Shown here in pieces: positions 1 through 64,000 of a stretch of 64,000 bases of DNA; position 1 is the stretch's first letter; every line of letters starts with the position of its first letter. The notes under the pieces were generated by a model that saw nothing but the letters and a program-made list of their open reading frames with translations, had not been told where the DNA came from and searched no databases. Where the stretch lies: positions 4,278,001-4,342,000 of the forward strand of contig NZ_AP024702.1 of NCBI RefSeq assembly GCF_037076345.1, in the 5' to 3' direction. The translations under genes and the position numbers were made by a program. Source of the DNA: Haloferula helveola. GTDB taxonomy: Bacteria > Verrucomicrobiota > Verrucomicrobiia > Verrucomicrobiales > Akkermansiaceae.

Positions 1-292
1 TGTGGTGGACCTTCAGGTTTCCCGGCAGCGTCGCATAGGTGGTGCAGAAATTCGTCCGCTCGAGAATCTCGATCCGGTGCTTGGTGATATCGAGTCCGAA
101 GGCCCGGATGCTGCCGCCGCTCGGGGTGATCAACCCGAGGATCATGTTCATCAGGGTCGTCTTGCCGGCCCCGTTGACGCCCAGCAGGCCGACGGTTTCC
201 CCGGCCTCGACCGCCAGCGAGACGCCCTTGACTGCGACAAAATTGCCGAATCGCTTCTCAACGGCGTCGATTTCAAGCAGCGGGCGGTCCAT
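1..292 (-). CDS. ABC transporter ATP-binding protein (N-terminal part, runs off the window)
   Basis: The reverse strand from an ATG at 292 reads MDRPLLEIDAVEKRFGNF and contains a Walker A motif GVNGAGKTT at about residues 37-45. This is followed by a segment (NFCTTYATLPGNLKV) typical of the Q-loop region of ABC-2-type exporters. About 97 residues are visible; the signature motif, Walker B and the C-terminus lie beyond position 1. The family hydrolyses ATP at the inner face of the membrane to drive a permease that is not in this window. The substrate is unknown, although the ABC-2 flavour suggests export of a polysaccharide, drug or lipid. It is divergent from fusA with 161 bp between the starts. 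Confidence 0.85.
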   Translation of the reverse strand, partial: MDRPLLEIDAVEKRFGNFVAVKGVSLAVEAGETVGLLGVNGAGKTTLMNMILGLITPSGGSIRAFGLDITKHRIEILERTNFCTTYATLPGNLKVHH

Positions 293-345
293 GGCTGCGG
301 AAGCATCAGGGCTGCGGTGGGAAGTGCAAGCCGCGAGGAACGAAG

Positions 346-373
346 CGGATTCGGGGGAATTTCCCCGAGTCCG
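346..373. repeat. Imperfect inverted repeat in the divergent ABC/fusA gap
   Basis: Two 12-nt arms (346-357 and 362-373, one mismatch) can form a hairpin with a 4-nt loop. The repeat sits between two divergent start codons, so it could be an operator or an RNA hairpin. There is no T-run, so it is not a clear terminator. The rest of the 293-453 gap shows nothing recognisable. Confidence 0.35.
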
Positions 374-453
374 GGGTTGCCAAATCGCCACGGTCCGCTA
401 GCAATTCGCCGCTCCGCGACTTGGTCGCCTGACAATCAATCACAACTGACGCG

Positions 454-2574
<2,121 letters not shown>

Positions 2575-2597
2575 GCGGCGCTCCGCAAGGATTCACG

Positions 2598-2632
2598 AAA
2601 CCCGCTGTCCGAAAGGGCAGCGGGTTTTTTCG
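2598..2632 (+). terminator. Rho-independent terminator of fusA
   Basis: A GC-rich stem (AAACCCGCTG paired with CAGCGGGTTT, with extra inner pairs around the GAAA loop) is followed by a run of six T. It begins 24 bp after the fusA stop. The matching A-run on the 5' side means it may also terminate the toxin-antitoxin transcript arriving from the right on the minus strand. Confidence 0.85.
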
Positions 2633-2633
2633 T

Positions 2634-3023
2634 TCAGCGGTGGAACCGTTCGATTCCGTAGGCGTCCAGTTTGGAGTCGAGGGATAGTATGGGCAGTCCC
2701 CGGAGCTGCGCCTCCGCCACCAGCAGGCGGTCGAACGGATCTCGGTGATGGAGTGGCAGGCTGCCGGCTTTGCGAATAGCAGGCCATCCGATCGGCATAA
2801 GGCGAAAGCCGGCGCCCTCGAGAAGTTCGGGCAGGTCGAGACGATCCGCGTAGGCGACCCGAAGCTTGCCGAGGCCGCTCTTGATGGAGATTTCCCAGAG
2901 ACTCGCGAGCGAAATGAACGAGTTGCGCCCGGGGTCCTCGATCCAGTCCGAAAGACGGCGCGACAGTCTCGGGTCATCCTGCAGGAACAGGACCAAGACA
3001 TTCGTGTCGATCAGGTGGTCCAT
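2634..3023 (-). CDS. Type II toxin, PIN-domain ribonuclease (VapC-like)
   Basis: A 129-aa PIN-domain protein. It starts MDHLIDTNVLV with the first catalytic Asp at position 6 and carries the SLASLWEISIKSGLGKL helix with the acidic Glu. The LHHRDPFDRLLVAEA motif supplies further acidic residues, and SLDSKLDAYGIE completes the metal site. VapC toxins cleave RNA in a Mg2+-dependent manner and are neutralised by the antitoxin encoded upstream. The gene begins 8 bp after the antitoxin stop on the same strand, the usual antitoxin-first order. The LHHRDPFDR motif places it in the subgroup often found with Phd/YefM-type antitoxins. Target RNA is unknown. Confidence 0.9.
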   Translation of the reverse strand: MDHLIDTNVLVLFLQDDPRLSRRLSDWIEDPGRNSFISLASLWEISIKSGLGKLRVAYADRLDLPELLEGAGFRLMPIGWPAIRKAGSLPLHHRDPFDRLLVAEAQLRGLPILSLDSKLDAYGIERFHR

Positions 3024-3031
3024 GAAATCGG

Positions 3032-3337
3032 CTAGGAAGACTTCGGCCGGTCCTGAAACAAGGCCTCGTCGCCGGCGACCTTCTTCAACCGGGGAGGAAG
3101 ATCGTCTTCCGCCAAAAGCTCTTCGAAACCTGCAGTGTCCGCGTCGAAGTCGTCGGCGATAAAAAACGAGTCGGTTGCCAGCATTCCCGCCTTGGGAGCT
3201 GTGTCGTTCTGCGGCAACTGAAGCTCGGCGACCACCTTCCCGTGCCGGGTGAGGGCGATCGCTTGCCCCGTCCTTTCCAGTTCGGCGACCAACGCCGAAA
3301 GGGTGGTTTTGGCCTCGTAAAGTCCCACCATTCTCAT
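3032..3337 (-). CDS. Type II antitoxin, Phd/YefM family
   Basis: A 101-aa protein beginning MRMVGLYEAKTTLSALVAELERTGQAIALTRHGKVVAEL. This is the Phd/YefM DNA-binding fold: a short beta strand, the AK..LS.L....E helix, then the I.L..HGK.VA.L hairpin. The acidic C-terminal half (DDFDADTAGFEELLAEDD) is the expected toxin-binding segment. The start could be either ATG at 3337 or the one two codons later at 3331. A 12-bp perfect palindrome lies 5 bp upstream of the first ATG, which fits the autoregulation known for this family. Confidence 0.88.
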   Translation of the reverse strand: MRMVGLYEAKTTLSALVAELERTGQAIALTRHGKVVAELQLPQNDTAPKAGMLATDSFFIADDFDADTAGFEELLAEDDLPPRLKKVAGDEALFQDRPKSS

Positions 3338-3342
3338 TAGAT

Positions 3343-3354
3343 CAGACTAGTCTG
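3343..3354. promoter_or_regulatory. Palindromic operator candidate for the toxin-antitoxin operon
   Basis: CAGACTAGTCTG is a perfect 12-bp palindrome that extends to 18 bp with one mismatch (GATC/GGTC flanks). It lies immediately upstream of the antitoxin start, where Phd/YefM-type antitoxins are known to bind to repress their own operon. Binding here is inference. Confidence 0.55.
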
Positions 3355-3423
3355 GTCAGAAATACTGACAAGAGCAATGTTCCCCCGTTTTTCAAGCTAG
3401 CCCCGGTGGCGTGCGGAGAGCGG

Positions 3424-4692
3424 CTAAATCCGCACCCGCTCGACATTCGCACCGAGCGCCTCGAGCTTCTCGTCGATGTGCTCGTAGCCGCGGTCGATGT
3501 GGTAGAGGCGGTTGATCTCGGTCGTGCCCTTGGCCGTCAGGCCGGCAAGCACGAGCGCGGCGGAGGCCCGGAGGTCGCTGGCCATCACCGGTGCGCCGCT
3601 GAGGCCTTCGACGCCGGTGATCACGGCCTTGCCGTCGGTGACCGAAATGTCGGCACCCATCCGTTTCAGCTCGGCGCAGTGCATGAAGCGCTGGGGAAAG
3701 ATGGTATCGACCACGATGCTGGTTCCCGGGGTCGTGACGAACAGCGCGGTCATTTGCGCCTGCATGTCGGTCGGGTAACCGGGATAGGGCTCGGTGACGA
3801 TCTCCGCCGGCATCGGCGTGTCGCCACGATGCACGGTGCAGGCGTCGCCGGTGTCGTTGAAGTGCACTTGGTGTCCGGCTTTGCGAAGGGCCGAGGTGAT
3901 CGCGCTCAGGTGGCCTTCATTGACGCGGCGCAAGGTCACGCCCTCTCCAGCCAAGGCTGCTGCGGCCATGAAGGTGCCGGCCTCGATGCGGTCGGGGATG
4001 ACGTTGTGAACGGTGCCATGGAGTTTCTCGACGCCCTCGATCGTGATGACCGGGGTGCCGGCGCCGCTGACCTTGGCTCCCATGGAGTTCAGGAAGTCGG
4101 CGAGGTCGATGACTTCCGGTTCGCAGGCGGCGGAGGTGATGGTGGTGATGCCTTCGGCCAGCGTGGCGGCCATCATCACGTTGTCCGTGCCGAGCACGGT
4201 CGGTCCGTTCTCACCGCAGAGATCGACCGTCGCGCCCTTGAGTCCGTCGGGCGCGGAAAGCGTCACGTTTCCTCCCTCGACCGCGGCCTTGGCGCCAAGG
4301 GCCTCAAGTCCGCGGATGTGGAGATCGATCGGGCGGTCGCCAATGACGCAGCCGCCTGGCAGCGCGACCACGCAGCGACGCTTGCGGGCGAGCAGGGGGC
4401 CCATCATGCAGACCGACGCCCGCATGCGGCGGACGATGTCATACGGCGCCGTGTCGGAGATGTCCGCCGCGGTGACCCGCACCGTGCCGGAGAAACGTTC
4501 CACGTCGGCCCCGAGACCGGTCAGGATCTGCACCATGTAGTTGGTGTCCGACACGTCCGGGACGCGGCGGATCACGACATCGTTCTCGGTCAGCAGCGCG
4601 GCGGCGAGGATCGGCAGGGAGGCGTTCTTGGAGCCGGAAATCGTGATGGCTCCGTGAATCGGAGCACCGCCGTGAACGAGAAGCTTATCCAT
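3424..4692 (-). CDS. murA: UDP-N-acetylglucosamine 1-carboxyvinyltransferase
   Basis: First committed step of peptidoglycan synthesis: transfer of enolpyruvate from PEP to UDP-GlcNAc in the cytoplasm. The 422-aa length is standard. Visible signatures are SGSKNASLPILAAALL (Lys-Asn substrate residues), LPGGCVIGDRPIDLH with the PEP-binding/catalytic Cys that fosfomycin alkylates, and the C-terminal RLYHIDRGYEHIDEKL with the conserved Arg. The Cys is present rather than the Asp variant of resistant enzymes, so fosfomycin sensitivity would be expected. Upstream DNA is pyrimidine-rich without a Shine-Dalgarno motif. Confidence 0.96.
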   Translation of the reverse strand: MDKLLVHGGAPIHGAITISGSKNASLPILAAALLTENDVVIRRVPDVSDTNYMVQILTGLGADVERFSGTVRVTAADISDTAPYDIVRRMRASVCMMGPLLARKRRCVVALPGGCVIGDRPIDLHIRGLEALGAKAAVEGGNVTLSAPDGLKGATVDLCGENGPTVLGTDNVMMAATLAEGITTITSAACEPEVIDLADFLNSMGAKVSGAGTPVITIEGVEKLHGTVHNVIPDRIEAGTFMAAAALAGEGVTLRRVNEGHLSAITSALRKAGHQVHFNDTGDACTVHRGDTPMPAEIVTEPYPGYPTDMQAQMTALFVTTPGTSIVVDTIFPQRFMHCAELKRMGADISVTDGKAVITGVEGLSGAPVMASDLRASAALVLAGLTAKGTTEINRLYHIDRGYEHIDEKLEALGANVERVRI

Positions 4693-4710
4693 GGATGATG
4701 AATTTGGAGG

Positions 4711-4759
4711 GCGGACGATCCGGTCCGCAGGATTCTGACCGGCGGACCGGAGAGTCCGC
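4711..4759. repeat. Two tandem short hairpins between murA and prmC
   Basis: Two copies of GCGGAC-N6-GTCCGC lie 13 bp apart (4711-4728 and 4742-4759). In the minus-strand transcript they fall in the prmC-murA spacer. No T-run follows. They could slow transcription, stabilise the prmC mRNA end or bind a protein. The function is unknown. Confidence 0.5.
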
Positions 4760-4764
4760 TCCCG

Positions 4765-5604
4765 TCACGCCTTGCGGGCGATGGGGAAACGGGGGATGCC
4801 AGAGAGGTCGTTGAGGGTCAAGACGTCCGTGAGCCCGCTTCCCTTCAGTAGCGCCTCGACCTCGGCGGATTGTTCATGGCCGATTTCGAGGGCGACCGTG
4901 CCTCCGGGATTGAGGCGGTTGGCCAACTCGGGAACGAATCGCCGGATGAGGTCGAGCCCGTCCTTCCCGCTGAAGAGCGCCAATGCCGGGTCGTGCCTGA
5001 CTTCGCGGGAAACCGCCTCGCCCTCGGGGACGTAGGGGAGGTTGGCGACAATCAGGTCGAAGGTCGAGTCGGTCGGGATCGCGGCGAAGAGATCGCTCTC
5101 CACCCAGTCGACATTGTTGATGCCGTTCCGCTCGGCATTCTCGCGGGCGAGGGCAAGGGCATCGGACGAGACGTCGGCCAGCAGCACCGACGCTTTCGGG
5201 AAGTCGTGAGCCAACGAGACTCCGAGCACCCCGGAGCCGCAGCCCATGTCGAGAATGCGGGCGTCATCGGCGAGCTTTACGTTCTTCGTCAGCCACTCGG
5301 CGAGTTCCTCGGTCTCCGGTCGCGGGATGAGCGCCCGTGCATCGCAGGCGAACTCGTGGTTGCGGAAAAAGACACTGCCGATGAGGTGCTGCACCGGCAC
5401 GCCTTCGCCGCGCTTCTTCAGTGCCTCGCGGAGCGGTTCGAGATCGGACTCGTCCATCGGTTCGTCGAAGCGCAGGTAGAGCGCCATGCGGGTGCAGTCG
5501 AGCTGGTGTGCGACCAGCATCTGCATGTTTCTCCGAGCCTCTGCTATCCCGCGCTTCTCAAGATACGCGGTGCCCTTGTCGAGAATGTCGAGGACGGTGG
5601 TCAT
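4765..5604 (-). CDS. prmC: Peptide chain release factor N5-glutamine methyltransferase
   Basis: A 279-aa SAM-dependent enzyme that methylates the GGQ glutamine of release factors. The N-terminal helical domain is followed by a Rossmann domain with motif I ILDMGCGSGVLGVSLA. The substrate-binding motif is VANLPYVP, in which the usual NPPY is NLPY. ALFSGKDGLDLIRR and VALEIGHEQ are further family signatures. The ATG at 5604 is chosen; an in-frame TTG three codons upstream falls inside a heptad repeat. It lies directly upstream of murA in the same orientation, so the two may be co-transcribed. The NLPY variant does not by itself argue against function. Confidence 0.9.
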   Translation of the reverse strand: MTTVLDILDKGTAYLEKRGIAEARRNMQMLVAHQLDCTRMALYLRFDEPMDESDLEPLREALKKRGEGVPVQHLIGSVFFRNHEFACDARALIPRPETEELAEWLTKNVKLADDARILDMGCGSGVLGVSLAHDFPKASVLLADVSSDALALARENAERNGINNVDWVESDLFAAIPTDSTFDLIVANLPYVPEGEAVSREVRHDPALALFSGKDGLDLIRRFVPELANRLNPGGTVALEIGHEQSAEVEALLKGSGLTDVLTLNDLSGIPRFPIARKA

Positions 5605-5610
5605 GCGGTT

Positions 5611-5645
5611 CAATGATCAATGCTCAAGCACCAATGATCAGTTTG
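5611..5645. repeat. Degenerate heptanucleotide tandem repeat
   Basis: Five consecutive 7-mers read CAATGAT, CAATGCT, CAAGCAC, CAATGAT, CAGTTTG. The array lies 6 bp upstream of the prmC ATG and covers the stop codon of the M20 peptidase gene. It shares period and placement with a second array upstream of metG (31730-31764). Confidence 0.6.
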
Positions 5646-6775
5646 GAGACGAAGTCGGAGAAGAAGCGGGCTCCTTCCTCGAGGGTGGCGACGTCGATGA
5701 ACTCGTCGCAGGTGTGGGCCTGGTCGATCGAGCCGGGGCCGAGGCAGATCGAAGGGATGCCGCCGGCCGACAGGTGGGCGGCGTCGGAGAACCATGGTGC
5801 GCCGACCGGCTTTGTAGCGGGACGAACGGAGCGGATGCGCTCGATCCACGGGTGGTCGGCCGGGAGTTCCATCGGCGGATTCTCGTGCGGGTTCACGACT
5901 TCAAGCGGTGTGCCTTCGGTCATCGATCGCAGCAGCGCGAGCGCGCCACCGGCATCGCGAAGGCTCGGGGTGATGCGGATGTCCAACTCGGCCTCGGCCC
6001 GGTCCGGGACGATGTTCGGCCGGCTGCCGCCACGGACAACGCCGATGTTGAGTGTCGAGCGTCCGAGAATCGGGTGGGTGAAGGTGGCGAGCTTCTCGCT
6101 CATTGCGGTTTCGAAGGGATCGAGAGCGCGGGCCAGCTTCATCACGGCGTTCTCGCCGCGTTCCGGTTGCGACGAGTGCGCGGCCTTGCCGGTCGTCCTC
6201 AGCGTCGCCCAAAGCGATCCTTTGGTGGTGTGGACCGCGTCGAGCGAGGTCGGCTCGCCGACGATCGCGAACTCGTATTCCGAGCCGTATTTGCGGGCGA
6301 ATTCCTTCGATCCCCACTGACCGGATTCCTCACCCATGAAGGCGACGAAATCGATGGCCACCGGAGCGTCCTTGAGAGCTGTGGCATTTTCGCGAAGTCC
6401 CCACAGCATGGCGGCCATCGGGCCTTTGGTGTCGGAGGCGCCGCGACCCCACAGGCGACCGTCGCGGACTTCGCCCGAAAAGGGTTCGATGGTCATGCCT
6501 TCGATACCGACCGTGTCGAGGTGCGGTCCGAGAAGGATCCGCGGGCGGCCGTCGCGCGGAGCGAAGCGGGCGATCAGGTTCGGGCGGCCCGGCTTGATTT
6601 CCTCGAGCTCGACGGTCGCGCCGATTTTCCGCAGCCACTCGGAGAGAAAGGCGGCGATCCAGCCTTCGCCGGTCTGTTCGGTGCCGGGCGAGTTGTCCGG
6701 ATTGACCGACGGAATGCGGACGAGCTGATGGAGGAGTTCGGTGACAGCCACGCGCGGAGCCTGAACGCTGGTCAC
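5624..6775 (-). CDS. M20-family metallopeptidase/deacylase (ArgE/DapE-like)
   Basis: A 383-aa di-zinc amidohydrolase. Metal and catalytic residues are visible in order: LLGPHLDTVG (His and Asp), GRGASDTKGPMA (bridging Asp), FMGEESG (general-base Glu and ligand), AIVGEPT, and the C-terminal QAHTCDEF His. The insertion (lid) domain contains GKAAHSSQPERGENAV. Relatives remove the acyl group from N-acetylornithine or N-succinyl-diaminopimelate, but sequence alone does not fix the substrate. No signal peptide is present, so it is cytoplasmic. The start is GTG at 6775 (MTSVQAP); a further GTG at 6751 is possible. A remnant heptad (GAACGTC) sits 1 bp upstream of the start. Confidence 0.88.
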   Translation of the reverse strand: MTSVQAPRVAVTELLHQLVRIPSVNPDNSPGTEQTGEGWIAAFLSEWLRKIGATVELEEIKPGRPNLIARFAPRDGRPRILLGPHLDTVGIEGMTIEPFSGEVRDGRLWGRGASDTKGPMAAMLWGLRENATALKDAPVAIDFVAFMGEESGQWGSKEFARKYGSEYEFAIVGEPTSLDAVHTTKGSLWATLRTTGKAAHSSQPERGENAVMKLARALDPFETAMSEKLATFTHPILGRSTLNIGVVRGGSRPNIVPDRAEAELDIRITPSLRDAGGALALLRSMTEGTPLEVVNPHENPPMELPADHPWIERIRSVRPATKPVGAPWFSDAAHLSAGGIPSICLGPGSIDQAHTCDEFIDVATLEEGARFFSDFVSKLIIGA

Positions 6776-6839
6776 CGAACGTCCAACCCCGACTTTGTTG
6801 GGGCGCGCATTAAAAGCCGAACTTCGGACGATGCCCGGG

Positions 6840-7499
6840 TCAGCGCATCTTCTTCGTCTCGATCCGCGGTGCCTCGATGAGGAGCTTGGAGGTCGCGATG
6901 TCGCCCGGGGCGACGGCGGGTTCGTCGAGCGGCAGGTTGGCGCGGCCGCCGTAGCGTTGCTCGATGATTTGTTTCACCGCGGGATCATCGAGGTTGTAGG
7001 TGCGGAACGCACGCTTCGGGCAGAGCTCGACGCCGGCCTGCTCGTAGAGCTTCCAGACGAACTCGGAGCAGTAGAGCTCGGTGTCGTTCCACTGGAAGCG
7101 GACGTCGTAGTTCTTGCCCGCCTGTTTGGTGGCCCAAGCGCGGGCTTTGGCGACGGCATCGGCTCCGACGGTTTCGCGCAGCCGGTAGGCGCGGAAGGTC
7201 CCGGCGAGGCTGCGGTCGATGAATTGCTCGAGCGGGGTCGTCCGCACCGGCTGGACGGCCTCCATCACCATCCACTTGCCCTCGTGTTGAAAAACGACGC
7301 CGCAGTGGGTGTAGGGCGAACCGGTGGCGGCCCGGACGGCATCCGATTGCGGGCCGGCGTTGCCTTGCAGAACGATGTCGCCGTCGCGGAAGTTGTAGCG
7401 TTTTTCGGCGGCCGGCTTTCGGATCGAGCCTGCTTCGGCGACGACGGGGCCGAAGGCGAAAGCCAGCAGGCAGATGAAGGATGGGGAAAACCGGATCAT
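6840..7499 (-). CDS. Secreted YiiX/YebB-like NlpC/P60-type cysteine hydrolase
   Basis: A 219-aa protein with a signal peptide (MIRFSPSFICLLAFAFGPVVAEA). It has the circularly permuted papain-like fold of the YiiX group: NFRDGDIVLQGNAG, then SPYTHCGVVF (His), and ELYCSEFVWKLYEQAG with the nucleophile Cys. The arrangement His before Cys marks the permuted NlpC/P60 (peptidase C92) family, which acts on peptidoglycan peptides or lipid amide/ester bonds in the envelope. The length matches the family (about 200 aa). The substrate is undetermined. The gene is solitary, 51 bp from the next gene on the same strand. Confidence 0.8.
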   Translation of the reverse strand: MIRFSPSFICLLAFAFGPVVAEAGSIRKPAAEKRYNFRDGDIVLQGNAGPQSDAVRAATGSPYTHCGVVFQHEGKWMVMEAVQPVRTTPLEQFIDRSLAGTFRAYRLRETVGADAVAKARAWATKQAGKNYDVRFQWNDTELYCSEFVWKLYEQAGVELCPKRAFRTYNLDDPAVKQIIEQRYGGRANLPLDEPAVAPGDIATSKLLIEAPRIETKKMR

Positions 7500-7551
7500 C
7501 CGCCGAAGCTAGGGCATCCCGGTTGGCGTGGCGAACGAATTTGCGGCAGGG

Positions 7552-8946
7552 TCACTTCGTCGCCTGCGCGACTTTCTCGTCGAGCATGCGTTTCAGCTCG
7601 CGCTTCGTGCCGGCCAGTTCCTTCCGGCTTGCGAGGTTCTCGATTTGCCCAGGATCGGTCGACATCCGGTAGAGTTCCTCTTCGCCGTTCCGGTAGCGCA
7701 TGTAGGCCCATTCGTCGGTGCGGATGGCGTGACCTTTCGGCGGATTCAGCGCGAACGCCGCCTGCCGGACCTTGGCTTCGGGATCCTGCAGCACCGGCTT
7801 CAGGCTTTCGCCTTGGGCGCTCTCGGGAATGGGAACGCCGAGTAGGTCGCATACAGTCGGATAGATGTCGGCGAGCTCGGCCAGCGAGCGGGTGCGGCCG
7901 GTCTTCATGCCCGGGGCGGAAATGAGGAAGGGCACCCGGATGACATCTTCGTGAAGCGTCGACTTCTGCCAGAAGTCATGCTCGCCGAGGTGATATCCGT
8001 GGTCGCTGGTGAAAATGATCAGGGTGGAGTCGCGGAGCTTCCGCCGGTCGAGTTCATCAAGAACCTTGCCCAGTTGCTCGTCCATGAAGGTCACCGTGGC
8101 GTAGTAGTCGGCCCGCATTTTCCGGATGTTGTCCGGAAATTTCGCGATGCCGCAGCCCTCGGAGGTAGTCGGGGCGCGGCCGGGCTTGGGGATATCGTTG
8201 ATGTCGCCCTCGGGAACGACCGGAGCGGGGACCTTTTCGAACGGGTAACGCCTGAAGTGTTCGGCCGGTGCCACGCTCGGGTAGTGCGGACGGACGAATC
8301 CGACCGCGAGGAAGAACGGCTCGGGGGAGTCGGCGCGGGCCTGCAGGATCTCGACCGCCTTCTCGGCGGCTTTCCAATCCGGCTGGGCGGATCCGTCGCC
8401 GTCGGACTCGACGCTGACGAACATCCGGTGCGGCATTGCGGTGCTCTGGCGGTTTTCCGGGGCCCGCGTCTCGATGTTCTGATTCAGCAGCCGGTAGAGC
8501 CCGGGCGTGTGTGCCTCCTGACCCTTGCAGTTGAATCGCTCCGTCCAGGTCTCAGGAACGTCGCGTCCGTCGGTGCCATCGATGATGTCGCCGGGCACGC
8601 GCATGTGGAAAATCTTCCCGACGCGGGCGCTGTAGCGGCCGTGGGCGATCAGGTGCTTGCCGAGCGTGGGTCCGCGATTGCCGATGTAGCGGCTGTGCAT
8701 CAGCGACTGGCGGGACGGCGCGCACCATGTGCCTTGGCAGAATGCCAGATCGAAGACCATCGACCGGCTCGCCAGGCGGTCGAGGTTCGGGGTTTGGCAG
8801 ATCTCGTTGCCGTAGGCTCCAAGGGCGTTCGCCTTGAGGTCGTCGGCGATGATGAAGAGCACGTTGCGGATCGGTTCGGCCGATCGCGCGATGGCGGTGA
8901 ATGCCAACCCGCAAAGGATGACGGAGAGGGTGAGGAAAGGGTGCAT
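7552..8946 (-). CDS. Secreted type I sulfatase (iduronate-2-sulfatase-like)
   Basis: A 464-aa exported sulfatase with an N-terminal signal peptide (cleavage near ARSA-E, residue 23). NVLFIIADDLKANALGAYGN holds the metal-binding Asp pair (35-36). CAPSR at 75-79 is the C-x-P-S-R core whose Cys is converted to formylglycine; the second half of the signature is MHSRY instead of the usual TGRYP. The later metal site is FTSDHGYHLGEH. The C-terminal ELYRMSTDPGQIENLA segment is typical of S1 sulfatases. Verrucomicrobia use many such enzymes on sulfated algal or host glycans, and this one is close to the S1_7 type. An anaerobic or aerobic formylglycine-generating enzyme would be needed and is not in the window. 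Confidence 0.9.
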   Translation of the reverse strand: MHPFLTLSVILCGLAFTAIARSAEPIRNVLFIIADDLKANALGAYGNEICQTPNLDRLASRSMVFDLAFCQGTWCAPSRQSLMHSRYIGNRGPTLGKHLIAHGRYSARVGKIFHMRVPGDIIDGTDGRDVPETWTERFNCKGQEAHTPGLYRLLNQNIETRAPENRQSTAMPHRMFVSVESDGDGSAQPDWKAAEKAVEILQARADSPEPFFLAVGFVRPHYPSVAPAEHFRRYPFEKVPAPVVPEGDINDIPKPGRAPTTSEGCGIAKFPDNIRKMRADYYATVTFMDEQLGKVLDELDRRKLRDSTLIIFTSDHGYHLGEHDFWQKSTLHEDVIRVPFLISAPGMKTGRTRSLAELADIYPTVCDLLGVPIPESAQGESLKPVLQDPEAKVRQAAFALNPPKGHAIRTDEWAYMRYRNGEEELYRMSTDPGQIENLASRKELAGTKRELKRMLDEKVAQATK

Positions 8947-9048
8947 GCTTGGGGAAGGAACTGGGCCTAGGTAACGGACGGGGCCGGTGAAGGCCTGTCA
9001 ACTCTTCGCTTGGACGAAGCCCCGGGGAACCCTATTCTCGGCGGACCG

Positions 9049-9519
9049 ATGCAGCCGAAGACACCGTTCGAGTATGGGATTCTGACCGGCCGGGTGCTGA
9101 TGGGCACGTGGTTCGCGATCCTCGGGGCGGACAAGCTGTTCCGCGTAGGGGCTCCTGCCTTTTCCCGCCAAGTGGCGGAATTCGGCATTCTGCAGGACCC
9201 GTGGAACCTGATGGTGGCCTACTTCGTGCCGTGGCTGGAGGTGATCTCCGGGCTTTGCCTGCTGACGAGCTTCTTCCATCGCGGAGCCGTGCGGGTGATG
9301 ATCGGGCTGACATGCGTGTTCCTTTTCGTGAACGGACAGGCGATGGTGCGCGGAATTGAGGCCGACTGCGGGTGCTTCGGAAAGTTGTTCACATTGGACG
9401 GGGGGGCCAAGATGGCGCTGCTGCTGGTCCAGCTGACGATTCTGGTTTTCCTGATGTCGGTCGAAAGGAAGCTCGGCCGGAAGGTGTTCCGTGGAACGAA
9501 AATGCGGCTCCCGGGCTGA
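9049..9519 (+). CDS. MauE/DoxX-like four-helix membrane protein
   Basis: A 156-aa polytopic membrane protein beginning MQPKTPFEYGILTGRVLMG. Four hydrophobic helices are visible, with the conserved ADCGCFGKLF motif between helices 3 and 4. This pattern is typical of the MauE branch of the DoxX superfamily, whose members assist disulfide formation or maturation of periplasmic proteins. The Cys pair could be redox active. An in-frame TTG at 9010 would add 13 residues lacking conservation features and was not chosen. It is divergent from the sulfatase gene, and its 3' end runs into a long inverted repeat. Confidence 0.75.
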   Translation: MQPKTPFEYGILTGRVLMGTWFAILGADKLFRVGAPAFSRQVAEFGILQDPWNLMVAYFVPWLEVISGLCLLTSFFHRGAVRVMIGLTCVFLFVNGQAMVRGIEADCGCFGKLFTLDGGAKMALLLVQLTILVFLMSVERKLGRKVFRGTKMRLPG

Positions 9520-9527
9520 TTCGGGAA

Positions 9528-9622
9528 GGACCGCGCGAGCCCACTCGCGCATCAGTGCCGACGGGGAGTCCGCGTCTGCTCGAGCCTTGAGGCTCCGGGG
9601 CGCGAGTGGGCTCGCGCGGTCC
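9528..9622. repeat. Long perfect inverted repeat (REP- or MITE-like)
   Basis: Two 23-bp arms (9528-9550 and 9600-9622) are perfect reverse complements. They enclose 49 bp that itself contains a smaller hairpin (GAGCC TTGA GGCTC). The element lies between the MauE-like gene and pyrF and begins 8 bp after the stop codon. It lacks a T-run, so it is not a classical terminator. Size and shape resemble REP/BIME-type intergenic palindromes or a very short non-autonomous element. No transposase is nearby. Confidence 0.75.
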
Positions 9623-9678
9623 GCCTCCGGCAGGTTCCTTACCCTTGCCCGACGGGCCGATGCGTTCCAAGTTCGGGC

Positions 9679-10467
9679 ATGCGCTACGCCGAACGACTCC
9701 AAGCCCGCATCGAAGCCACCGGATCGAGGCTCTGCGTGGGAATCGATCCGCGGCCCGGCGACGACGGGATTGAAGCCGTGCCCGAATTCCTGAAGCGGTT
9801 GGTCGGCGAAACGTGGGAGCACGCCGCGGCCTTCAAGCCGAACATGGCTTACTTCGAGGCGATGGGTCTGCGCGGGATCGAGATGCTCGGAGACCTGCTC
9901 GCGGAGATGCCCGACGAGGTGCCGGTGATTCTGGACGCCAAGCGGAGCGACATCGGCGAGACCCAGAAATACTATGCCCATAGTTATTTCAGTCACTGGA
10001 AGGTCGACGCGGTGACCCTCAACCCGTTCCTCGGGTACGACTCGATCGAGCCGTTCCTCGGGTGGGAAGGGAAGGGGATCTACCTGCTCGCGGTGACCTC
10101 GAATCCGGGTTCGGCGGATTTCCAACGGCAGCAGCTGGCCGACGGAAGGTCGGTCTTTGAACTCGTGACCGCGCTCGGTGATCGGGCGAAGGAAGAGGGC
10201 CGCCAGACGGATGTCGGCTACGTGGTCGGACTGACCAACGCCTCGGGTGTGCTGGGGAAGGTGCCGGATGCTCCGCTGTTGGTGCCAGGTCTAGGTGCGC
10301 AGGGCGGCGATCTCGCTTCGTTGGCGGAGGCCGGTCGGTCGGCGCCGGATGTAATCAATGTTTCCCGCGGGATTTCTTACGCCGGCGATGATCGCAGCTT
10401 CGGCGAGCGGGCGGCGGATTGGGCGCGGAAGATTTCGGACGCATACGGCGCGCCGGCAAACGCTTGA
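9679..10467 (+). CDS. pyrF: Orotidine 5'-phosphate decarboxylase (type 2)
   Basis: Last step of de novo UMP synthesis: decarboxylation of OMP. The 262-aa protein has the type 2 (longer) ODCase pattern. It starts MRYAERLQARIEATGSRLCVGIDPRPG, has FKPNMAYFEAMG, and the catalytic DAKRSDIGET carries the Asp-Lys-Asp triad. VTLNPFLGYDSIEPFL and a C-terminal INVSRGISYAG phosphate-binding loop follow. It is followed after 15 bp by the metallo-hydrolase gene, probably in one transcript. Confidence 0.95.
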   Translation: MRYAERLQARIEATGSRLCVGIDPRPGDDGIEAVPEFLKRLVGETWEHAAAFKPNMAYFEAMGLRGIEMLGDLLAEMPDEVPVILDAKRSDIGETQKYYAHSYFSHWKVDAVTLNPFLGYDSIEPFLGWEGKGIYLLAVTSNPGSADFQRQQLADGRSVFELVTALGDRAKEEGRQTDVGYVVGLTNASGVLGKVPDAPLLVPGLGAQGGDLASLAEAGRSAPDVINVSRGISYAGDDRSFGERAADWARKISDAYGAPANA

Positions 10468-10482
10468 GAGGGGTAGGGGACG

Positions 10483-11406
10483 ATGGAGAACGAGGACATC
10501 CGGCCGAAACGGGCCAGCGCGCATTATTCCGGCATCCTGCCCCAGCGGGGATGGCCGCAGAGGAACTACAAGTTCTTCCGCCACCGCATCGTTCCCGGAA
10601 TGTTCCGCCGTCCCGACGGCCAGATGCAGGCGCCGGTGCTGAATCCGCCGCCGGAAGGATCGGTGAGGGTCACCTGGATCGGACACGCCGCATTTTTCCT
10701 GCAGTTCGCCGACCATGCGCTCATCATCGATCCCAACTGGGCCCGCTGGCACGGCATCGTCCGCCGGCGTCGCGAGCCCGGTCTGCCGATCGACATGATC
10801 CCCGAACTGGATCTGGTGCTGGTGACGCATGCGCACTTCGACCACCTGCACAAGCCCAGCCTGAAGATCCTCCAAGCGCGTGACGGGATCGTGGTTCCAC
10901 GCGGCAGCGCCTCGCTGGTGAGGCGGTTGGGATTTCCCGAGGTCCATGAGATGAAGATCTGGGAGCGGTTGGAGCTCGATGAACTCCATATTCTGCACAC
11001 CCCGAGCCACCACTGGGGCGCGCGCTACATCCACGACACCCACCGCGACTACGGCGGCTACCTGATCGAGGCGGGCGGCAAGAGCGTCTTCCACTGCGGG
11101 GACTCGGCGTGGTTCGACGGCTTTGCCGAGATCGGACGCCGCTGTCCTGGGATCGACGTCGCGCTGATGCCCATCGGTGCCTACGACGCCCCGAGTGGTC
11201 GCGACGTCCACATGAATCCGGAGGAAGCCGTTCGTGCCTTCGCCGAGATCGGGGCCAAGGTGATGATCCCGATGCACTACGACACTTTCCCGCTCGGCAA
11301 TGAGGCGCCGGGTGAGGCGGTCGACCGCCTGCTGCAGGAGGCCGACCGGCTCGGCATCAGCGAGCACGTGCTGATCCCGGAAGAGGGCGTCGGAATCGAG
11401 TGGTGA
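10483..11406 (+). CDS. Metallo-beta-lactamase-fold hydrolase, NAPE-PLD-like
   Basis: A 307-aa cytoplasmic metallo-hydrolase. The zinc motif THAHFDHLH is at residues 115-123; further ligands appear in TPSHHWGAR, HCGDSAWF (Asp) and MIPMHYDTF. The VTWIGHAAFFLQ start and the overall layout match the group containing N-acyl-phosphatidylethanolamine phospholipase D and UlaG-like lactonases. The substrate, a phospholipid or lactone, cannot be inferred from sequence alone. A purine-rich GGGGTAGGGG stretch upstream is one of the few Shine-Dalgarno-like sites in the window. Confidence 0.82.
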   Translation: MENEDIRPKRASAHYSGILPQRGWPQRNYKFFRHRIVPGMFRRPDGQMQAPVLNPPPEGSVRVTWIGHAAFFLQFADHALIIDPNWARWHGIVRRRREPGLPIDMIPELDLVLVTHAHFDHLHKPSLKILQARDGIVVPRGSASLVRRLGFPEVHEMKIWERLELDELHILHTPSHHWGARYIHDTHRDYGGYLIEAGGKSVFHCGDSAWFDGFAEIGRRCPGIDVALMPIGAYDAPSGRDVHMNPEEAVRAFAEIGAKVMIPMHYDTFPLGNEAPGEAVDRLLQEADRLGISEHVLIPEEGVGIEW

Positions 11407-11457
11407 CGATTGTTGGCTGGGACTTGCACCCGGCAAAACGCGAGTCAGCATGATGGC

Positions 11458-11784
11458 ATGCTCGCTTCGGCCCTCGAATATGCGGATCTACCCGGTGGTC
11501 TCCGGGTGCTCCTGACGGTTTTCGTCGTCCTCCTGCTGCTGGTCCTGCTCAACCAGTGGATCACCAGCCGTCGCCTGAGGCGGATCGAGCGTTTTCTTTC
11601 CCAATCGACCCCATCCGTCACGGCGGAACGGGTGCGCGAGCGGAAGGATGAGAACAAGGAGCAGAAACGGCTTTTCGAGGAGTTCCTCGATGAGGATCCG
11701 TCGCGTCGCGATCTGCCCAAAAAGGAGCAGTTCGCCGGGTTCCGGAAATGGCGCGAGGAGAAGGGTCTGAACTGGTCTAGTTGA
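11458..11784 (+). CDS. Small membrane-anchored protein with charged cytoplasmic tail
   Basis: A 108-aa protein beginning MLASALEYADLPGG. One transmembrane helix (VLLTVFVVLLLLVLLNQWI, about residues 17-35) is followed by a strongly charged tail rich in Arg, Lys and Glu. The tail ends FAGFRKWREEKGLNWSS, a motif also seen at the C-terminus of small hypothetical proteins. No catalytic motif is visible and the function is unknown. The ATG at 11458 is preferred over an upstream TTG. It lies just before the respiratory cluster but is separated from it by 204 bp. Confidence 0.65.
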   Translation: MLASALEYADLPGGLRVLLTVFVVLLLLVLLNQWITSRRLRRIERFLSQSTPSVTAERVRERKDENKEQKRLFEEFLDEDPSRRDLPKKEQFAGFRKWREEKGLNWSS

Positions 11785-11925
11785 GACCCTGTCTCAGCAG
11801 TGGAAGGTGGCTTGAAAGAATTCGATTTTTTCCACGGCTGAGGGGTTTTTCCGGTTGCCAGTCGGGGAGCGGTTTGCAACATCGGCGCCCCCCGCCGGAC
11901 CAACCTCCGACGGGGTCTTGAAAGG

Positions 11926-11947
11926 GCTTGTGAAAATTTTCACAAGC
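11926..11947. promoter_or_regulatory. Perfect 22-bp palindrome, CRP/FNR-type operator candidate upstream of actA
   Basis: A perfect palindrome whose core is TGTGA-AAATTT-TCACA, identical to the consensus half-sites and spacing of E. coli CRP sites. It ends 41 bp before the actA ATG, and no gene overlaps it. Sites of this form are bound by CRP/FNR-superfamily regulators, so it may control the whole respiratory cluster. The remaining gap (11785-11988) has no other recognisable element. No confident -10/-35 pair could be assigned. Confidence 0.6.
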
Positions 11948-11988
11948 GTCCACTTTCGCCCCCGCCGAGCACACTTTTGACGCACGTC

Positions 11989-12711
11989 ATGGCCAATTTC
12001 TTCCCGCGCTGGACCAACCTTCTCCCGTTCAAGATCGGATTCTGCGTGATCGCCCTCGGCGCGGGCGTCGTCGCCGGGTTTACCTACTACGCGACACCGA
12101 AGACGCTCGCGGTCGGCTATCAGCCGTCCCAGCCAATTCCGTTCTCGCACAAGATCCACGTCGACCAGCTCGGCCTCGATTGCCGCTACTGCCACTCGTT
12201 CGTCGATGTTTCGAACCACTCGAACGTGCCGACGTCGAACACCTGCTGGAACTGCCACCAGCACGTGCAGAAGGAGAGCCCGAAGTTGCAGCCGCTGCGC
12301 AATCGGATGGACCCCTCGCTGAAGCACCCGGACTTCGGCAAGCCGGTCGAGTGGGTGCGGATCCACAAGACGCCCGACTACGTCTACTTCAGCCACCTCG
12401 TCCACGTGAACCGGGGCATTTCCTGCCAGAGCTGCCACGGCCGGGTCGACCAGATGGAAGTCGTCTATCAGGACCAGAACCTATCGATGGGCTGGTGCCT
12501 CGAGTGCCACCGCGCTCCGGAGAAGCACCTCCGTCCTCTCGAGGAGGTCTACAACCTCAAGTATGACCCCGCCCGCTACCTCGCCAAGAAGGTCGACGGT
12601 GTCAGCAATGCCGAGCGTCTCGGAGTCAAGACGACCGAGGAACTGGGCCTGAAACTCAAGGAGATGTGGCAGATCCAGCCGCGTGAGACCTGCGCCACCT
12701 GCCACCACTGA
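11989..12711 (+). CDS. actA: Alternative complex III subunit ActA, pentahaem cytochrome c
   Basis: A 240-aa membrane-anchored multihaem cytochrome. The N-terminus MANFFPRWTNLLPFKIGFCVIALGAGVV is an anchor or uncleaved signal. Five CxxCH haem motifs are visible: CRYCH, CWNCH, CQSCH, CLECH and CATCH at the extreme C-terminus. This number and placement match ActA of alternative complex III, which carries electrons on the periplasmic side of the quinol:cytochrome c oxidoreductase. The start at the ATG (MANFF) is preferred over a TTG four codons upstream. It is the first gene of the act operon, 20 bp before actB. Confidence 0.95.
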   Translation: MANFFPRWTNLLPFKIGFCVIALGAGVVAGFTYYATPKTLAVGYQPSQPIPFSHKIHVDQLGLDCRYCHSFVDVSNHSNVPTSNTCWNCHQHVQKESPKLQPLRNRMDPSLKHPDFGKPVEWVRIHKTPDYVYFSHLVHVNRGISCQSCHGRVDQMEVVYQDQNLSMGWCLECHRAPEKHLRPLEEVYNLKYDPARYLAKKVDGVSNAERLGVKTTEELGLKLKEMWQIQPRETCATCHH

Positions 12712-12731
12712 TTTCCCACTTTCGCCGATCC

Positions 12732-15700
12732 ATGAGCAAACGCATCTGGCAACACCCCGAGGTTCCCGCCGACGAAACCACCGTCGCCTGGCGCAGCACG
12801 GGACAGCTTGAGAATACCCCGGCCTTCCGCGAGTGGCTGGAACGTGAGTTTCCCCGAGGAGCTGCCGAGATGGCGGACGACGACGACGCGCAGACGTCGC
12901 GCCGTTCCTTCCTCAAGCTGATGGGTGCGTCGACCGCTCTCGCCGGCTTCGGCATGGCGGCTTGCCGTCGCCCGGAAAGCCATATCCTTCCCTACGCCCA
13001 GGCGCCCGAGTGGGTGATCCCGGGCAAGGCGACCTACTACGCTACCAGCATGCCGCGCGCCCATGGCGCTACGCCGATGGTGGTGACGAGCTTCGAGGGT
13101 CGCCCGACCAAGCTCGCTCCGAACACCCTGCACCCGGACAACGCCGGAACGGATGCGTTCGCCCAGGCGTCGGTGCTCGATCTCTACTCGCCGTCCCGCT
13201 CGCGCTACGTGCTGAAGGGTGGCAAGGCGGCCAAGCGTGCCGATTTCGATGCCGTGATGGAAGCTCTCGCGGGCGACACCTCGGCGAAGGTCGGGTTCGT
13301 TTTCGGTCGCGATGACTCGCCGACCCGCGCGCGTCTTCGCAAGGAGATCGCGGACCGCTTCGGCTCCGCCAAGTTCTACGCTTACGAGGCCCTCGAGGGC
13401 GAAGCCCACAAGGCGGCCGGCGACGGTCAGCGCTACGTGGTCGACTTCTCGAAGGCGGACCGCATCGTTTCGCTCGACTGCGATTTCGCCGGCCTCGACC
13501 CGGTCGGTCCGGTCACTGGTTTCTTCGATCGCCGCAAGCCGGAAGGCAAAGGCTACGGCAACAAGCCGGAAGCATCCGGCATGAACCGGCTCTATGCGGT
13601 CGAAAGCGGATTCTCGCTGACCGGCGGCATGGCCGATCACCGTCTGAAAGTGAAGCCGAGCGAGCTGGTTCAGTTCGCGAAGGTCCTCGCGCAGCAGGTT
13701 GGCGCTTCGATTCAGGTGCCGGACATCAAGACTCCCGACAGCCGCATCAGCGACTGGGTCCGGGCGATGGCCGATGACCTCAAGAATGCCGATGGCAAGG
13801 TTGCGGTGGTGGCCGGCTCACGCGCCCCCGAAGTCGTCCACCATCTGGTGGCGGCGATCAACGACGCCCTGAAGAGCAGTGCCGAAGGCGGCCCGGTCAA
13901 GCTGGTCCGTACCGAGTCGACGGGTCTCGGCGACATCGAACAACTCACCAAGGACCTGACGTCCGGAGCGGTCGAGCACGTGTTGCTCCTGACTCCGTCC
14001 AACCCGGTCTACGACGCTCCCTCGGATCTCGATTTCGCTGCGGCCCTGGCGAAGGCGAAGACGAGCATCCATTTCGGTCTCCGCACCGATGCCACCGCGC
14101 ACGCCGCGACATGGCATGTTCCGGCCGCCCACTACCTTGAGGCTTGGTCGGACAGCCGCACGATCAATGGCGTGCACACGGTCGTTCAGCCGATGATCCT
14201 GCCGCTCTACGCGGACTGCATGTCGGAAATCGAAGTGCTCGCGGCATTCCTCCCGAAAGAAGAGCCGAAGGAAGGTGAGGAAGCTGCCGGTGAACCGATG
14301 CCTCCGGCCTACGTCGAGGTCCGCAAGACCTTTGCCGGACGGGCGGGCGATAGCGAAGCGGCATGGAAGAAGTTCCTGCATGACGGTTTCCTCGCGGACT
14401 CGACCTACGAGTCTGGTGAGTACGAAGCCGACACCGACCGTGCCACCGAGCTTGCCAAGTCGGCTCCCGAGCCGGCCAACGAGCAGCTTGAGATCATCTT
14501 CGCCACCGACGGCTCGATTTACGACGGCCGCTGGATCGACAACGGCTGGCTTCAGGAAGCTCCGGACCCGGTTTCGAAGATTTCGTGGGACAACGTCGCG
14601 TTGATCGCGCCGAAGACCGCCAAGCGCCTCGGCTTTTACGACGAAGTTGTGGGACTCGAGCCGAAAGGCAAGAGCTACGGGGTCGAAGGCTACTACGGTA
14701 AGAAGGGGCCCGACGACGAAGGTGAGAACCGCACGGGCCGCCTGATCCGGATCAAGGTCAAGGGCCAGGAGCAGCCGCTCGAAGTGCCGGTCCAGATCGC
14801 ATTCGGCCAAGCCGAAGATACGATCATCATTTCTCTCGGCTACGGTCAGGGCTTCAACGAGGAGGACGAACTCGGCCGTCCGGTCGACCACAAGAACCAC
14901 GTTGGCCAGGTCGGAGTGAACACAGGCTTCAACGCTTATCCGTTCCGCACCGCCGCAACCGCTTACTTCGCCATGGTGGAAGGTGCGCCGGCGGGCACCG
15001 ACATCCGCTACTCGCTCGCCGCCACCCAGGAACACCACTCGATGTATGGCCGTGCGCTTGCCCGCGAGGTCTCGACCCTCAAGGACGATCACAAGGGCGA
15101 CTTCGCGAAGCAGCTTGCCAGCGTGCAGAAGCACGGCATGGACTCGCACGCTCCGCCGAACATCTCGCTCTACAAGCCGGTCGACCGCGATGGCGAAAAG
15201 CTGATCAGCGATCCGATCCATCAGTGGGGGATGTCGATCGACCTTTCCTCCTGCATGGGCTGCAACGCCTGTCTCGTCGCCTGCCAGGCTGAGAACAACA
15301 TCCCGATCGTCGGCAAGGAGCAGCTTGCCAAGGGCCGGGAGATGCACTGGATCCGCATGGACCGCTACTTCGCGGTGCAGCCTGAGCTCGACGACCACGG
15401 CCATCCCGTGAAGGACGAGAACGGTGATCCGGTCCTCGACGAGGCCAACATGGAGATGATCCCGCAACCGGTCGCCTGCGTGCAGTGCGAGTCGGCGCCC
15501 TGCGAGACCGTCTGCCCGGTCAATGCCACGATCCACACCGAGGACGGCCTCAACTCGATGGCCTACAACCGTTGCATCGGCACCCGCTACTGCGCCAACA
15601 ACTGCCCCTACAAGGCGCGCCGCTTCAATTTCTTCGACTACAACAAGCGCAACCCGCTCGTTGCGCACAACCTCTACCGTGGTCCGCTCGGTGAGAAGCA

Positions 15701-16151
15701 GGTCGGCACCGCCGCCCACCTCCAGCGCAACCCGAACGTGTCCGTCCGGATGCGGGGGGTCATGGAGAAGTGCACCTACTGCGTGCAGCGACTCAAGGAC
15801 GCGAAGATCCGCCAGAAGCGGACCCAGAAGCAGCAGTCGCTGGCAACCGGCGACTCGACGGTGACCGAAGTCGGAACCGAGAACCTCCGGATCCCCGCGA
15901 ATTCGGTGAAGGTGGCATGCCAGGAGGCATGTCCGGCCGAGGCGATCACCTTCGGCAACCTGCTCGACTCGGATTCGACTCTCCGCAAGATCCGCGGGGA
16001 GGACAACACGCCGGTTCTCGAGCGGAACTACGACCTTCTCAACTACATCGGAACCCGTCCGCGCACCAGTTATCTGGCCCGCGTCAAGAACCCGAATGAA
16101 AAGATGCCCGGTGCCCACAACATCGGCAAGGCCACCATTCACATGCACTAA
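12732..16151 (+). CDS. actB: Alternative complex III subunit ActB, molybdopterin-oxidoreductase-like/iron-sulfur fusion
   Basis: An 1139-aa fusion. After a 56-residue leader comes a variant Tat signal RRSFLKLMGAS (57 on) and AAC at 76-78, a possible lipid-attachment Cys. Residues of about 90-790 form the molybdopterin-oxidoreductase-like domain, which in ActB homologues lacks cofactor. From about 830 on is an FeS domain with four Cys clusters: SCMGCNACLVACQ, CVQCESAPCETVCP, CIGTRYCANNCPY and EKCTYC...VACQEACP. These correspond to the three 4Fe-4S and one 3Fe-4S centres of known ActB. It transfers electrons within alternative complex III on the periplasmic face. Length and order are canonical. 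Confidence 0.95.
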   Translation: MSKRIWQHPEVPADETTVAWRSTGQLENTPAFREWLEREFPRGAAEMADDDDAQTSRRSFLKLMGASTALAGFGMAACRRPESHILPYAQAPEWVIPGKATYYATSMPRAHGATPMVVTSFEGRPTKLAPNTLHPDNAGTDAFAQASVLDLYSPSRSRYVLKGGKAAKRADFDAVMEALAGDTSAKVGFVFGRDDSPTRARLRKEIADRFGSAKFYAYEALEGEAHKAAGDGQRYVVDFSKADRIVSLDCDFAGLDPVGPVTGFFDRRKPEGKGYGNKPEASGMNRLYAVESGFSLTGGMADHRLKVKPSELVQFAKVLAQQVGASIQVPDIKTPDSRISDWVRAMADDLKNADGKVAVVAGSRAPEVVHHLVAAINDALKSSAEGGPVKLVRTESTGLGDIEQLTKDLTSGAVEHVLLLTPSNPVYDAPSDLDFAAALAKAKTSIHFGLRTDATAHAATWHVPAAHYLEAWSDSRTINGVHTVVQPMILPLYADCMSEIEVLAAFLPKEEPKEGEEAAGEPMPPAYVEVRKTFAGRAGDSEAAWKKFLHDGFLADSTYESGEYEADTDRATELAKSAPEPANEQLEIIFATDGSIYDGRWIDNGWLQEAPDPVSKISWDNVALIAPKTAKRLGFYDEVVGLEPKGKSYGVEGYYGKKGPDDEGENRTGRLIRIKVKGQEQPLEVPVQIAFGQAEDTIIISLGYGQGFNEEDELGRPVDHKNHVGQVGVNTGFNAYPFRTAATAYFAMVEGAPAGTDIRYSLAATQEHHSMYGRALAREVSTLKDDHKGDFAKQLASVQKHGMDSHAPPNISLYKPVDRDGEKLISDPIHQWGMSIDLSSCMGCNACLVACQAENNIPIVGKEQLAKGREMHWIRMDRYFAVQPELDDHGHPVKDENGDPVLDEANMEMIPQPVACVQCESAPCETVCPVNATIHTEDGLNSMAYNRCIGTRYCANNCPYKARRFNFFDYNKRNPLVAHNLYRGPLGEKQVGTAAHLQRNPNVSVRMRGVMEKCTYCVQRLKDAKIRQKRTQKQQSLATGDSTVTEVGTENLRIPANSVKVACQEACPAEAITFGNLLDSDSTLRKIRGEDNTPVLERNYDLLNYIGTRPRTSYLARVKNPNEKMPGAHNIGKATIHMH

Positions 16152-16186
16152 CTCGACTCGCGAGTTGAGAATCCCCATTCGTCAGA

Positions 16187-17677
16187 ATGTCTACCGCCTC
16201 TGAAACCAACACGACCGGCGACGCTCCGAAGCTCCCGGTCCTCAAGCGCGAGAAGCTCATCCTCAACGGGCGTTCCTACCATTGGATCACCGAGCGGATC
16301 TGCGGCGTCCTCGAGAACCGTCAGCCGTTCCTCTGGTGGCTTCTGTTCCTGCCCAGCGCGCTGATCGCCGCCATCGGTGTCGGCGGCGGACTGTTCCACC
16401 TCGTTTCGACCGGTGTCGGCGTGTGGGGGAACACCAACCGCGTGATGTGGGGCTGGCCGATCGTGAACTTCGTTTTCTGGATCGGTATCGGCCACGCCGG
16501 AACGCTGATCTCGGCGATTCTCTTCCTGACCCGCCAGAACTGGCGGACGTCGATCAACCGCGCCGCGGAGGCGATGACGATCTTCGCGGTGATGTGCGCG
16601 GGCATCTTCCCCGCCTTCCACGTCGGCCGCGTCTGGATGGCGTGGTTCCTCGCTCCGATCCCGAACGCCAACGGCATCTGGCAGAACTTCAAGTCGCCGT
16701 TGCTTTGGGACGTGTTCGCGGTCTCGACCTACTTCACGATCTCCCTGATCTTCTGGTATCTCGGGATGGTTCCGGATCTCGCGACCATCCGCGACCGCTG
16801 CAAGCCCGGCCTGCGCAAGCTGCTCTACGGCATCTTCTCGCTCGGCTGGCGCGGCGGAAACCGCCAGTGGAGCCACTACGAAATGGCCTACCTGCTCCTC
16901 GCCGCGCTCTCGACGCCGCTGGTGCTTTCGGTCCACTCGGTCGTTTCGTTCGACTTCGCCACCTCGGTTGTCCCCGGCTGGCACACCACCATTTTCCCGC
17001 CGTACTTCGTCGCGGGCGCCATCTTCGGCGGCTTCGCGATGGTGCTCACCATCATGATCCCGGCACGCTTCATCTACGGTCTGCAGGATCTGATCACGAT
17101 GAAGCACATCGACAACATGGCGAAGATCATCCTGCTGACAGGCACGATCGTCGGCTACGCCTACCTGATGGAGCTCTTCGTGGCGTTCTACTCGGGCGCC
17201 AAGTTCGAGATGGAGGCCTTCAAGTACCGGATCACCGGCCCCTATTCCTGGGCTTACTTCTGCATGATGTTCTGCAACGTCATCGCGCCACAGATCTTCT
17301 GGTTCAAGAGCATGCGCGAGAACCTGTGGGTCGTGATGGGCGTATCGATGCTCGTCAACATCGGGATGTGGTTCGAGCGCTTCGTGATCATCGTCACGAC
17401 CCTGGCCCGCATGTGGCTGCCGGGTGACTGGAAATACTACAATCCCAGTGGCCAGGACCAGTTGCTGTTCGTCGGCACGATCGGGATGTTCCTGACCCTG
17501 TTCCTCCTCTTCCTGCGCTTCCTGCCGTGCATCAACATCGCCGAGGTGAAGTGGACGCTGCCGGAGTCCGATCCGCACCACGACGACCACGAGGATCATC
17601 CGGACGAAGGCACGGCCGTCGAGGCCGCCTACCAGAAGGAGCTCCATTCCCCGGCTCCCGCCACCGCCGATACCTGA
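16187..17677 (+). CDS. actC: Alternative complex III subunit ActC, NrfD-like quinol-binding membrane subunit
   Basis: A 496-aa polytopic protein of the NrfD/PsrC family with about ten hydrophobic helices. A soluble N-terminus ([28 protein letters not shown]) precedes the first helix, and a His/Asp/Glu-rich C-terminal tail ([16 protein letters not shown]) ends the protein. In alternative complex III ActC is one of two homologous membrane subunits; it contacts ActB and is proposed to oxidise menaquinol. It sits 35 bp after actB. The acidic/His-rich tail could bind metal, which is inference. Confidence 0.93.
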
Positions 17678-17720
17678 CCCCCATTTGGCAATTGGATTCT
17701 AACCCTTGGCAATTCTTCCA

Positions 17721-18275
17721 GTGAGTACCACCCGCAAACGAGTCTACGGCTACCTCGCCGAGTTCAAAAGCGCCTCCGCCCTCTACAAGGCCGCGGAAAA
17801 GGTCCGCGATGCCGGCTTCCGCAAGTGGGATTGCCACTCGCCGTATCCGATCCACGGACTCGACGGCGCGATGGGGCTCAAACGCTCGATCCTGCCATTC
17901 TTCGTGTTCTTCGGCGGGTGCACCGGTCTGGCGACCGGTTTCTTCCTCGCCTACATCACCCAGGTCCGCATCTACCCGACGGTCGTTCAGGCCAAGCCGG
18001 CCAACATCTTCACCGTGCCGGCCTTCTTTCCGCCGATGTTCGAGCTGACCATCCTTTTCTCGGGCTTCACGGTGCTTTTCGGCCTGCTCGCGCTGATGAA
18101 GCTGCCGCGTCTCAACCACCCGCTCTTCGCCAGCCGCCAGTTCCACCGGACGACCGACGACGCGTTCTTCATCGCGATCGAGGCCCGCGATCCGAAATTC
18201 AGCCCGGACGGCACCCGCTCGCTTCTCGAGGAGATCGGCGGTTCGAACATCGAACTCATCGAAGAAGAGGACTGA
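17721..18275 (+). CDS. actD: Alternative complex III subunit ActD (DUF3341)
   Basis: A two-helix membrane protein with the YGYLAEFKSASALYKAAEKVRDAGF N-terminal domain. GLDGAMGLKRSILPFFVFFGG begins the first helix, and a C-terminal cytoplasmic segment (TTDDAFFIAIEARDPKFS) ends it, typical of ActD. It is thought to be a structural subunit on the cytoplasmic side. GTG at 17721 is chosen (184 aa): it is preceded by the pyrimidine-rich TTCTTCCA context seen at other starts of this operon. A TTG at 17706 would add five residues. Confidence 0.9.
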   Translation: MSTTRKRVYGYLAEFKSASALYKAAEKVRDAGFRKWDCHSPYPIHGLDGAMGLKRSILPFFVFFGGCTGLATGFFLAYITQVRIYPTVVQAKPANIFTVPAFFPPMFELTILFSGFTVLFGLLALMKLPRLNHPLFASRQFHRTTDDAFFIAIEARDPKFSPDGTRSLLEEIGGSNIELIEEED

Positions 18276-18311
18276 CCCTCCGCGCTCACCTTCCAGCTCT
18301 CCGCTCCCACC

Positions 18312-19016
18312 GTGAAATACTTCTTCCTCGCCTACGCGATCATCGCCGCGCTCGTCATCGGACTGCTTCCGATGCGCGGTGAGAAGCGCGCCGAAACGCC
18401 GTTGCGCCTGTTCCCCGACATGGATGACCAGGACAAACTCAAGGCCCAGAAGCCGGATGCGTTCTTCTCGGACGGCGCCGGCGGCCGCCATCCGGTCGAC
18501 GGCACCAACCCGGTCGGATTTCTCCCCGAAGGCCAGTCGGAGCTTGGCGGTATCCCCGAATACGAATTCGGCGGCGGCACCAGCTACTACGCCACCGGCG
18601 CGATCGAGGATTATTACTCCAACGGCATGCCCGACGAACTCGGATTGGATGCCAACAACGTGGACGCCTTCCTCCGCCGCGGCGAGGAGGTCTACAACAT
18701 CAACTGCATGCCCTGCCACGGCAAGTCGGGCGACGGTCTCGGTATCACCTCGAGCTTCGGCGTCCCGGGCATCGCCAACCTGACCTTGGACAACTTCGGC
18801 CAGGCCGCCTACCCGGACGGCCGGCTGTTCGACGTGATCTCGAACGGCAAGGGCAACATGGGTGCCTACAAGCACAACATCCCGATCCGTGACCGCTGGG
18901 CGGTGGTCGCCTACGTCCGCGCGCTGCAGACCGCCCGCAAGGCTCCGCTTTCGGATCCTTCGATCAAGGCGGCATTCGATGCCGCGACCCAGAACACCGA
19001 GAGTTCGGCCCAGTAA
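18312..19016 (+). CDS. actE: Alternative complex III subunit ActE, monohaem cytochrome c
   Basis: A 234-aa cytochrome starting at GTG (VKYFFLAYAIIAALVIGLLP). The N-terminal hydrophobic segment serves as anchor or lipoprotein-like leader. One CMPCH haem motif lies at about residues 133-137 within GEEVYNINCMPCHGKSGDGLG, and a later Met (GNMGAYKHNIP) is the likely axial ligand. ActE is the electron exit subunit of the complex, passing electrons to an oxidase or a carrier. The gene lies 36 bp after actD and 12 bp before actF. Confidence 0.92.
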   Translation: MKYFFLAYAIIAALVIGLLPMRGEKRAETPLRLFPDMDDQDKLKAQKPDAFFSDGAGGRHPVDGTNPVGFLPEGQSELGGIPEYEFGGGTSYYATGAIEDYYSNGMPDELGLDANNVDAFLRRGEEVYNINCMPCHGKSGDGLGITSSFGVPGIANLTLDNFGQAAYPDGRLFDVISNGKGNMGAYKHNIPIRDRWAVVAYVRALQTARKAPLSDPSIKAAFDAATQNTESSAQ

Positions 19017-19028
19017 CACTTTTCCACC

Positions 19029-20396
19029 ATGGCATCCCACTTCGTCACTTCCGCAGACATCCCCGCCAACGGGGAGCGTCTCCAGAACGCTACGGTCTCC
19101 AAGGTCAAGATGATCGCCGGAGGGCTCTGCGCCATCCTCTCGGTGGTGAGCCTGTTCCTGCTCTTCGGACCCAACGAAGGCTGGGCCGCGACCTACGCCT
19201 ACTCCTGGCTGTTCGCGCTGTTCTTCTTCTTCACCCTTGCCGTCGGCGGCTGCTTCTGGACGCTGCTCCACAACGTCTCCAACTCGGGGTGGGGGACTTC
19301 GGTCCGCCGGATCATGGAGAACCTCGGTTCGGTTTATCCGTGGATGTTCCTGTTCGCGATCCCGCTGCTCTGCCCGGCGGTTCAACAGTATCTCTACGAG
19401 TGGATGACCATCCACCGCGAGGGCCTGTCCCAGGACAATGTTGGACTGTTCGACGGGTTCATGGCGGGCTTCTACGGCTCCGATTCGCTCCAGGGTTGGC
19501 TCAACGACAACCACCACGCGCTGTTGGCCAACAAGCTGTGGTACATGAACCTCTTCGCGTGGTACACTCGCTTCATCTTCTACTTCGTCGGCCTGACTCT
19601 CGTTATCCGCGGGCTGAGGAAGCTGTCGGTTGAGCAGGACAGCGACCCGAACCCCGGAACGGTCCGCCTGTTCAAGGCCCGCTTTCACTCGACTTACACG
19701 CTGATCATCTTCGCGATCACGATCACCTTCGCTGCCTTCGATTGGCTGATGGGCCTGGACTACAAGTGGTTCTCGACGATGTGGGGCGTCTACATCTTCG
19801 CCGGCACCGCGTTGAACTCGATGGCGGTCATCATCATCACCGCCACGCTCCTCCAGAGCGCCGGCTACATGAAGAAGGTGCTGACGCCCGAGCACTTCCA
19901 CATCAAGGGCAAGCTGCTCCTCGCCTTCACGATCTTCTGGGCCTACGTGACCTTCTCCCAGTTCTTCCTCATCTGGTATGCGAACATCACTGAGGAAACG
20001 AGCTACTTCCTGATCCGCAACACCGGCGGCTGGAACACCGGAATGATCTTCCTCGTCTTCGGCCACTTCGTGGTTCCGTTCGTCATCCTGCTGCAGGCAT
20101 GGCTGAAGAAGAATCCGAAGCTGCTCAGCCTGGTCGCGGTCTACACACTCGTGATGCACGTCGTGGATCACTACCTGATCTCAATCCCCGAGCGCTCGAT
20201 CTCGCTGATGAACATCCTGCCCGACAAGTTCGGTCACGTGACGACGGCCGTTCCCGGAGCGTTCTGGGGTGATGTTCTGGCCTTCGTTACTGTCGGTGCG
20301 GGCTTCGTCTTCTTCTACCTTCGCGCCCTCGGCGCCAACAACCTCTACCCGAACCGCGACCCGCGCCTTCTCGAGTCGGCGAACGTTTCGAACTAG
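19029..20396 (+). CDS. actF: Alternative complex III subunit ActF, second polytopic membrane subunit
   Basis: A 455-aa integral membrane protein with about ten hydrophobic helices. It resembles ActC in topology and belongs to the quinol:cytochrome c oxidoreductase quinone-binding subunit 2 group. Conserved-looking stretches include SNSGWGTSVRRIMENLGSV, a helix with FAAFDWLMGLDYKWFSTMWG and the late QFFLIWYANITEETSYF. ActF is thought to form part of the proton-conducting or quinol-binding membrane arm. It closes the canonical actABCDEF order. Confidence 0.93.
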   Translation: MASHFVTSADIPANGERLQNATVSKVKMIAGGLCAILSVVSLFLLFGPNEGWAATYAYSWLFALFFFFTLAVGGCFWTLLHNVSNSGWGTSVRRIMENLGSVYPWMFLFAIPLLCPAVQQYLYEWMTIHREGLSQDNVGLFDGFMAGFYGSDSLQGWLNDNHHALLANKLWYMNLFAWYTRFIFYFVGLTLVIRGLRKLSVEQDSDPNPGTVRLFKARFHSTYTLIIFAITITFAAFDWLMGLDYKWFSTMWGVYIFAGTALNSMAVIIITATLLQSAGYMKKVLTPEHFHIKGKLLLAFTIFWAYVTFSQFFLIWYANITEETSYFLIRNTGGWNTGMIFLVFGHFVVPFVILLQAWLKKNPKLLSLVAVYTLVMHVVDHYLISIPERSISLMNILPDKFGHVTTAVPGAFWGDVLAFVTVGAGFVFFYLRALGANNLYPNRDPRLLESANVSN

Positions 20397-20430
20397 GTCT
20401 CTTCCTCATCCGCATTTCGACATTCCTTCC

Positions 20431-21240
20431 ATGGACCCATCTCGTGACAACCCGCTCATCCGTTTCACCGCCTTTTGGTGGGGGATCGGCGTGATCTCGC
20501 TGTTCTTCGTCGTGCTGCTGCTCACCCGCATGGTGGTCGGCGGTGGTGAAGGCTCCGATCCGCTCGAGGAAGCGGCTGCGAAAAACCGTCAGAAGGTGCG
20601 CGAGGCGGTCGATACTGCCCAGGCTGCGGCTTTTGAGACGAAGGTCGTGACCGAGGGTGAGACCGTCCAATTGCATCCCGAGCATGTCTTCGACTATGTC
20701 GGTAAGCAACTGGTCGACGGTGCTCCGACGAAGGTCGAGGATCCGGCGCAGGTTGTGCCCAACTCGCCGACCGCGATCGAGATCGCGAACGCACCTGCCG
20801 CGGGCGATCCCGCTGCTGTGGATGCCCTGACGCCTCCTGCCGACACCGAGATCGATCCGGCCGTCATCGAGAAGGGCAAGCAGGCGTTTATGGTCTGCAT
20901 GGCCTGCCACGGCATGGACGGCAAGGGTGTGCCGAACGTCGGTCCGCCGCTTGCGGGTTCCGAGTGGGTCACCGGTCCCGTATCCAACCTCATCCGTATC
21001 CAGATGCGCGGTCTTGAAGGTCCGATCGAAGTTGCGGGGCAGAAGCTCACATTCCTCGCGCCGATGGCGCCGATGGGGGCGGCGAGCTCCGACGAGGACG
21101 TCGCCGCGGTGCTCACCTACATCCGCAATTCCTTCGGAAACACGGCCCCTCCGGTTCTTGTTGAACAGGTCAAGATGCTGCGCAGCGAGGTCGGCAAGCC
21201 GATGCTCAAGCAGGAAGATCTCATCGCTCCCGAGAAGTAA
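20431..21240 (+). CDS. Membrane-anchored monohaem cytochrome c (first paralogue)
   Basis: A 269-aa protein: one N-terminal transmembrane helix (TAFWWGIGVISLFFVVLLLTRMVVGG), a linker of about 110 residues rich in Ala/Pro/acidic residues, then a class I cytochrome domain with CMACH. A later MAPMGAASSDEDVAAVLTYIRNSFGN supplies the probable axial Met. It is a paralogue of the cytochrome at 23510: both share PLAGSEW, GL.GP and the TY.RN.FGN ending. The pair flanks the CcoN/CcoO-like genes, so it may be a CcoP-like donor subunit. The ATG at 20431 is chosen because it follows TTCCTTCC and is 34 bp from the actF stop. Confidence 0.88.
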   Translation: MDPSRDNPLIRFTAFWWGIGVISLFFVVLLLTRMVVGGGEGSDPLEEAAAKNRQKVREAVDTAQAAAFETKVVTEGETVQLHPEHVFDYVGKQLVDGAPTKVEDPAQVVPNSPTAIEIANAPAAGDPAAVDALTPPADTEIDPAVIEKGKQAFMVCMACHGMDGKGVPNVGPPLAGSEWVTGPVSNLIRIQMRGLEGPIEVAGQKLTFLAPMAPMGAASSDEDVAAVLTYIRNSFGNTAPPVLVEQVKMLRSEVGKPMLKQEDLIAPEK

Positions 21241-21246
21241 TTCATC

Positions 21247-22737
21247 ATGTCGAACCCTCCCGAATCCAGTATCGATCACGACCCGACCGTCCGGGCCGCG
21301 ATTGACCGCTCGCTGCGGCACCCGGTGATGTTCTTTTTCACCAGCGGCGCGGCTTGGTTGGCCGTCGCGATCCTCCTCGGCATCATTTCGTCGGCAAAGG
21401 TTCACAGTCCGCAATTCCTCGGTGACTGCGCATGGTTCACCTACGGTCGCGTGTTCGCCGCCCACCAGAGCGCCTTGCTCTACGGCTGGGGCTGCCAGGC
21501 GGCCTTCGGAATGATGATTTGGCTGATGGCACGCCTTTCGCGTCAGGAATGCCGCAATGCCGGAACGATCCTGATGGCGGGGCACGTCTGGAACTTCGCC
21601 ATCTCGATCGGCGTGATCGGCATTCTCGCCGGTGGCGGAACGGGCATGCCTTGGATGGACATGCCGTCCTTCGCGTGGATCCCGATGCTGCTCTCCTACG
21701 GTGCCATCCTCATCTGGTCGATGGTTCAGTTCAAGGTGCGCCCGGAAGGTCATACCTACATTTCGCAGTGGTACCTGATGGCGGCGCTGATCTGGTTCCC
21801 CTGGTTCTTCGGATCGGCCCACCTGCTCGTCCACGGGTTCGGCGGCAGCCCTCTCGGCGCCGCCGGCGTGAACGCTTGGTATCACTCGGCGCTGCTGCTG
21901 CTGTTCTTCGCTCCGGTCGGGATCGGGATGGCCTACTATCTGGTGCCGAAGGTGACCGGCCGTCCGGTGTTCAACTACTCGATGTCGCTCCTCGGTTTCT
22001 GGACCCTCGCCGCGATCGCACCCTGGGCCGGCCTGCAGAAGCTGACCGGTGCACCGATTCCGAACTTCCTTCCGTATCTCGGCGCATTCGCCGGCATCCT
22101 GTTCGCGATGCCTGCCGCGCTCGCCGGTATCAATCTGCTCAAGACGGCTTCCAGCGAAATGGAGACGGTCAATCTCAGCCCGACCCTCCGCTTCACGATC
22201 TGGGGGCTGATCTTCCTCCTCGTCCTTGGTGCCGCCAGCGTCGTTCTGAACAGCCCGGGTGTAATGAAGATCACCCAGTTCACGATGTCCGGCTACGGCT
22301 ACGACCTGCTGGCGGTCTACGGCTTCTTCAGCTTCATCGCCTTCGGCTCGATCTACTTCATCGTTCCTCGGATCACCCGTCGTGAATGGCTGTCGCGCCG
22401 CCTGATCAAGTGGCACTTCTTCCTCTCGATCTACGGGATCGGCGCGATCATCGTGGTGGCCCTCTTCGGCGGCCTGATGCAGGGCGTCGGTCAGGAGGAA
22501 TACCTCCAACCTTGGGAGAATGCCGCCGGCCGCGCATTCCCTTACGCGGTTCTGGTGACCACGGCATGGAGCTTCCTGCTGCTTTCCAACGTCTTCTTCT
22601 TCCTCCACCTGACGCTGATGTGGCTGCGCCTCGGTCGGCGTAGCTCGCACCCGACCCTGCTCGTGACGCCGCACCATTCGAGTCCGCACGGACCGGAAGG
22701 TGACATCGATAACGTCGGCTCCGCCTCCGCCCACTGA
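21247..22737 (+). CDS. CcoN-like (cbb3 oxidase subunit I) membrane protein lacking most haem and copper ligands
   Basis: A 496-aa polytopic protein recognisable as cbb3-type subunit I. AAHQSALLYGWG keeps one low-spin haem His at 73, and WYHSALLLLFF, AYYLVPKVTGRPVFNYSMSLLGFW and PWAGLQKLTGAP align without gaps to CcoN. At the CuB His-His pair (GPHHL in CcoN) it has LQK (Gln264, Lys265). At GHVHSG, which holds the haem b3 His and the second haem b His, it has GYDLLA (Tyr352, Leu354). At the cross-linked CuB His position it has Ser214, with a His one residue earlier. It therefore should not reduce oxygen. The likely role is structural, or quinone/proton related, within a supercomplex. It is followed by a haem-competent CcoO-like subunit. 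Confidence 0.85.
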   Translation: MSNPPESSIDHDPTVRAAIDRSLRHPVMFFFTSGAAWLAVAILLGIISSAKVHSPQFLGDCAWFTYGRVFAAHQSALLYGWGCQAAFGMMIWLMARLSRQECRNAGTILMAGHVWNFAISIGVIGILAGGGTGMPWMDMPSFAWIPMLLSYGAILIWSMVQFKVRPEGHTYISQWYLMAALIWFPWFFGSAHLLVHGFGGSPLGAAGVNAWYHSALLLLFFAPVGIGMAYYLVPKVTGRPVFNYSMSLLGFWTLAAIAPWAGLQKLTGAPIPNFLPYLGAFAGILFAMPAALAGINLLKTASSEMETVNLSPTLRFTIWGLIFLLVLGAASVVLNSPGVMKITQFTMSGYGYDLLAVYGFFSFIAFGSIYFIVPRITRREWLSRRLIKWHFFLSIYGIGAIIVVALFGGLMQGVGQEEYLQPWENAAGRAFPYAVLVTTAWSFLLLSNVFFFLHLTLMWLRLGRRSSHPTLLVTPHHSSPHGPEGDIDNVGSASAH

Positions 22738-22769
22738 ATTTCACGGAATCCCTTTCGAACCTACTTCCC

Positions 22770-23486
22770 ATGAGTTTCCGTCAATTTGCCATCGGTCTCA
22801 CCGCCAGCTTCGGTATCGCGTGGCTGGCTGTGGTGGTCGTGCCTTTCTTCAAGCTTCGCAATCCCGCTCCGATCGCCTTCCAGGAGGGCGTCGATACGCA
22901 GGAGGGGATTTACCACCCGAAGCGGGCCGGTCGGGTCGCGAACGGTGCGCACATCTATGCGGCAAACGGCTGTTACGAGTGCCACACGCAGGTCGCACGG
23001 CCGAGCTACGCCGGAAACGACCTTGGGCGGCAGGATCTCGCCGGCCTTGCTCCCTCCCTCCATCCCGATGGTGTCGACAGCCGTCGCGAGTCGAACATCT
23101 ACGACTACATCGGCCTTGATTTCGCCCCGATCGGTGTCACCCGTCTGGGTCCCGACCTGTCCAACCTCGGCCGCAGGGTCGAGGCGGAGCACGGTGCGGA
23201 TGCCAAGGATTGGCTGATGCTCCACCTCTACGATCCGCGGCTGGATCCGGCCCGCCGCAATTGGTCATCCTGTCCGTCCATGTCGTTCTTCTTCGAAAAG
23301 CGAGAGATCACCGGACAGCCGTCCGACGATGCCCTCGGTGTGACCGTCAAGAAGGGCTGGGAAGTGGTGCCCGGCGAGAAGGCTGAGGCTCTCGTCAGCT
23401 ACCTACTTTCGCTCAAGCACGACGATCCCGTTCCCGCCTCGATGAACTACGCCCCGATCAAGGGCGACGATAACAACGAAGGCTGA
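22770..23486 (+). CDS. CcoO-like (cbb3 oxidase subunit II) monohaem cytochrome c
   Basis: A 238-aa protein with an N-terminal transmembrane helix (IGLTASFGIAWLAVVVVPFF). The FixO/CcoO-type haem site is AANGCYECHTQVARP (CxxCH at about 70-74). RLGPDLSNLGRR and WLMLHLYDPR are typical of the CcoO fold, and a Met in the SMSFFFEKR region may be an axial ligand. It is at the family's usual length and its haem motif is intact, in contrast with the CcoN-like partner encoded just upstream. It is predicted to carry electrons on the periplasmic side between alternative complex III and the aa3 oxidase. Confidence 0.88.
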   Translation: MSFRQFAIGLTASFGIAWLAVVVVPFFKLRNPAPIAFQEGVDTQEGIYHPKRAGRVANGAHIYAANGCYECHTQVARPSYAGNDLGRQDLAGLAPSLHPDGVDSRRESNIYDYIGLDFAPIGVTRLGPDLSNLGRRVEAEHGADAKDWLMLHLYDPRLDPARRNWSSCPSMSFFFEKREITGQPSDDALGVTVKKGWEVVPGEKAEALVSYLLSLKHDDPVPASMNYAPIKGDDNNEG

Positions 23487-23509
23487 ACCGATACTTTCCC
23501 GTCCATCCG

Positions 23510-24271
23510 ATGCAAGATTCCCAGAAGCCTGATCTCGACGAATCGCTGAACGTCACCCAGTCGCACGACCGCGCCATGCGCGAGGCGGCTGCCGTGGCGC
23601 GTGAGAAGCACGTTGATGAAGGAGGTCGAGAGCCGTTGTCCCTGTGGGTCTTCGGCGCCAGCGCGTTCATCCTGATTTTCGCCGGCCTCGCGCTGGGGAA
23701 TGCGGGTTCGTTCTTCAACTACAACGAGACGGTTAAGTCGGACTACGTTCGCAAAACCTTCGACAGCGGCGACAACTCCGGGCCGCCACCCGGCGAGGCC
23801 CTAAAGATCTACATGGCCAAGGGCGAGAAAATCTACGGCAAGTGCATCGGCTGCCACGCGCCCGACGGCAAGGGCGGGGGTGCCTATCCGGCTCTCGCCG
23901 GCAGCGAATGGGCGCTTGGAGAGACCGAGCGCTTCGCGATGGTCGTTCTCAACGGTCTTTCCGGGCCGACGAGTACCGGCAAGACTTACGGGGTGATGCC
24001 CGCCCAGGGTATCGGCATGAGCGATGTCGATCTCGCCGCCGTGATGACCTACGTGCGCAATGCTTTCGGCAACTCGAAGGGTGATGTCGTCACCAAGGAG
24101 ATGGCCGCCGAGGCGATCAAGATTTCCGAAGCACGGGCGAACCCTGGCTCGCCCGTGACCGCCGATGAACTGAAAGCCGACCACCTCAAGGACCTTCCGG
24201 GGGACAAGCTCGATCCGACCACCATGATCGACCCCGTCACGCTTGAGCCGGTGGAAGCCGCCGCCGAGTAA
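23510..24271 (+). CDS. Membrane-anchored monohaem cytochrome c (second paralogue, CcoP-like)
   Basis: A 253-aa protein. The cytoplasmic N-terminus (residues 1-43) is followed by a transmembrane helix (LWVFGASAFILIFAGLALG). A cytochrome c domain carries KCIGCHAPDGKGGGAYPALAGSEW and a later VMPAQGIGMSDVDLAAVMTYVRNAFGN with the axial Met. It is the paralogue of the cytochrome encoded at 20431. Its position after CcoN- and CcoO-like genes corresponds to ccoP, although true CcoP is usually dihaem and this has a single haem. The C-terminal 60 residues are hydrophilic and low in complexity. Confidence 0.88.
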   Translation: MQDSQKPDLDESLNVTQSHDRAMREAAAVAREKHVDEGGREPLSLWVFGASAFILIFAGLALGNAGSFFNYNETVKSDYVRKTFDSGDNSGPPPGEALKIYMAKGEKIYGKCIGCHAPDGKGGGAYPALAGSEWALGETERFAMVVLNGLSGPTSTGKTYGVMPAQGIGMSDVDLAAVMTYVRNAFGNSKGDVVTKEMAAEAIKISEARANPGSPVTADELKADHLKDLPGDKLDPTTMIDPVTLEPVEAAAE

Positions 24272-24294
24272 CCAGGAACCTACCAGCTACCATC

Positions 24295-26193
24295 ATGAGT
24301 GCACATGCCGCCACGGCCGACTCACACGGTCACGACGACCACGACCATCACCACGATCCCGGTTTCGTGAAGAAGTATATCTTCTCCACGGACCACAAGA
24401 TGATCGGTATCCAGTACGGCATCACCGCCGGAGCGTTCCTGCTGTTCGGGTTCTTCCTGATGATGGTGATGCGATGGAGCATCGCCTATCCTCACGAGCC
24501 CCTTCCGGGCTGGATGAGCTGGATGTTCACCGACGACTGGAAGGCACGCTGGCTTCAGGACGGCAAGGTGACCGGCGATACCTACAACATGTTCGGCGCC
24601 ATGCACGGTACGATCATGGTCTTCCTCGGTGTCGTGCCTCTGGGCTTCGGTGCCTTCGGCAATTTCGTCACTCCGCTGCAGATCGGTGCGCCCGACATGG
24701 CGTTCCCGCGTCTCAACATGATGAGTTACTGGGTCTACCTCGCCGGTGGCCTGATCATGTGCGGCTCGTTCTTCATGGAATCGGGGGCCGCGAAGTCCGG
24801 TTGGACGAACTACTCTCCGCTGGCGGGCATCGCCGACGCGCAAATCACCAACCAGTGGCTGGCGGGCCAGACGCAGTGGCTCATCGGACTGGTACTCCTG
24901 ATCACCTCTTCGCTCCTCGGGTCGGTCAACTTCATCACGACCATCATCAACCTGCGGGCACGCGGCCTCACCTGGATGCGCATGCCGTTCTTCGTGTGGG
25001 CCATGCTGGTGACCGGCTTCCTCCTCCTGCTCGCGTTCCCTCCGCTTGAAGCAGCAGGGATCATGCAGCTGATGGACCGAGTGACCGGTTCGTCGTTCTT
25101 CATGCCCTCCGGTCTCTACACCAAGGCGGAAGGTCTTCTTGAGATTTCCGGTGGCGGCTCGCCGCTGCTGTTCCAGCACCTTTTCTGGTTCCTCGGTCAC
25201 CCCGAGGTCTACGTCCTGCTCCTTCCGGCGATTGCCTGCGTGGCCGAGATTATCCCGGCCAACACCCGCAAGCCTCTCTGGGGCTACAAGGCGATGGTCT
25301 ACGGGGTGCTCGTGCTCGGCTTCCTGTCATTCATCGTGTGGGCGCACCACATGTATCTGACCGGGATGGGTCCGGTGGTCTCGACGTGGTTCCAGACGAC
25401 GACGGTTCTGATTTCCATCCCGTCGGTCATTCTTCTGACCTCACTGATCATCTCCCTGTGGGGTGGTTCGATCCGCTTCACGCCGGCGATGATCTGGGCC
25501 TGCGCGTTCCTGCCGATGTTCGGTATCGGCGGTCTTACCGGTCTGCCGCTGGCGTTCAACCTCGTGGATCTCCACCTGCACGACACTTACTACGTCATTG
25601 GTCACTTCCACTACGTCGTGGCTCCGGGGATTCTCTTCGGTCTCTTCGCCGGCGTTTACCATTGGTATCCGAAGCTTACCGGCCGCCAGATGAGCCGCTT
25701 CCTCAGCCACTTGCACTTCTGGCCGAGCCTGATCTGCATGAACCTGATTTTCTTCCCGATGCTCACTCAGGGGATGGCCGGTTTCCACCGCCGCTGGTAC
25801 AACGGAGGTGACGCTTACCTCGCGAAGTCTCCGGACAGCGCCAATGTCTTCGGAACCACCGTTGCCGAACACATCGACCTCAACATCCTGATGTCATGGG
25901 CTGCATGGATCATGGCTCTCGCCCAGGTCCCGTTTCTGATCAACATGGTCATCAGCAAGTTCGCCGGTCGCAAGGTCACCAGCGACAACCCCTGGAACGC
26001 GACCACCCTCGAGTGGGCGACCCCGACGCCTCCGGGTCACGGCAACTTCCTGACCGAGCCGGTCGTCTACCGCGGACCATACGAATACAGCCGGCCCGAC
26101 CACGACGAGGACTTCCTTCCCCAGTGGATCGAACCGAAGAAGCCGGCCGAAGCGCCCGCCGAGAAGCCGGAGGAATCTCCTGCCGAGCACTGA
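24295..26193 (+). CDS. ctaD: Cytochrome c oxidase subunit I (aa3-type), K-channel lysine absent
   Basis: A 632-aa haem-copper oxidase catalytic subunit of A-type. The haem a His is in MFGAMHGTIMVF. GHPEVYVLLLPA supplies the CuB His, the D-channel-end Glu and the cross-linking Tyr; VWAHHMYLTGM supplies the CuB His pair; HDTYYVIGHFHYV supplies haem a3/a His. D-channel Asp is present in IGAPDMAFPRLN. At the K-channel position (PTGIKVF in Paracoccus) it reads PSVILLT, so Lys is Leu in an ungapped alignment. The N-terminus is His/Asp rich (HGHDDHDHHHD). It catalyses reduction of O2 to water with proton pumping. Confidence 0.95.
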   Translation: MSAHAATADSHGHDDHDHHHDPGFVKKYIFSTDHKMIGIQYGITAGAFLLFGFFLMMVMRWSIAYPHEPLPGWMSWMFTDDWKARWLQDGKVTGDTYNMFGAMHGTIMVFLGVVPLGFGAFGNFVTPLQIGAPDMAFPRLNMMSYWVYLAGGLIMCGSFFMESGAAKSGWTNYSPLAGIADAQITNQWLAGQTQWLIGLVLLITSSLLGSVNFITTIINLRARGLTWMRMPFFVWAMLVTGFLLLLAFPPLEAAGIMQLMDRVTGSSFFMPSGLYTKAEGLLEISGGGSPLLFQHLFWFLGHPEVYVLLLPAIACVAEIIPANTRKPLWGYKAMVYGVLVLGFLSFIVWAHHMYLTGMGPVVSTWFQTTTVLISIPSVILLTSLIISLWGGSIRFTPAMIWACAFLPMFGIGGLTGLPLAFNLVDLHLHDTYYVIGHFHYVVAPGILFGLFAGVYHWYPKLTGRQMSRFLSHLHFWPSLICMNLIFFPMLTQGMAGFHRRWYNGGDAYLAKSPDSANVFGTTVAEHIDLNILMSWAAWIMALAQVPFLINMVISKFAGRKVTSDNPWNATTLEWATPTPPGHGNFLTEPVVYRGPYEYSRPDHDEDFLPQWIEPKKPAEAPAEKPEESPAEH

Positions 26194-26217
26194 TCACCGC
26201 CCCAGCTTTCCCAGAAC

Positions 26218-28053
26218 ATGGAAATTCCCTACGTCGTCAATCCGCGCAAGGACACCGGCCTCTTCAACTCGAAGATCGCCATCTGGCTGTTCCTCGCGTC
26301 GGAAGTCATGCTCTTCGGCGGTCTTTTCTCCGCCTACATCTTCCTCCGCCTCGGAGCGGATTACCCATGGCCGGAGCGGACCCTGCCCGTGCTGCCGGGC
26401 CTGATCAACACGTTCATCCTGATCGCCTCGTCGGTCACCGTCGTGTTCGCCTGGGCCTCGCTCAAGATGCGCCAGTGGGGCCGTTTCCAGATCTTCATGG
26501 GCATCACGGTCGCTTGCGCCGCGATCTTCATGGTCTTCAAGGGGATCGAGTACAACGTCAAGTTCCACCACCAGGCCGCACGGCTCAATGACTACACCGC
26601 GATCGAGGGGCACATCGACTACTTCAAGGTCGGGGGCGACGATCACGGTCACGGGGATCACGGCGACCATGAGCCGGAGTACCTACTGGATGCCCACGGT
26701 CACAAGATCGAGGCGAACCGCCACAACATCCTGACCAGTTCGCTGACCTTCGACCTTGCCCGGATGCAGGGCGACTGGGTGGAGGATGCGATCGCCGAGG
26801 CCACGACGGAGGGAGTCGCGATCACGCTTGCCGAGGATTTCGACCTGAATGCGGCGGACTCCGCCGAGCCGGACGAAGACAAGATCGTCAAGGCGGGCAC
26901 GCCGCTGTCGCTTGAAGTCATCGACAAGCTCAAGGGTATCCAACTCGACAATCACGCCGAGAATTCCAACTGGCGGATCCGATTCAATCGCGAGGCATGG
27001 CGCCTCAAGAAGGCCGACATCAAGCGCAACGACCTGCTCGGTGAAGCGGCGTTCGCGGCCGACTATCCGAAGGGTGCTGAGGCGGGCGCGGATGAGCGCG
27101 ATGAGATCTACGCACGCTGGAAGGCGGGCATGCGTGCACGTCTTGCGACCGAGGTGTCACTGACCGAGGTCAAGCTCAGCGACGACGGCGCCGTCCCCGT
27201 CCTCATCAAGGGCAAGTCGCTTGACGACGTGAGCCTTCCTGAGAAGCCCACCGTCAAGTTCACCTTCAGCAAGCCGATGGTGCTGCGGTTGAAGAGCCAC
27301 GACGTGATCAATGACTACGAGGAGGGCTCCACCTCCGTGGCTCTGCGCGACAACACCGTGGTCGAGGGCAAGTATGAGCCAAGCCCGATGAATTTCCACT
27401 ATGTCGACGGCATCGACTTCCAGCACCTCGTGATGATCGCCGAGGAGAAGGATCAGGATCCGATCATCGCGATCGAGAGCAGCTGGTTGATCAAGAACAA
27501 CCCGGAGGTCGCCGAGCTTTGGGAGATGCACAAGGGAGTGGTCGAGCAGTTGGAGGATCACCTGGCCAAGAAGGACCGTGAGCCGACTCACAAGGACCGC
27601 TACCGCATGGGATGGCAGGAGATCGCCTTCTATATGGATGCCCTTGAAAAGCACACGGCCGAGGGCGGCAAGGGGTTGCCCGAGATCAAGATTGGGGAAA
27701 AGGCGGTTTCGGCTCCCAAAGTCACGATGACTCTCAAGGAGCACTTCATGGGGCCGGACTACCATAACCGGAAGTTCCCGCATGTCTCGGTGCCCAGGGC
27801 GGAAGTCGCCTTGGACTCGAAGTTCACGCCCAAGTGGAATACCTACTACGCGATCTACTTCACGATCACCGGATTGCACGGACTCCACGTGGTCGGTGGC
27901 GCCATCGTGCTCGCCTACTACCTCTTCTGCAGCCGCAAGATGTATCAAAGCAACCCGGAGTGGCTCGCCAACCGGGTCGAAGTCGGCGGCCTTTTCTGGC
28001 ACTTCGTTGACCTCGTCTGGATCTTCGCCTTCCCGATTTTCTACCTCATGTGA
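26218..28053 (+). CDS. ctaE: Cytochrome c oxidase subunit III with a very large periplasmic insertion
   Basis: A 611-aa protein, against about 200-270 aa for normal subunit III. Three helices occupy residues 19-112 (IAIWLFLASEVMLFGG, LINTFILIASSVTVVFAW, FMGITVACAAIFMVFKGIEY). The last two helices are at 541-611 (ITGLHGLHVVGGAIV, FWHFVDLVWIFAFPIFYLM). Between them lie about 420 extra hydrophilic residues (about 113-535), starting with a His-rich stretch at 142-162. Frame and codon use are continuous, so this is not an assembly artefact in appearance. By the topology of five-helix subunit III the insertion should face the periplasm. It may contact cytochromes or alternative complex III. Confidence 0.9.
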   Translation: MEIPYVVNPRKDTGLFNSKIAIWLFLASEVMLFGGLFSAYIFLRLGADYPWPERTLPVLPGLINTFILIASSVTVVFAWASLKMRQWGRFQIFMGITVACAAIFMVFKGIEYNVKFHHQAARLNDYTAIEGHIDYFKVGGDDHGHGDHGDHEPEYLLDAHGHKIEANRHNILTSSLTFDLARMQGDWVEDAIAEATTEGVAITLAEDFDLNAADSAEPDEDKIVKAGTPLSLEVIDKLKGIQLDNHAENSNWRIRFNREAWRLKKADIKRNDLLGEAAFAADYPKGAEAGADERDEIYARWKAGMRARLATEVSLTEVKLSDDGAVPVLIKGKSLDDVSLPEKPTVKFTFSKPMVLRLKSHDVINDYEEGSTSVALRDNTVVEGKYEPSPMNFHYVDGIDFQHLVMIAEEKDQDPIIAIESSWLIKNNPEVAELWEMHKGVVEQLEDHLAKKDREPTHKDRYRMGWQEIAFYMDALEKHTAEGGKGLPEIKIGEKAVSAPKVTMTLKEHFMGPDYHNRKFPHVSVPRAEVALDSKFTPKWNTYYAIYFTITGLHGLHVVGGAIVLAYYLFCSRKMYQSNPEWLANRVEVGGLFWHFVDLVWIFAFPIFYLM

Positions 28054-28104
28054 TCGGGCGATCCGCCAAAACACCCATCCCAAGATTCCAACACATTCCA
28101 TTCC

Positions 28105-28482
28105 ATGGCTGACAGCGTAGAAGACATCAAGAAGTCCGCACGGCTGTATCTCATGATCGGCGCGGCGCTTTTCGTGGGCACGGTCCTGACGGTAATGGTC
28201 GCGACCGTTCCGGCCCTCGATTTCGGTGGTCACGGCTTCGACAAGGCGGACATGATTCTCGGTCTCGCGATCGCCACCACCAAGGCAACTCTCGTCGCCC
28301 TGATCTTCATGCACCTGAATCACGAGAAGGTGTGGGTCTACTGGCTGTTCGGCTTCGGGCTCTTCTTCGGCGTGGCGATGGTGGCGCTCATCTTCCTCGC
28401 GAAGGGCGATCCCATTCACTACGACAACTTCTCGACCGGAACCGACCCGGCACCATTGGTTGAACCGGTCGACTCCGATTGA
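28105..28482 (+). CDS. ctaF: Cytochrome c oxidase subunit IV
   Basis: A 125-aa protein with three hydrophobic segments: YLMIGAALFVGTVLTVMVAT, MILGLAIATTKATLVALIFMHL and WVYWLFGFGLFFGVAMVALIF. It contains the family core ATTKATLVALIFMHLNHEK of prokaryotic cytochrome c oxidase subunit IV (CtaF/CoxF). It is a small structural or assembly subunit of the aa3 oxidase. The gene directly follows ctaE and the start is preceded by TTCCATTCC. Confidence 0.88.
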   Translation: MADSVEDIKKSARLYLMIGAALFVGTVLTVMVATVPALDFGGHGFDKADMILGLAIATTKATLVALIFMHLNHEKVWVYWLFGFGLFFGVAMVALIFLAKGDPIHYDNFSTGTDPAPLVEPVDSD

Positions 28483-28512
28483 CCCGAAACTCATCCGGCC
28501 GATCTTCCCGCC

Positions 28513-28713
28513 ATGTCCCTGAGATCCTTCCATATCGTTTTCGTCACGGTGAGCACTCTAATGTTCATCTTCTTGGCGCTGTGGGCATTCCTGCTGACGG
28601 AAGAGCGGAGCGTGGTCTCCGCCGGACTTGGAATTCTAGGAATCGCCGGAACGGTCGGAATGCCGATCTACGGTGTCTATTTCTACCGCAAAGCCCGAAA
28701 CATCCTGCTCTGA
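28513..28713 (+). CDS. Small two-helix membrane protein of the oxidase operon
   Basis: A 66-aa protein (MSLRSFHIVFVTVSTLMFIFLALWAF...). It has two predicted membrane helices (about 7-26 and 37-55) and a short basic tail YFYRKARNILL. No family was recognised. It lies between ctaF and ctaC and its stop overlaps the start of the next small gene (ATGA), so it belongs to the same transcript. An assembly or accessory subunit of the oxidase is plausible but not shown. Confidence 0.75.
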   Translation: MSLRSFHIVFVTVSTLMFIFLALWAFLLTEERSVVSAGLGILGIAGTVGMPIYGVYFYRKARNILL

Positions 28714-28934
28714 TGACCATGCCATCGATCATTGCCTGCGCCACTTGCGCCAACAATTTCGCCGATAACGGACCGAACGCGGCCGGCTGGTCGATTCTGT
28801 TCATGCTGGGCGTGATCGTTCTGATGATGACCGGTGTGGCCTTCTTCATGATTCGCATCGCCCTGCGCAGCCGCAATTCGCTCGATCCGGAGCTGCGCGA
28901 CGACTTCGAGACCGCCGCCGTCCAATCCCACTGA
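28713..28934 (+). CDS. Small single-helix membrane protein with an N-terminal CxxC
   Basis: A 73-aa protein reading MTMPSIIACATCANNFADNG, with a C-A-T-C pair at residues 9-12, then one strong membrane helix (AGWSILFMLGVIVLMMTGVAFFMI) and an acidic tail. The start overlaps the preceding stop by one base. No known family was recognised. The Cys pair next to a membrane helix inside a cytochrome oxidase operon suggests a metal-handling or assembly role, such as copper, which is inference only. Confidence 0.72.
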   Translation: MTMPSIIACATCANNFADNGPNAAGWSILFMLGVIVLMMTGVAFFMIRIALRSRNSLDPELRDDFETAAVQSH

Positions 28935-28947
28935 TTTTCCGCCGTCC

Positions 28948-29742
28948 ATGAACTCCCTGAGTCCTTCGAAATTCCTCAGTATCCCCGATAACTTCTCGAA
29001 TCACGGGGGACGGGTCGACCACATGATCGACGTCGTTCACTGGCTGATGATCGCGCTGTTCATCGGTTGGACGCTGTTCTTCCTGTACTGCCTTGTCCGG
29101 TTCCGCCAGTCGGCCAATCCGAAAGCCTCGTATCACGGTGTCCGGAACCACGTGTCGTCCCACCTCGAAATCGGGATCGTGATTCTCGAGGCCGTGCTGC
29201 TTCTCGGTTTCGCGTTCCCCTTGTGGAAGGAGCGGACCGATTCATGGGAAACGGTGCAGCAGCGCAACCCGATCCGTGTAAGGGTCATCGGCTGGCAGTT
29301 CGGCTGGACCTATCACTATGCGGGTGCCGACGGCAAGTTCGGCCGGATCGACCATCGTCTCAAGACAGCGAACAGCGACCCGGGCATCGACCTCGACGAT
29401 CCCAACGCGCTCGATGATTTCACCACTTCGGTGCTCAAGCTGCCAAAGGGCCGTCCTGCGATTCTCAATATCGGCTCGAACGACGTGATCCACAACTACG
29501 CGATCATCCCGATGCGGATCCAGCAGGATGCGATCCCGGGCCGCGAGATCCCGATGTGGTTCACACCGAACAAGGAACTCGAAACCTCGGTCGTTTGTGC
29601 CCAGCTCTGTGGCGAAGGCCATGGAAACATGGCCGGCCAGATGGAGGTCATCAGTGAGAAGGCCTTTGATTCGTGGTTTGCCGCGGAGTCCGAGTCCGCT
29701 CTCAAACGCAACAGCCCCGCTGAGGCCACCGCGGCCCGTTGA
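28948..29742 (+). CDS. ctaC: Cytochrome c oxidase subunit II with CuA site
   Basis: A 264-aa protein with two transmembrane helices (about 27-52 and 72-93) and a cupredoxin domain. CuA ligands are visible: His182 in DVIHNYAIIP, then Cys217, Cys221, His225 and Met228 in VVCAQLCGEGHGNM. The residue between the Cys pair is Gln219 where most enzymes have the Glu that also binds the Mg site. There is no fused cytochrome c domain, so electrons must come from a separate cytochrome such as ActE or the monohaem proteins encoded upstream. It is placed last, after ctaD-ctaE-ctaF, which is an unusual order. Confidence 0.94.
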   Translation: MNSLSPSKFLSIPDNFSNHGGRVDHMIDVVHWLMIALFIGWTLFFLYCLVRFRQSANPKASYHGVRNHVSSHLEIGIVILEAVLLLGFAFPLWKERTDSWETVQQRNPIRVRVIGWQFGWTYHYAGADGKFGRIDHRLKTANSDPGIDLDDPNALDDFTTSVLKLPKGRPAILNIGSNDVIHNYAIIPMRIQQDAIPGREIPMWFTPNKELETSVVCAQLCGEGHGNMAGQMEVISEKAFDSWFAAESESALKRNSPAEATAAR

Positions 29743-29791
29743 GACGACGTCCGGGCTGGGCATCGACAGCGGTCCGGGTGATGCTCGGGCC

Positions 29792-30103
29792 GTGGAGGAA
29801 ATCGACCGCGAAGACTTCCGCAATCTTCTCGAGGAGATCGGGCGGATGCGGATGCCATTCGGCATGTATGGGCGGAAGGCTCATCCTCCGCATGGGTTCC
29901 CGATCCACGACCTGCCGCTCGAATATCTCGTCTGGTTCAAGTCACAGGGCTTTCCCAAGGGACGTCTCGGCGAACTGATGGAGGCCGTTCACGACATCAA
30001 GGCGCACGGGATGGACGAGGTCTTCAATCCTCTGCGTCGCGCGCTGGGCGGTCGCGCGAAGCTCAAGCCGCAGCGCCCCACGTCGTGGGATTTCGAGGAA
30101 TAG
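29792..30103 (+). CDS. DUF3820-family small protein
   Basis: A 103-aa soluble protein. It contains the DUF3820 pattern: IGRMRMPFGMYGRKAHPPHGFPIHDLPLEYLVWFKSQGFPKGRLGELMEAVHDIK, with the R-MPFG-Y, YL-WF and G-P-G-LG motifs. The family is found across proteobacteria and others and its function is not established. No ATG is available near the conserved domain, so GTG at 29792 (VEEIDRED) is chosen. It follows ctaC by 49 bp and may be co-transcribed. A hairpin follows the stop. Confidence 0.75.
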   Translation: MEEIDREDFRNLLEEIGRMRMPFGMYGRKAHPPHGFPIHDLPLEYLVWFKSQGFPKGRLGELMEAVHDIKAHGMDEVFNPLRRALGGRAKLKPQRPTSWDFEE

Positions 30104-30116
30104 AGGTCGGGCCCCT

Positions 30117-30140
30117 GGCCAGCCGCGTGCGGCTCCGGCC
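30117..30140. terminator. GC-rich hairpin between convergent genes
   Basis: GGCC-AGCCGC-GT-GCGGCT-CC-GGCC forms a ten-pair stem with a small bulge. It lies in the 40-bp gap between the end of the respiratory cluster and the end of metG. There is no T-run, so if it terminates it is not a classical intrinsic terminator. Its position suits both strands. Confidence 0.4.
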
Positions 30141-30143
30141 GTC

Positions 30144-31718
30144 TTAGGCTTCCTCGTCGATGACGATTCGTGGAAAGACGGGCTTCGGTTTGCCGGTGGT
30201 GTGTCCGTCTTCAACGAGCCCCCACGCCAGACCGGACAACTTCAGGTCCAGCAGGTCCTCTTTGCGCAATTGGTAAGCAAGACGCCCGGCTGGCTCGGGA
30301 AGCACCGGTGAAAGCAGCACGGTGAGATGGGCCAGACTCTCGACCATGTGGTAGAGAACCGTCTCGAGGCGTGCCTTCTTGGTCTCATCCTTGGCAAGCA
30401 CCCATGGCTCGTTGCGATCGGTGTAGGCGTTGCACTGCTTCACGTGCCCGTTGATCGCTTTCAGTGCCGCCGCCGGATCGAAGCGGTCCATCGCCTCCCG
30501 GTAGGCAGCGGTCGTTGCTTCGAGCGACTGGCGGAGTTCGAGATCCTGGGATTCCGGTTCGTGGGTGGTCGTGACTGTCCCGCCGCAGAACCTGGCCGTC
30601 ATGTTCAACGCACGGTTGCAGAGATTGCCCAGTTCGTTGGCCAGTTCCTGATTGTAGAGCATCAGAAACCGCTCGGGATCGAAGTCGGAATCCTTGCCGG
30701 TGACGATATCGCGCGCAAGGTAGTAGCGGACCGCATCGGGGCCGAAGCGGTCCGCGAGCTCGTCGGGATCGACCACGTTGCCGAGCGACTTGGACATCTT
30801 CTCGCCCCTGATGTTCCACCAGCCGTGAACCAGCAGGCGGGGAAGTTGCTCATCCGGGAAACCCATCGCGTGGAGCATGCACAGCCAGTAGATGCCGTGG
30901 GCCGGAACCAGGATGTCTTTGCCAATGATGTGAAGGGGAGTGGTCGATCCGTCCGAGGGCCAGAGCTTGTTGAATTCCGGAAGCTCGGATCCCTCGTCAG
31001 CGAGGTAGCCGGCAAAGGAGATGTAGTTGATGAGGGCATCGAACCAAACGTAGGTGACGAACTCCGGGTCGAAGGGGATCTCGATTCCCCAACGGAGCCG
31101 CTCTTTCGGCCGCGAGATGCACAGGTCCTGCTCACCGGCCCGCTCAACCGCTCCCAGCAGTTCGTTGCGGCGGAAGGATGGGATCACGCTGTCCTCGCGG
31201 GTCGTCACGTAGTCCTTGAGCCATGCGGCATGGTCGGACAGGCGGAAATACCAGTTCTCTTCCTCAATTTCGACGACCTCGCCCCACTCGGGTCCGAACT
31301 CGCCCGCATCGTTGCGGTCGCGATCCGTCAGGAACTGTTCCTGACGTACGGAGTAGAAGCCGCTGTAGGCTTTCTTGTACAGCTGGCCTTTGTCCTTGAG
31401 GTCCGAAAGGATCTTCTGGACGCAAGCCTTGTGGCGGTCGTCGGTCGTCGCCGCCCAACCGTCATAGTCGACACCGAGCTTCTTCCACAGGTTCAGGAAG
31501 AGCTTGGTCTTCTTGGTGGCGAAAGTCGCCGGATGAACGCCTTCTTTCTCCGCGGTCTGCTGGACCTTCTGGCCGTGCTGGTCGACTCCCGTGAGGAAGT
31601 AGCATTCGTCCCCGCGGAGCCGGATGTAGCGGGCGAGCACGTCGGCTAGGACCTTCTCGTAGGCGTGGCCGATGTGCGGCGCGCCGTTGGTGTAGTCGAT
31701 GGCGGTGGTCAGGAGCAT
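30144..31718 (-). CDS. metG: Methionyl-tRNA synthetase
   Basis: A 524-aa class I synthetase charging tRNA-Met. The ATP-binding HIGH variant is APHIGHAYEKV and the second signature is GEKMSKSLGNVVDPD. VDQHGQKVQQTAEKEG is also typical. The connective region (YKKAYSGFYSVRQEQFL) lacks the Cys pairs of zinc-binding forms, and the C-terminal tRNA-binding (OB-fold) extension is absent, as in many bacteria. ATG at 31718 (MLLTTAIDYTNG) is chosen. An upstream in-frame ATG would translate part of a heptanucleotide repeat and is not likely. Confidence 0.95.
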   Translation of the reverse strand: MLLTTAIDYTNGAPHIGHAYEKVLADVLARYIRLRGDECYFLTGVDQHGQKVQQTAEKEGVHPATFATKKTKLFLNLWKKLGVDYDGWAATTDDRHKACVQKILSDLKDKGQLYKKAYSGFYSVRQEQFLTDRDRNDAGEFGPEWGEVVEIEEENWYFRLSDHAAWLKDYVTTREDSVIPSFRRNELLGAVERAGEQDLCISRPKERLRWGIEIPFDPEFVTYVWFDALINYISFAGYLADEGSELPEFNKLWPSDGSTTPLHIIGKDILVPAHGIYWLCMLHAMGFPDEQLPRLLVHGWWNIRGEKMSKSLGNVVDPDELADRFGPDAVRYYLARDIVTGKDSDFDPERFLMLYNQELANELGNLCNRALNMTARFCGGTVTTTHEPESQDLELRQSLEATTAAYREAMDRFDPAAALKAINGHVKQCNAYTDRNEPWVLAKDETKKARLETVLYHMVESLAHLTVLLSPVLPEPAGRLAYQLRKEDLLDLKLSGLAWGLVEDGHTTGKPKPVFPRIVIDEEA

Positions 31719-31729
31719 GGCGGCAGGGT

Positions 31730-31764
31730 GAACATCGAACATCGAACGTCCAACATCGAACGTC
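31730..31764. repeat. Heptanucleotide tandem repeat upstream of metG
   Basis: Five exact-period 7-mers of consensus (G/C)AAC(A/G)TC: GAACATC, GAACATC, GAACGTC, CAACATC, GAACGTC, with a decaying sixth copy. The array ends 11 bp from the metG ATG. It resembles the array at 5611-5645 in period and position though not in unit sequence. A two-copy remnant (GAACGTC CAACCCC) is at 6777-6790. Confidence 0.7.
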
Positions 31765-31784
31765 GAAGTCCTCGGAAATGAATC

Positions 31785-32120
31785 TCAGGAGTTGCGATCA
31801 ACCTTGCCGCCGAGCGATAGGATTCGGGCATTCCCCTTGGCGGCCTCCGCTTCGGGGATGTTGCCGTCGCGGACGTACATCTGGGACAGGGACGTCCAGG
31901 CGAGAAGGTCGTTGGGACGGAGGGTGACGGCCTTGAGTCCGCAGCCGATGGCTTCCTTGACCTCGCCGAGTTTCAGCAGGGCCATGCCGAGGGCATGCCA
32001 GCCGTCGAAGAACTCAGGATCGAGTTCGGTACTGCGTCGATAGAGCGCGGCGGCCTCATCGAGATCTCCGGTGGCAAGGCAGCCGTTGCCCTCGTCGAAG
32101 AGATCGTCGCGCTGGGACAT
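31785..32120 (-). CDS. Small tetratricopeptide-repeat protein
   Basis: A 111-aa soluble protein made of about three TPR units: DLFDEGNGCLATGDLDEAAALYRRSTELDPEF, DGWHALGMALLKLGEVKEAIGCGLKAVTLRP and LLAWTSLSQMYVRDGNIPEAEAAKGNARIL. TPR proteins mediate protein-protein contact; no partner can be named. The start at 32120 (MSQRDDLF) is chosen because earlier starts would overlap the end of ppiD and lie outside the repeat. It is 17 bp after the ppiD stop on the same strand, so they are likely co-transcribed. Confidence 0.8.
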   Translation of the reverse strand: MSQRDDLFDEGNGCLATGDLDEAAALYRRSTELDPEFFDGWHALGMALLKLGEVKEAIGCGLKAVTLRPNDLLAWTSLSQMYVRDGNIPEAEAAKGNARILSLGGKVDRNS

Positions 32121-32137
32121 CGGGGCGCGGTGTCCGC

Positions 32138-33784
32138 TCAGGGAGTGGCGGTCTGGAGGTTGGCTTGCCGGATCTCCTCGTTCAACCATGCCGCGAAGGC
32201 GGCGTTCTCGTTCCGGATTTCGAGGTTCGAGCCGAGGCTGTCGATCTGCTGCCCACGGTTGTCGTCCTTGATGATCTGGCGATTGTCGACGTGGATGATC
32301 ACGGCGCGGTCGTCCTGGTAGAGGGGCTCCGCGAACTCACCGGGGTTCACGGTCGAGGCGAGCTGGAAGATTTCCCTTGAGGCAGATTCGTCGTCGAGCG
32401 TGTCCGACATCGCCCAAGGTCCGAGCTTCTTGGGTTCGAGTTCCAGCTCCTTGGCCGCATCCTCGAACGACTTTCCACCTTCGATCGACTTCTTGAGGGC
32501 TTCGGTCTTCGCCTCCACCTCGGCTTTGATCGCTTCGTCGGCCTTCTCATCGACATACTGTTCCTTCACCTCCTCCTTGGCCTCGTCGAAAGACTTCTCG
32601 CGGACCTCCTCGACCTCATCGAGTCGGGCGACGAGCCATTGGTTGTCACCGACGCCGATCGCGTCGGTGAAAGGCGCCAGTGGATCGGGCCCCAAGGTGA
32701 GTCCGAACAGGTGGTTGGCTACGGACTTGCCGCCGGCCGTGGCGCGGGGTCGCAGCTTCAGATCGGCCGGCAGGGTGGTCTCGGTGACCCAGTCGGTCTG
32801 GACCAGCGTCCAGCCCTTTTCTCCGACGAGCTTGACGTAGTCTTCGCCTTCGGAGTCGTGAACCTTGTTGATGAAGTCATCCACGGCGATCGCCAGTTCC
32901 TTGTCGACTTTCGCTCGGGCTTCCTCGCGGGCCTGCTTCTCGGCATCCGCTTTCTCTTGCTCCTCCGGCGTCTTTTCCGGGGCGTCGGGAGCCTCCGGCT
33001 TTTCCACGATATCGTCCGGGTATTGCGGGGAGGCGAGAACGTAGCTGACTTTGATTCGCTTCTCGGTCTTGAACGCATCCTTGCGAGTCTCCCAGTATTC
33101 CTGAAGCTCTTCGTCGGTCGGCTGGATCTTCTCGACGAACGGAGCGGTATCGATGCTTGCGACCGATGCTTCGACCTGTTGCGAGCGGACGACCGTCATC
33201 GCTTCGGCGAGGTGTCGGGAGCCCGGCAGGCCGCCGCCGACGATCGTGCGGACTTCCTCAGTGGCGATCACGTCGCGGATCAGGTCGAGGAAGTCATGCT
33301 CGAACAGCCCGTACGATCCGAGGGACTCCTTGAACGCGTTGTAGGCCGTTTGGTTGAACTCACCCGGTGTTCCGGGGGGAGTTCCAGCCGGTGGCTGGGT
33401 TTGGAAGACCCGCAGCCCTTCGACGAATTCCTGCACGTCCTCGTCGGAGGGATAGATCCCGAACTCCTCACTGGCGTTCTTGATGACCACGCGTCCGGCG
33501 AAGAACTGGAGATTCTGGTTGTTCTCGTCCTGGGCGTCACCGCGGAGCGCATTGAAAAAGCCGTAGAGTTGGTAGTCAGGTAGGCGCTGGATCAGAGAGA
33601 TCGAGGAGGGCCCCAGTTTCTGGTACTCGGGGTAGCTGTAACCACGGCCGTTGACGGTCACGTAGGTGCCGCTGCCGGCGCTGCGAGTGAAGATCCCGCT
33701 GGTGTCCATGAAGATGAACCCGAGGAGGAGAAGTACGATCACCACGATGATCAGGCCGGTGTATCTGCGAATGTTCTCGATCAT
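32138..33784 (-). CDS. PpiD/SurA-like membrane-anchored periplasmic peptidyl-prolyl isomerase or foldase
   Basis: A 548-aa protein with a short cytoplasmic N-terminus and one transmembrane helix (YTGLIIVVIVLLLLGFIFM, residues 8-26), as in PpiD. The SurA/PpiD N-terminal chaperone domain includes YVTVNGRGYSYPEYQKL. The parvulin-like region around 210-500 is interrupted by a charged Glu/Pro/Ala-rich segment (about 255-300, EKPEAPDAPEKTPEEQEKAD). It is predicted to help fold outer-membrane and secreted proteins, which fits a genome with giant secreted proteins. Enzymatic activity of the degenerate parvulin domain is uncertain. A structured leader with a terminator precedes it. Confidence 0.8.
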   Translation of the reverse strand: MIENIRRYTGLIIVVIVLLLLGFIFMDTSGIFTRSAGSGTYVTVNGRGYSYPEYQKLGPSSISLIQRLPDYQLYGFFNALRGDAQDENNQNLQFFAGRVVIKNASEEFGIYPSDEDVQEFVEGLRVFQTQPPAGTPPGTPGEFNQTAYNAFKESLGSYGLFEHDFLDLIRDVIATEEVRTIVGGGLPGSRHLAEAMTVVRSQQVEASVASIDTAPFVEKIQPTDEELQEYWETRKDAFKTEKRIKVSYVLASPQYPDDIVEKPEAPDAPEKTPEEQEKADAEKQAREEARAKVDKELAIAVDDFINKVHDSEGEDYVKLVGEKGWTLVQTDWVTETTLPADLKLRPRATAGGKSVANHLFGLTLGPDPLAPFTDAIGVGDNQWLVARLDEVEEVREKSFDEAKEEVKEQYVDEKADEAIKAEVEAKTEALKKSIEGGKSFEDAAKELELEPKKLGPWAMSDTLDDESASREIFQLASTVNPGEFAEPLYQDDRAVIIHVDNRQIIKDDNRGQQIDSLGSNLEIRNENAAFAAWLNEEIRQANLQTATP

Positions 33785-33915
33785 GAAGCGCGTGCCGCTT
33801 GCGTGCGGGGCGCGGAAGTAAAGGGATCCCGCCTCGGTCCTTCAACCCTTATTCGCACCCGTACCGAGGGCGTCCGGTTCGACTGCCGGGAGGGGGAGTC
33901 GCATCGCCGTCCCCG

Positions 33916-33955
33916 AAAAAAAATTGCCGCCGGGGAGCACCCACTCCCCGACGGC
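33916..33955 (-). terminator. Intrinsic terminator in the ppiD leader
   Basis: On the minus strand an 11-bp stem with one internal mismatch (33944-33950 plus 33952-33955 against 33931-33937 plus 33926-33929, 6-nt loop) is followed by a run of eight T (33923-33916). It lies 130 bp upstream of the ppiD start and in its direction, so it acts as either an attenuator or the end of a small RNA. Confidence 0.75.
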
Positions 33956-34095
33956 GAAGTTGTCGAAAATCCGGTCCGGGGGGAGCCGGAAAACAGACAA
34001 CTGCTGTTCACCCTTACATGAAAACTGCACTTACGCGCGGCTTTCAAAGGGTTCAGACCGGGGAGTGGGGGAGATGTTCAAAGATTTTGGAAATT
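33916..34095 (-). ncRNA. Candidate structured leader RNA or sRNA with mutually exclusive closing stem and terminator
   Basis: Read on the minus strand, an 11-bp perfect closing stem pairs 34059-34069 with 33940-33950. Inside it are a stem of AGTTGTC with GACAACT (33958-33964 and 33996-34002) that contains a TCCGG/CCGGA hairpin, and a 6-bp stem pairing 34010-34015 with 34047-34052. The 3' arm of the closing stem is also the 5' arm and loop of an intrinsic terminator, so only one can form. This is the logic of a riboswitch or attenuator for ppiD, or of an sRNA ending at the terminator. No known Rfam class was recognised by eye (not obviously 6S, SRP, tmRNA or RNase P). Confidence 0.45.
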
Positions 34096-34152
34096 TAATA
34101 CCGGGCGCACCGCGGACTTGCCGCTGCGCCCCGGAACGCCTCCGCTGGGGGG

Positions 34153-35484
34153 GTGACGGGACACGAGATCCGAGAGGCGCTTGAAGAAGCGGGAGTGAGG
34201 CCGAACCGCCAGCTCGGACAGAATTTCCTCTGTGATCCTGCGGTGGCGGGCTGGATTGCCGAGCAACTGGATCCGCAGCCCGGTGATACCGTGGTGGAGG
34301 TCGGGCCCGGCACGGGAGCTCTGAGCGAAATGCTGCTCGGGCGTGTGAAACGCCTGGTGCTCATCGAGTTCGACTCGCGCCTGGCCGCTTGGCTGAAGAA
34401 GCGGTTCGCCGACCGGCCGGACGTGGAGGTCTACCACGAGGACGGGGCGCGCTTCGACCCCCGCGTGCTGTGGAAGTATCGTCCCGTGAAGTTTCTCGGC
34501 AATCTGCCTTACTCGTCGGGCGGGGCGATTCTGAAGAATTTCCTGTCGCGCCCCCATCCGTTCGAACGAGCGGTCATCATGCTGCAGAAGGAGGTCATCG
34601 ACCGGCTCGGGGCAGTGCCGAGAACAAAGGATTACGGAGTTCTTTCCCTGAGGATCCAGAGCGGTTGGGATGTGAAGCCCCTCCGGGTCATCCCTCCTGA
34701 AGCTTTTCATCCCCGGCCGCAGATCGACTCGACGGTCGCCCTGCTGGAACCGCTGACGGATCGTTTTCCGGTGTTTGATGCGCGGCGGTTCGACGAGCTG
34801 ATCCGGCGAGGTTTCGCCCAGAGGCGCAAGCAGTTGCGCAAGCAGATGCCCGAGGAACCGGTTTGGGACGAGGTGGCGGAAGATCTCGGGATTTCGCCCG
34901 CGGCGCGCGCGGAGGAACTGAGTCCGGATGACTGGGTCGCGCTGGCCAAGGTCTACGACCCACACCCGCTGAAGGAAGTGCCGCAGAAGGACGGCGAGCT
35001 TTTTGATGTGGTGGATGAGAGCGACGAAGTCGTCGGTCAGGCAACCCGGTCGGAAGTTCACGAGAAGGGGCTGCTTCACCGGGCGGTGCACATTTTCGCC
35101 ATCAACCGGCGCGGGGAGCTGCTGCTGCAGAAGCGGTCTCGACTGAAGGACGCACACCCGGGGGTTTGGGACTCGAGCGTGGCCGGGCATCTCGATTCAG
35201 GAGAGGGCTATGAAGAGGCGGCCCGAAGGGAAATGGTTGAGGAAATGGGAATCGAAGGGGTCGATCCGGAGGAGGTCGGAAGGATCCAAGCGTGCGAGGC
35301 TACCGGCTGGGAGCATGTCCGGCTGTACATGGTTCGCTGGGACGGAAGTCCGAGGTTTCCCTGTGCCGAGGTCGAGTCGGTGCTCTGGCTGGCGGCCGAT
35401 CAGGTCGATGCCTGGATGGCCGCTCGGCCCGAAGATTTTGCCAGCGGCTTCATTGAGTGCTGGAAACTGGCTCGAGGGCGCTGA
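34153..35484 (+). CDS. rsmA: 16S rRNA adenine dimethyltransferase fused to a Nudix hydrolase
   Basis: A 443-aa fusion. Residues 1-270 are KsgA/RsmA: GVRPNRQLGQNFLCDPAVAGWI, the SAM motif VVEVGPGTGALSEMLL, NLPYSSG and RIIPPEAFHPRPQIDS-like VIPPEAFHPRPQIDSTV. RsmA dimethylates A1518/A1519 of 16S rRNA. Residues of about 280-443 are a Nudix domain with box GHLDSGEGYEEAARREMVEEMG and a YfcD/IPP-isomerase-like context (QKRSRLKDAHPGVWDSSVAGH). There is no stop or frameshift between the two. The start is GTG at 34153. The substrate of the Nudix half is unknown. Confidence 0.9.
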   Translation: MTGHEIREALEEAGVRPNRQLGQNFLCDPAVAGWIAEQLDPQPGDTVVEVGPGTGALSEMLLGRVKRLVLIEFDSRLAAWLKKRFADRPDVEVYHEDGARFDPRVLWKYRPVKFLGNLPYSSGGAILKNFLSRPHPFERAVIMLQKEVIDRLGAVPRTKDYGVLSLRIQSGWDVKPLRVIPPEAFHPRPQIDSTVALLEPLTDRFPVFDARRFDELIRRGFAQRRKQLRKQMPEEPVWDEVAEDLGISPAARAEELSPDDWVALAKVYDPHPLKEVPQKDGELFDVVDESDEVVGQATRSEVHEKGLLHRAVHIFAINRRGELLLQKRSRLKDAHPGVWDSSVAGHLDSGEGYEEAARREMVEEMGIEGVDPEEVGRIQACEATGWEHVRLYMVRWDGSPRFPCAEVESVLWLAADQVDAWMAARPEDFASGFIECWKLARGR

Positions 35485-35596
35485 GAAGTTCCAAATCTAT
35501 CAAAGATTCCTGAATATCATAAAATATTTCTTGTTCGGGCATCCGTGATAAGTAGGCTGAAAGGTGCTTCCCCGAGCACTGTCCCACAAACCAGCC

Positions 35597-36046
35597 ATGA
35601 AAAACGCCACCCGTGATGGTGGGCTTGCCGTAGGTGCGGGTGTCCCGCAAAGGCTGGTCCGCGCCAAGGCATTGCCCGGGCTAAGCTTGATCGAGTTGAC
35701 GGTCATGATCTTCATCATGCTGCTTCTCACCTCGATTCTCGTGATTGGGGCACGGGCGTGGAAGCGCGGCAGTGACCGGGCGCTTTGCATCGCCAACATC
35801 ACCGCGGTTCAGAAGGCGGTTCGAGGCTATGCGAACATGTCCGGCCGGAGCCCGGGGGATACGATTCTGGGGCTTGAGGCCCGGGTGGTCGGCCCTGACC
35901 AGTTTTTCGAGAGTCTGCCGGTCTGCCCCGGTTCAGGCATCTACACGTTGGGTGGCGATTTGGTTCCGCCCCTCGGGGATCTCTACATGAAGTGCTCGCT
36001 CGATTTGACGGAGGAGCACGTCCCGGAAGTCACGATCAACTGGTGA
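35597..36046 (+). CDS. Type II secretion/type IV prepilin-like protein
   Basis: A 149-aa protein with a 30-residue basic leader and a prepilin peptidase site LPG-LSLIELTVMIF, with the conserved Glu five residues into the mature protein. The hydrophobic helix is followed by the pseudopilin-like ALCIANITAVQKAVRGYANMSG segment and two Cys in VCPGSG and MKCSL. Such G-family pseudopilins with a TVMIF start are abundant in Verrucomicrobia. No other pilus genes adjoin it. The preceding 110 bp are AT-rich (AATATCATAAAATATTTC) and probably hold the promoter. Confidence 0.82.
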   Translation: MKNATRDGGLAVGAGVPQRLVRAKALPGLSLIELTVMIFIMLLLTSILVIGARAWKRGSDRALCIANITAVQKAVRGYANMSGRSPGDTILGLEARVVGPDQFFESLPVCPGSGIYTLGGDLVPPLGDLYMKCSLDLTEEHVPEVTINW

Positions 36047-36119
36047 GCCTGATCGGGCGGATCCGCATTTCGTGGATTGCAGGATCTCCGGGCACGGTGG
36101 ATGCTCGCGGTAATCCGCG

Positions 36120-37247
36120 ATGCAAGCCGTCCAGACCATCGACCGAGTCAGCGATGCCCGCCTTTGGCTGGTAGCGGTGCTGGTTTCAGTCGCGGTGAAT
36201 GGAACGGTGGTCCTGGTCCTCGCGTTTTTGGCCCTGCACTCGCTGATTTTCACTATCCCCGAGCCGGAGCAGGGCGAGCAAGCTGCGGAGGAAAGGGTGA
36301 TGACGATTCTGCCGATGGTCGCGGCTGAGCCGCCGCCTCCACCGGTCGAGAAACCAATGGGGTTTGCGAGGACATCGGAGGACCAGCCTTCCGGGCTTCC
36401 GGAGAATCCGAAGTTCATCGGCGAGCGGGACACTTTGGCGACGAGTGATGCCGCGGCCGTCGCGGATGCGCCCGACATGCCGAGTCAGACGGGCATCGAG
36501 CCGCGGGTGCCCGACGAGATCGAAACGACGACGAGCGAGTATCAGGATGGGTCGCTGGATCAAGCCGATCCGGCGGGGGCTCCCGCAGAGCCGACCGAGA
36601 TGGCGGTCGAAACGCCACCGGCCGACCCTGCGGATCCGGTCAGTCCGCCGCCGTCCGAAGTCGAAGCTCCGGAAGAAGGAATCCCGGGGGTGCCGAAGGA
36701 ACGGCTCGCTGATGGACCTCTGCCGGTCGATCGACCGGTTCCGCCCGAGATGGTGGAGGAGGAGCCGAAGTCTGCGCCCGAGACGGCTCGGACGGAAGAA
36801 GGCGAGCGCAAGGAGGAGGCTGTCGAAGAGCAGCCGAAGGAGGTGAAGAACCAGCCGGGCAGCGATCCGGGCTTCCGGGGATACCAGCGCAAGACGGAGC
36901 TGAAGGGCTCGATCTCCCGCAGCGGCCGCTCCGCTTTGGATGTGAAGAGCGGCCCGTTGGGGAAGTACCACGCCGCCCTGAGCCGGGCGATCGAGCAATC
37001 ATGGCAGCGTCAGGTCGTGCGCAACCGGGACTTTATCACGCCGGGCGTGATCCGGATCCGGGTGGTGCTCGACGAGAACGGTCGGGTGCGCACTGTCGGA
37101 ACGGTCGAGGAGTTCGGAGTGGGAACGATCCAGATCGGCTTCACCCACGCGGCGATCCGCGAAGCGGACCTGCCGAAGATGCCGGCCGACGTGAAGAAGG
37201 AACTCGATGGCGAGCCTCTCGAACTGCTTTACAACTTCATCTTCTGA
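36120..37247 (+). CDS. TonB-like energy-transducing periplasmic protein
   Basis: A 375-aa protein: short cytoplasmic N-terminus, one transmembrane helix (LVAVLVSVAVNGTVVLVLAFLAL), and a long Pro/Glu-rich linker of about 200 residues (PPPPPVEKP, PADPADPVSPPPSEVEAPEEG). A C-terminal folded domain contains YHAALSRAIEQSWQRQVVRNRDFITPGVIRIRVVLDENGRV and matches the TonB/TolA C-terminal pattern. With the ExbB- and ExbD-like genes that follow it forms a proton-motive-force transducer. Whether it serves TonB-dependent uptake or a TolA-like envelope role is not decided. No TonB-dependent receptor is in the window. Confidence 0.8.
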   Translation: MQAVQTIDRVSDARLWLVAVLVSVAVNGTVVLVLAFLALHSLIFTIPEPEQGEQAAEERVMTILPMVAAEPPPPPVEKPMGFARTSEDQPSGLPENPKFIGERDTLATSDAAAVADAPDMPSQTGIEPRVPDEIETTTSEYQDGSLDQADPAGAPAEPTEMAVETPPADPADPVSPPPSEVEAPEEGIPGVPKERLADGPLPVDRPVPPEMVEEEPKSAPETARTEEGERKEEAVEEQPKEVKNQPGSDPGFRGYQRKTELKGSISRSGRSALDVKSGPLGKYHAALSRAIEQSWQRQVVRNRDFITPGVIRIRVVLDENGRVRTVGTVEEFGVGTIQIGFTHAAIREADLPKMPADVKKELDGEPLELLYNFIF

Positions 37248-37269
37248 GTCCGAGTCTCACTGTTCTTCC

Positions 37270-37974
37270 ATGCAACCCGTCCTCTCCCTGTTAGCTGCCG
37301 GCTCGACGCCCAGCGTGATCGAGCAAATCGAGCTGTTCTTCCGCGAGGGGGGATTCTTCATGATCCTTCTCGGTCTCACCTCGGTCGTGGGAGTTGCGGC
37401 GATCTGCTACAAGTTCCTGACTCTCGCCCGTTCCCGGATCGTACCTGACGATCTTGCGGCGGACGTCGATTCCTTCGAGAGCCGTATCCAGTCCGGGAGG
37501 GTTGAAGAGGTTCTCAATACCTTTGAGAGGGGTGAGAGCGCGCTCGCCCGTTTGGGCGCGGTCACAGTTGGTCAGCGGGGTCGGCCGCAGTCCGAGATCG
37601 CCGAGGCCGTCCAGGCCATGGCCCGGTCGGAGATTGTCCGGCTCCACTCGGGTATGGCGTCGATCGATGTGGTTATCAGCGTCGCGCCCCTTCTCGGGCT
37701 CTTGGGGACGGCGTCCGGTCTGGTGGTGGTCTTTTCCGGGCTCGGGTCCGACAATACCGACTGGGTAATGATCACCGCAGGTATCGGGCGGGCTCTCAAG
37801 ACGACGATCGTCGGGATGGCGATCGCCGTGCCAGCGATCATTGCCCAGGGATTCTTCCAGCGGAAGATCGAGACCTATGCGGCACGGCTGGAAGTGCTGC
37901 TGACCAAGCTCGCCCATGTCTGCGAGCGGTCGCCGCGGCTCGTCCCGAACCCCTCGGCGGGTGAAGCCGATTGA
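37270..37974 (+). CDS. MotA/TolQ/ExbB proton-channel family protein
   Basis: A 234-aa inner-membrane protein with three helices: FFMILLGLTSVVGVAAICYKF, then after a cytoplasmic loop IDVVISVAPLLGLLGTASGLVVVF, and RALKTTIVGMAIAVPAIIAQGFF. The GLLGTASGLV and TTIVGMAIAVPA stretches are the TolQ/ExbB signatures that surround the ExbD helix. It uses proton flow to energise the TonB-like protein encoded upstream. The ATG at 37270 follows TTCTTCC and gives a normal N-terminus. The next gene begins 5 bp after its stop. Confidence 0.9.
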   Translation: MQPVLSLLAAGSTPSVIEQIELFFREGGFFMILLGLTSVVGVAAICYKFLTLARSRIVPDDLAADVDSFESRIQSGRVEEVLNTFERGESALARLGAVTVGQRGRPQSEIAEAVQAMARSEIVRLHSGMASIDVVISVAPLLGLLGTASGLVVVFSGLGSDNTDWVMITAGIGRALKTTIVGMAIAVPAIIAQGFFQRKIETYAARLEVLLTKLAHVCERSPRLVPNPSAGEAD

Positions 37975-37979
37975 GACCG

Positions 37980-38417
37980 ATGCGGTTCGAACGTCCTGCT
38001 TCCCGTCCGCGCCAGGTGCCGATCGTCTCGCTGATCGACATCCTGTTCATCGTGCTCATCTTCTTCATTGTCTCCTCGGAGTTCAAAAAGAAGCGCGAGG
38101 TGCTCAAGATCGAGTTGCCGACGGTGCGTGAAGTCCCTTCGGACACGATCGTCGACGAACGGTCGATCCTGGCGATTGATGCCGACGGTGCGATCCGGCT
38201 CGATGAGCTGACCGTCCCCAATTTGAAACTATTGAAGCCGTACTTGAACGCTTACGTGAAGGAGAATCCCGGCCGCAAGCTGGAGCTCGAGGCGGACAAG
38301 GATGTGTCCCTTGAGAAGCTTGTCGCGATCTGGGATGCGTTGACCGCCGCGGGCATCGAAGTTAAGGACGTCCCCGCGCGCATCAGTTTGCCCGCCGAAT
38401 CCAGCGACTCCGAATGA
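37980..38417 (+). CDS. ExbD/TolR family protein
   Basis: A 145-aa protein. The single transmembrane helix VSLIDILFIVLIFFIVSSEF contains the essential Asp that carries protons in ExbD/TolR. The periplasmic domain includes VPSDTIVDERSILAIDADG and a C-terminal DKDVSLEKLVAIWDALTAAGI pattern typical of the family. It pairs with the ExbB-like protein encoded 5 bp upstream. The stop overlaps the start of def by 4 bp (ATGA), so translation is probably coupled. Confidence 0.88.
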   Translation: MRFERPASRPRQVPIVSLIDILFIVLIFFIVSSEFKKKREVLKIELPTVREVPSDTIVDERSILAIDADGAIRLDELTVPNLKLLKPYLNAYVKENPGRKLELEADKDVSLEKLVAIWDALTAAGIEVKDVPARISLPAESSDSE

Positions 38418-38962
38418 TTCTCGACATTGTCCAGTACGGCCACCCTGTCCTCCGCGAACGTTGCCAGCCGGTGGAACGGGTGGATGACGAGGTCCGCAAG
38501 CTAGCGGAAGATATGGTCGAGACGATGTACGATGCCCAAGGGGTGGGGCTCGCCGCACCGCAGGTCGGGGTCGCGTTGCGGCTCGCGGTCGTGGATGTCG
38601 CGCACGATCCCGAGTGTGTCAGTTTTCTCAAGGTGAACGGTGAGGATGCGAAGCTCGAGGACTGGATGCCCTTGGTCTTCATCAATCCGGAACTGGATCT
38701 CGGCACCGAGAAGGAAAAGGACACGGAAGGCTGTCTGAGCATCCGTGATATCCGGGCGGATGTCAGCCGTCCGGCCGCCCTCCGCGCGAAGCTTCCCCAG
38801 CTCGACGGCACGGTCATTGAGCTCGAAACCGACGGTCTGCTTGCGCGTGCGATCCAGCACGAGACCGACCATCTCAACGGCGTGCTCTTCATCGATCGCG
38901 TCTCGCCGGCGACCAAGGTCAGCCTGCGTCGCAAATTAAAGCGGCTTGCGGCCGGGGGGTGA
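38414..38962 (+). CDS. def: Peptide deformylase
   Basis: Removes the N-formyl group from nascent proteins using Fe2+ or Zn2+. The 182-aa protein shows all three motifs: GVGLAAPQVG, EGCLSI (metal Cys) and QHETDHLNGVLF (HExxH metal site). The length and the MILDIVQYGHPVLRE start are typical. It is the last gene of the TonB/ExbB/ExbD-like run and overlaps exbD. The 98-bp gap after it contains a small hairpin (ATGAGT-TCTCG-ACTCAT, 38972-38989) without a T-run. Confidence 0.95.
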   Translation: MILDIVQYGHPVLRERCQPVERVDDEVRKLAEDMVETMYDAQGVGLAAPQVGVALRLAVVDVAHDPECVSFLKVNGEDAKLEDWMPLVFINPELDLGTEKEKDTEGCLSIRDIRADVSRPAALRAKLPQLDGTVIELETDGLLARAIQHETDHLNGVLFIDRVSPATKVSLRRKLKRLAAGG

Positions 38963-39060
38963 AGCTTGGCACGATGAGTTCTCGACTCATTCCGAAGATT
39001 AGGATAATCAAAATATCCATGACGTCGCAGCGGCGTTCCTACCCCAAAAATCGCTGAATC

Positions 39061-39864
<804 letters not shown>

Positions 39865-39882
39865 GCCCCATCCTGTGCCGAC

Positions 39883-40431
39883 ATGAGGCGCTCATCCGAC
39901 ATCCGTGCCCCCAAGCTCGTGATTGTCGGAGCGCCCGGCTGCGGGAAACTTGAGATTCTTCGATCGGTCGCGGCCCGTTTCGGCGAACCACCGCCGGAAG
40001 CGGTCCGGGTCGGATTCTGGGAGACGGCGAAGTTCGATCTGGAAGTCGACGGACTGCGGTTCGAGGTCGCCTGTCTGCATGGGCCCCAGGAGTATCGGGC
40101 ATCGGAAGAATTGCTTCTCCACAGGGCCATCGGAGTGATGTGCGTGATGGATGTCGAACCGCGTTGCCTCCAGGCGGCGTGGGATTCTCTCGTCGTCACT
40201 TCGGAGAACGCCCGGAGGAACGGTTTCGAACTGCGAGCCATTCCCTTCGTTCTCCAGTATCACCGGGCGGACCGGCATCCGCAGTTCGATGCCGCGAAGC
40301 TCGATGCTTGGCTCGGCGTGCCGACCCATTCGGTGCCGCGTTTCGTGACCCCCGACAGTGTCCCCGATGCGAACGGTGGAGCATTTGACGCGTTGCTCGC
40401 TTCGGTTCGTAAGAGGATCGAGGCCGCATGA
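39883..40431 (+). CDS. MglA-like small GTPase-fold protein with degenerate nucleotide motifs
   Basis: A 182-aa protein alignable by eye to MglA. LVIVGAPGCGKLEILRSV occupies the P-loop but has Leu after the Lys where Thr/Ser is required to hold Mg2+. LHGPQEY replaces the VPGQ switch II. The later IPFVLQYHRADRHPQ aligns with the PYVLQYNKRDLP base-recognition motif but has HRAD instead of NKRD. It is therefore probably a weak or non-hydrolysing member. MglA proteins control polarity or motility with roadblock partners, and a roadblock-like protein is encoded upstream. Its stop overlaps the next start (ATGA). Confidence 0.75.
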   Translation: MRRSSDIRAPKLVIVGAPGCGKLEILRSVAARFGEPPPEAVRVGFWETAKFDLEVDGLRFEVACLHGPQEYRASEELLLHRAIGVMCVMDVEPRCLQAAWDSLVVTSENARRNGFELRAIPFVLQYHRADRHPQFDAAKLDAWLGVPTHSVPRFVTPDSVPDANGGAFDALLASVRKRIEAA

Positions 40432-43400
40432 GTGCCCGGTGGAGGGTACGCGTCGATACCGGCGGCACGTTCACTGATGCGTGGGCGATCGGCCCGGACG
40501 GCGAGGAACGCCGCTGCAAGGTGCTGTCGGACGGGCGGTTGAGGGTCCGGCTCGGCGAGTTGCGGAATGGCCGGCGTCCACTCGAAGGGCCTGCCGCCGA
40601 ACTTCCTGACGGACTTCTGGTCGGGTGGCGGACGGAGGACGGTCGCACGGTGGTGGTTCATGAGTCGGGTGCTCTCGAACTCCCGGGCAATGGAGGGATG
40701 GTCGAGCTGGATGGCGGTGAGGAAGCGCCTGTGGTCGCCGCACGAATCCTCACCCGGACCGCGAGTGGTGTTCGTTTGCCATCGATGGACTTCCGGGTCG
40801 CGACCACCCGCGGCACGAATGCCCTGCTGGAACGGAAGGGTGCGGACGTTGCGCTCTTCGTGACGGAGGGCTTCGAGGATCTTACGCTGATCGGGGACCA
40901 GAGGAGGGAACGCTTGTTCGAGCTCAAGCAGCCACCAGCCGACCGGTTGGCCAGAACGATCTACGGGGTTTCTAGTCGATTGTCGGCGGATGGTGCCCAA
41001 CTGGTTCCGCCCGACCGCTCCCAGATTGCCGAAGTGGCGCGTCGGGCCCTCGATTCCGGATGCCGGGTGGCTGCGGTCGCGCTGCTCCATTCGTGGCGGG
41101 ACGCGCACCATGAAAAATTGGTCGGTCGCTGGCTGATTGAGGAGGGTTTCGAGCAAGTGACGCTGTCCTCGGAGGTGGCTCCATTGATCCGTCTCCTGCC
41201 GAGAACGGAGACGGCCTTGGCCGATGCCTTCCTCGCGCCGGTGATGCGCCACTTCATCCGTCGTGTGACCGAGCCTCTGGGTGACCAGTCGGCATGGCTG
41301 ATGACGAGTGCCGGTGGGCTCGTTCCGGCCGATCGTTATCACCCCAAGGACTCGTTGCTTTCCGGTCCTGCGGGAGGACTCATCGGCGCCGCCGAACTCG
41401 CGAGGGCGGCCGGCTACCCGAAGGTTCTGACTTTCGACATGGGCGGAACGAGTACTGACGTGGCTCGAATTGACGGTCCTTTCCGGTATCGCGAGGAACA
41501 GCGGATCGGACCGGCCCGGGTGATGGCACCCGCGCTTGAGATCGAAACGGTGGCAGCGGGTGGCGGTTCGATTTGCGAATGGAGGAACGGGCGGCTCGAG
41601 GTTGGTCCGGAGAGCGCCGGCTCCGATCCCGGGCCGGCGTGCTATGGTCGTGGTGGTCCGTTGACGTTGACGGATGTGAACCTGCTGCTGGGTCTCATGG
41701 ATGCCGATAAGGCGGGCATCCCGCTGGATGTGGGGGCTTCACGTGCCCGATTCAGGGAATTGGTCGCCGAGATGGAGCGCTCGGGTGAGGACGTTGGCGA
41801 TCCCGATGGTCTGCTGGCCGGCATCCGCGAGGTGGCGATTGAGAAGATGGCTGAAGCAATCCGTTCGGTCAGCGTTCGGGATGGGGTTGAGGTTGAGGAT
41901 TACGCCCTGCTAGCCTTCGGGGGAGCGGGGCCCCAGCATGCTTGTGCGATCGCGGACCGGCTCGGGGTCCGATCCGTGCTGGTGCCCGCCGATGCCGGCT
42001 TGCTCAGCGCATGGGGGCTGGAGCGGGCGGTGCGCCAGGAACAGCGGGTCAGGCAGGTGCTCCTTCCGCTCGGGACGGGTGGTCTGGACGGGCTTTGGCA
42101 GGACATCGCCGGAGAAGCGACAGAGGCGCTCGGTGGCTCTGGGCCGGTGCTGCGTTGGATCGCATCGCTTCGACTGCAAGGCCAGGACTCCACTATCGAA
42201 GTGGAGTCCGAGGACGGGGCCACGGCCGCTCTCGGCGAGCGGTTCGGGGAAAGCTACCGCAGGATCTTCGGATATGATCCCGCGGCCGGGTCCATGATCG
42301 AGGTCGTAAGCCTCAGGGTGGTGGCGGAAGAGTCCGCAAACGCGCTTGTGGAAGAGAATTTCGGACCGACCGGTGAGCCCGGCCCGCAACTTCGGCAGGA
42401 TCGGTTTTCGACATGTGTCGTCCCGGCGGGCTGGACATCCCGGTCGGGAGATCGCGGGACGCTGTTGCTGGAGCGAAATCAGCCGCTGGAGCAGGCCGAC
42501 ATCTCCGGCGAGTCGGCGGTAGTAAGGGCGGGTCTTTTCCGAAGCCGTTTCGAGGGCATACTCGGGGCGATGGGCGAGCAGTTGAAGCGGACCGCCCTGT
42601 CGACCAACGTGAAAGAGCGCCTCGACTATTCGTGCGCCCTTCTGGATGCGGATGGCCGACTCGTGGCGAGTGCTCCGCATGTGCCGGTGCATCTCGGTGC
42701 CCTTGGCGTTTGTGTTCGGGAATGTCTGAAGCGTTTGGAACCCGGTCCGTCCGACGTGATCATCACGAACCATCCCGGGGCCGGCGGGTCGCATCTTCCC
42801 GACATCACCCTGATCGCGCCGGTCCATGATCCGAGCGGACGCCGGATCGGGTTCGTCGCCAATCGTGCCCACCACGCCGAGTTGGGGGGCATGGCGCCAG
42901 GGTCGATGCCTGCCGCAGCTACGAAGCTGTCGGAGGAAGGTGTGGTGATTCCACCGATGCTTCTGGTGGAGAATGGTGCCGCCCGGTGGGACCGGCTCGA
43001 CGCCCTACTACGGGAAGCGTCGTACCCGTCGCGTCGTCCTGATGACAATCTCGCCGATCTCGCGGCACAGCTCGCGTCTTGTCACCTCGGGCGAACGTCG
43101 ATCGCCGGTCTTGCCAGGGATCAGGGAGGCGATGTCGTAAGGGACGAGTTGCGGGGAATTGTCGAGCGATCGGCGGAGTTGATGGGGTCGGTGCTCGGCG
43201 AAAGGGACTTCAACGTTGAAGCGGAAGACGCGCTCGACGACGGGACACCGCTCCGAGTTTCGGTTCGGGTTCGTTCCGGCCGGATGGAGGTCGATTTCTG
43301 CGGAACCGGGCCTGTGCATCCCGGCAACCTGAACGCGACTCCAGCCATCGTTCGAAGTGTGCTGCTGTACGTTTTGAGGCTTTGGGTGGCAGATGACATC

Positions 43401-44045
43401 CCGCTCAACGAAGGCCTGTTGGGACCGGTCGATCTGATTCTGCCTGGAGGAATCCTCAATCCGGAGTTTCCTGCGCGGGCCGAACATGCTCCGGCAGTCG
43501 TAGGCGGCAATGTCGAGACAAGCCAACGGATTGCGGACCTCCTTTGCGAAGCTCTCGGTCTGTCGGCCAACGGCCCGGGAACGATGAACAACTTCCTCTT
43601 CGGGGATGAAACCTTCGGCTACTATGAAACCCTGGGTGGCGGTTCCGGAGCGGGACCTGGCTTCGATGGCACGAGTGGCAAGCAGGTGCACATGACGAAC
43701 ACCGCGATCACCGATCCGGAGATTCTTGAGCACCGGTATCCCGTCCGACTCATCCGTCACGCATTGAGGCGCGGGTCAGGTGGGGAGGGGTGTTCGTGTG
43801 GAGGAGACGGAGTCGTCCGCGAGGTTGAGTTCCTCCGGCCCCTCACGGTTTCGTTCCTCACCCAACGGAGGGCAATCGGCCCGCGCGGCGGAGCGGGCGG
43901 AGCGAGTGGAAAGCCCGGATGTCAGGTTCGCATCACGGCTCAGGGCGAGACACGGGAGTTGCCTGGAATCTGCACCGAGGAGTTTGAAGTCGGGGACCGG
44001 GTGCGGATCGAGACGCCCGGAGGGGGTGGTTGGGGGGCGGTTTGA
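40428..44045 (+). CDS. Fused hydantoinase A/B (5-oxoprolinase-type) enzyme
   Basis: A 1205-aa protein uniting HyuA and HyuB halves, as in 5-oxoprolinases. The N-terminal half has the actin-like ATPase start [17 protein letters not shown], the HyuA core [14 protein letters not shown] and AGGGSICEW. The C-terminal half (from about 710) has [28 protein letters not shown] and [17 protein letters not shown], and ends [19 protein letters not shown]. Such enzymes hydrolyse 5-oxoproline, hydantoins or related cyclic amides with ATP in the cytoplasm; the exact substrate is unknown. It overlaps the pseudo-GTPase gene by 4 bp, an unexpected partnership. Confidence 0.92.
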   Translation: [1205 protein letters not shown]

Positions 44046-44337
44046 GACCGGGAGATGGTCGGGTTCGAGAAATTTGGTGGCACTTTTGCGACTTTTTTCG
44101 GGTTTTTTGCGGCTTTGAGGCCTCGACTGGTCTGCGTTTCTAAACTGCTCCAAACGAATGTAGCGTTCTGATAATGAGTAAGTTGCAGGTATTCCTGAAG
44201 GGTGTCTTTTTGAGACGCAAGTAGATCCACGTAGGCAGCGTCGAGTATACCTCGTATGCAAGAATACGCATTTTTACGCCTGTTTAGAAATATCCTTGTC
44301 ATGATTTGGGGGATTTTGGATGAAGTAGGTCTGCCTT
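44046..44337. other. AT-richer gap upstream of the giant repeat protein
   Basis: 292 bp without a gene. The base composition is clearly lower in GC than its surroundings, with several T-runs (GACTTTTTTCGGGTTTTTTGCGG at 44090-44112) and a weak hairpin CGTAT-GCAAGA-ATACG followed by CATTTTT (44262-44283). This region probably contains the end of the hydantoinase transcript and the promoter of the 2366-aa protein. No -10/-35 pair stands out. Confidence 0.5.
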
Positions 44338-47300
44338 ATGAACTGCCCAAATAATCAAAACCTCCGCTCAAACCTGCTGCGTTCTGCCATGCAGACAGGA
44401 TTCGCGTATTGCCCGGCGGCATGCATTGCGGCCGTAACGGCGATCGGCACCGCTTCAGGTGCGGTGCTCTACTGGGATACCAATGATGTTACGACCGGTT
44501 CCGGAAATGCCGGCGGCATCTGGAGCTTGGTGGATAACAACTGGTCGACCGATCCCAACGGGGAACTCGCTGCGACGGGTTTCGCCAACGGTGACGAAGT
44601 GAACTTCTCGGCCGGCACGGACGGCACGGGTGACTGGACCGTCACCATTTCCGGCACGGTGGCCACCAACTCGGTGACCTTCGAGGAAATCGGTAACAAG
44701 ACGATCACCGGCGGCTCGATTGATATCACCGGCGGTGGCGTGATCGACTCCAGCGTGCTGGGTCTGGGCGTCTATGATCTCTCGATCCAGTCCACAGTCA
44801 CCGGCACGGGTGGTCTGACCATCGCCGCGCACGGCGATGCTGCCAGTGACAACGGTGGTGGCAATGGCGCGGAATTTCGGCTCTACGGCAACAACACGTT
44901 CACAGGCGGTTTGACCATCACCTCGGGTGTGGTCGGGTGGAATTCGGATAACGCTCTCGGCGATCCGGGTAACTCCATCCTCCTCGACGGCGGTGGACTT
45001 CTCTGGAACCAAGGCTCATCCACCACGCTCACCCGCGACATCGCAGTGGGAGCGGCGGGCGGCACACTCCGTCTCTACGGTGGAGCGAACGAAGTTGACT
45101 TCTCCGGAGCCCTGACCGGCTCGACCATCCTGCGCCGCACGGACGGCGGCAACGTGATCCTTTCCGGTGACGGATCGGCCTTCACCGGCACGGTTCGCAA
45201 CGGTGGTGGCACGATGAGCGTTACGTCGACCGACTGGGCCGGGACCACCTTCGAGGCGATCGGGGGAACGATCACTTTCGACAATGGCAGCACCTTGGCG
45301 GTTAGTGCGCTCAATGTTGACAATGAGATCCGGGTCAACAACGGAACGACGCTCAATCTCACATCCGGCAGCCTCAGCCAAGCTGGTGGTGGCGGTGCGT
45401 TTGCGACCGCAACCGGTGCCGCCGGTAACCTGACCTCATCGACCGGAACGCTCACGATCAGTAATCCGATCGGTGGTCAGGATGACTACAGCCTTCCATT
45501 CGTCGACTTCGACGGAGGCACTCCGCTGAGCCTCGTCTTCGACAACGGAGCGGGCGGCAGCGGCGTCGGTCAGAGCCGTCTCAACGTGGCGAGCCCTTAT
45601 ACCGGTGGAACGGTGATCAACGGAGGCCGGGTCAACGCTGCCGATGTGGCGGCCATGGGCACCGGCAGCATCACCGTCAATGCGGGTGGCCAGTTCTGGC
45701 CGACGCTCGCCGATACCTACACCAACGACATCAGCATCGCCGGTATCGGTTGGCAGGAAGGCGCCGGATACCTCGGAGCGATCCGTTTCGGCAACAACGT
45801 CATTGCAGGTGACGTCACCGTGGATCCCTCGGGTTCGCGTGTCGTTGGCTACAATGGAACCAGCGGAGAGATCAGCGGGAGCCTGCTGGGTTCGGGTGAT
45901 CTCGAAATCAACATTCCCGGCAACGCCACCGCGAACGGCAGCATCGTCCTTTCGGGCGACGCCAGCGGCTACACCGGTAACCTCCTTGTCGAAGGCGGTT
46001 TTCTTACCGTTGGCGAACTTGGTGGCGGCCTGACCGCGACCAACGGCACGGCAAACCTCTCGGGCAACGTTCCCGGAACGTTCACTCTCGACGGCGGCAT
46101 CGTGAATCTCGATGCCGGCGCGACGGTGACGAGCCCGGTGTTCAGCTTCGACAGTGTTCTCAACATCAACGTCGGCGCCAGTGTCGCCGGAGACGTCACC
46201 ACCGACTTCAACTTCCCGAGCGATATCTCGCTGGCGGGTGCGGTCACCGGTGACGTGCTCATCGACGACGGCAACACGCTGGCTCTGAACGGTGGTTCGG
46301 CAGCGAATTTGGAACTCGGTTTCGACGGATCCTCGGCGATCGCGTTGACGCTCAACAGTCCGCTGGCGATCACCAACAATCTGGTCGTCAACGGCACGCA
46401 GGAGGTTCTCTTCAATGCTCTCCCGGCTCCGGGTGTGGCAGCAACCGTGCTCACTTACGGCGGCACCGCGACGGACGCGACCGATGCGGACGGGGTGGAC
46501 AACAACTTCGTTGTCGCTCCTGGCTCGGCGACCTTCCGTTCGGTTACCTTCACCGATACCGGCTCGGCGATCACCGCCGATCTCGGTGCTGAAACCGGGT
46601 CGTGGGTCGGTGGCGACGCTACCAATCCCACCTTCTGGGACAGCGCGACCACCAACTGGGGTACCTCCGACAATCTGTTCTACGACGGTGACTCGGTGGT
46701 CTTCGACGACACCGCTCTGAGTTTCGCGGTCGCGATCCAGGCTGATGTGAGCCCCTACTCGGTGGTGGTGAACAACAGCGCCAACGCCTACTCGATCAGC
46801 GGTGCCGGCGTCGGCATCGTCGGTTCCACCGGAATCACCAAGCAAGGCTCCGCGGATCTCACGCTCGGTGGCTCGAACCTCTTCACCGGTCCGGTTGACA
46901 TCCAGGCGGGCAAGGTAATCGCCGGCTCGGTCGACGCGCTTGGTGCCACTTCCGGCGTTACGATCGCCACCGGTGCCCAACTCGATCTCGCTGGCAACGC
47001 GCTTGGCAACGCCACCCGCGCCTACGACTTCACCATTGAAGGAGATGGTGGCGGCAACGGCGCCATTACCAACTCCGGTGGCGGAGTTGCTTCGAACGCG
47101 GGTATTCGTGACATCACGCTGACCGGCAATGCCAGTATCGGCAGCACCAGCGGGCGCTTTGACATCGGCCTCGCCAACGGCGCGCCCCAGCCGAACGGTA
47201 TCATCACCGGCAACGGCTTCACCCTCACCAAGGTGGGATCGGGCCAAGTGGCCTTCCGGGGTGATGCGAGCGTTTCTCCCATCGATGTGGTCATCGCCGG

Positions 47301-50300
47301 TGGAACGGTTTGGGCCGAGAACAACGACAACGCCTACGGCGGTGCGACCGGAACACTGACCGTCCAGAGTGGCGCGGTCGCCGGAACTTACGGCAACCGG
47401 ACCATTGCGACCCCGGTGACCCTTGAGAGCGGTTCGGTCCTCCACAACCAAGGTGGAGGCACCGGCGTATGGACGGGTGGTGTTGATGTTACGGGGCCGG
47501 TTCAAATCGGAAATGCGAACAATAACATCGTCCTTACCGGCGCGCTTAGCGGCACCGGCACGATTACCAAAGGGGCTGGCACGCTTTACCTCGAGAATGC
47601 CGACAACTCCGGATTCACCGGCAAGTGGTTCCTTGATGCGAACACGCTCGTTGCGGTTGATGACCTGTCCTTTGGCGCGGTTCCTGCCGCACCGACCGCG
47701 GATTCCATCACCATGGACAACATCCGGATCCAGACGGGAGACCGCTCGGGACCGGGAACACTGGTCCTTGCCGCGAACCGTGGCATTACAGTCACCGACC
47801 TCGCCTACTTCAACCCGGGCAACGGTGGATCCTTCACCGTCAATGGCGATATCGACGGCAGCGGTGCCGGAGGTGCCGGTGACATCATCAAGGACAACAA
47901 CACGGGTGACCTGGTCTTCAACGGTGACATCGTCACGGACGGTCGCCTGCTCGCCCAGGGCGGCACGGTGACCTTCAACGGCGACATCGACTTCACCGAA
48001 GCCTTCCGCGTTCAGAACGGAGGCACGGTGAACATCAACTCGTCCAATGGTGTCATCGCCCAGGGCTTCGACCTCGGAACCGGCACGACCAACGTCAACC
48101 TCGGTGGTGGCGTCGGAGGAACGCTGGTGATCGATGATTGGGAACTCGGTCAAGGTGGCAACCAACCGCACACCTCGAACCTTCTCGCAGGTGATGTCCT
48201 CGCTTCGACCGATGTTCGGATTGGCCACTGGGGTGGCTCCACCTCGGCTTTGAATATCTCGGGTGGCAGCCTGAGCATGCCGGACACGGTGACCAGCCCG
48301 ACCAACGAGGGTCAGGCGAACGTCTTCCTCGGCATTGATGGCGAAGGTGACCTTTCGATCAGCGGAGGAACGCTCAACGCGACCTCGATCGTGATCGACG
48401 GCCGTGGCACGACCGCTGGCACCCACACGCTCTCGCTGACCGGCGGAACGCTCAACGTCGGCAAGTGGGGTATCCGCAACGGCGGCGCCAACTACGCCAT
48501 CGAGTTCGGTGGAGGTGTGGTCGGAACGACCTCTTCCTCGGCCGAGCCGGGTTACGACTGGTCCAGTGACTGGAGCACGAACCTGCCGATCACCTTCACG
48601 GGTATCAACGGGGACACCAGCTTCGAGGCCGGTGCCCACACGATCACCCTCGGTGGTAATCTGACCGGTGCGGGTGGTCTCACCGTCGACAGCGGAACTC
48701 TTGCGCTCAACGGAACCAGCTCCTACAGCGGTTCGACGACGGTCAACACCGGTTCGCTTGTCGGCACCGGAACGATCGGTGACGCCACCATCGCTGCGAC
48801 CGGCAGCATCGGCGCCGGCACCAATGGCAATGCATCGGTTGTCGGAGCGTTCTCGACCGGTTCGCTTCAGGTGGACGGCGATGTGACGCTTGACCTCGAC
48901 GCATCCGGCTTCGCCGCGGGTGACGTGATCGATGTCGCAGGTGATCTGACCTTCGGTGCGGGATCAACCATCTCGCCCCGCTTCTTCGGTGCGGCAACTC
49001 CGGGAGCCACAGAAAGTTACCTGTTGATGACTTACACCGGCACGCTCACCGGCGCGCCAACCATCGACAACCAGTTCTTCTCGGACTTCCGGACACCGAC
49101 CACCACCTTGGACTTCAGCACACCGGGCGAAGTCTGGATCGACGTTACCTTCCAGAACGAGGATCTGTTCTGGTCGAGCACGCCGGCCAACTTCGATTGG
49201 GACGTCAACACCAGTCAGAACTGGGATCTCTTCGGAACTGCGGATGAGACCTTCTTCCAAGGTGACGCCGTCGAGTTCGACGACACCGGTTCCAATGCCT
49301 CGCCGATCAACCTCGTCGGAACCCTCACTCCGGGTGAGGTGACCGTCAGTGCCGACCAGGACTACACGTTCTCCGGTTCGGGTGCGATCGGTGGCACGAC
49401 CGACCTCTTCAAGTCGGGTCTGGGCACGCTGACGCTGCTGACCGACAACACCTACACCGGCCCGGTCAACATCACCGAAGGCCAGGTGGTAGTCGGTAAC
49501 GGTGGCACGACCGGAACGCTCGGTGGCGGCGGCAGCATCTCGGTGAGCGCCGGGGCTGGCCTGACCTTCGATCGTAGCGACGCGCAGACGCCCGGCCGCG
49601 CCTTCATCGGCGGTGGCGAGGTGATCTTCGACGGCGGCGGCTCGCTGACCACGGTGGCCAACAACGACGTCAACTTCACCGTCAACAGCGGCACCCTGTT
49701 CGCCCGCGGCGGTAACTGGAGCACCTCGGTGGCAGGCGGTGACACGATCACCGTGAATGCCGGTGGCACACTGGACACCGTGACCCACTCGCTCGGCGGT
49801 CTGGGTGGTGCAACCCGTCCGGCGGTCATCAACCTCAACGCTGGGGGAACCTGGTATCTCAACAACGAGCAGTACCTGCCGACCACGGCGACCAACATCT
49901 CCGGCGGCAGCACTGCAGGACCTGGTGAGATCCGGGGTGGAGGCACGATCAACCACACTGGTGACGTGACCAGCACGCTGGGAGCCCGGACGAGCTTCAT
50001 CGGTGCGATCACCTTCAACGTGGACGACGGGGTTCCCGCTACCGACTTGCTCGTCTCGGGAGACATGACCGGCGGATCGAAGCCCCGCAAGTTCGGCGCA
50101 GGCCGGATGGAGCTTACCGGAGCCAGCAACACCTACAGCGGTGGCACCGATGTCGAGGAAGGCATTCTCGCCGCATCGTCGGTCGACGACGCCGGTGGAC
50201 TGGGTGCGATCGGCACCGGATACCTCGGAGTCAACGAGGGCAGCACCTTCGAATACACCGGAACCGGCGCTCAGGCGACGACTCGCGCCCTGTGGGTCGA

Positions 50301-51438
50301 CCGCGGTGCGGGTGGCGTGTTCGATATCGTCGATGGCGGTGCCACGGTGACCTTCAATCCGAGCGGCGGTAGCCGTGTGGCGCCGATCGTCAAGTCGGGT
50401 GCCGGCACGATGGTGCTGAACGGAGTGGTCTCGGGCGGCGCGACCGTCACGGTCAGCGAGGGCACCATGCTCCTCGGTTCGACCAATACCTACACGGGCG
50501 ACACGGTCGTCAACACGGGTGCGACGCTGAGCCTCGGCACTTCGGGAAGCATCGAAACGAGCACCACGGTGAACGTGGAGTCCGGAGCGTCGCTGAACGT
50601 CGCCGGCCTGCTCTCGCCGTTCAATGTCGGCGCCGGCCAGACCCTCACGGGTGACGGCTCGGTGACCGGTAACATCGGAAGCGCCGGCGCCGGCGTGATC
50701 GCCCCGGGCGATTCCATCGGCGACCTCGACGTGACCGGCAACGTGACCATCGGCAGCGGCACGCTGCTCATCGATGTCGACGATACCCTGACTCCGAAGT
50801 CCGACTCGCTTGACGTCACGGGTGTGCTCGACCTGACCAACGCCGTGCTGAGCGTCAACCTGACCGGCGTCGCGGGCGAAGCCGCCTACGTCATCGCCAA
50901 CTACGGCAGCCTCGTCGGCACCTTCGCTTCGGTGCCGCTGGGTTGGACGGTTGACTACACCTACGGTGGTGGCGACCAGGTCGCGATCGTGCCCGCTCCG
51001 GCGAATCCGTATGACGCCTACGAGGCCGCCAACAACATCGTTGGTGCCGGCCCGGATGCCGACTCGGACAACGACACCATCCCGAACGGCATCGAGTTCG
51101 TGCTCGGCACCATTTCGGATCCGGCAAACCCGGCCAGCAACTCGCTGGGCGACATGCCGACGGTGACCGTCGATGCGACCTACCTGATCTTCACCTACCG
51201 CCGCTCCGACAATGCCGCGGGTGAGAATCCGTTCGCCGAATACAGCTCGACGCTGGATGCGCTGGACTGGACGACCGCCGAGGCCGGTGTGGATGGAGTG
51301 ATCATCGATGAGGATGACGACTTCTATCCGGATGCGTTCGGAGCCGGAGTTGACCGGGTGACGGTGAGCATTCCGCGTTCGCTCGCGACGGGCAGCTCGT
51401 TCTTCGCCCGCCTTGCGGTCGATATCCCGACTCCCTGA
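44338..51438 (+). CDS. Giant secreted protein with autotransporter-associated beta-strand repeats
   Basis: A 2366-aa extracellular protein. A signal peptide (ACIAAVTAIGTASGA) ends near residue 42. At least nine copies of the passenger-type motif are visible, such as ITKQGSADLTLGGSNLFTG, LFKSGLGTLTLLTDNTYTG and IVKSGAGTMVLNG. LYWD...W...NW blocks recur three times. There is no C-terminal translocator barrel. Instead the C-terminus has a calcium-binding-like DADSDNDTIPNGIEFVLG segment and a module of about 90 residues (YRRSDNAAGENPFAEYSSTLDALDW ... FFARLAVDIP). This layout is typical of verrucomicrobial surface proteins. The function is probably adhesive or structural; a terminator follows. Confidence 0.85.
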   Translation: MNCPNNQNLRSNLLRSAMQTGFAYCPAACIAAVTAIGTASGAVLYWDTNDVTTGSGNAGGIWSLVDNNWSTDPNGELAATGFANGDEVNFSAGTDGTGDWTVTISGTVATNSVTFEEIGNKTITGGSIDITGGGVIDSSVLGLGVYDLSIQSTVTGTGGLTIAAHGDAASDNGGGNGAEFRLYGNNTFTGGLTITSGVVGWNSDNALGDPGNSILLDGGGLLWNQGSSTTLTRDIAVGAAGGTLRLYGGANEVDFSGALTGSTILRRTDGGNVILSGDGSAFTGTVRNGGGTMSVTSTDWAGTTFEAIGGTITFDNGSTLAVSALNVDNEIRVNNGTTLNLTSGSLSQAGGGGAFATATGAAGNLTSSTGTLTISNPIGGQDDYSLPFVDFDGGTPLSLVFDNGAGGSGVGQSRLNVASPYTGGTVINGGRVNAADVAAMGTGSITVNAGGQFWPTLADTYTNDISIAGIGWQEGAGYLGAIRFGNNVIAGDVTVDPSGSRVVGYNGTSGEISGSLLGSGDLEINIPGNATANGSIVLSGDASGYTGNLLVEGGFLTVGELGGGLTATNGTANLSGNVPGTFTLDGGIVNLDAGATVTSPVFSFDSVLNINVGASVAGDVTTDFNFPSDISLAGAVTGDVLIDDGNTLALNGGSAANLELGFDGSSAIALTLNSPLAITNNLVVNGTQEVLFNALPAPGVAATVLTYGGTATDATDADGVDNNFVVAPGSATFRSVTFTDTGSAITADLGAETGSWVGGDATNPTFWDSATTNWGTSDNLFYDGDSVVFDDTALSFAVAIQADVSPYSVVVNNSANAYSISGAGVGIVGSTGITKQGSADLTLGGSNLFTGPVDIQAGKVIAGSVDALGATSGVTIATGAQLDLAGNALGNATRAYDFTIEGDGGGNGAITNSGGGVASNAGIRDITLTGNASIGSTSGRFDIGLANGAPQPNGIITGNGFTLTKVGSGQVAFRGDASVSPIDVVIAGGTVWAENNDNAYGGATGTLTVQSGAVAGTYGNRTIATPVTLESGSVLHNQGGGTGVWTGGVDVTGPVQIGNANNNIVLTGALSGTGTITKGAGTLYLENADNSGFTGKWFLDANTLVAVDDLSFGAVPAAPTADSITMDNIRIQTGDRSGPGTLVLAANRGITVTDLAYFNPGNGGSFTVNGDIDGSGAGGAGDIIKDNNTGDLVFNGDIVTDGRLLAQGGTVTFNGDIDFTEAFRVQNGGTVNINSSNGVIAQGFDLGTGTTNVNLGGGVGGTLVIDDWELGQGGNQPHTSNLLAGDVLASTDVRIGHWGGSTSALNISGGSLSMPDTVTSPTNEGQANVFLGIDGEGDLSISGGTLNATSIVIDGRGTTAGTHTLSLTGGTLNVGKWGIRNGGANYAIEFGGGVVGTTSSSAEPGYDWSSDWSTNLPITFTGINGDTSFEAGAHTITLGGNLTGAGGLTVDSGTLALNGTSSYSGSTTVNTGSLVGTGTIGDATIAATGSIGAGTNGNASVVGAFSTGSLQVDGDVTLDLDASGFAAGDVIDVAGDLTFGAGSTISPRFFGAATPGATESYLLMTYTGTLTGAPTIDNQFFSDFRTPTTTLDFSTPGEVWIDVTFQNEDLFWSSTPANFDWDVNTSQNWDLFGTADETFFQGDAVEFDDTGSNASPINLVGTLTPGEVTVSADQDYTFSGSGAIGGTTDLFKSGLGTLTLLTDNTYTGPVNITEGQVVVGNGGTTGTLGGGGSISVSAGAGLTFDRSDAQTPGRAFIGGGEVIFDGGGSLTTVANNDVNFTVNSGTLFARGGNWSTSVAGGDTITVNAGGTLDTVTHSLGGLGGATRPAVINLNAGGTWYLNNEQYLPTTATNISGGSTAGPGEIRGGGTINHTGDVTSTLGARTSFIGAITFNVDDGVPATDLLVSGDMTGGSKPRKFGAGRMELTGASNTYSGGTDVEEGILAASSVDDAGGLGAIGTGYLGVNEGSTFEYTGTGAQATTRALWVDRGAGGVFDIVDGGATVTFNPSGGSRVAPIVKSGAGTMVLNGVVSGGATVTVSEGTMLLGSTNTYTGDTVVNTGATLSLGTSGSIETSTTVNVESGASLNVAGLLSPFNVGAGQTLTGDGSVTGNIGSAGAGVIAPGDSIGDLDVTGNVTIGSGTLLIDVDDTLTPKSDSLDVTGVLDLTNAVLSVNLTGVAGEAAYVIANYGSLVGTFASVPLGWTVDYTYGGGDQVAIVPAPANPYDAYEAANNIVGAGPDADSDNDTIPNGIEFVLGTISDPANPASNSLGDMPTVTVDATYLIFTYRRSDNAAGENPFAEYSSTLDALDWTTAEAGVDGVIIDEDDDFYPDAFGAGVDRVTVSIPRSLATGSSFFARLAVDIPTP

Positions 51439-51471
51439 TCGATTACGCATCACAGCAATGGTTGTGACTCA

Positions 51472-51505
51472 AGCCGCCCGGACAGCTGTCCGGGCGGCTT
51501 TTTCT
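51472..51505 (+). terminator. Rho-independent terminator after the giant repeat protein
   Basis: A 28-bp perfect palindrome (arms AGCCGCCCGGACAG and its complement) is followed by TTTTTC. It begins 34 bp after the stop, so the halogenase pair downstream probably has its own promoter. Confidence 0.9.
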
Positions 51506-51578
51506 TTGGCCTGTTGACCCGCTCTGCCGGACTCGCAGGTTGCAATCCGAGAACAAACCACGGTTACATTTTCAGACG

Positions 51579-53084
51579 ATGGAAAGTGATCAAGCAGTCG
51601 GCCGATCCGAGTCGGCTATTGTATTGGGAGGAGGCAGTGCCGGGCTTCTGGCCGCGCTCACCCTCAGGCGTCTGGTTCCTGAAATCGATGTGACTCTGGT
51701 CCACAGCAGTGAGATCGGCGTGATCGGAGTGGGGGAGGGAACCACCGCGGTGTTCCCCGATCATCTGTTCACGACGCTCGGGATTGATCCTGCCGAGTTC
51801 TACCGGGAGGCCGAGCCGACCTGGAAGCAGGGGATCAAGTTTGTCTGGGGGCCGAGGGACTGGTTCTTCTACGACTTCGAAGAGCAGTATGACTGGCGCT
51901 TCGACGGGTTGCCGAAACCCAACGGCTACTACGCGGAGGAAGATTGCACCGATCTCTCGTCGGCCTGCGCCCTGATGAGTCGGGGAAAAGCCTTCGCCTC
52001 GGGGCCTCTCGGAAAGCCTCTGGTCAAAGGGAACTACGCCTTTCACATCGAGAACCACAAGCTGGTCGAGTGCCTGACGCGGCTTGCCCGGGAGGCTGGT
52101 GTGAAGTTTGTCGACGATACCCTGCAGGGAGTCGAACGCGATGCTCACGGCGTGAAGGAAGTGCGGTTCGAGAAGTCGGGTGCCCTGAGTGCGGATCTCT
52201 ACATCGACGCATCGGGATTTCGGGCGGAGCTGATCGGCAAGGCGCTTGAGGAACCCTTCAATGACTACTCGGGCGCGCTGTTTTGCGACCGGGCGGTGAT
52301 CGGCGGTTGGGAGCGCGAGGACGAGACGTTGCTTGCCTACACCACGGCGGAGACGATGGATCACGGGTGGTGCTGGCAGATCGAGCACGAGAATTTCATC
52401 AACCGGGGCTACGTCTTCAGTTCCCGTTTTGTCGACGATGACGAGGCGGTGGAGGAATTCCGCAGCAAGAATCCGAAGGTGGGTGGTGATCCCCGTGTGG
52501 TCCGCTTCCGGAGCGGTCGTCATCAGAGGAACTGGGTGGGGAATGTCGTTGCTATCGGTAACGCGTCCGGCTTCGTCGAGCCGCTTGAGGCAACCGCGAT
52601 CGCCCAGATCATCTACGAGGTGAGATGGTTGGCGGAGACCCTGCAACTGACCGACCGGATGCCGGACGACAGGATGCGGGAATTCTTCAATCAGAAGGTC
52701 GCGTCCGCTTGGGATGAGATCCGCGACTTCCTCGCTTACCACTACAAGTTCAACACACGGCTCGAGACTCCCTTCTGGAAAGCCTGTCGAGAAGACGTGG
52801 GTCTCGGAGACTATCAGGGCTTGTACGATGCCTACCGCGAGATCGGCCCGTCCCAACTGTTGGTGGAGAGCCTTCCCACGCGACCGAACATTTACGGAAT
52901 CGAGGGTTTTCTCGCGATGCTGGTCGGGATGAAGGTTCCCTACGCCAACCGCTATGAGCCGGAGGCAGAGGAACGGGCGGCATGGGAGTCCGCACGTGGC
53001 AGGCTGGGCCGCGCCGCGTCGGCCGGTGTGACGGTCAGCCAGGCATTGAACGCAATCCGAAAGCCAACATGGAAATGGAGCTAG
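51579..53084 (+). CDS. Tryptophan-halogenase-family flavoprotein
   Basis: A 501-aa FAD-dependent enzyme. The dinucleotide fold is AIVLGGGSAGLLAALTLRR (13-31). GVGEGTTAVFPDHLFTTLGI follows, then EPTWKQGIKFVWG with Lys83 at the position of the catalytic Lys of PrnA. The WxWxIP motif is HGWCWQIEHEN, so the terminal Pro is Glu. GNASGFVEPLEATAIAQI is the second FAD motif. Flavin halogenases use FADH2, O2 and halide to chlorinate or brominate indoles or phenols; the substrate here is unknown, and a reductase is not encoded nearby. Start at ATG 51579; a TTG at 51540 was not chosen. It overlaps the next gene by 16 bp. Confidence 0.88.
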   Translation: MESDQAVGRSESAIVLGGGSAGLLAALTLRRLVPEIDVTLVHSSEIGVIGVGEGTTAVFPDHLFTTLGIDPAEFYREAEPTWKQGIKFVWGPRDWFFYDFEEQYDWRFDGLPKPNGYYAEEDCTDLSSACALMSRGKAFASGPLGKPLVKGNYAFHIENHKLVECLTRLAREAGVKFVDDTLQGVERDAHGVKEVRFEKSGALSADLYIDASGFRAELIGKALEEPFNDYSGALFCDRAVIGGWEREDETLLAYTTAETMDHGWCWQIEHENFINRGYVFSSRFVDDDEAVEEFRSKNPKVGGDPRVVRFRSGRHQRNWVGNVVAIGNASGFVEPLEATAIAQIIYEVRWLAETLQLTDRMPDDRMREFFNQKVASAWDEIRDFLAYHYKFNTRLETPFWKACREDVGLGDYQGLYDAYREIGPSQLLVESLPTRPNIYGIEGFLAMLVGMKVPYANRYEPEAEERAAWESARGRLGRAASAGVTVSQALNAIRKPTWKWS

Positions 53085-54472
53085 GTTCAGAGATTCGCTC
53101 GGTGGTGGTGGAGGGTAGCGGCTACGACCCCTATCTTGCCGCACTTGCGTTCAAGCGCATGCTGCCCGATCTGAAAGTGGGCGTGCGGTGCCGTGAGGGC
53201 AGTAGCAATCCGATCGGGGAAGTCGCGAGTCCATTTCTTCTCCGGCAGCTCATCGGTTCCTTCGGGATCCGCGAGGTCGACCTCCACACTTTCGGCCGAC
53301 CGACATGGTGCCTGGGTTTCCGGTTCCTCTGGGGGGCTCGTGGTGAATTCATCCAGTCATTCGATACGGCACCGTTCCGGAAGATTCCGAAGTCGGAGAT
53401 CGAGGCGGGCTTTCTCTCGGCCACCGATGACCAGCGCTCCTTCAGTATTGGCGAGGCGCTGATCCGCCTGAAGAAGGTGCTGCCTCCCGGAGTATCCGGT
53501 GACGGCATCACCGGTCTTCAGGTCCGTCCGGAGCCATTCACCGATCTGCTCCAGAGAGCGTGCGCGGCGGTGGGTGTGGAGACGACGCCGGAGGGCGAGA
53601 TTGCCGACGGCGGGCTGCTGGTTCGGACGGACGCAGCTGCCGATCGCGACGATTGGATCGAGCCGAAGGACGGCACCGTGGCTTGGCGTTCGGTCACCGG
53701 CTTGCGGCGTCGTTCGAACGAGCGCATGCTGCCATTTTGCACGGTGCAGGCCCACCCTTCGGGCTGGAGCTGGCGGATGGATCACGACGATTCGATGGGG
53801 ATCGGCTTTGCCTATGATCCCGAGTGCGTCAGTGACGACGATGCGCGGGAGTGGCTGTTGGAACGACTCGGAAAGCCGGCCGGAGAGCTCCGGGTCACCG
53901 ATTGGCATGGTGGCCGGACGTCGAACCCGTGGAAAGCCGACTCGGTCCACATCGGGGATGCAGCGGGTTTCGTGCAGCCTCTGTCGGGAATGCGGTTGTC
54001 GCTTCTGGTCCACGAGGTCCAGACGATGTGCCGCTTCATGATCGAGACCGGAATGAGGCCGGGGGAGCAGAGCCGCAGGCTCTACAAAGACGTCATCGGC
54101 CGGGCCCGGGACGAGATCCGCGACTTCGAAGCGCTGCACTTCCGCTACCCGGATGACCCAGATTCGGAGTGCTGGAAGAAGGTCTCGTCCACCACTGGCT
54201 TGGGCGAGCATGAAGAGCTTCTCGGAGTTTTTGAATCGATCGGGCCCTCCGCCAAGCTCGTCAATGCGCTCCCAACAATACCGGGAGTTGTCGGGATCAA
54301 CAGTTGGGTTGCGACTTTCCTCGGGCTTGGCGTGCCTTTCCGTGGGAGGGGAGAGGTGAGTGAGGCTGATCGCGCGGTGTGGCGGACGAGCCTCGGGGAA
54401 CTGGAGGCCAATGCCCGCAGAGGTGCGGACTCCGAGCGCGCTTTGGTAGCCGCCCGATCGAGAAAGGGGTGA
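53069..54472 (+). CDS. Degenerate tryptophan-halogenase paralogue (pseudo-halogenase)
   Basis: A 467-aa homologue of the protein encoded immediately upstream. The FAD phosphate loop is lost: VVVEGSGYDPYLAALAF replaces the GGGSAG fold. The catalytic Lys is Cys81 in RPTWCLGFRFLWG, against PTWKQGIKFVWG in the partner. The WxWxIP region is SGWSWRMDHDD. The second motif survives as HIGDAAGFVQPLSGMRLSLL, as do FRYPDDPDSECW and GINSWVATFLGLGVP near the C-terminus. It is full length and translationally coupled (16-bp overlap), so it is a maintained gene. A regulatory or heterodimer partner is the most likely role. Confidence 0.82.
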   Translation: MEMELGSEIRSVVVEGSGYDPYLAALAFKRMLPDLKVGVRCREGSSNPIGEVASPFLLRQLIGSFGIREVDLHTFGRPTWCLGFRFLWGARGEFIQSFDTAPFRKIPKSEIEAGFLSATDDQRSFSIGEALIRLKKVLPPGVSGDGITGLQVRPEPFTDLLQRACAAVGVETTPEGEIADGGLLVRTDAAADRDDWIEPKDGTVAWRSVTGLRRRSNERMLPFCTVQAHPSGWSWRMDHDDSMGIGFAYDPECVSDDDAREWLLERLGKPAGELRVTDWHGGRTSNPWKADSVHIGDAAGFVQPLSGMRLSLLVHEVQTMCRFMIETGMRPGEQSRRLYKDVIGRARDEIRDFEALHFRYPDDPDSECWKKVSSTTGLGEHEELLGVFESIGPSAKLVNALPTIPGVVGINSWVATFLGLGVPFRGRGEVSEADRAVWRTSLGELEANARRGADSERALVAARSRKG

Positions 54473-54493
54473 GAGCGGCTTCGGCTCCGCAGT

Positions 54494-55318
54494 CTATTGA
54501 AGTTTCTCCTTCAATGACGCGTCGTCCACGTGCTCCAGAAACTCCTCGCGTGCTTCCGGTGTCGATGCGGTGAGGATCGAACGGGCGGCCCGAACCGTAT
54601 CGAGGCTCAACTGCGCATCCTGAACGTCCTGCATCCAGTTCGCCGCGGATGCCGGGTCGTCCTTGATCCACTGTGAAAGGCACCGGGTGATGCCGCCGCT
54701 CCTGACGCGGTTCTTCGGAAGCGTTGCGACCCACTCCAACGCCGCGCGAGGGTCCGACTTGGCCCAGCGTTCGACAATCTGCACCGTGCCCCGGTCGCGA
54801 AGTCTCTGTTCCTCGACCTCGGTTGTCAGCAGGCCAATGGCGTCGGCCGGCTTGTCGTCGGCCATGACCACCGAGATTCTGGAGAATGCCTCGTCCCGCT
54901 CCCTCGGGTCATTTAGCGATGAAGCCCAAGCGATCGCGTCATCGACCGATTTGTCCGCGATCTTGAGAGCGAGCCGGCTCACGATCCGCACCCGGCTCGC
55001 GTATCCGGCGGGGAGCTCCTCCAACAACTCGGCCGCCATCCGCTGATCCACCCCGACGGCGTCCCATGCGACTGCTTCAATGGCGCGATTGCGTTGAGGT
55101 CCGGGCGGCATGGCCTTCGCTTCGGATTGAAGCTTCATCAGGTCTTCCGGCGGGTTGGTGCGGCCCGGGATCGTCCGTTCCTCGATCGGGGTCGGTCCGG
55201 CATCCGTATTCTCTTCCTCTGGCGACGTCTCCTTGTCGGATTCTCCGCAGTGAGTCAGGAGGAAGGCGGCGAGGATCGCGGACGAAATCACCCAGGGTTT
55301 TGAGGTACGGTCAACCAT
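54494..55318 (-). CDS. Helical-repeat lipoprotein (paralogue 1)
   Basis: A 274-aa exported protein. A hydrophobic leader (VISSAILAAFLLTHC) ends in a Cys that is a weak lipobox candidate because His is at -1. An acidic linker follows, then alpha-helical repeats of the type AIEAVAWDAVGVDQ, VDDAIAWASSLNDPRERDEAFSRISVVMADDKP and VQIVERWAKSDPRAALEWVATLP. The repeat pattern (W..DP.AAL.W...LP) is common in Verrucomicrobia and has no assigned function. It is clearly paralogous to the gene at 60364-61194. ATG at 55318 is used. The gene is divergent from the 1566-aa protein gene. Confidence 0.8.
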   Translation of the reverse strand: MVDRTSKPWVISSAILAAFLLTHCGESDKETSPEEENTDAGPTPIEERTIPGRTNPPEDLMKLQSEAKAMPPGPQRNRAIEAVAWDAVGVDQRMAAELLEELPAGYASRVRIVSRLALKIADKSVDDAIAWASSLNDPRERDEAFSRISVVMADDKPADAIGLLTTEVEEQRLRDRGTVQIVERWAKSDPRAALEWVATLPKNRVRSGGITRCLSQWIKDDPASAANWMQDVQDAQLSLDTVRAARSILTASTPEAREEFLEHVDDASLKEKLQ

Positions 55319-55645
55319 CGCCCTCAAGGTAGCGAGGTCGGGATTCCACTGGCAACGGCGAATCGGGATGTTCCACGGGGAGTCTCGATTCCCCGATGCA
55401 TGGATCGGCCTCGAGGCCTCCGACGCACTCGTCCGGTTCTCTACCCGCGTCCGGCTGGGGAGAAGTGAGCTTCGTGATTCCAGTCATTCGTGTCGGGATC
55501 GAGGTCTCGAGCGGGGTATTGGTTGGCCAGTATACGTAGTTCTCAGGTTGTGAGTAGGTTATGGCTTTCCGAGCGAGTTTTACGGGTTTGAATTATCTCG
55601 ACCAAGATACGTTTCCTGCCATTTCTTCCGGAAAACCAGATATCG
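55319..55645. other. 327-bp divergent gap between lipoprotein 1 and the DUF6288-like protein
   Basis: No gene was recognised; a short open frame here lacks any coding feature. The part next to the giant gene is AT-richer (GTATACGTAGTT, TTTGAATTATCTCG) and probably holds its promoter. An 8-nt-loop hairpin CGGGGA/TCCCCG lies at 55376-55395. Confidence 0.45.
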
Positions 55646-58600
55646 ATGAGATCTTCACTTTTGTCTCCTCTGCGCCGCCTGTGGCCGGTTGCGCTTCCCG
55701 CGTTGATTCTTGCGGTCGTCTGGGGGAGCCCCACCAATGCGGCGCCTCCTGACCTCACCGCAGGTGAAGTCCCCGGGGATTCCATCACCACCAATCTCGG
55801 AGCGACGGGTATGCGCGGGTGGGTGTATCACGTCCGCAATAACACGAGCGAGAGTCGTCAGATCCTGATCGATTCGGTGGATGTCGGCTCGCCGGCTGAC
55901 GGCATCATCGCGGTGGGGGACGTGATTCTCGGGGCGGACGGAACGGGTGCCGCACCCGTGGCCTTCACCGGGGACGCGCGGTATCGTCTCGCGATCGAGA
56001 TCGGCGAGGCGGAGGCCCGGACCCCGGCGACCCTGCGCCTGCTTCGCTGGAGGGCCGGTACGACGGATACCGTAGATATCACTCTCCGCACGATGGGAGC
56101 CTACAGCGCGACCGCTCCTTACAGTTGCCCCAAGTCGGCCAAGATCCTCGAGGAGGCAATCGCCCACTTCTATGCCAATCAGGACTCGGGGCGCTACTCG
56201 TTCGGCACGCTGGCTTTGCTCGCCACCGATGACCCGTCGATCGCCGACAACACCGCCCACCAGACCCGTGCGCAGAACGAAGCCCGCGCGCTGGTTCCCG
56301 ATGCCGCAACCATCGCTCAGATGATGTCGGACGAGAGGGACGGCAACTCGATGATCACATGGCAACGCGGTCACACACTGATCGTCCTCACCGAGTATTT
56401 CCTCCGGACCGGCGATACCGAGGTGATGCCCGGAATCGAGGCCTATGCGGTGAACATCGCGAAGAACCAAAGCCTGTTCGGCACCATGGGCCACATCTTC
56501 GCGGAGAAGACCGCCGACGGCGCTAACAACGGACCGATGGGCGGCGTCTATGGAACGGTCAATTCGGCCGGGATGCCCTGCTATCTCGGGCTGCTCCTCG
56601 CCCGTGAGTGCGGTCTTGCCAATCCGGAGATCGGGCCGGCGATCGAGCGGATGAGCCGCTTCTTCGGATTCTATGCCGGACTCGGTGCGGTGCCTTACGG
56701 CGAGCACGAACCGTTCATCAGTCACGAGAATAACGGCAAGAGCGGGCTGGCGGCGCTTTCGTTCATGCTCGAACCCGGCCGGACCGAGGAGTGCGAGTTC
56801 TTCACCCGGATGTGCACGGCCTCTCCTGCGGTGAGGGAGACCGGACACACCGGGTCCTATTTCAATTACCTGTGGGCGCCTCTCGGTGCCGCGTGCGGAG
56901 GCGAGGAGGCTGCCGCCGCCCACTTTTCCAGGATCAGCTGGCACCTCGATCTGGCCCGCCGGTGGGACGGATCCATCGGCTACGACTGCCTGACGGGTGA
57001 GGGGCCCAACAGCGGGTCCGAGTACAACAACTTCCGCATGACGGCGGCGGCCATCCTGACCTACGCGCTACCGCTCCGTAAGCTTCACGTCACCGGCCGC
57101 GGTCATGATGGCTCGAGGGTGCTCATGTCGACGGCGGTGGCGGAGGCCACGGCGTCGGGAGAATACGATGCCTCATCCCGTTCGGTCGCGGAACTGGTAA
57201 CGGATCTCGGGGACTGGTCACCGGTCGTGATCAAGAAGGCTGCCGCGGAGTTGGGCGACCGGGGAGTGGATGCCGCGACCCTTTCCCAGATCACCGACTT
57301 GGCGAATGACCCGGCAGGCAGTTCCCGGCTCGGTGCGTGCCGGGCCCTTGGAGAGATCGGCGATGCCGGATCGGGGTCTGTGCTGGCCGCGCTGCTTACC
57401 GATCCCGACCACGAGGTACGTTTCATGGCGGCCGAGGCGCTGCGTTATCTTCCCCATGCCGCGAGGACGGCCCAACTCGATACCGTGCTGCAAGCGGCGG
57501 CGAGCACTGCTAAACCGTTGTTTCCCTTCGATGAGGACGATCCCCTGCACTTCGCCCATGCGAAGATCGCGATGCTTCTCTTTTACAACGGGAATGCCTA
57601 CGGCCCGAAGGGGATTCTCGCGAGCAGCATCAACGGCGTCGACCGCGCGCTGCTGTATCCGGCGATCCGGGCGGTCGCCGCGACTCCCGTCGGCTTGGCC
57701 CGCAGCACCCTCGGGCACATTTACGACAAGCTCTCGCAGGTGGATGCCGAGGCGGTGGCCGACGCGATTGTCGAGTCGGTCCTGGTTCGCTCCCCGGCCG
57801 ACAAGATGTTCAGTGCCGGAGTCCGGCAGGGAGGGATCGAGGTGCTGCAGAGGTATGGTTTCGCCGAGGGCGTTCCGCTGAGCATGATCTACATGGAGGA
57901 CGACGGGCGGGGTGGTAACAAGGCGTCGGCTCTGGGTGTGATGGAGCTCTATGGAGGCGGCTGCCTGACTGTGGATCCGGATCCCGATGTGATCCATTTC
58001 CTGAACCAGATGCTGACCGGCGGCCAGGCCGCCGAAGCCCAAGCGGTTCTCGATGCGATCGCCGCGGATCCGTCGCCTGCCTTGCTCATGCCGCTGAAGA
58101 GCATCAGTTCTGTGGTGTCGGGCTCTCCCACGCTCACTCTTCCGGACAAGTTTACGGTGCTCACGGCGGCTGCATCGGATCTGGCGCAGGGAGACAGCAT
58201 TTTCACCTGGAGGAAGGTGCATGGTGCCGGCTCGGTTTCCTTCACTCCCAACGCAAGGGGTGACAGCGCGGAAACCACGGTGCTCTTCGAAGGAGTTCCC
58301 GGCGAGTATCTCTTCGAGGTGACCATGTCGGACTCCCGCGGGCTGACCGAAGTGCGCGAGACCGTGGCAGTGACCCTGCTCGATACCGGTGGGAGCCTTC
58401 CGGCGAACGATCCTCCCGTGGCGACTCCCCAGTTGGTCACGGTGGCCGAGTCCACCCCGCACCCGGTGACGCTCTCGGGAGTCGATCCCGAAGGCTACGC
58501 GTTGCAGTTCCAAGTCACGTCCCAGCCGAGCCACGGCTCCCTCTCCGGGACGGTGCCGTATTTGGTTTATACTTCGGAGTCGGGCTATCTCGGTCCCGAC

Positions 58601-60346
58601 AGCTTCACGTTCGAAGTGATGGACAGCGAGGGCCAGGTCTCGGCAGCGACGGTGGATATCGATGTCTCGCTCGTGTCCTCGTATGGAGTGGCGATCTATG
58701 AACCCTTCGACTATCCGGCTGGCGCGCTGTCGGGGCAGAGCGGCACATCCGAAGTGGGTCTTGGCGGGGCTTGGTCGGCCGGAGGGACCGCTTCGATCGC
58801 GGCCGGGTCATTGACACATGGACCATTGCCCGTCACCGGGAACTCAATCGGCAACCTCACCGCAGGTTCGAACCACTTCGGTGGTGCCCGACCGATTGAC
58901 CCATCGGCTCTTGCGGGAAACGGGCTTCTGGAGGACGACACGACACTCTGGTTCAGCGTGGTGCTCGGTTACAGTTCCCTCGCGAATGTGACCAACTCGA
59001 GGCTGACGCTGGCACTCGCTAATGACTCGTTCAGCACCGGGAACTACGATTACTGGATCAAGAACGACGGCGCCCAACTGGGTTCCGGAGTCGGCGTGAT
59101 GCTCGGGCGGATCAATGGAACCAACGGGCGGGCGATTGCGACCCACTACCGCGACCTGGCTTCGGGCGACGCCCTCGCCGGAATGGTCCAAGGCAGTTGG
59201 GAGGGAACCGGCTCGACGATCGGAGGCGGTGCCCACGCCCTGTACGTCGGCAAGATCGTGTGGGGTGCCACCGAGGATGTGATCGAGCTCTACCAACCGG
59301 ATACCGATCTCAACCTCGGCCCGGTGATCTCGACTCTGACGGTTTCGGTCGATCAAAGCACCTACGACACTCTGACGTGGTCCCGCGGCGAGCAGGTGCT
59401 CATGGATGAGATCCGCTTCGGTGCGACCTACGAAAGTGTCCTGTTCGGCACGGTGGCGATGGCGGCCGACTCTACTCCGCCAGTCCCGGATCCGATGGCA
59501 TTTGCGGTTGCTCCTCACGCGGTCGACCCGTCATCGATCACGATGACGGCAGCAACCGCATTCGATGCTCTGGGAGTGGAGTACTACTTCACCTGTACAT
59601 CGGGCGGAGGAAGCGACAGCGGATGGCAGAGCTCCGAGACCTACACCGACACCGGGCTCACTCCGGGAGTCGCCTACACCTACACGGTCAGCGCCCGTGA
59701 TCTGAGTCCGGCTCAGAATGCCACAGCGCCTTCCATCGGAGCCACAGCCACCATTCCCGCGCAGGCCACCGTTCCGAACGTCATAGGGATGCCGCGGAGC
59801 ACCGCCGAGTCGATCGTGGTGGCGGCCGGATTGTCGGTCGGTCAGGTGACCGTCGTGCGGGCTCCGGACGCCGGAACCAACGAGGTGACCGCCCAAAGTC
59901 CCTCGGGGGAAACCTCTGCCACCTACGGGATCGCCGTGAACCTGTCGGTTCTTCAATACATCGATGATGACTACACCGCTTGGGCCGCAGGATACCCGCC
60001 CGCGGTGCTAGAGGATCCGTCGGCTGACTTTGACGGTGACGGTTTCTCCAATGATGACGAGCGAATCTGGGGTCTGGATCCGACAGATGGATCTTCCTCA
60101 AGCCCGTTCGTATCCATCGATGGATTGAGTGGTTCGTCGCTCAGCTATACCCGGCGGAGCCCAGCCCTTACCGGCGTCACCTATCGGGTCATGGTCTCGA
60201 CGGACCTTGTCACGTGGACGGAGGACGGCGGAGCCAGCCAGTCGGCGGGAACGCCCGACGCGAACGGTGTGGAAACGGTCGAGGTCACCCTCTCCGCGAG
60301 CGCGGTGGATGGCCGGCTGTTTGTGCGCATCGAGGCAATCGAGTGA
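55646..60346 (+). CDS. Secreted multidomain PDZ/DUF6288/HEAT/PASTA protein
   Basis: A 1566-aa exported protein with a signal peptide (ALPALILAVVWGSPTNAA). Domains in order are: a PDZ-like domain (about 45-150, ILIDSVDVGSPADGIIAVGDVIL), an all-helical DUF6288-type region with WQRGHTLIVLTEYFL and HENNGKSGLAALSFML (about 160-490), and HEAT repeats (SSRLGACRALGEIGD). Next come an Ig/PKD-like part, a cadherin-like domain (VDPEGYALQFQVTSQPSHGSLSG), a jelly-roll-like region, a fibronectin-type segment and one PASTA domain (TVPNVIGMPRSTAESIVVAAGL). A DFDGDGFSNDDERIWGLDP calcium-like motif and a C-terminal module ending FVRIEAIE close the protein. It is probably surface-bound glycan or protein handling; no catalytic site is certain. 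Confidence 0.82.
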   Translation: MRSSLLSPLRRLWPVALPALILAVVWGSPTNAAPPDLTAGEVPGDSITTNLGATGMRGWVYHVRNNTSESRQILIDSVDVGSPADGIIAVGDVILGADGTGAAPVAFTGDARYRLAIEIGEAEARTPATLRLLRWRAGTTDTVDITLRTMGAYSATAPYSCPKSAKILEEAIAHFYANQDSGRYSFGTLALLATDDPSIADNTAHQTRAQNEARALVPDAATIAQMMSDERDGNSMITWQRGHTLIVLTEYFLRTGDTEVMPGIEAYAVNIAKNQSLFGTMGHIFAEKTADGANNGPMGGVYGTVNSAGMPCYLGLLLARECGLANPEIGPAIERMSRFFGFYAGLGAVPYGEHEPFISHENNGKSGLAALSFMLEPGRTEECEFFTRMCTASPAVRETGHTGSYFNYLWAPLGAACGGEEAAAAHFSRISWHLDLARRWDGSIGYDCLTGEGPNSGSEYNNFRMTAAAILTYALPLRKLHVTGRGHDGSRVLMSTAVAEATASGEYDASSRSVAELVTDLGDWSPVVIKKAAAELGDRGVDAATLSQITDLANDPAGSSRLGACRALGEIGDAGSGSVLAALLTDPDHEVRFMAAEALRYLPHAARTAQLDTVLQAAASTAKPLFPFDEDDPLHFAHAKIAMLLFYNGNAYGPKGILASSINGVDRALLYPAIRAVAATPVGLARSTLGHIYDKLSQVDAEAVADAIVESVLVRSPADKMFSAGVRQGGIEVLQRYGFAEGVPLSMIYMEDDGRGGNKASALGVMELYGGGCLTVDPDPDVIHFLNQMLTGGQAAEAQAVLDAIAADPSPALLMPLKSISSVVSGSPTLTLPDKFTVLTAAASDLAQGDSIFTWRKVHGAGSVSFTPNARGDSAETTVLFEGVPGEYLFEVTMSDSRGLTEVRETVAVTLLDTGGSLPANDPPVATPQLVTVAESTPHPVTLSGVDPEGYALQFQVTSQPSHGSLSGTVPYLVYTSESGYLGPDSFTFEVMDSEGQVSAATVDIDVSLVSSYGVAIYEPFDYPAGALSGQSGTSEVGLGGAWSAGGTASIAAGSLTHGPLPVTGNSIGNLTAGSNHFGGARPIDPSALAGNGLLEDDTTLWFSVVLGYSSLANVTNSRLTLALANDSFSTGNYDYWIKNDGAQLGSGVGVMLGRINGTNGRAIATHYRDLASGDALAGMVQGSWEGTGSTIGGGAHALYVGKIVWGATEDVIELYQPDTDLNLGPVISTLTVSVDQSTYDTLTWSRGEQVLMDEIRFGATYESVLFGTVAMAADSTPPVPDPMAFAVAPHAVDPSSITMTAATAFDALGVEYYFTCTSGGGSDSGWQSSETYTDTGLTPGVAYTYTVSARDLSPAQNATAPSIGATATIPAQATVPNVIGMPRSTAESIVVAAGLSVGQVTVVRAPDAGTNEVTAQSPSGETSATYGIAVNLSVLQYIDDDYTAWAAGYPPAVLEDPSADFDGDGFSNDDERIWGLDPTDGSSSSPFVSIDGLSGSSLSYTRRSPALTGVTYRVMVSTDLVTWTEDGGASQSAGTPDANGVETVEVTLSASAVDGRLFVRIEAIE

Positions 60347-60363
60347 CCGCCGGGTGGGGAGAC

Positions 60364-61194
60364 TCACTTCGCATTGCGGAGTGATTGGAACTGCGTCTGC
60401 AACTCGGGATCGTTCAACGCACCGACGAATGCGGGTGCGCGGTCGGCCAACCGGCCGTGCAGGAGTTCCTCCGCGGTCTCTAGCGTGTGGTCTCGCACCG
60501 GTCCCGGAGCAAGGTTTCCCACCCAGCTGCCTGCGCTCGCCGAATCTTTCGAGAGCCAGATGTCGAGCATCGAGCGCACGCCGTCGGTCCGAACATTCGT
60601 GTCGGGGTAGAGGATGATCCAGGCGGCGGCCTCAGCGGGTTCGATCTGAACCCAGCGTTGGACGATCTGGACCACGGCTTTGTCTTTTGCCCGGCCTTCC
60701 GCCATTTCGTTCACGGCCAAATCCGCCGCGCGGCGTGGATCCTCGTTGGCCATCACCACGGTGACCCTGCCGATCGCGTCGGATCGTTCCGCCGGATCTT
60801 CAAGGGCCCGCACCCATTGGAGGGCTTGCTCCGCATCTTCGTCCGCGAGGCGCATGGCCATGTGACCAATCAGTCGGCGGGACCCGTCACTGCCGGCGGC
60901 AAGCTGGTTGACGGCCTCCAGCGAAAGGTCGGGGTCGAGTTCGAGTGCATCCCATGCCACCGCTTCGAGGGCCTTGGTCCGCTCTTCCGGGTCAGTAATC
61001 TGCTCCGCTGCATTGTATTTCTCGCGAACGCGGATCACCGGATCCTCTTGGGGTTCGAACTCGGTCCGCTTCGATATCTTCGCGCCGGATTTCTCGGCGT
61101 CGTCTTTGCTTGGTGCGGCTCCTGCGGGCTCGTCGGAACGTCGGCAACCGCACAGGGCGGCGCCGAGTAGCACGACCAACCACAAAGATCTCAT
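60364..61194 (-). CDS. Helical-repeat lipoprotein (paralogue 2)
   Basis: A 276-aa exported lipoprotein. The leader MRSLWLVVLLGAALCGCRRSDEP ends in a plausible lipobox (LCGC). The mature part repeats the pattern of paralogue 1: KALEAVAWDALELDPDLSLEAV, AEQALQWVRALEDPAERSDAIGRVTVVMANEDP and VVQIVQRWVQIEPAEAAAWIILYP. The start ATG overlaps the stop of the LamG/Ig protein gene by 4 bp (ATGA), so the pair is co-translated. The protein is convergent with the giant gene at 55646. No enzymatic motif is visible; an envelope-scaffold role is possible. Confidence 0.82.
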   Translation of the reverse strand: MRSLWLVVLLGAALCGCRRSDEPAGAAPSKDDAEKSGAKISKRTEFEPQEDPVIRVREKYNAAEQITDPEERTKALEAVAWDALELDPDLSLEAVNQLAAGSDGSRRLIGHMAMRLADEDAEQALQWVRALEDPAERSDAIGRVTVVMANEDPRRAADLAVNEMAEGRAKDKAVVQIVQRWVQIEPAEAAAWIILYPDTNVRTDGVRSMLDIWLSKDSASAGSWVGNLAPGPVRDHTLETAEELLHGRLADRAPAFVGALNDPELQTQFQSLRNAK

Positions 61195-64000
61195 CAGGGA
61201 GTCACGCTGACGTTGTCGAAGGACGAGGTGTTGAGCACCGCGTCGGACCCGCTTGCAACGGCGAGGCCGAAGTAGCAGGTCGATGGCAGCACCGCGCCGA
61301 GGCTGCCCAAGCGGATCCAATTCGATCCGTCATCGCTCTTGTAGGCGGAAATGCGGCCGCCGCTCCGTGCGAGACGGAGCCACGTGTTGCCCGGCGTTCC
61401 ACTGCCGCTGGTGGATGTCGCGGTGCGGGCCGACGGACTGGTCCGGCGCACCCATCGGAAGTCGCCGTTGCCGTTGGTGCCGAGGAAGACATGGCGGGAG
61501 TTGGATCCCAAGGTGTCACGGACCATGATGCCGACCCGGGCGTCCGCTCCGGTGTCTTCAAGCGAAGCGATCCGGGCGATGATCTCCGCATCGCCTTCGA
61601 GTTCCTGCCAGACGAAGTGGAAGCCGTCCGCAGTGCCTTCCAGACGGCCGGCTCCCGACAGCGTGAAGGTTCCACCCGAGTGCGACGAACTTCCGGCGAG
61701 TGCCGAACCGATCGAGCTTTCATCCCAAGGCAGGGGCAAGCCTGCTGCGATCACGGTGATTTCCAACGTGGCGTCGTCCTCAAGACCCGCAAGGTCGGTC
61801 GCCCGGACGACGAAGGATTGCGTTCCGGCACTTCCGGGAGGAGGCGTGCCACCCAGTGCGCCGTCGGGAGCGACGGTCAGCCATGCAGGCCCCGAAACTT
61901 TCGAGTAGGAAATGGAGTCGCCGGTGTCCGGATCGCTGGCGGTGCCGGCGAGGGTTTCTCCTGAGTACGCTTCGTCTTCGGTCGCGTCCGGTTTGGTGAT
62001 GAGGGCAGATGAGAATACAGGCGGTTCGTTGACGCCGATCACCTCGATGTTGAGGACGGCCTCGTCCTGCGCGGCCGCGAGATCGGCGACACGCACGACG
62101 AAGCTGTTGGCGCCGATGTCCGCTTCGACAGGCGTCCCCGAGAGTGCTCCATCAGGTCCGACGTTGAGCCATGCGGGTCCGGAGACTTTGAGGAAAGTCA
62201 GTTCGTCTCCAGCGTCCGGGTCGGAAGCGAGTGCTGCCAGCGAACCGGAGTAAGGGCTGTCTTCCGTCGCGTCGGCCGCGTCGATCGGGTCGGCGGAAAA
62301 CGCGGGTGGATCATTCACATTCTGGACGGTGATCTCCAGCGTCGCGGAGTCGCTCAGGCTGCCGCTGTCGGTGGCTTCGATGGTGAAGGAGTTCAGGCCC
62401 ACGTCGCCCGGTCCGGGCGTTCCGTCGAGAGAGCCGTCCGGATTCACGACCAACCACGCGGGTCCGGATACCTTTGAGAACTCCAGCGTGTCCCCGGCGT
62501 CCACATCGTCGACGGTGCCGTCGAGGTCGGCCGCATACGAGACGCCCTGCGTGGCCGTCGGGCCCGTCACCGGATCGACATTGAAGGAGGGCGGGTCGTT
62601 GGTGTTGATCACCGAGATTTCCAGAGTTGCGGTGTCGCTGGCGCCCTGGCTGTCGGTGACCTCGATTTGGAACGAGCTCAGTCCGACATCTCCATTCGCC
62701 GGGAGGCCGGAAACCTCGCCGTCAGGATCAACGGTCAGCCATGCTGGTCCGGAGAGCTTGGAGAAGAGCAAGGTGTCACCCGGGTCGAGATCGGACGCGG
62801 TGCCGTCGAGGGTCTGGGAGTAGGGGCTGTCCTCGATTGCACCGGCAAGGATCACCGGATCGCTGTTGAAGCTGGGCGGATCGTTGAGGTTCGCCACCTC
62901 GATGGTCAGCGCCGAGACGGCGGAAGCTCCTGCGGAATCGGTGACCTGAACGGTGAAGGCGTTGCTTCCGACATCCTCTGGCGTGGGTGTTCCCGAAAGT
63001 CCTCCAGCGGGATCAACCGTGAGCCAGTCGGGCCCGGCAACCTTGCTGAAGGAAAGGCTTTCGCCAGCGTCGGTATCGAACACCCATCCGGCAAGGGAAT
63101 CCGAATAGGCTGTGTTCTCGCTCGCCGCCGCGACGGGGATCGGGTCTGCCGTGAAGAAGGGCGCGCGGTTGATCACTTCGGCGATCTCGGCTTGGATCAA
63201 TTCCCTTTCGTAGATCCTGACATCATCGATGCCGCCCACGAAGTGCCGGACGTTGTCGCGGATGTCGCAGCCGATCCCGACATCGATAGAACCGCCGAGA
63301 TCGCGGACCGTGGTGCCGCTGACCGAGCCGTCAACCGCGCCATCGATGTAGATCGTCGCGTTTCCGGAAGTGTCGCGGCTGGCTGCGACATGGTGCCAGT
63401 TGCCGTCGTTGATGGCGGTCGAACCGTTGAAGTCGAACTGCGTCGATGAGTTCCCGTAAACGTAGAATCCGGCGGTGCCGTCGGCATTGACCCGGAGTTG
63501 GTATTGGCCGTTGAAGCCGTTCGCCGCCCGTTGTTGGACGATGATGCCGGTGCTGGAGTGAAGGTTTGGCACCTTGACCCATGCTGCCACGGTGAATGCC
63601 GTACTTCCGGAGAGGGATGCGAGATTTCCGCACTCCACTCGGTCGTTTCCGTCGAAGTCGAGCGCCCCGGCCCGCCGGCCGGTCGCCCATGCCGGAAGAT
63701 CGAGAGTGCCGTCCGCTCCGCTGGGGGATGAATCGGTTGCGGTCAGGCCGCTGCCATCGTCCATTTTCCACCAACCGCGGATGCCGTCGACGATGTCCGT
63801 GTCGGCGTAAAAGTACCAAACCGGTCCGGCGAAGGTGTTGGTGCCGTCGCCGGAGTCGACCCTCCAGAAGTAGAGCCCTTTCGATAGCAGGGGAGGAGTC
63901 CAGTTGTTCGTCGCCGTGTTTCCGAGGAATTCGGGGGACGCGGTCGTCGCGTCGCGGACGGCCGCGTAGTCGGTGCCGAGATAGACGTGATGGTCCGTGG
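61194..64000 (-). CDS. LamG and tandem Ig-like (cadherin-type) surface protein, 5' end outside the window
   Basis: The reading frame stays open from the stop at 61194 to the window edge, giving at least 934 residues; an internal Met at 63764 is not taken as the start. The first visible part (TDHHVYLGTDYAAV ... KGLYFWRVDSGDG) is a fibronectin-like unit often placed before LamG. LamG follows (SGSTAFTVAAWVKV ... GNWHHVAASRD). Then come five tandem 95-residue Ig-like repeats, each with NDPPSF..DP and SGPAWLTVDPDG.LSGTP. A C-terminal beta-sandwich similar to DUF1349/laminin-like domains ends GSDAVLNTSSFDNVSVTP. It is predicted to bind glycans or other surface partners. There is no TSP3-like C-terminal module. 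Confidence 0.85.
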   Translation of the reverse strand, partial: TDHHVYLGTDYAAVRDATTASPEFLGNTATNNWTPPLLSKGLYFWRVDSGDGTNTFAGPVWYFYADTDIVDGIRGWWKMDDGSGLTATDSSPSGADGTLDLPAWATGRRAGALDFDGNDRVECGNLASLSGSTAFTVAAWVKVPNLHSSTGIIVQQRAANGFNGQYQLRVNADGTAGFYVYGNSSTQFDFNGSTAINDGNWHHVAASRDTSGNATIYIDGAVDGSVSGTTVRDLGGSIDVGIGCDIRDNVRHFVGGIDDVRIYERELIQAEIAEVINRAPFFTADPIPVAAASENTAYSDSLAGWVFDTDAGESLSFSKVAGPDWLTVDPAGGLSGTPTPEDVGSNAFTVQVTDSAGASAVSALTIEVANLNDPPSFNSDPVILAGAIEDSPYSQTLDGTASDLDPGDTLLFSKLSGPAWLTVDPDGEVSGLPANGDVGLSSFQIEVTDSQGASDTATLEISVINTNDPPSFNVDPVTGPTATQGVSYAADLDGTVDDVDAGDTLEFSKVSGPAWLVVNPDGSLDGTPGPGDVGLNSFTIEATDSGSLSDSATLEITVQNVNDPPAFSADPIDAADATEDSPYSGSLAALASDPDAGDELTFLKVSGPAWLNVGPDGALSGTPVEADIGANSFVVRVADLAAAQDEAVLNIEVIGVNEPPVFSSALITKPDATEDEAYSGETLAGTASDPDTGDSISYSKVSGPAWLTVAPDGALGGTPPPGSAGTQSFVVRATDLAGLEDDATLEITVIAAGLPLPWDESSIGSALAGSSSHSGGTFTLSGAGRLEGTADGFHFVWQELEGDAEIIARIASLEDTGADARVGIMVRDTLGSNSRHVFLGTNGNGDFRWVRRTSPSARTATSTSGSGTPGNTWLRLARSGGRISAYKSDDGSNWIRLGSLGAVLPSTCYFGLAVASGSDAVLNTSSFDNVSVTP
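61741..63167 (-). repeat. Five tandem repeats of about 285 bp coding Ig-like units
   Basis: Five successive units of about 95 codons share PPxF..DP at the start, SGPAWLTV.PDG in the middle and a closing TLEI.V. The units have diverged at the DNA level, so they are old duplications rather than recent slippage. Confidence 0.85.

Follow-up and report, generated by a model that had tools for sequence, protein, structure and literature searches.

The window, that is, the whole stretch of 64,000 nucleotides of Haloferula helveola DNA that was analysed, carries a gene for a CcoN-like protein between the genes of alternative complex III (ACIII) and those of an aa3-type oxidase, and alignment indicated that a single His is all that remains in this protein of the residues binding haem b, haem b3 and CuB, and that the active-site Tyr is gone as well. 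The loss of ligands, and its repetition among relatives, can be regarded as nearly certain, and on the residues found it is very probable that the protein is not an oxidase. With moderate confidence, it is read as a retired oxidase subunit kept as a platform for c-type cytochromes between ACIII and the aa3-type oxidase.

The CcoN-like protein and its operon

The genes were arranged in the order actA-actF, cytc1, ccoN-like, ccoO-like, cytc2, coxA, coxC, coxD and coxB, as follows:

11977..12711, + strand: ActA, pentahaem cytochrome c (five CxxCH; Cytochrome_C7)
12732..16151, + strand: ActB, iron-sulfur subunit of alternative complex III (6f0k_B, E 3.2e-202; 6btm_B, E 4.2e-116)
16187..17677, + strand: ActC, NrfD-like (PF03916, E 1.5e-25)
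17706..18275, + strand: ActD (PF11821 ActD, E 3.1e-59)
18312..19016, + strand: ActE-like mono-haem cytochrome c (PF13442, E 7.8e-13; operon position)
19029..20396, + strand: ActF (6f0k_F, E 7.1e-46)
20431..21240, + strand: cytc1, additional mono-haem cytochrome c, encoded between actF and the ccoN-like gene (PF00034, E 1.8e-11)
21247..22737, + strand: CcoN-like protein, predicted cofactor-less C-family, cbb3-type subunit I, 496 aa (PF00115, TIGR00780, ligand alignment, AlphaFold, structure match)
22770..23486, + strand: CcoO-like mono-haem cytochrome c (PF02433, 29.7 bits versus a cut-off of 29.6)
23510..24271, + strand: cytc2, CcoP-like mono-haem cytochrome c (PF00034, E 1.2e-10; TIGR00782, 34.9 bits, under the cut-off)
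24295..26193, + strand: CoxA, A-type subunit I with intact ligand motifs (PF00115, 429 bits; TIGR02891; HPEVY, HH, HFH)
26218..28053, + strand: CoxC, subunit III with a long insert (PF00510 in two stretches)
28105..28482, + strand: CoxD-like subunit IV (PF03626, E 2.7e-9)
28948..29742, + strand: CoxB, subunit II with a CuA motif and without fused haem c (PF00116, TIGR02866; no CxxCH)

ActA to ActF were all present and in order, as in an ACIII operon, and the cox genes lay downstream, which bears out the sequence-only reading that the ccoN-like gene is embedded in an intact operon; ActF had no match in Pfam. An insert several hundred residues long appears to interrupt the COX3 domain of the 611-aa CoxC (nt 26218–28053), and CoxC was 455 to 624 aa long in the order of H. 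helveola versus 225 to 295 aa in more distant operons.

The ccoN-like frame (nt 21247–22737, + strand) started with ATG, had no internal stop and encoded 496 aa. The product matched the COX1 family (PF00115, E 2.6e-39) and scored 106.5 bits against TIGR00780, the NCBIfam ccoN equivalog, far under the cut-off of 583.15 that was also missed by an intact CcoN of the act operons (L029, 235 bits). By sequence, its nearest solved chains were five CcoN from cbb3 oxidases (lowest E 6.5e-22), and its AlphaFold model (mean pLDDT 90.6, pTM 0.91) could be superposed over its whole length on CcoN (8smr_E; Z 48.5 (VIA), 446 residues, 2.1 Å). The protein is thus full length, in frame and of CcoN fold from end to end, as had been claimed from the sequence. 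The model matched cNOR less well (Z 43.3), for which reason a cNOR-type ancestry was set aside, and A-type oxidases with Z about 35.

Ligand positions were read in a MAFFT alignment against L081, the canonical CcoNO that the same genome also encodes, and HMMER alignments to solved CcoN chains agreed with the placement. The codons concerned were:

21463..21465, + strand: His73, low-spin His 1, the only remaining ligand position (alignment to L081)
21886..21888, + strand: Ser214, position of the CuB His in TM6 (alignment to L081)
22018..22020, + strand: Ala258, position of the active-site Tyr (alignment)
22036..22041, + strand: Gln264-Lys265, position of the CuB His-His pair (alignment to L081)
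22300..22308, + strand: Tyr352, position of the haem b3 His, to Leu354, position of low-spin His 2 (alignment)

Of the six His that bind the haems and CuB, His73 alone was left, so that a low-spin haem b would lack its pair of His; Tyr352 replaced the proximal His of haem b3, and the three CuB His and the cross-linked Tyr had become Ser214, Gln264, Lys265 and Ala258. The Tyr replaced by Ala258 belongs to the motif Y-x-W-A-G-P-H-H and is, we presume, Tyr251 in P. stutzeri numbering. Both the survival of His73 alone and the residue numbers assigned by eye in the sequence-only reading (Gln264-Lys265, Tyr352, Leu354, and a Ser preceded by a His) agreed with these alignments, and the alignment and model that had been proposed as a check upheld the CcoN fold and the loss.

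His213, one residue before Ser214, was considered as a substitute ligand and rejected, because Arg or Lys stood there in eight of the nine other sequences of the H. helveola family (L005–L013), His being found only in L012. A misalignment, with other His such as His213 or His390 supplying the ligands, is very improbable, since, besides the variation at position 213, His390 is present in canonical CcoN as well, the fold match runs from end to end, and the intact homologues line up at each of the ligand columns. The nearest relatives share the loss (16 of 16 sequences, L004–L019), and chance, mistranslation, sequencing error or decay were rejected as its cause for this reason and because the gene is under purifying selection (see below).

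Intact and degenerate forms in one operon slot

A match was obtained in 91 of 288 genomes sampled across the phylum, 66 of them inside the class and 25 outside it; nine of the latter were read (L070–L078). In the window and the 65 other loci of the class, the ccoN gene followed actF, sometimes after an intervening cytochrome c gene, and preceded a ccoO gene with one CxxCH; actA to actD were not found within the fetched stretch at L069 and L091–L093. The seven ligand positions were fully intact (HHYHHHH) in 21 of these members and not in 45. Addition of 80 named loci and further class genomes gave 246 loci with 213 distinct family sequences, 96 of them intact (six His and Tyr) and 117 degenerate, a ratio that is not a prevalence because of how loci were chosen and which regions were taken in: L256–L325 came from genomes chosen for weaker scores, L111–L190 were found with an intact first sequence, and 40 of 100 chosen regions were taken in. 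The question raised in the sequence-only reading, whether all homologues have lost the same ligands, is thus answered in the negative; many homologues in the same slot were intact, and the replacements at the seven positions varied between degenerate lineages.

Act genes were present at the loci of all 117 degenerate sequences and of 75 of the 87 intact ones (from the 96) covered by the gene-order check. The remaining 12 had no act gene at the locus, five of them lying within 2 kb of a contig end; at the other seven, with intact CcoN-CcoO (L161, L173–L176, L185 and L189), 2.7 to 9.9 kb of sequence in front held no detected act gene, and for this reason the intact form may also exist on its own, apart from the act operon. 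No degenerate CcoN apart from act genes was seen among the 117.

The active-site Tyr was kept in none of the 117 degenerate sequences, 102 of which retained at most one of the seven ligand residues; the b3 His was kept in seven and both low-spin His in four (L021, L022, L158 and L159), L021 and L022 retaining nothing but that pair. Three sequences (L158, L159 and L163), with four or five of the seven residues kept, lacked the Tyr together with one His of the CuB pair or the whole pair, and thus look like early stages of loss. L158 and L159, from MAGs titled Opitutaceae, stood half-way, with the His of haem b and haem b3 kept; intact members occurred in Opitutaceae-titled records as well. In the other classes of the phylum (L070–L078), CcoN-like proteins of 457 to 517 aa kept all ligands, and eight of these nine loci also held a protein of about 600 aa with seven CxxCH. 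Three genomes (G548, G535 and G353) each had two family members.

His73 was kept in 19 of the 20 sequences from the order of H. helveola and in 25 of the 117 degenerate ones. One haem b might therefore survive in this lineage, bound by His73 and with a second ligand that is new or absent; the persistence of His73 opposite a Leu, Ile or Val at the partner position, which a pure scaffold does not require, and the complete low-spin pair of L021 and L022 would fit this reading. It is nevertheless improbable, as no His, Met or Lys is found at or beside the partner position in TM10 (Tyr352 to Leu354) and His73 is absent from 92 of the 117 degenerate sequences. The CcoN-like protein would more plausibly be present without haem in an ACIII complex.

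CoxA (frames of at least 450 aa) fell inside the fetched stretch at 26 degenerate and seven intact loci, so that adjacency to an aa3 oxidase is not in itself the trigger of loss. HPEVY and HH were present in all 33 of these CoxA proteins, and HxH in 26 by strict pattern and in the other seven by reading; ligand loss is therefore not general to the COX1 genes of these genomes.

Repeated loss and subsequent evolution

All 12 outgroups (L070–L081) were intact, and the direction of change is therefore loss. With the ligand columns removed, a CcoN tree of 72 sequences had degenerate L036 nested among intact relatives and was read as at least three losses, and a mixture-model CcoN tree of 35 sequences required a minimum of seven changes and rejected a single degenerate clade (p-AU 3.3e-12). 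Trees of Act proteins, used as trackers of the operon, needed eight changes (ActA, B, C and F, 66 sequences), at least 12 (ActA-F, 31 sequences; single clade rejected, p-AU 1.4e-11) and at least 16 (ActA-F, 138 sequences), and a quick CcoN tree of 213 sequences and seven outgroups gave four, with long branches in play. The minimum is thus three to seven losses by CcoN trees versus eight to 16 by Act protein trees, and a single ancient loss was rejected by the AU tests on both CcoN and ActA-F. The exact number depends on gene and model; the larger CcoN trees gather the degenerate sequences into fewer groups, probably by long-branch attraction. The same retirement of an oxidase almost certainly took place several times independently in Verrucomicrobiae.

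For L047, transfer of a degenerate cassette rather than loss in place appears disfavoured by the identities: its CcoN shared 47% to 49% identity with intact L177 and L186 versus 38% to 40% with degenerate L055 and L310, and its CcoO 68% to 71% versus 50% to 54%. Against this, the 35-sequence CcoN tree grouped L047 with L055 and L310 inside intact relatives (SH-aLRT 99, long branches); ActA-F rejected the trio (p 4.9e-5).

CcoN evolved faster after ligand loss. Between degenerate L047 and intact L177, identity was 94% for ActC, 90% for ActF and 71% for CcoO but only 47% for CcoN, and the CcoN of the intact sisters L177 and L186 were 87% identical. In the clade of H. helveola, CcoN has settled again and is no less conserved than its neighbours, L004 and L012 sharing 59% identity in CcoN, 58% in ActB, 58% in ActF and 46% in CcoO. 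Omega was 0.07 to 0.35 for degenerate CcoN (the 10 of 11 pairs for which dS was finite, including three pairs drawn from a single trio of genomes), with 0.14 for the L004/L005 pair, and 0.01 to 0.07 for intact CcoN (four of five pairs with finite dS); degenerate CcoN is thus under purifying selection. That the protein is a drifting, non-functional remnant, carried along by transcription of the operon, could be argued from the acceleration between sister operons and from the higher omega of degenerate pairs, but is quite improbable, given the long open frames in 117 distinct sequences, omega well below 1 and the conservation reached again in the H. helveola clade.

Purifying selection would also be expected if CcoN had acquired a new function, for instance if the room left by the haems now served to bind quinol, to move protons or other ions across the membrane or to gate ACIII. 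Positions conserved in the order of H. helveola and unlike the intact consensus (Q344, W441, N448 and others) speak for this, and cofactor-free NrfD-like subunits are said, in the part of the source available, to interact with quinones (PMC8076601). On the other side, the varying replacements at the seven positions, with no common new polar motif seen, are what would be expected of relaxed positions, and 41 positions conserved at 95% in intact members fell below 40% in degenerate ones. A new activity is thus a minor possibility, and the earlier proposal of a subunit repurposed for quinone or proton chemistry gained no support, no new polar site shared across degenerate lineages having been seen. 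It is likewise unlikely that the protein is an obligatory redox-inert module of a quinol oxidase, a cofactor-free energy-transducing or gating subunit of ACIII produced by repeated convergent conversion; if this were true, ACIII with the CcoN-like and CcoO-like proteins would be a distinct respiratory complex replacing an ACIII-cbb3 oxidase in much of Verrucomicrobiae.

The best-supported reading remains the other half of the earlier proposal, a conserved non-catalytic scaffold, in that fold, slot and selection are kept and the ligands are gone. Speaking against it, positions freed after the loss lay in sequence not clearly closer to the ligands than those retained (median of 21 versus 28 residues).

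Cytochrome partners, oxidase complement and significance

The CcoO-like protein of the window matched solved CcoO chains (E 2e-6) and retained its haem attachment motif as CYECH. Among CcoO frames of 150 to 420 aa, CxxCH was kept in all 159, that is, 76 with degenerate and 83 with intact CcoN. The conserved Met further on, which we take to be the distal ligand of the haem c, was Cys168 in the window (codon 23271–23273) and Cys in all 10 sequences of the H. helveola family (L004–L013), none of which had another conserved Met behind the haem motif. The partner had been called haem-competent, and this was half right, because attachment is preserved and the distal Met is not; the substitution predicts a His/Cys-ligated haem c in this family. 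Overall, the Met was lost in 21 of 76 CcoO accompanying degenerate CcoN and in none of 83 accompanying intact CcoN, and Trp148 and His152, invariant in the 83, were present in only 40 and 37 of the 76, respectively; constraint on CcoO is relaxed solely alongside degenerate CcoN. In the genus of L012 and L013 (L089 and L090), cytc1 in front of the ccoN-like gene lacked CxxCH, and in L312 CcoN and a CxxCH motif lay in one frame of 743 aa, apparently a CcoN-CcoO fusion.

ActA carried five CxxCH in 136 of 136 cases and CoxB had no CxxCH in 37 of 37. With five haems in ActA and no haem c fused to CoxB, an extra cytochrome c relay from ACIII to CuA would, by analogy with Flavobacterium johnsoniae and Rhodothermus marinus (see below), be needed in Verrucomicrobiae, which the module of CcoN-like protein, CcoO-like protein and cytochromes c could supply. 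In the H. helveola family, candidate Met ligands persist in cytc2, most often within Met-Pro. Since the CcoO-like protein of that family has Cys in place of its Met ligand, cytc1 and cytc2 are more likely than the CcoO-like protein to form the relay. In the mechanism we favour, the ancestor of the CcoN-like protein was the catalytic subunit of an ACIII-coupled, cbb3-like oxidase; since the ligands and the Tyr are gone, the present protein could not reduce O2 and would have been kept as a membrane-embedded structural subunit, a platform holding the CcoO-like and CcoP-like cytochromes next to ACIII. Menaquinol electrons would then leave ACIII through c-type haems to the aa3-type oxidase, where the O2 chemistry would take place. 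That the function is that of a platform rather than another one, for which conservation and operon order argue, has a slightly better than even chance.

In each of two genomes with an intact form (G001 and G145, 98% to 99% complete), a survey limited to the COX1 family found no match besides CcoN of the act operon, an indication that the intact form functions as an oxidase. All 45 degenerate genomes checked had another, stronger COX1 match (best E < 1e-124), read as A-type, and four of the 21 intact genomes had no such further match (Fisher p 0.008, not corrected for kinship).

The methanotroph group f4 (L065–L069, L296 and L299) had AMO/pMMO genes in all five genomes checked, none being found in G000 and G013. 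In its seven CcoN of the act operon, the second His of the CuB pair was the only one of six still present, the Tyr was lost and no ligand of either haem was kept. The other COX1-family matches of these genomes we take, by their motifs, to be A-type, B-type and cNOR-like, one A-type assignment (L205) being based on the E-value only, and by the same motifs no ligand-bearing C-type was found among them. On the sequences at hand, the verrucomicrobial methanotrophs appear to carry only degenerate CcoN in the act operons of the genomes examined, which may not be those of the published strains. In the published text available to us, a cbb3 oxidase adjoining ACIII is attributed to verrucomicrobial methanotrophs (PMC8498564) and linked to high O2 affinity (PMC6688271); the oxidase also appears in PMC10205796 and PMC8170126, the latter describing one strain without it. 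These enzymes, and that of Opitutaceae, share the operon slot and the family (PMC8498564, PMC6688271) and are treated as active in the parts of the papers seen, whereas the f4 loci keep one His and no Tyr. As far as the available text of these papers goes, the examined genomes therefore put in question the printed claim of a cbb3 oxidase beside ACIII in verrucomicrobial methanotrophs.

With CcoN and CcoO of known cbb3 oxidases (3mk7, 8smr, 6xkw), the pair from the window shares fold, length, subunit pairing and the haem c motif of CcoO; it differs in that the CcoN-like protein lacks the low-spin pair, the b3 and CuB ligands and the Tyr, is encoded in an act operon and falls far under the equivalog cut-off. 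With the ACIII and ACIII-aa3 supercomplexes of Flavobacterium johnsoniae and Rhodothermus marinus, the window shares, at the level of genes, actABCDEF with cox downstream, and it differs by a CcoN/CcoO/cytochrome c module between actF and cox whose catalytic subunit is inert as judged by its residues. According to the text seen of PMC8552683, R. marinus has a five-haem ActA, as in the window, and an extra haem c on its caa3 oxidase, and F. johnsoniae ActA has a sixth haem, which R. marinus lacks. The cbb3 oxidase fold and ACIII-aa3 operons are thus known, and no description of repeated loss of cofactor ligands from CcoN was found in a literature search that reached few subscription papers; four papers mention ACIII in this phylum and, in the parts available, not the ligand loss (PMC13274419, PMC5615132, PMC8706344, PMC12341988).

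Within one bacterial class, the occupant of a single operon slot is in some members apparently functional and in others dead, with several independent losses and half-way stages, which makes it possible to test in what order the decay proceeded and why the shell was kept. The presence of a haem-copper oxidase catalytic subunit is taken as dependable evidence of respiration; three degenerate proteins that were scanned still exceeded the Pfam COX1 cut-off, and annotation by Pfam COX1 is therefore blind to the loss. Many genomes may thus be wrongly credited with a cbb3-like oxidase, and microaerobic respiration may be mispredicted from the genomes of many Verrucomicrobiota.
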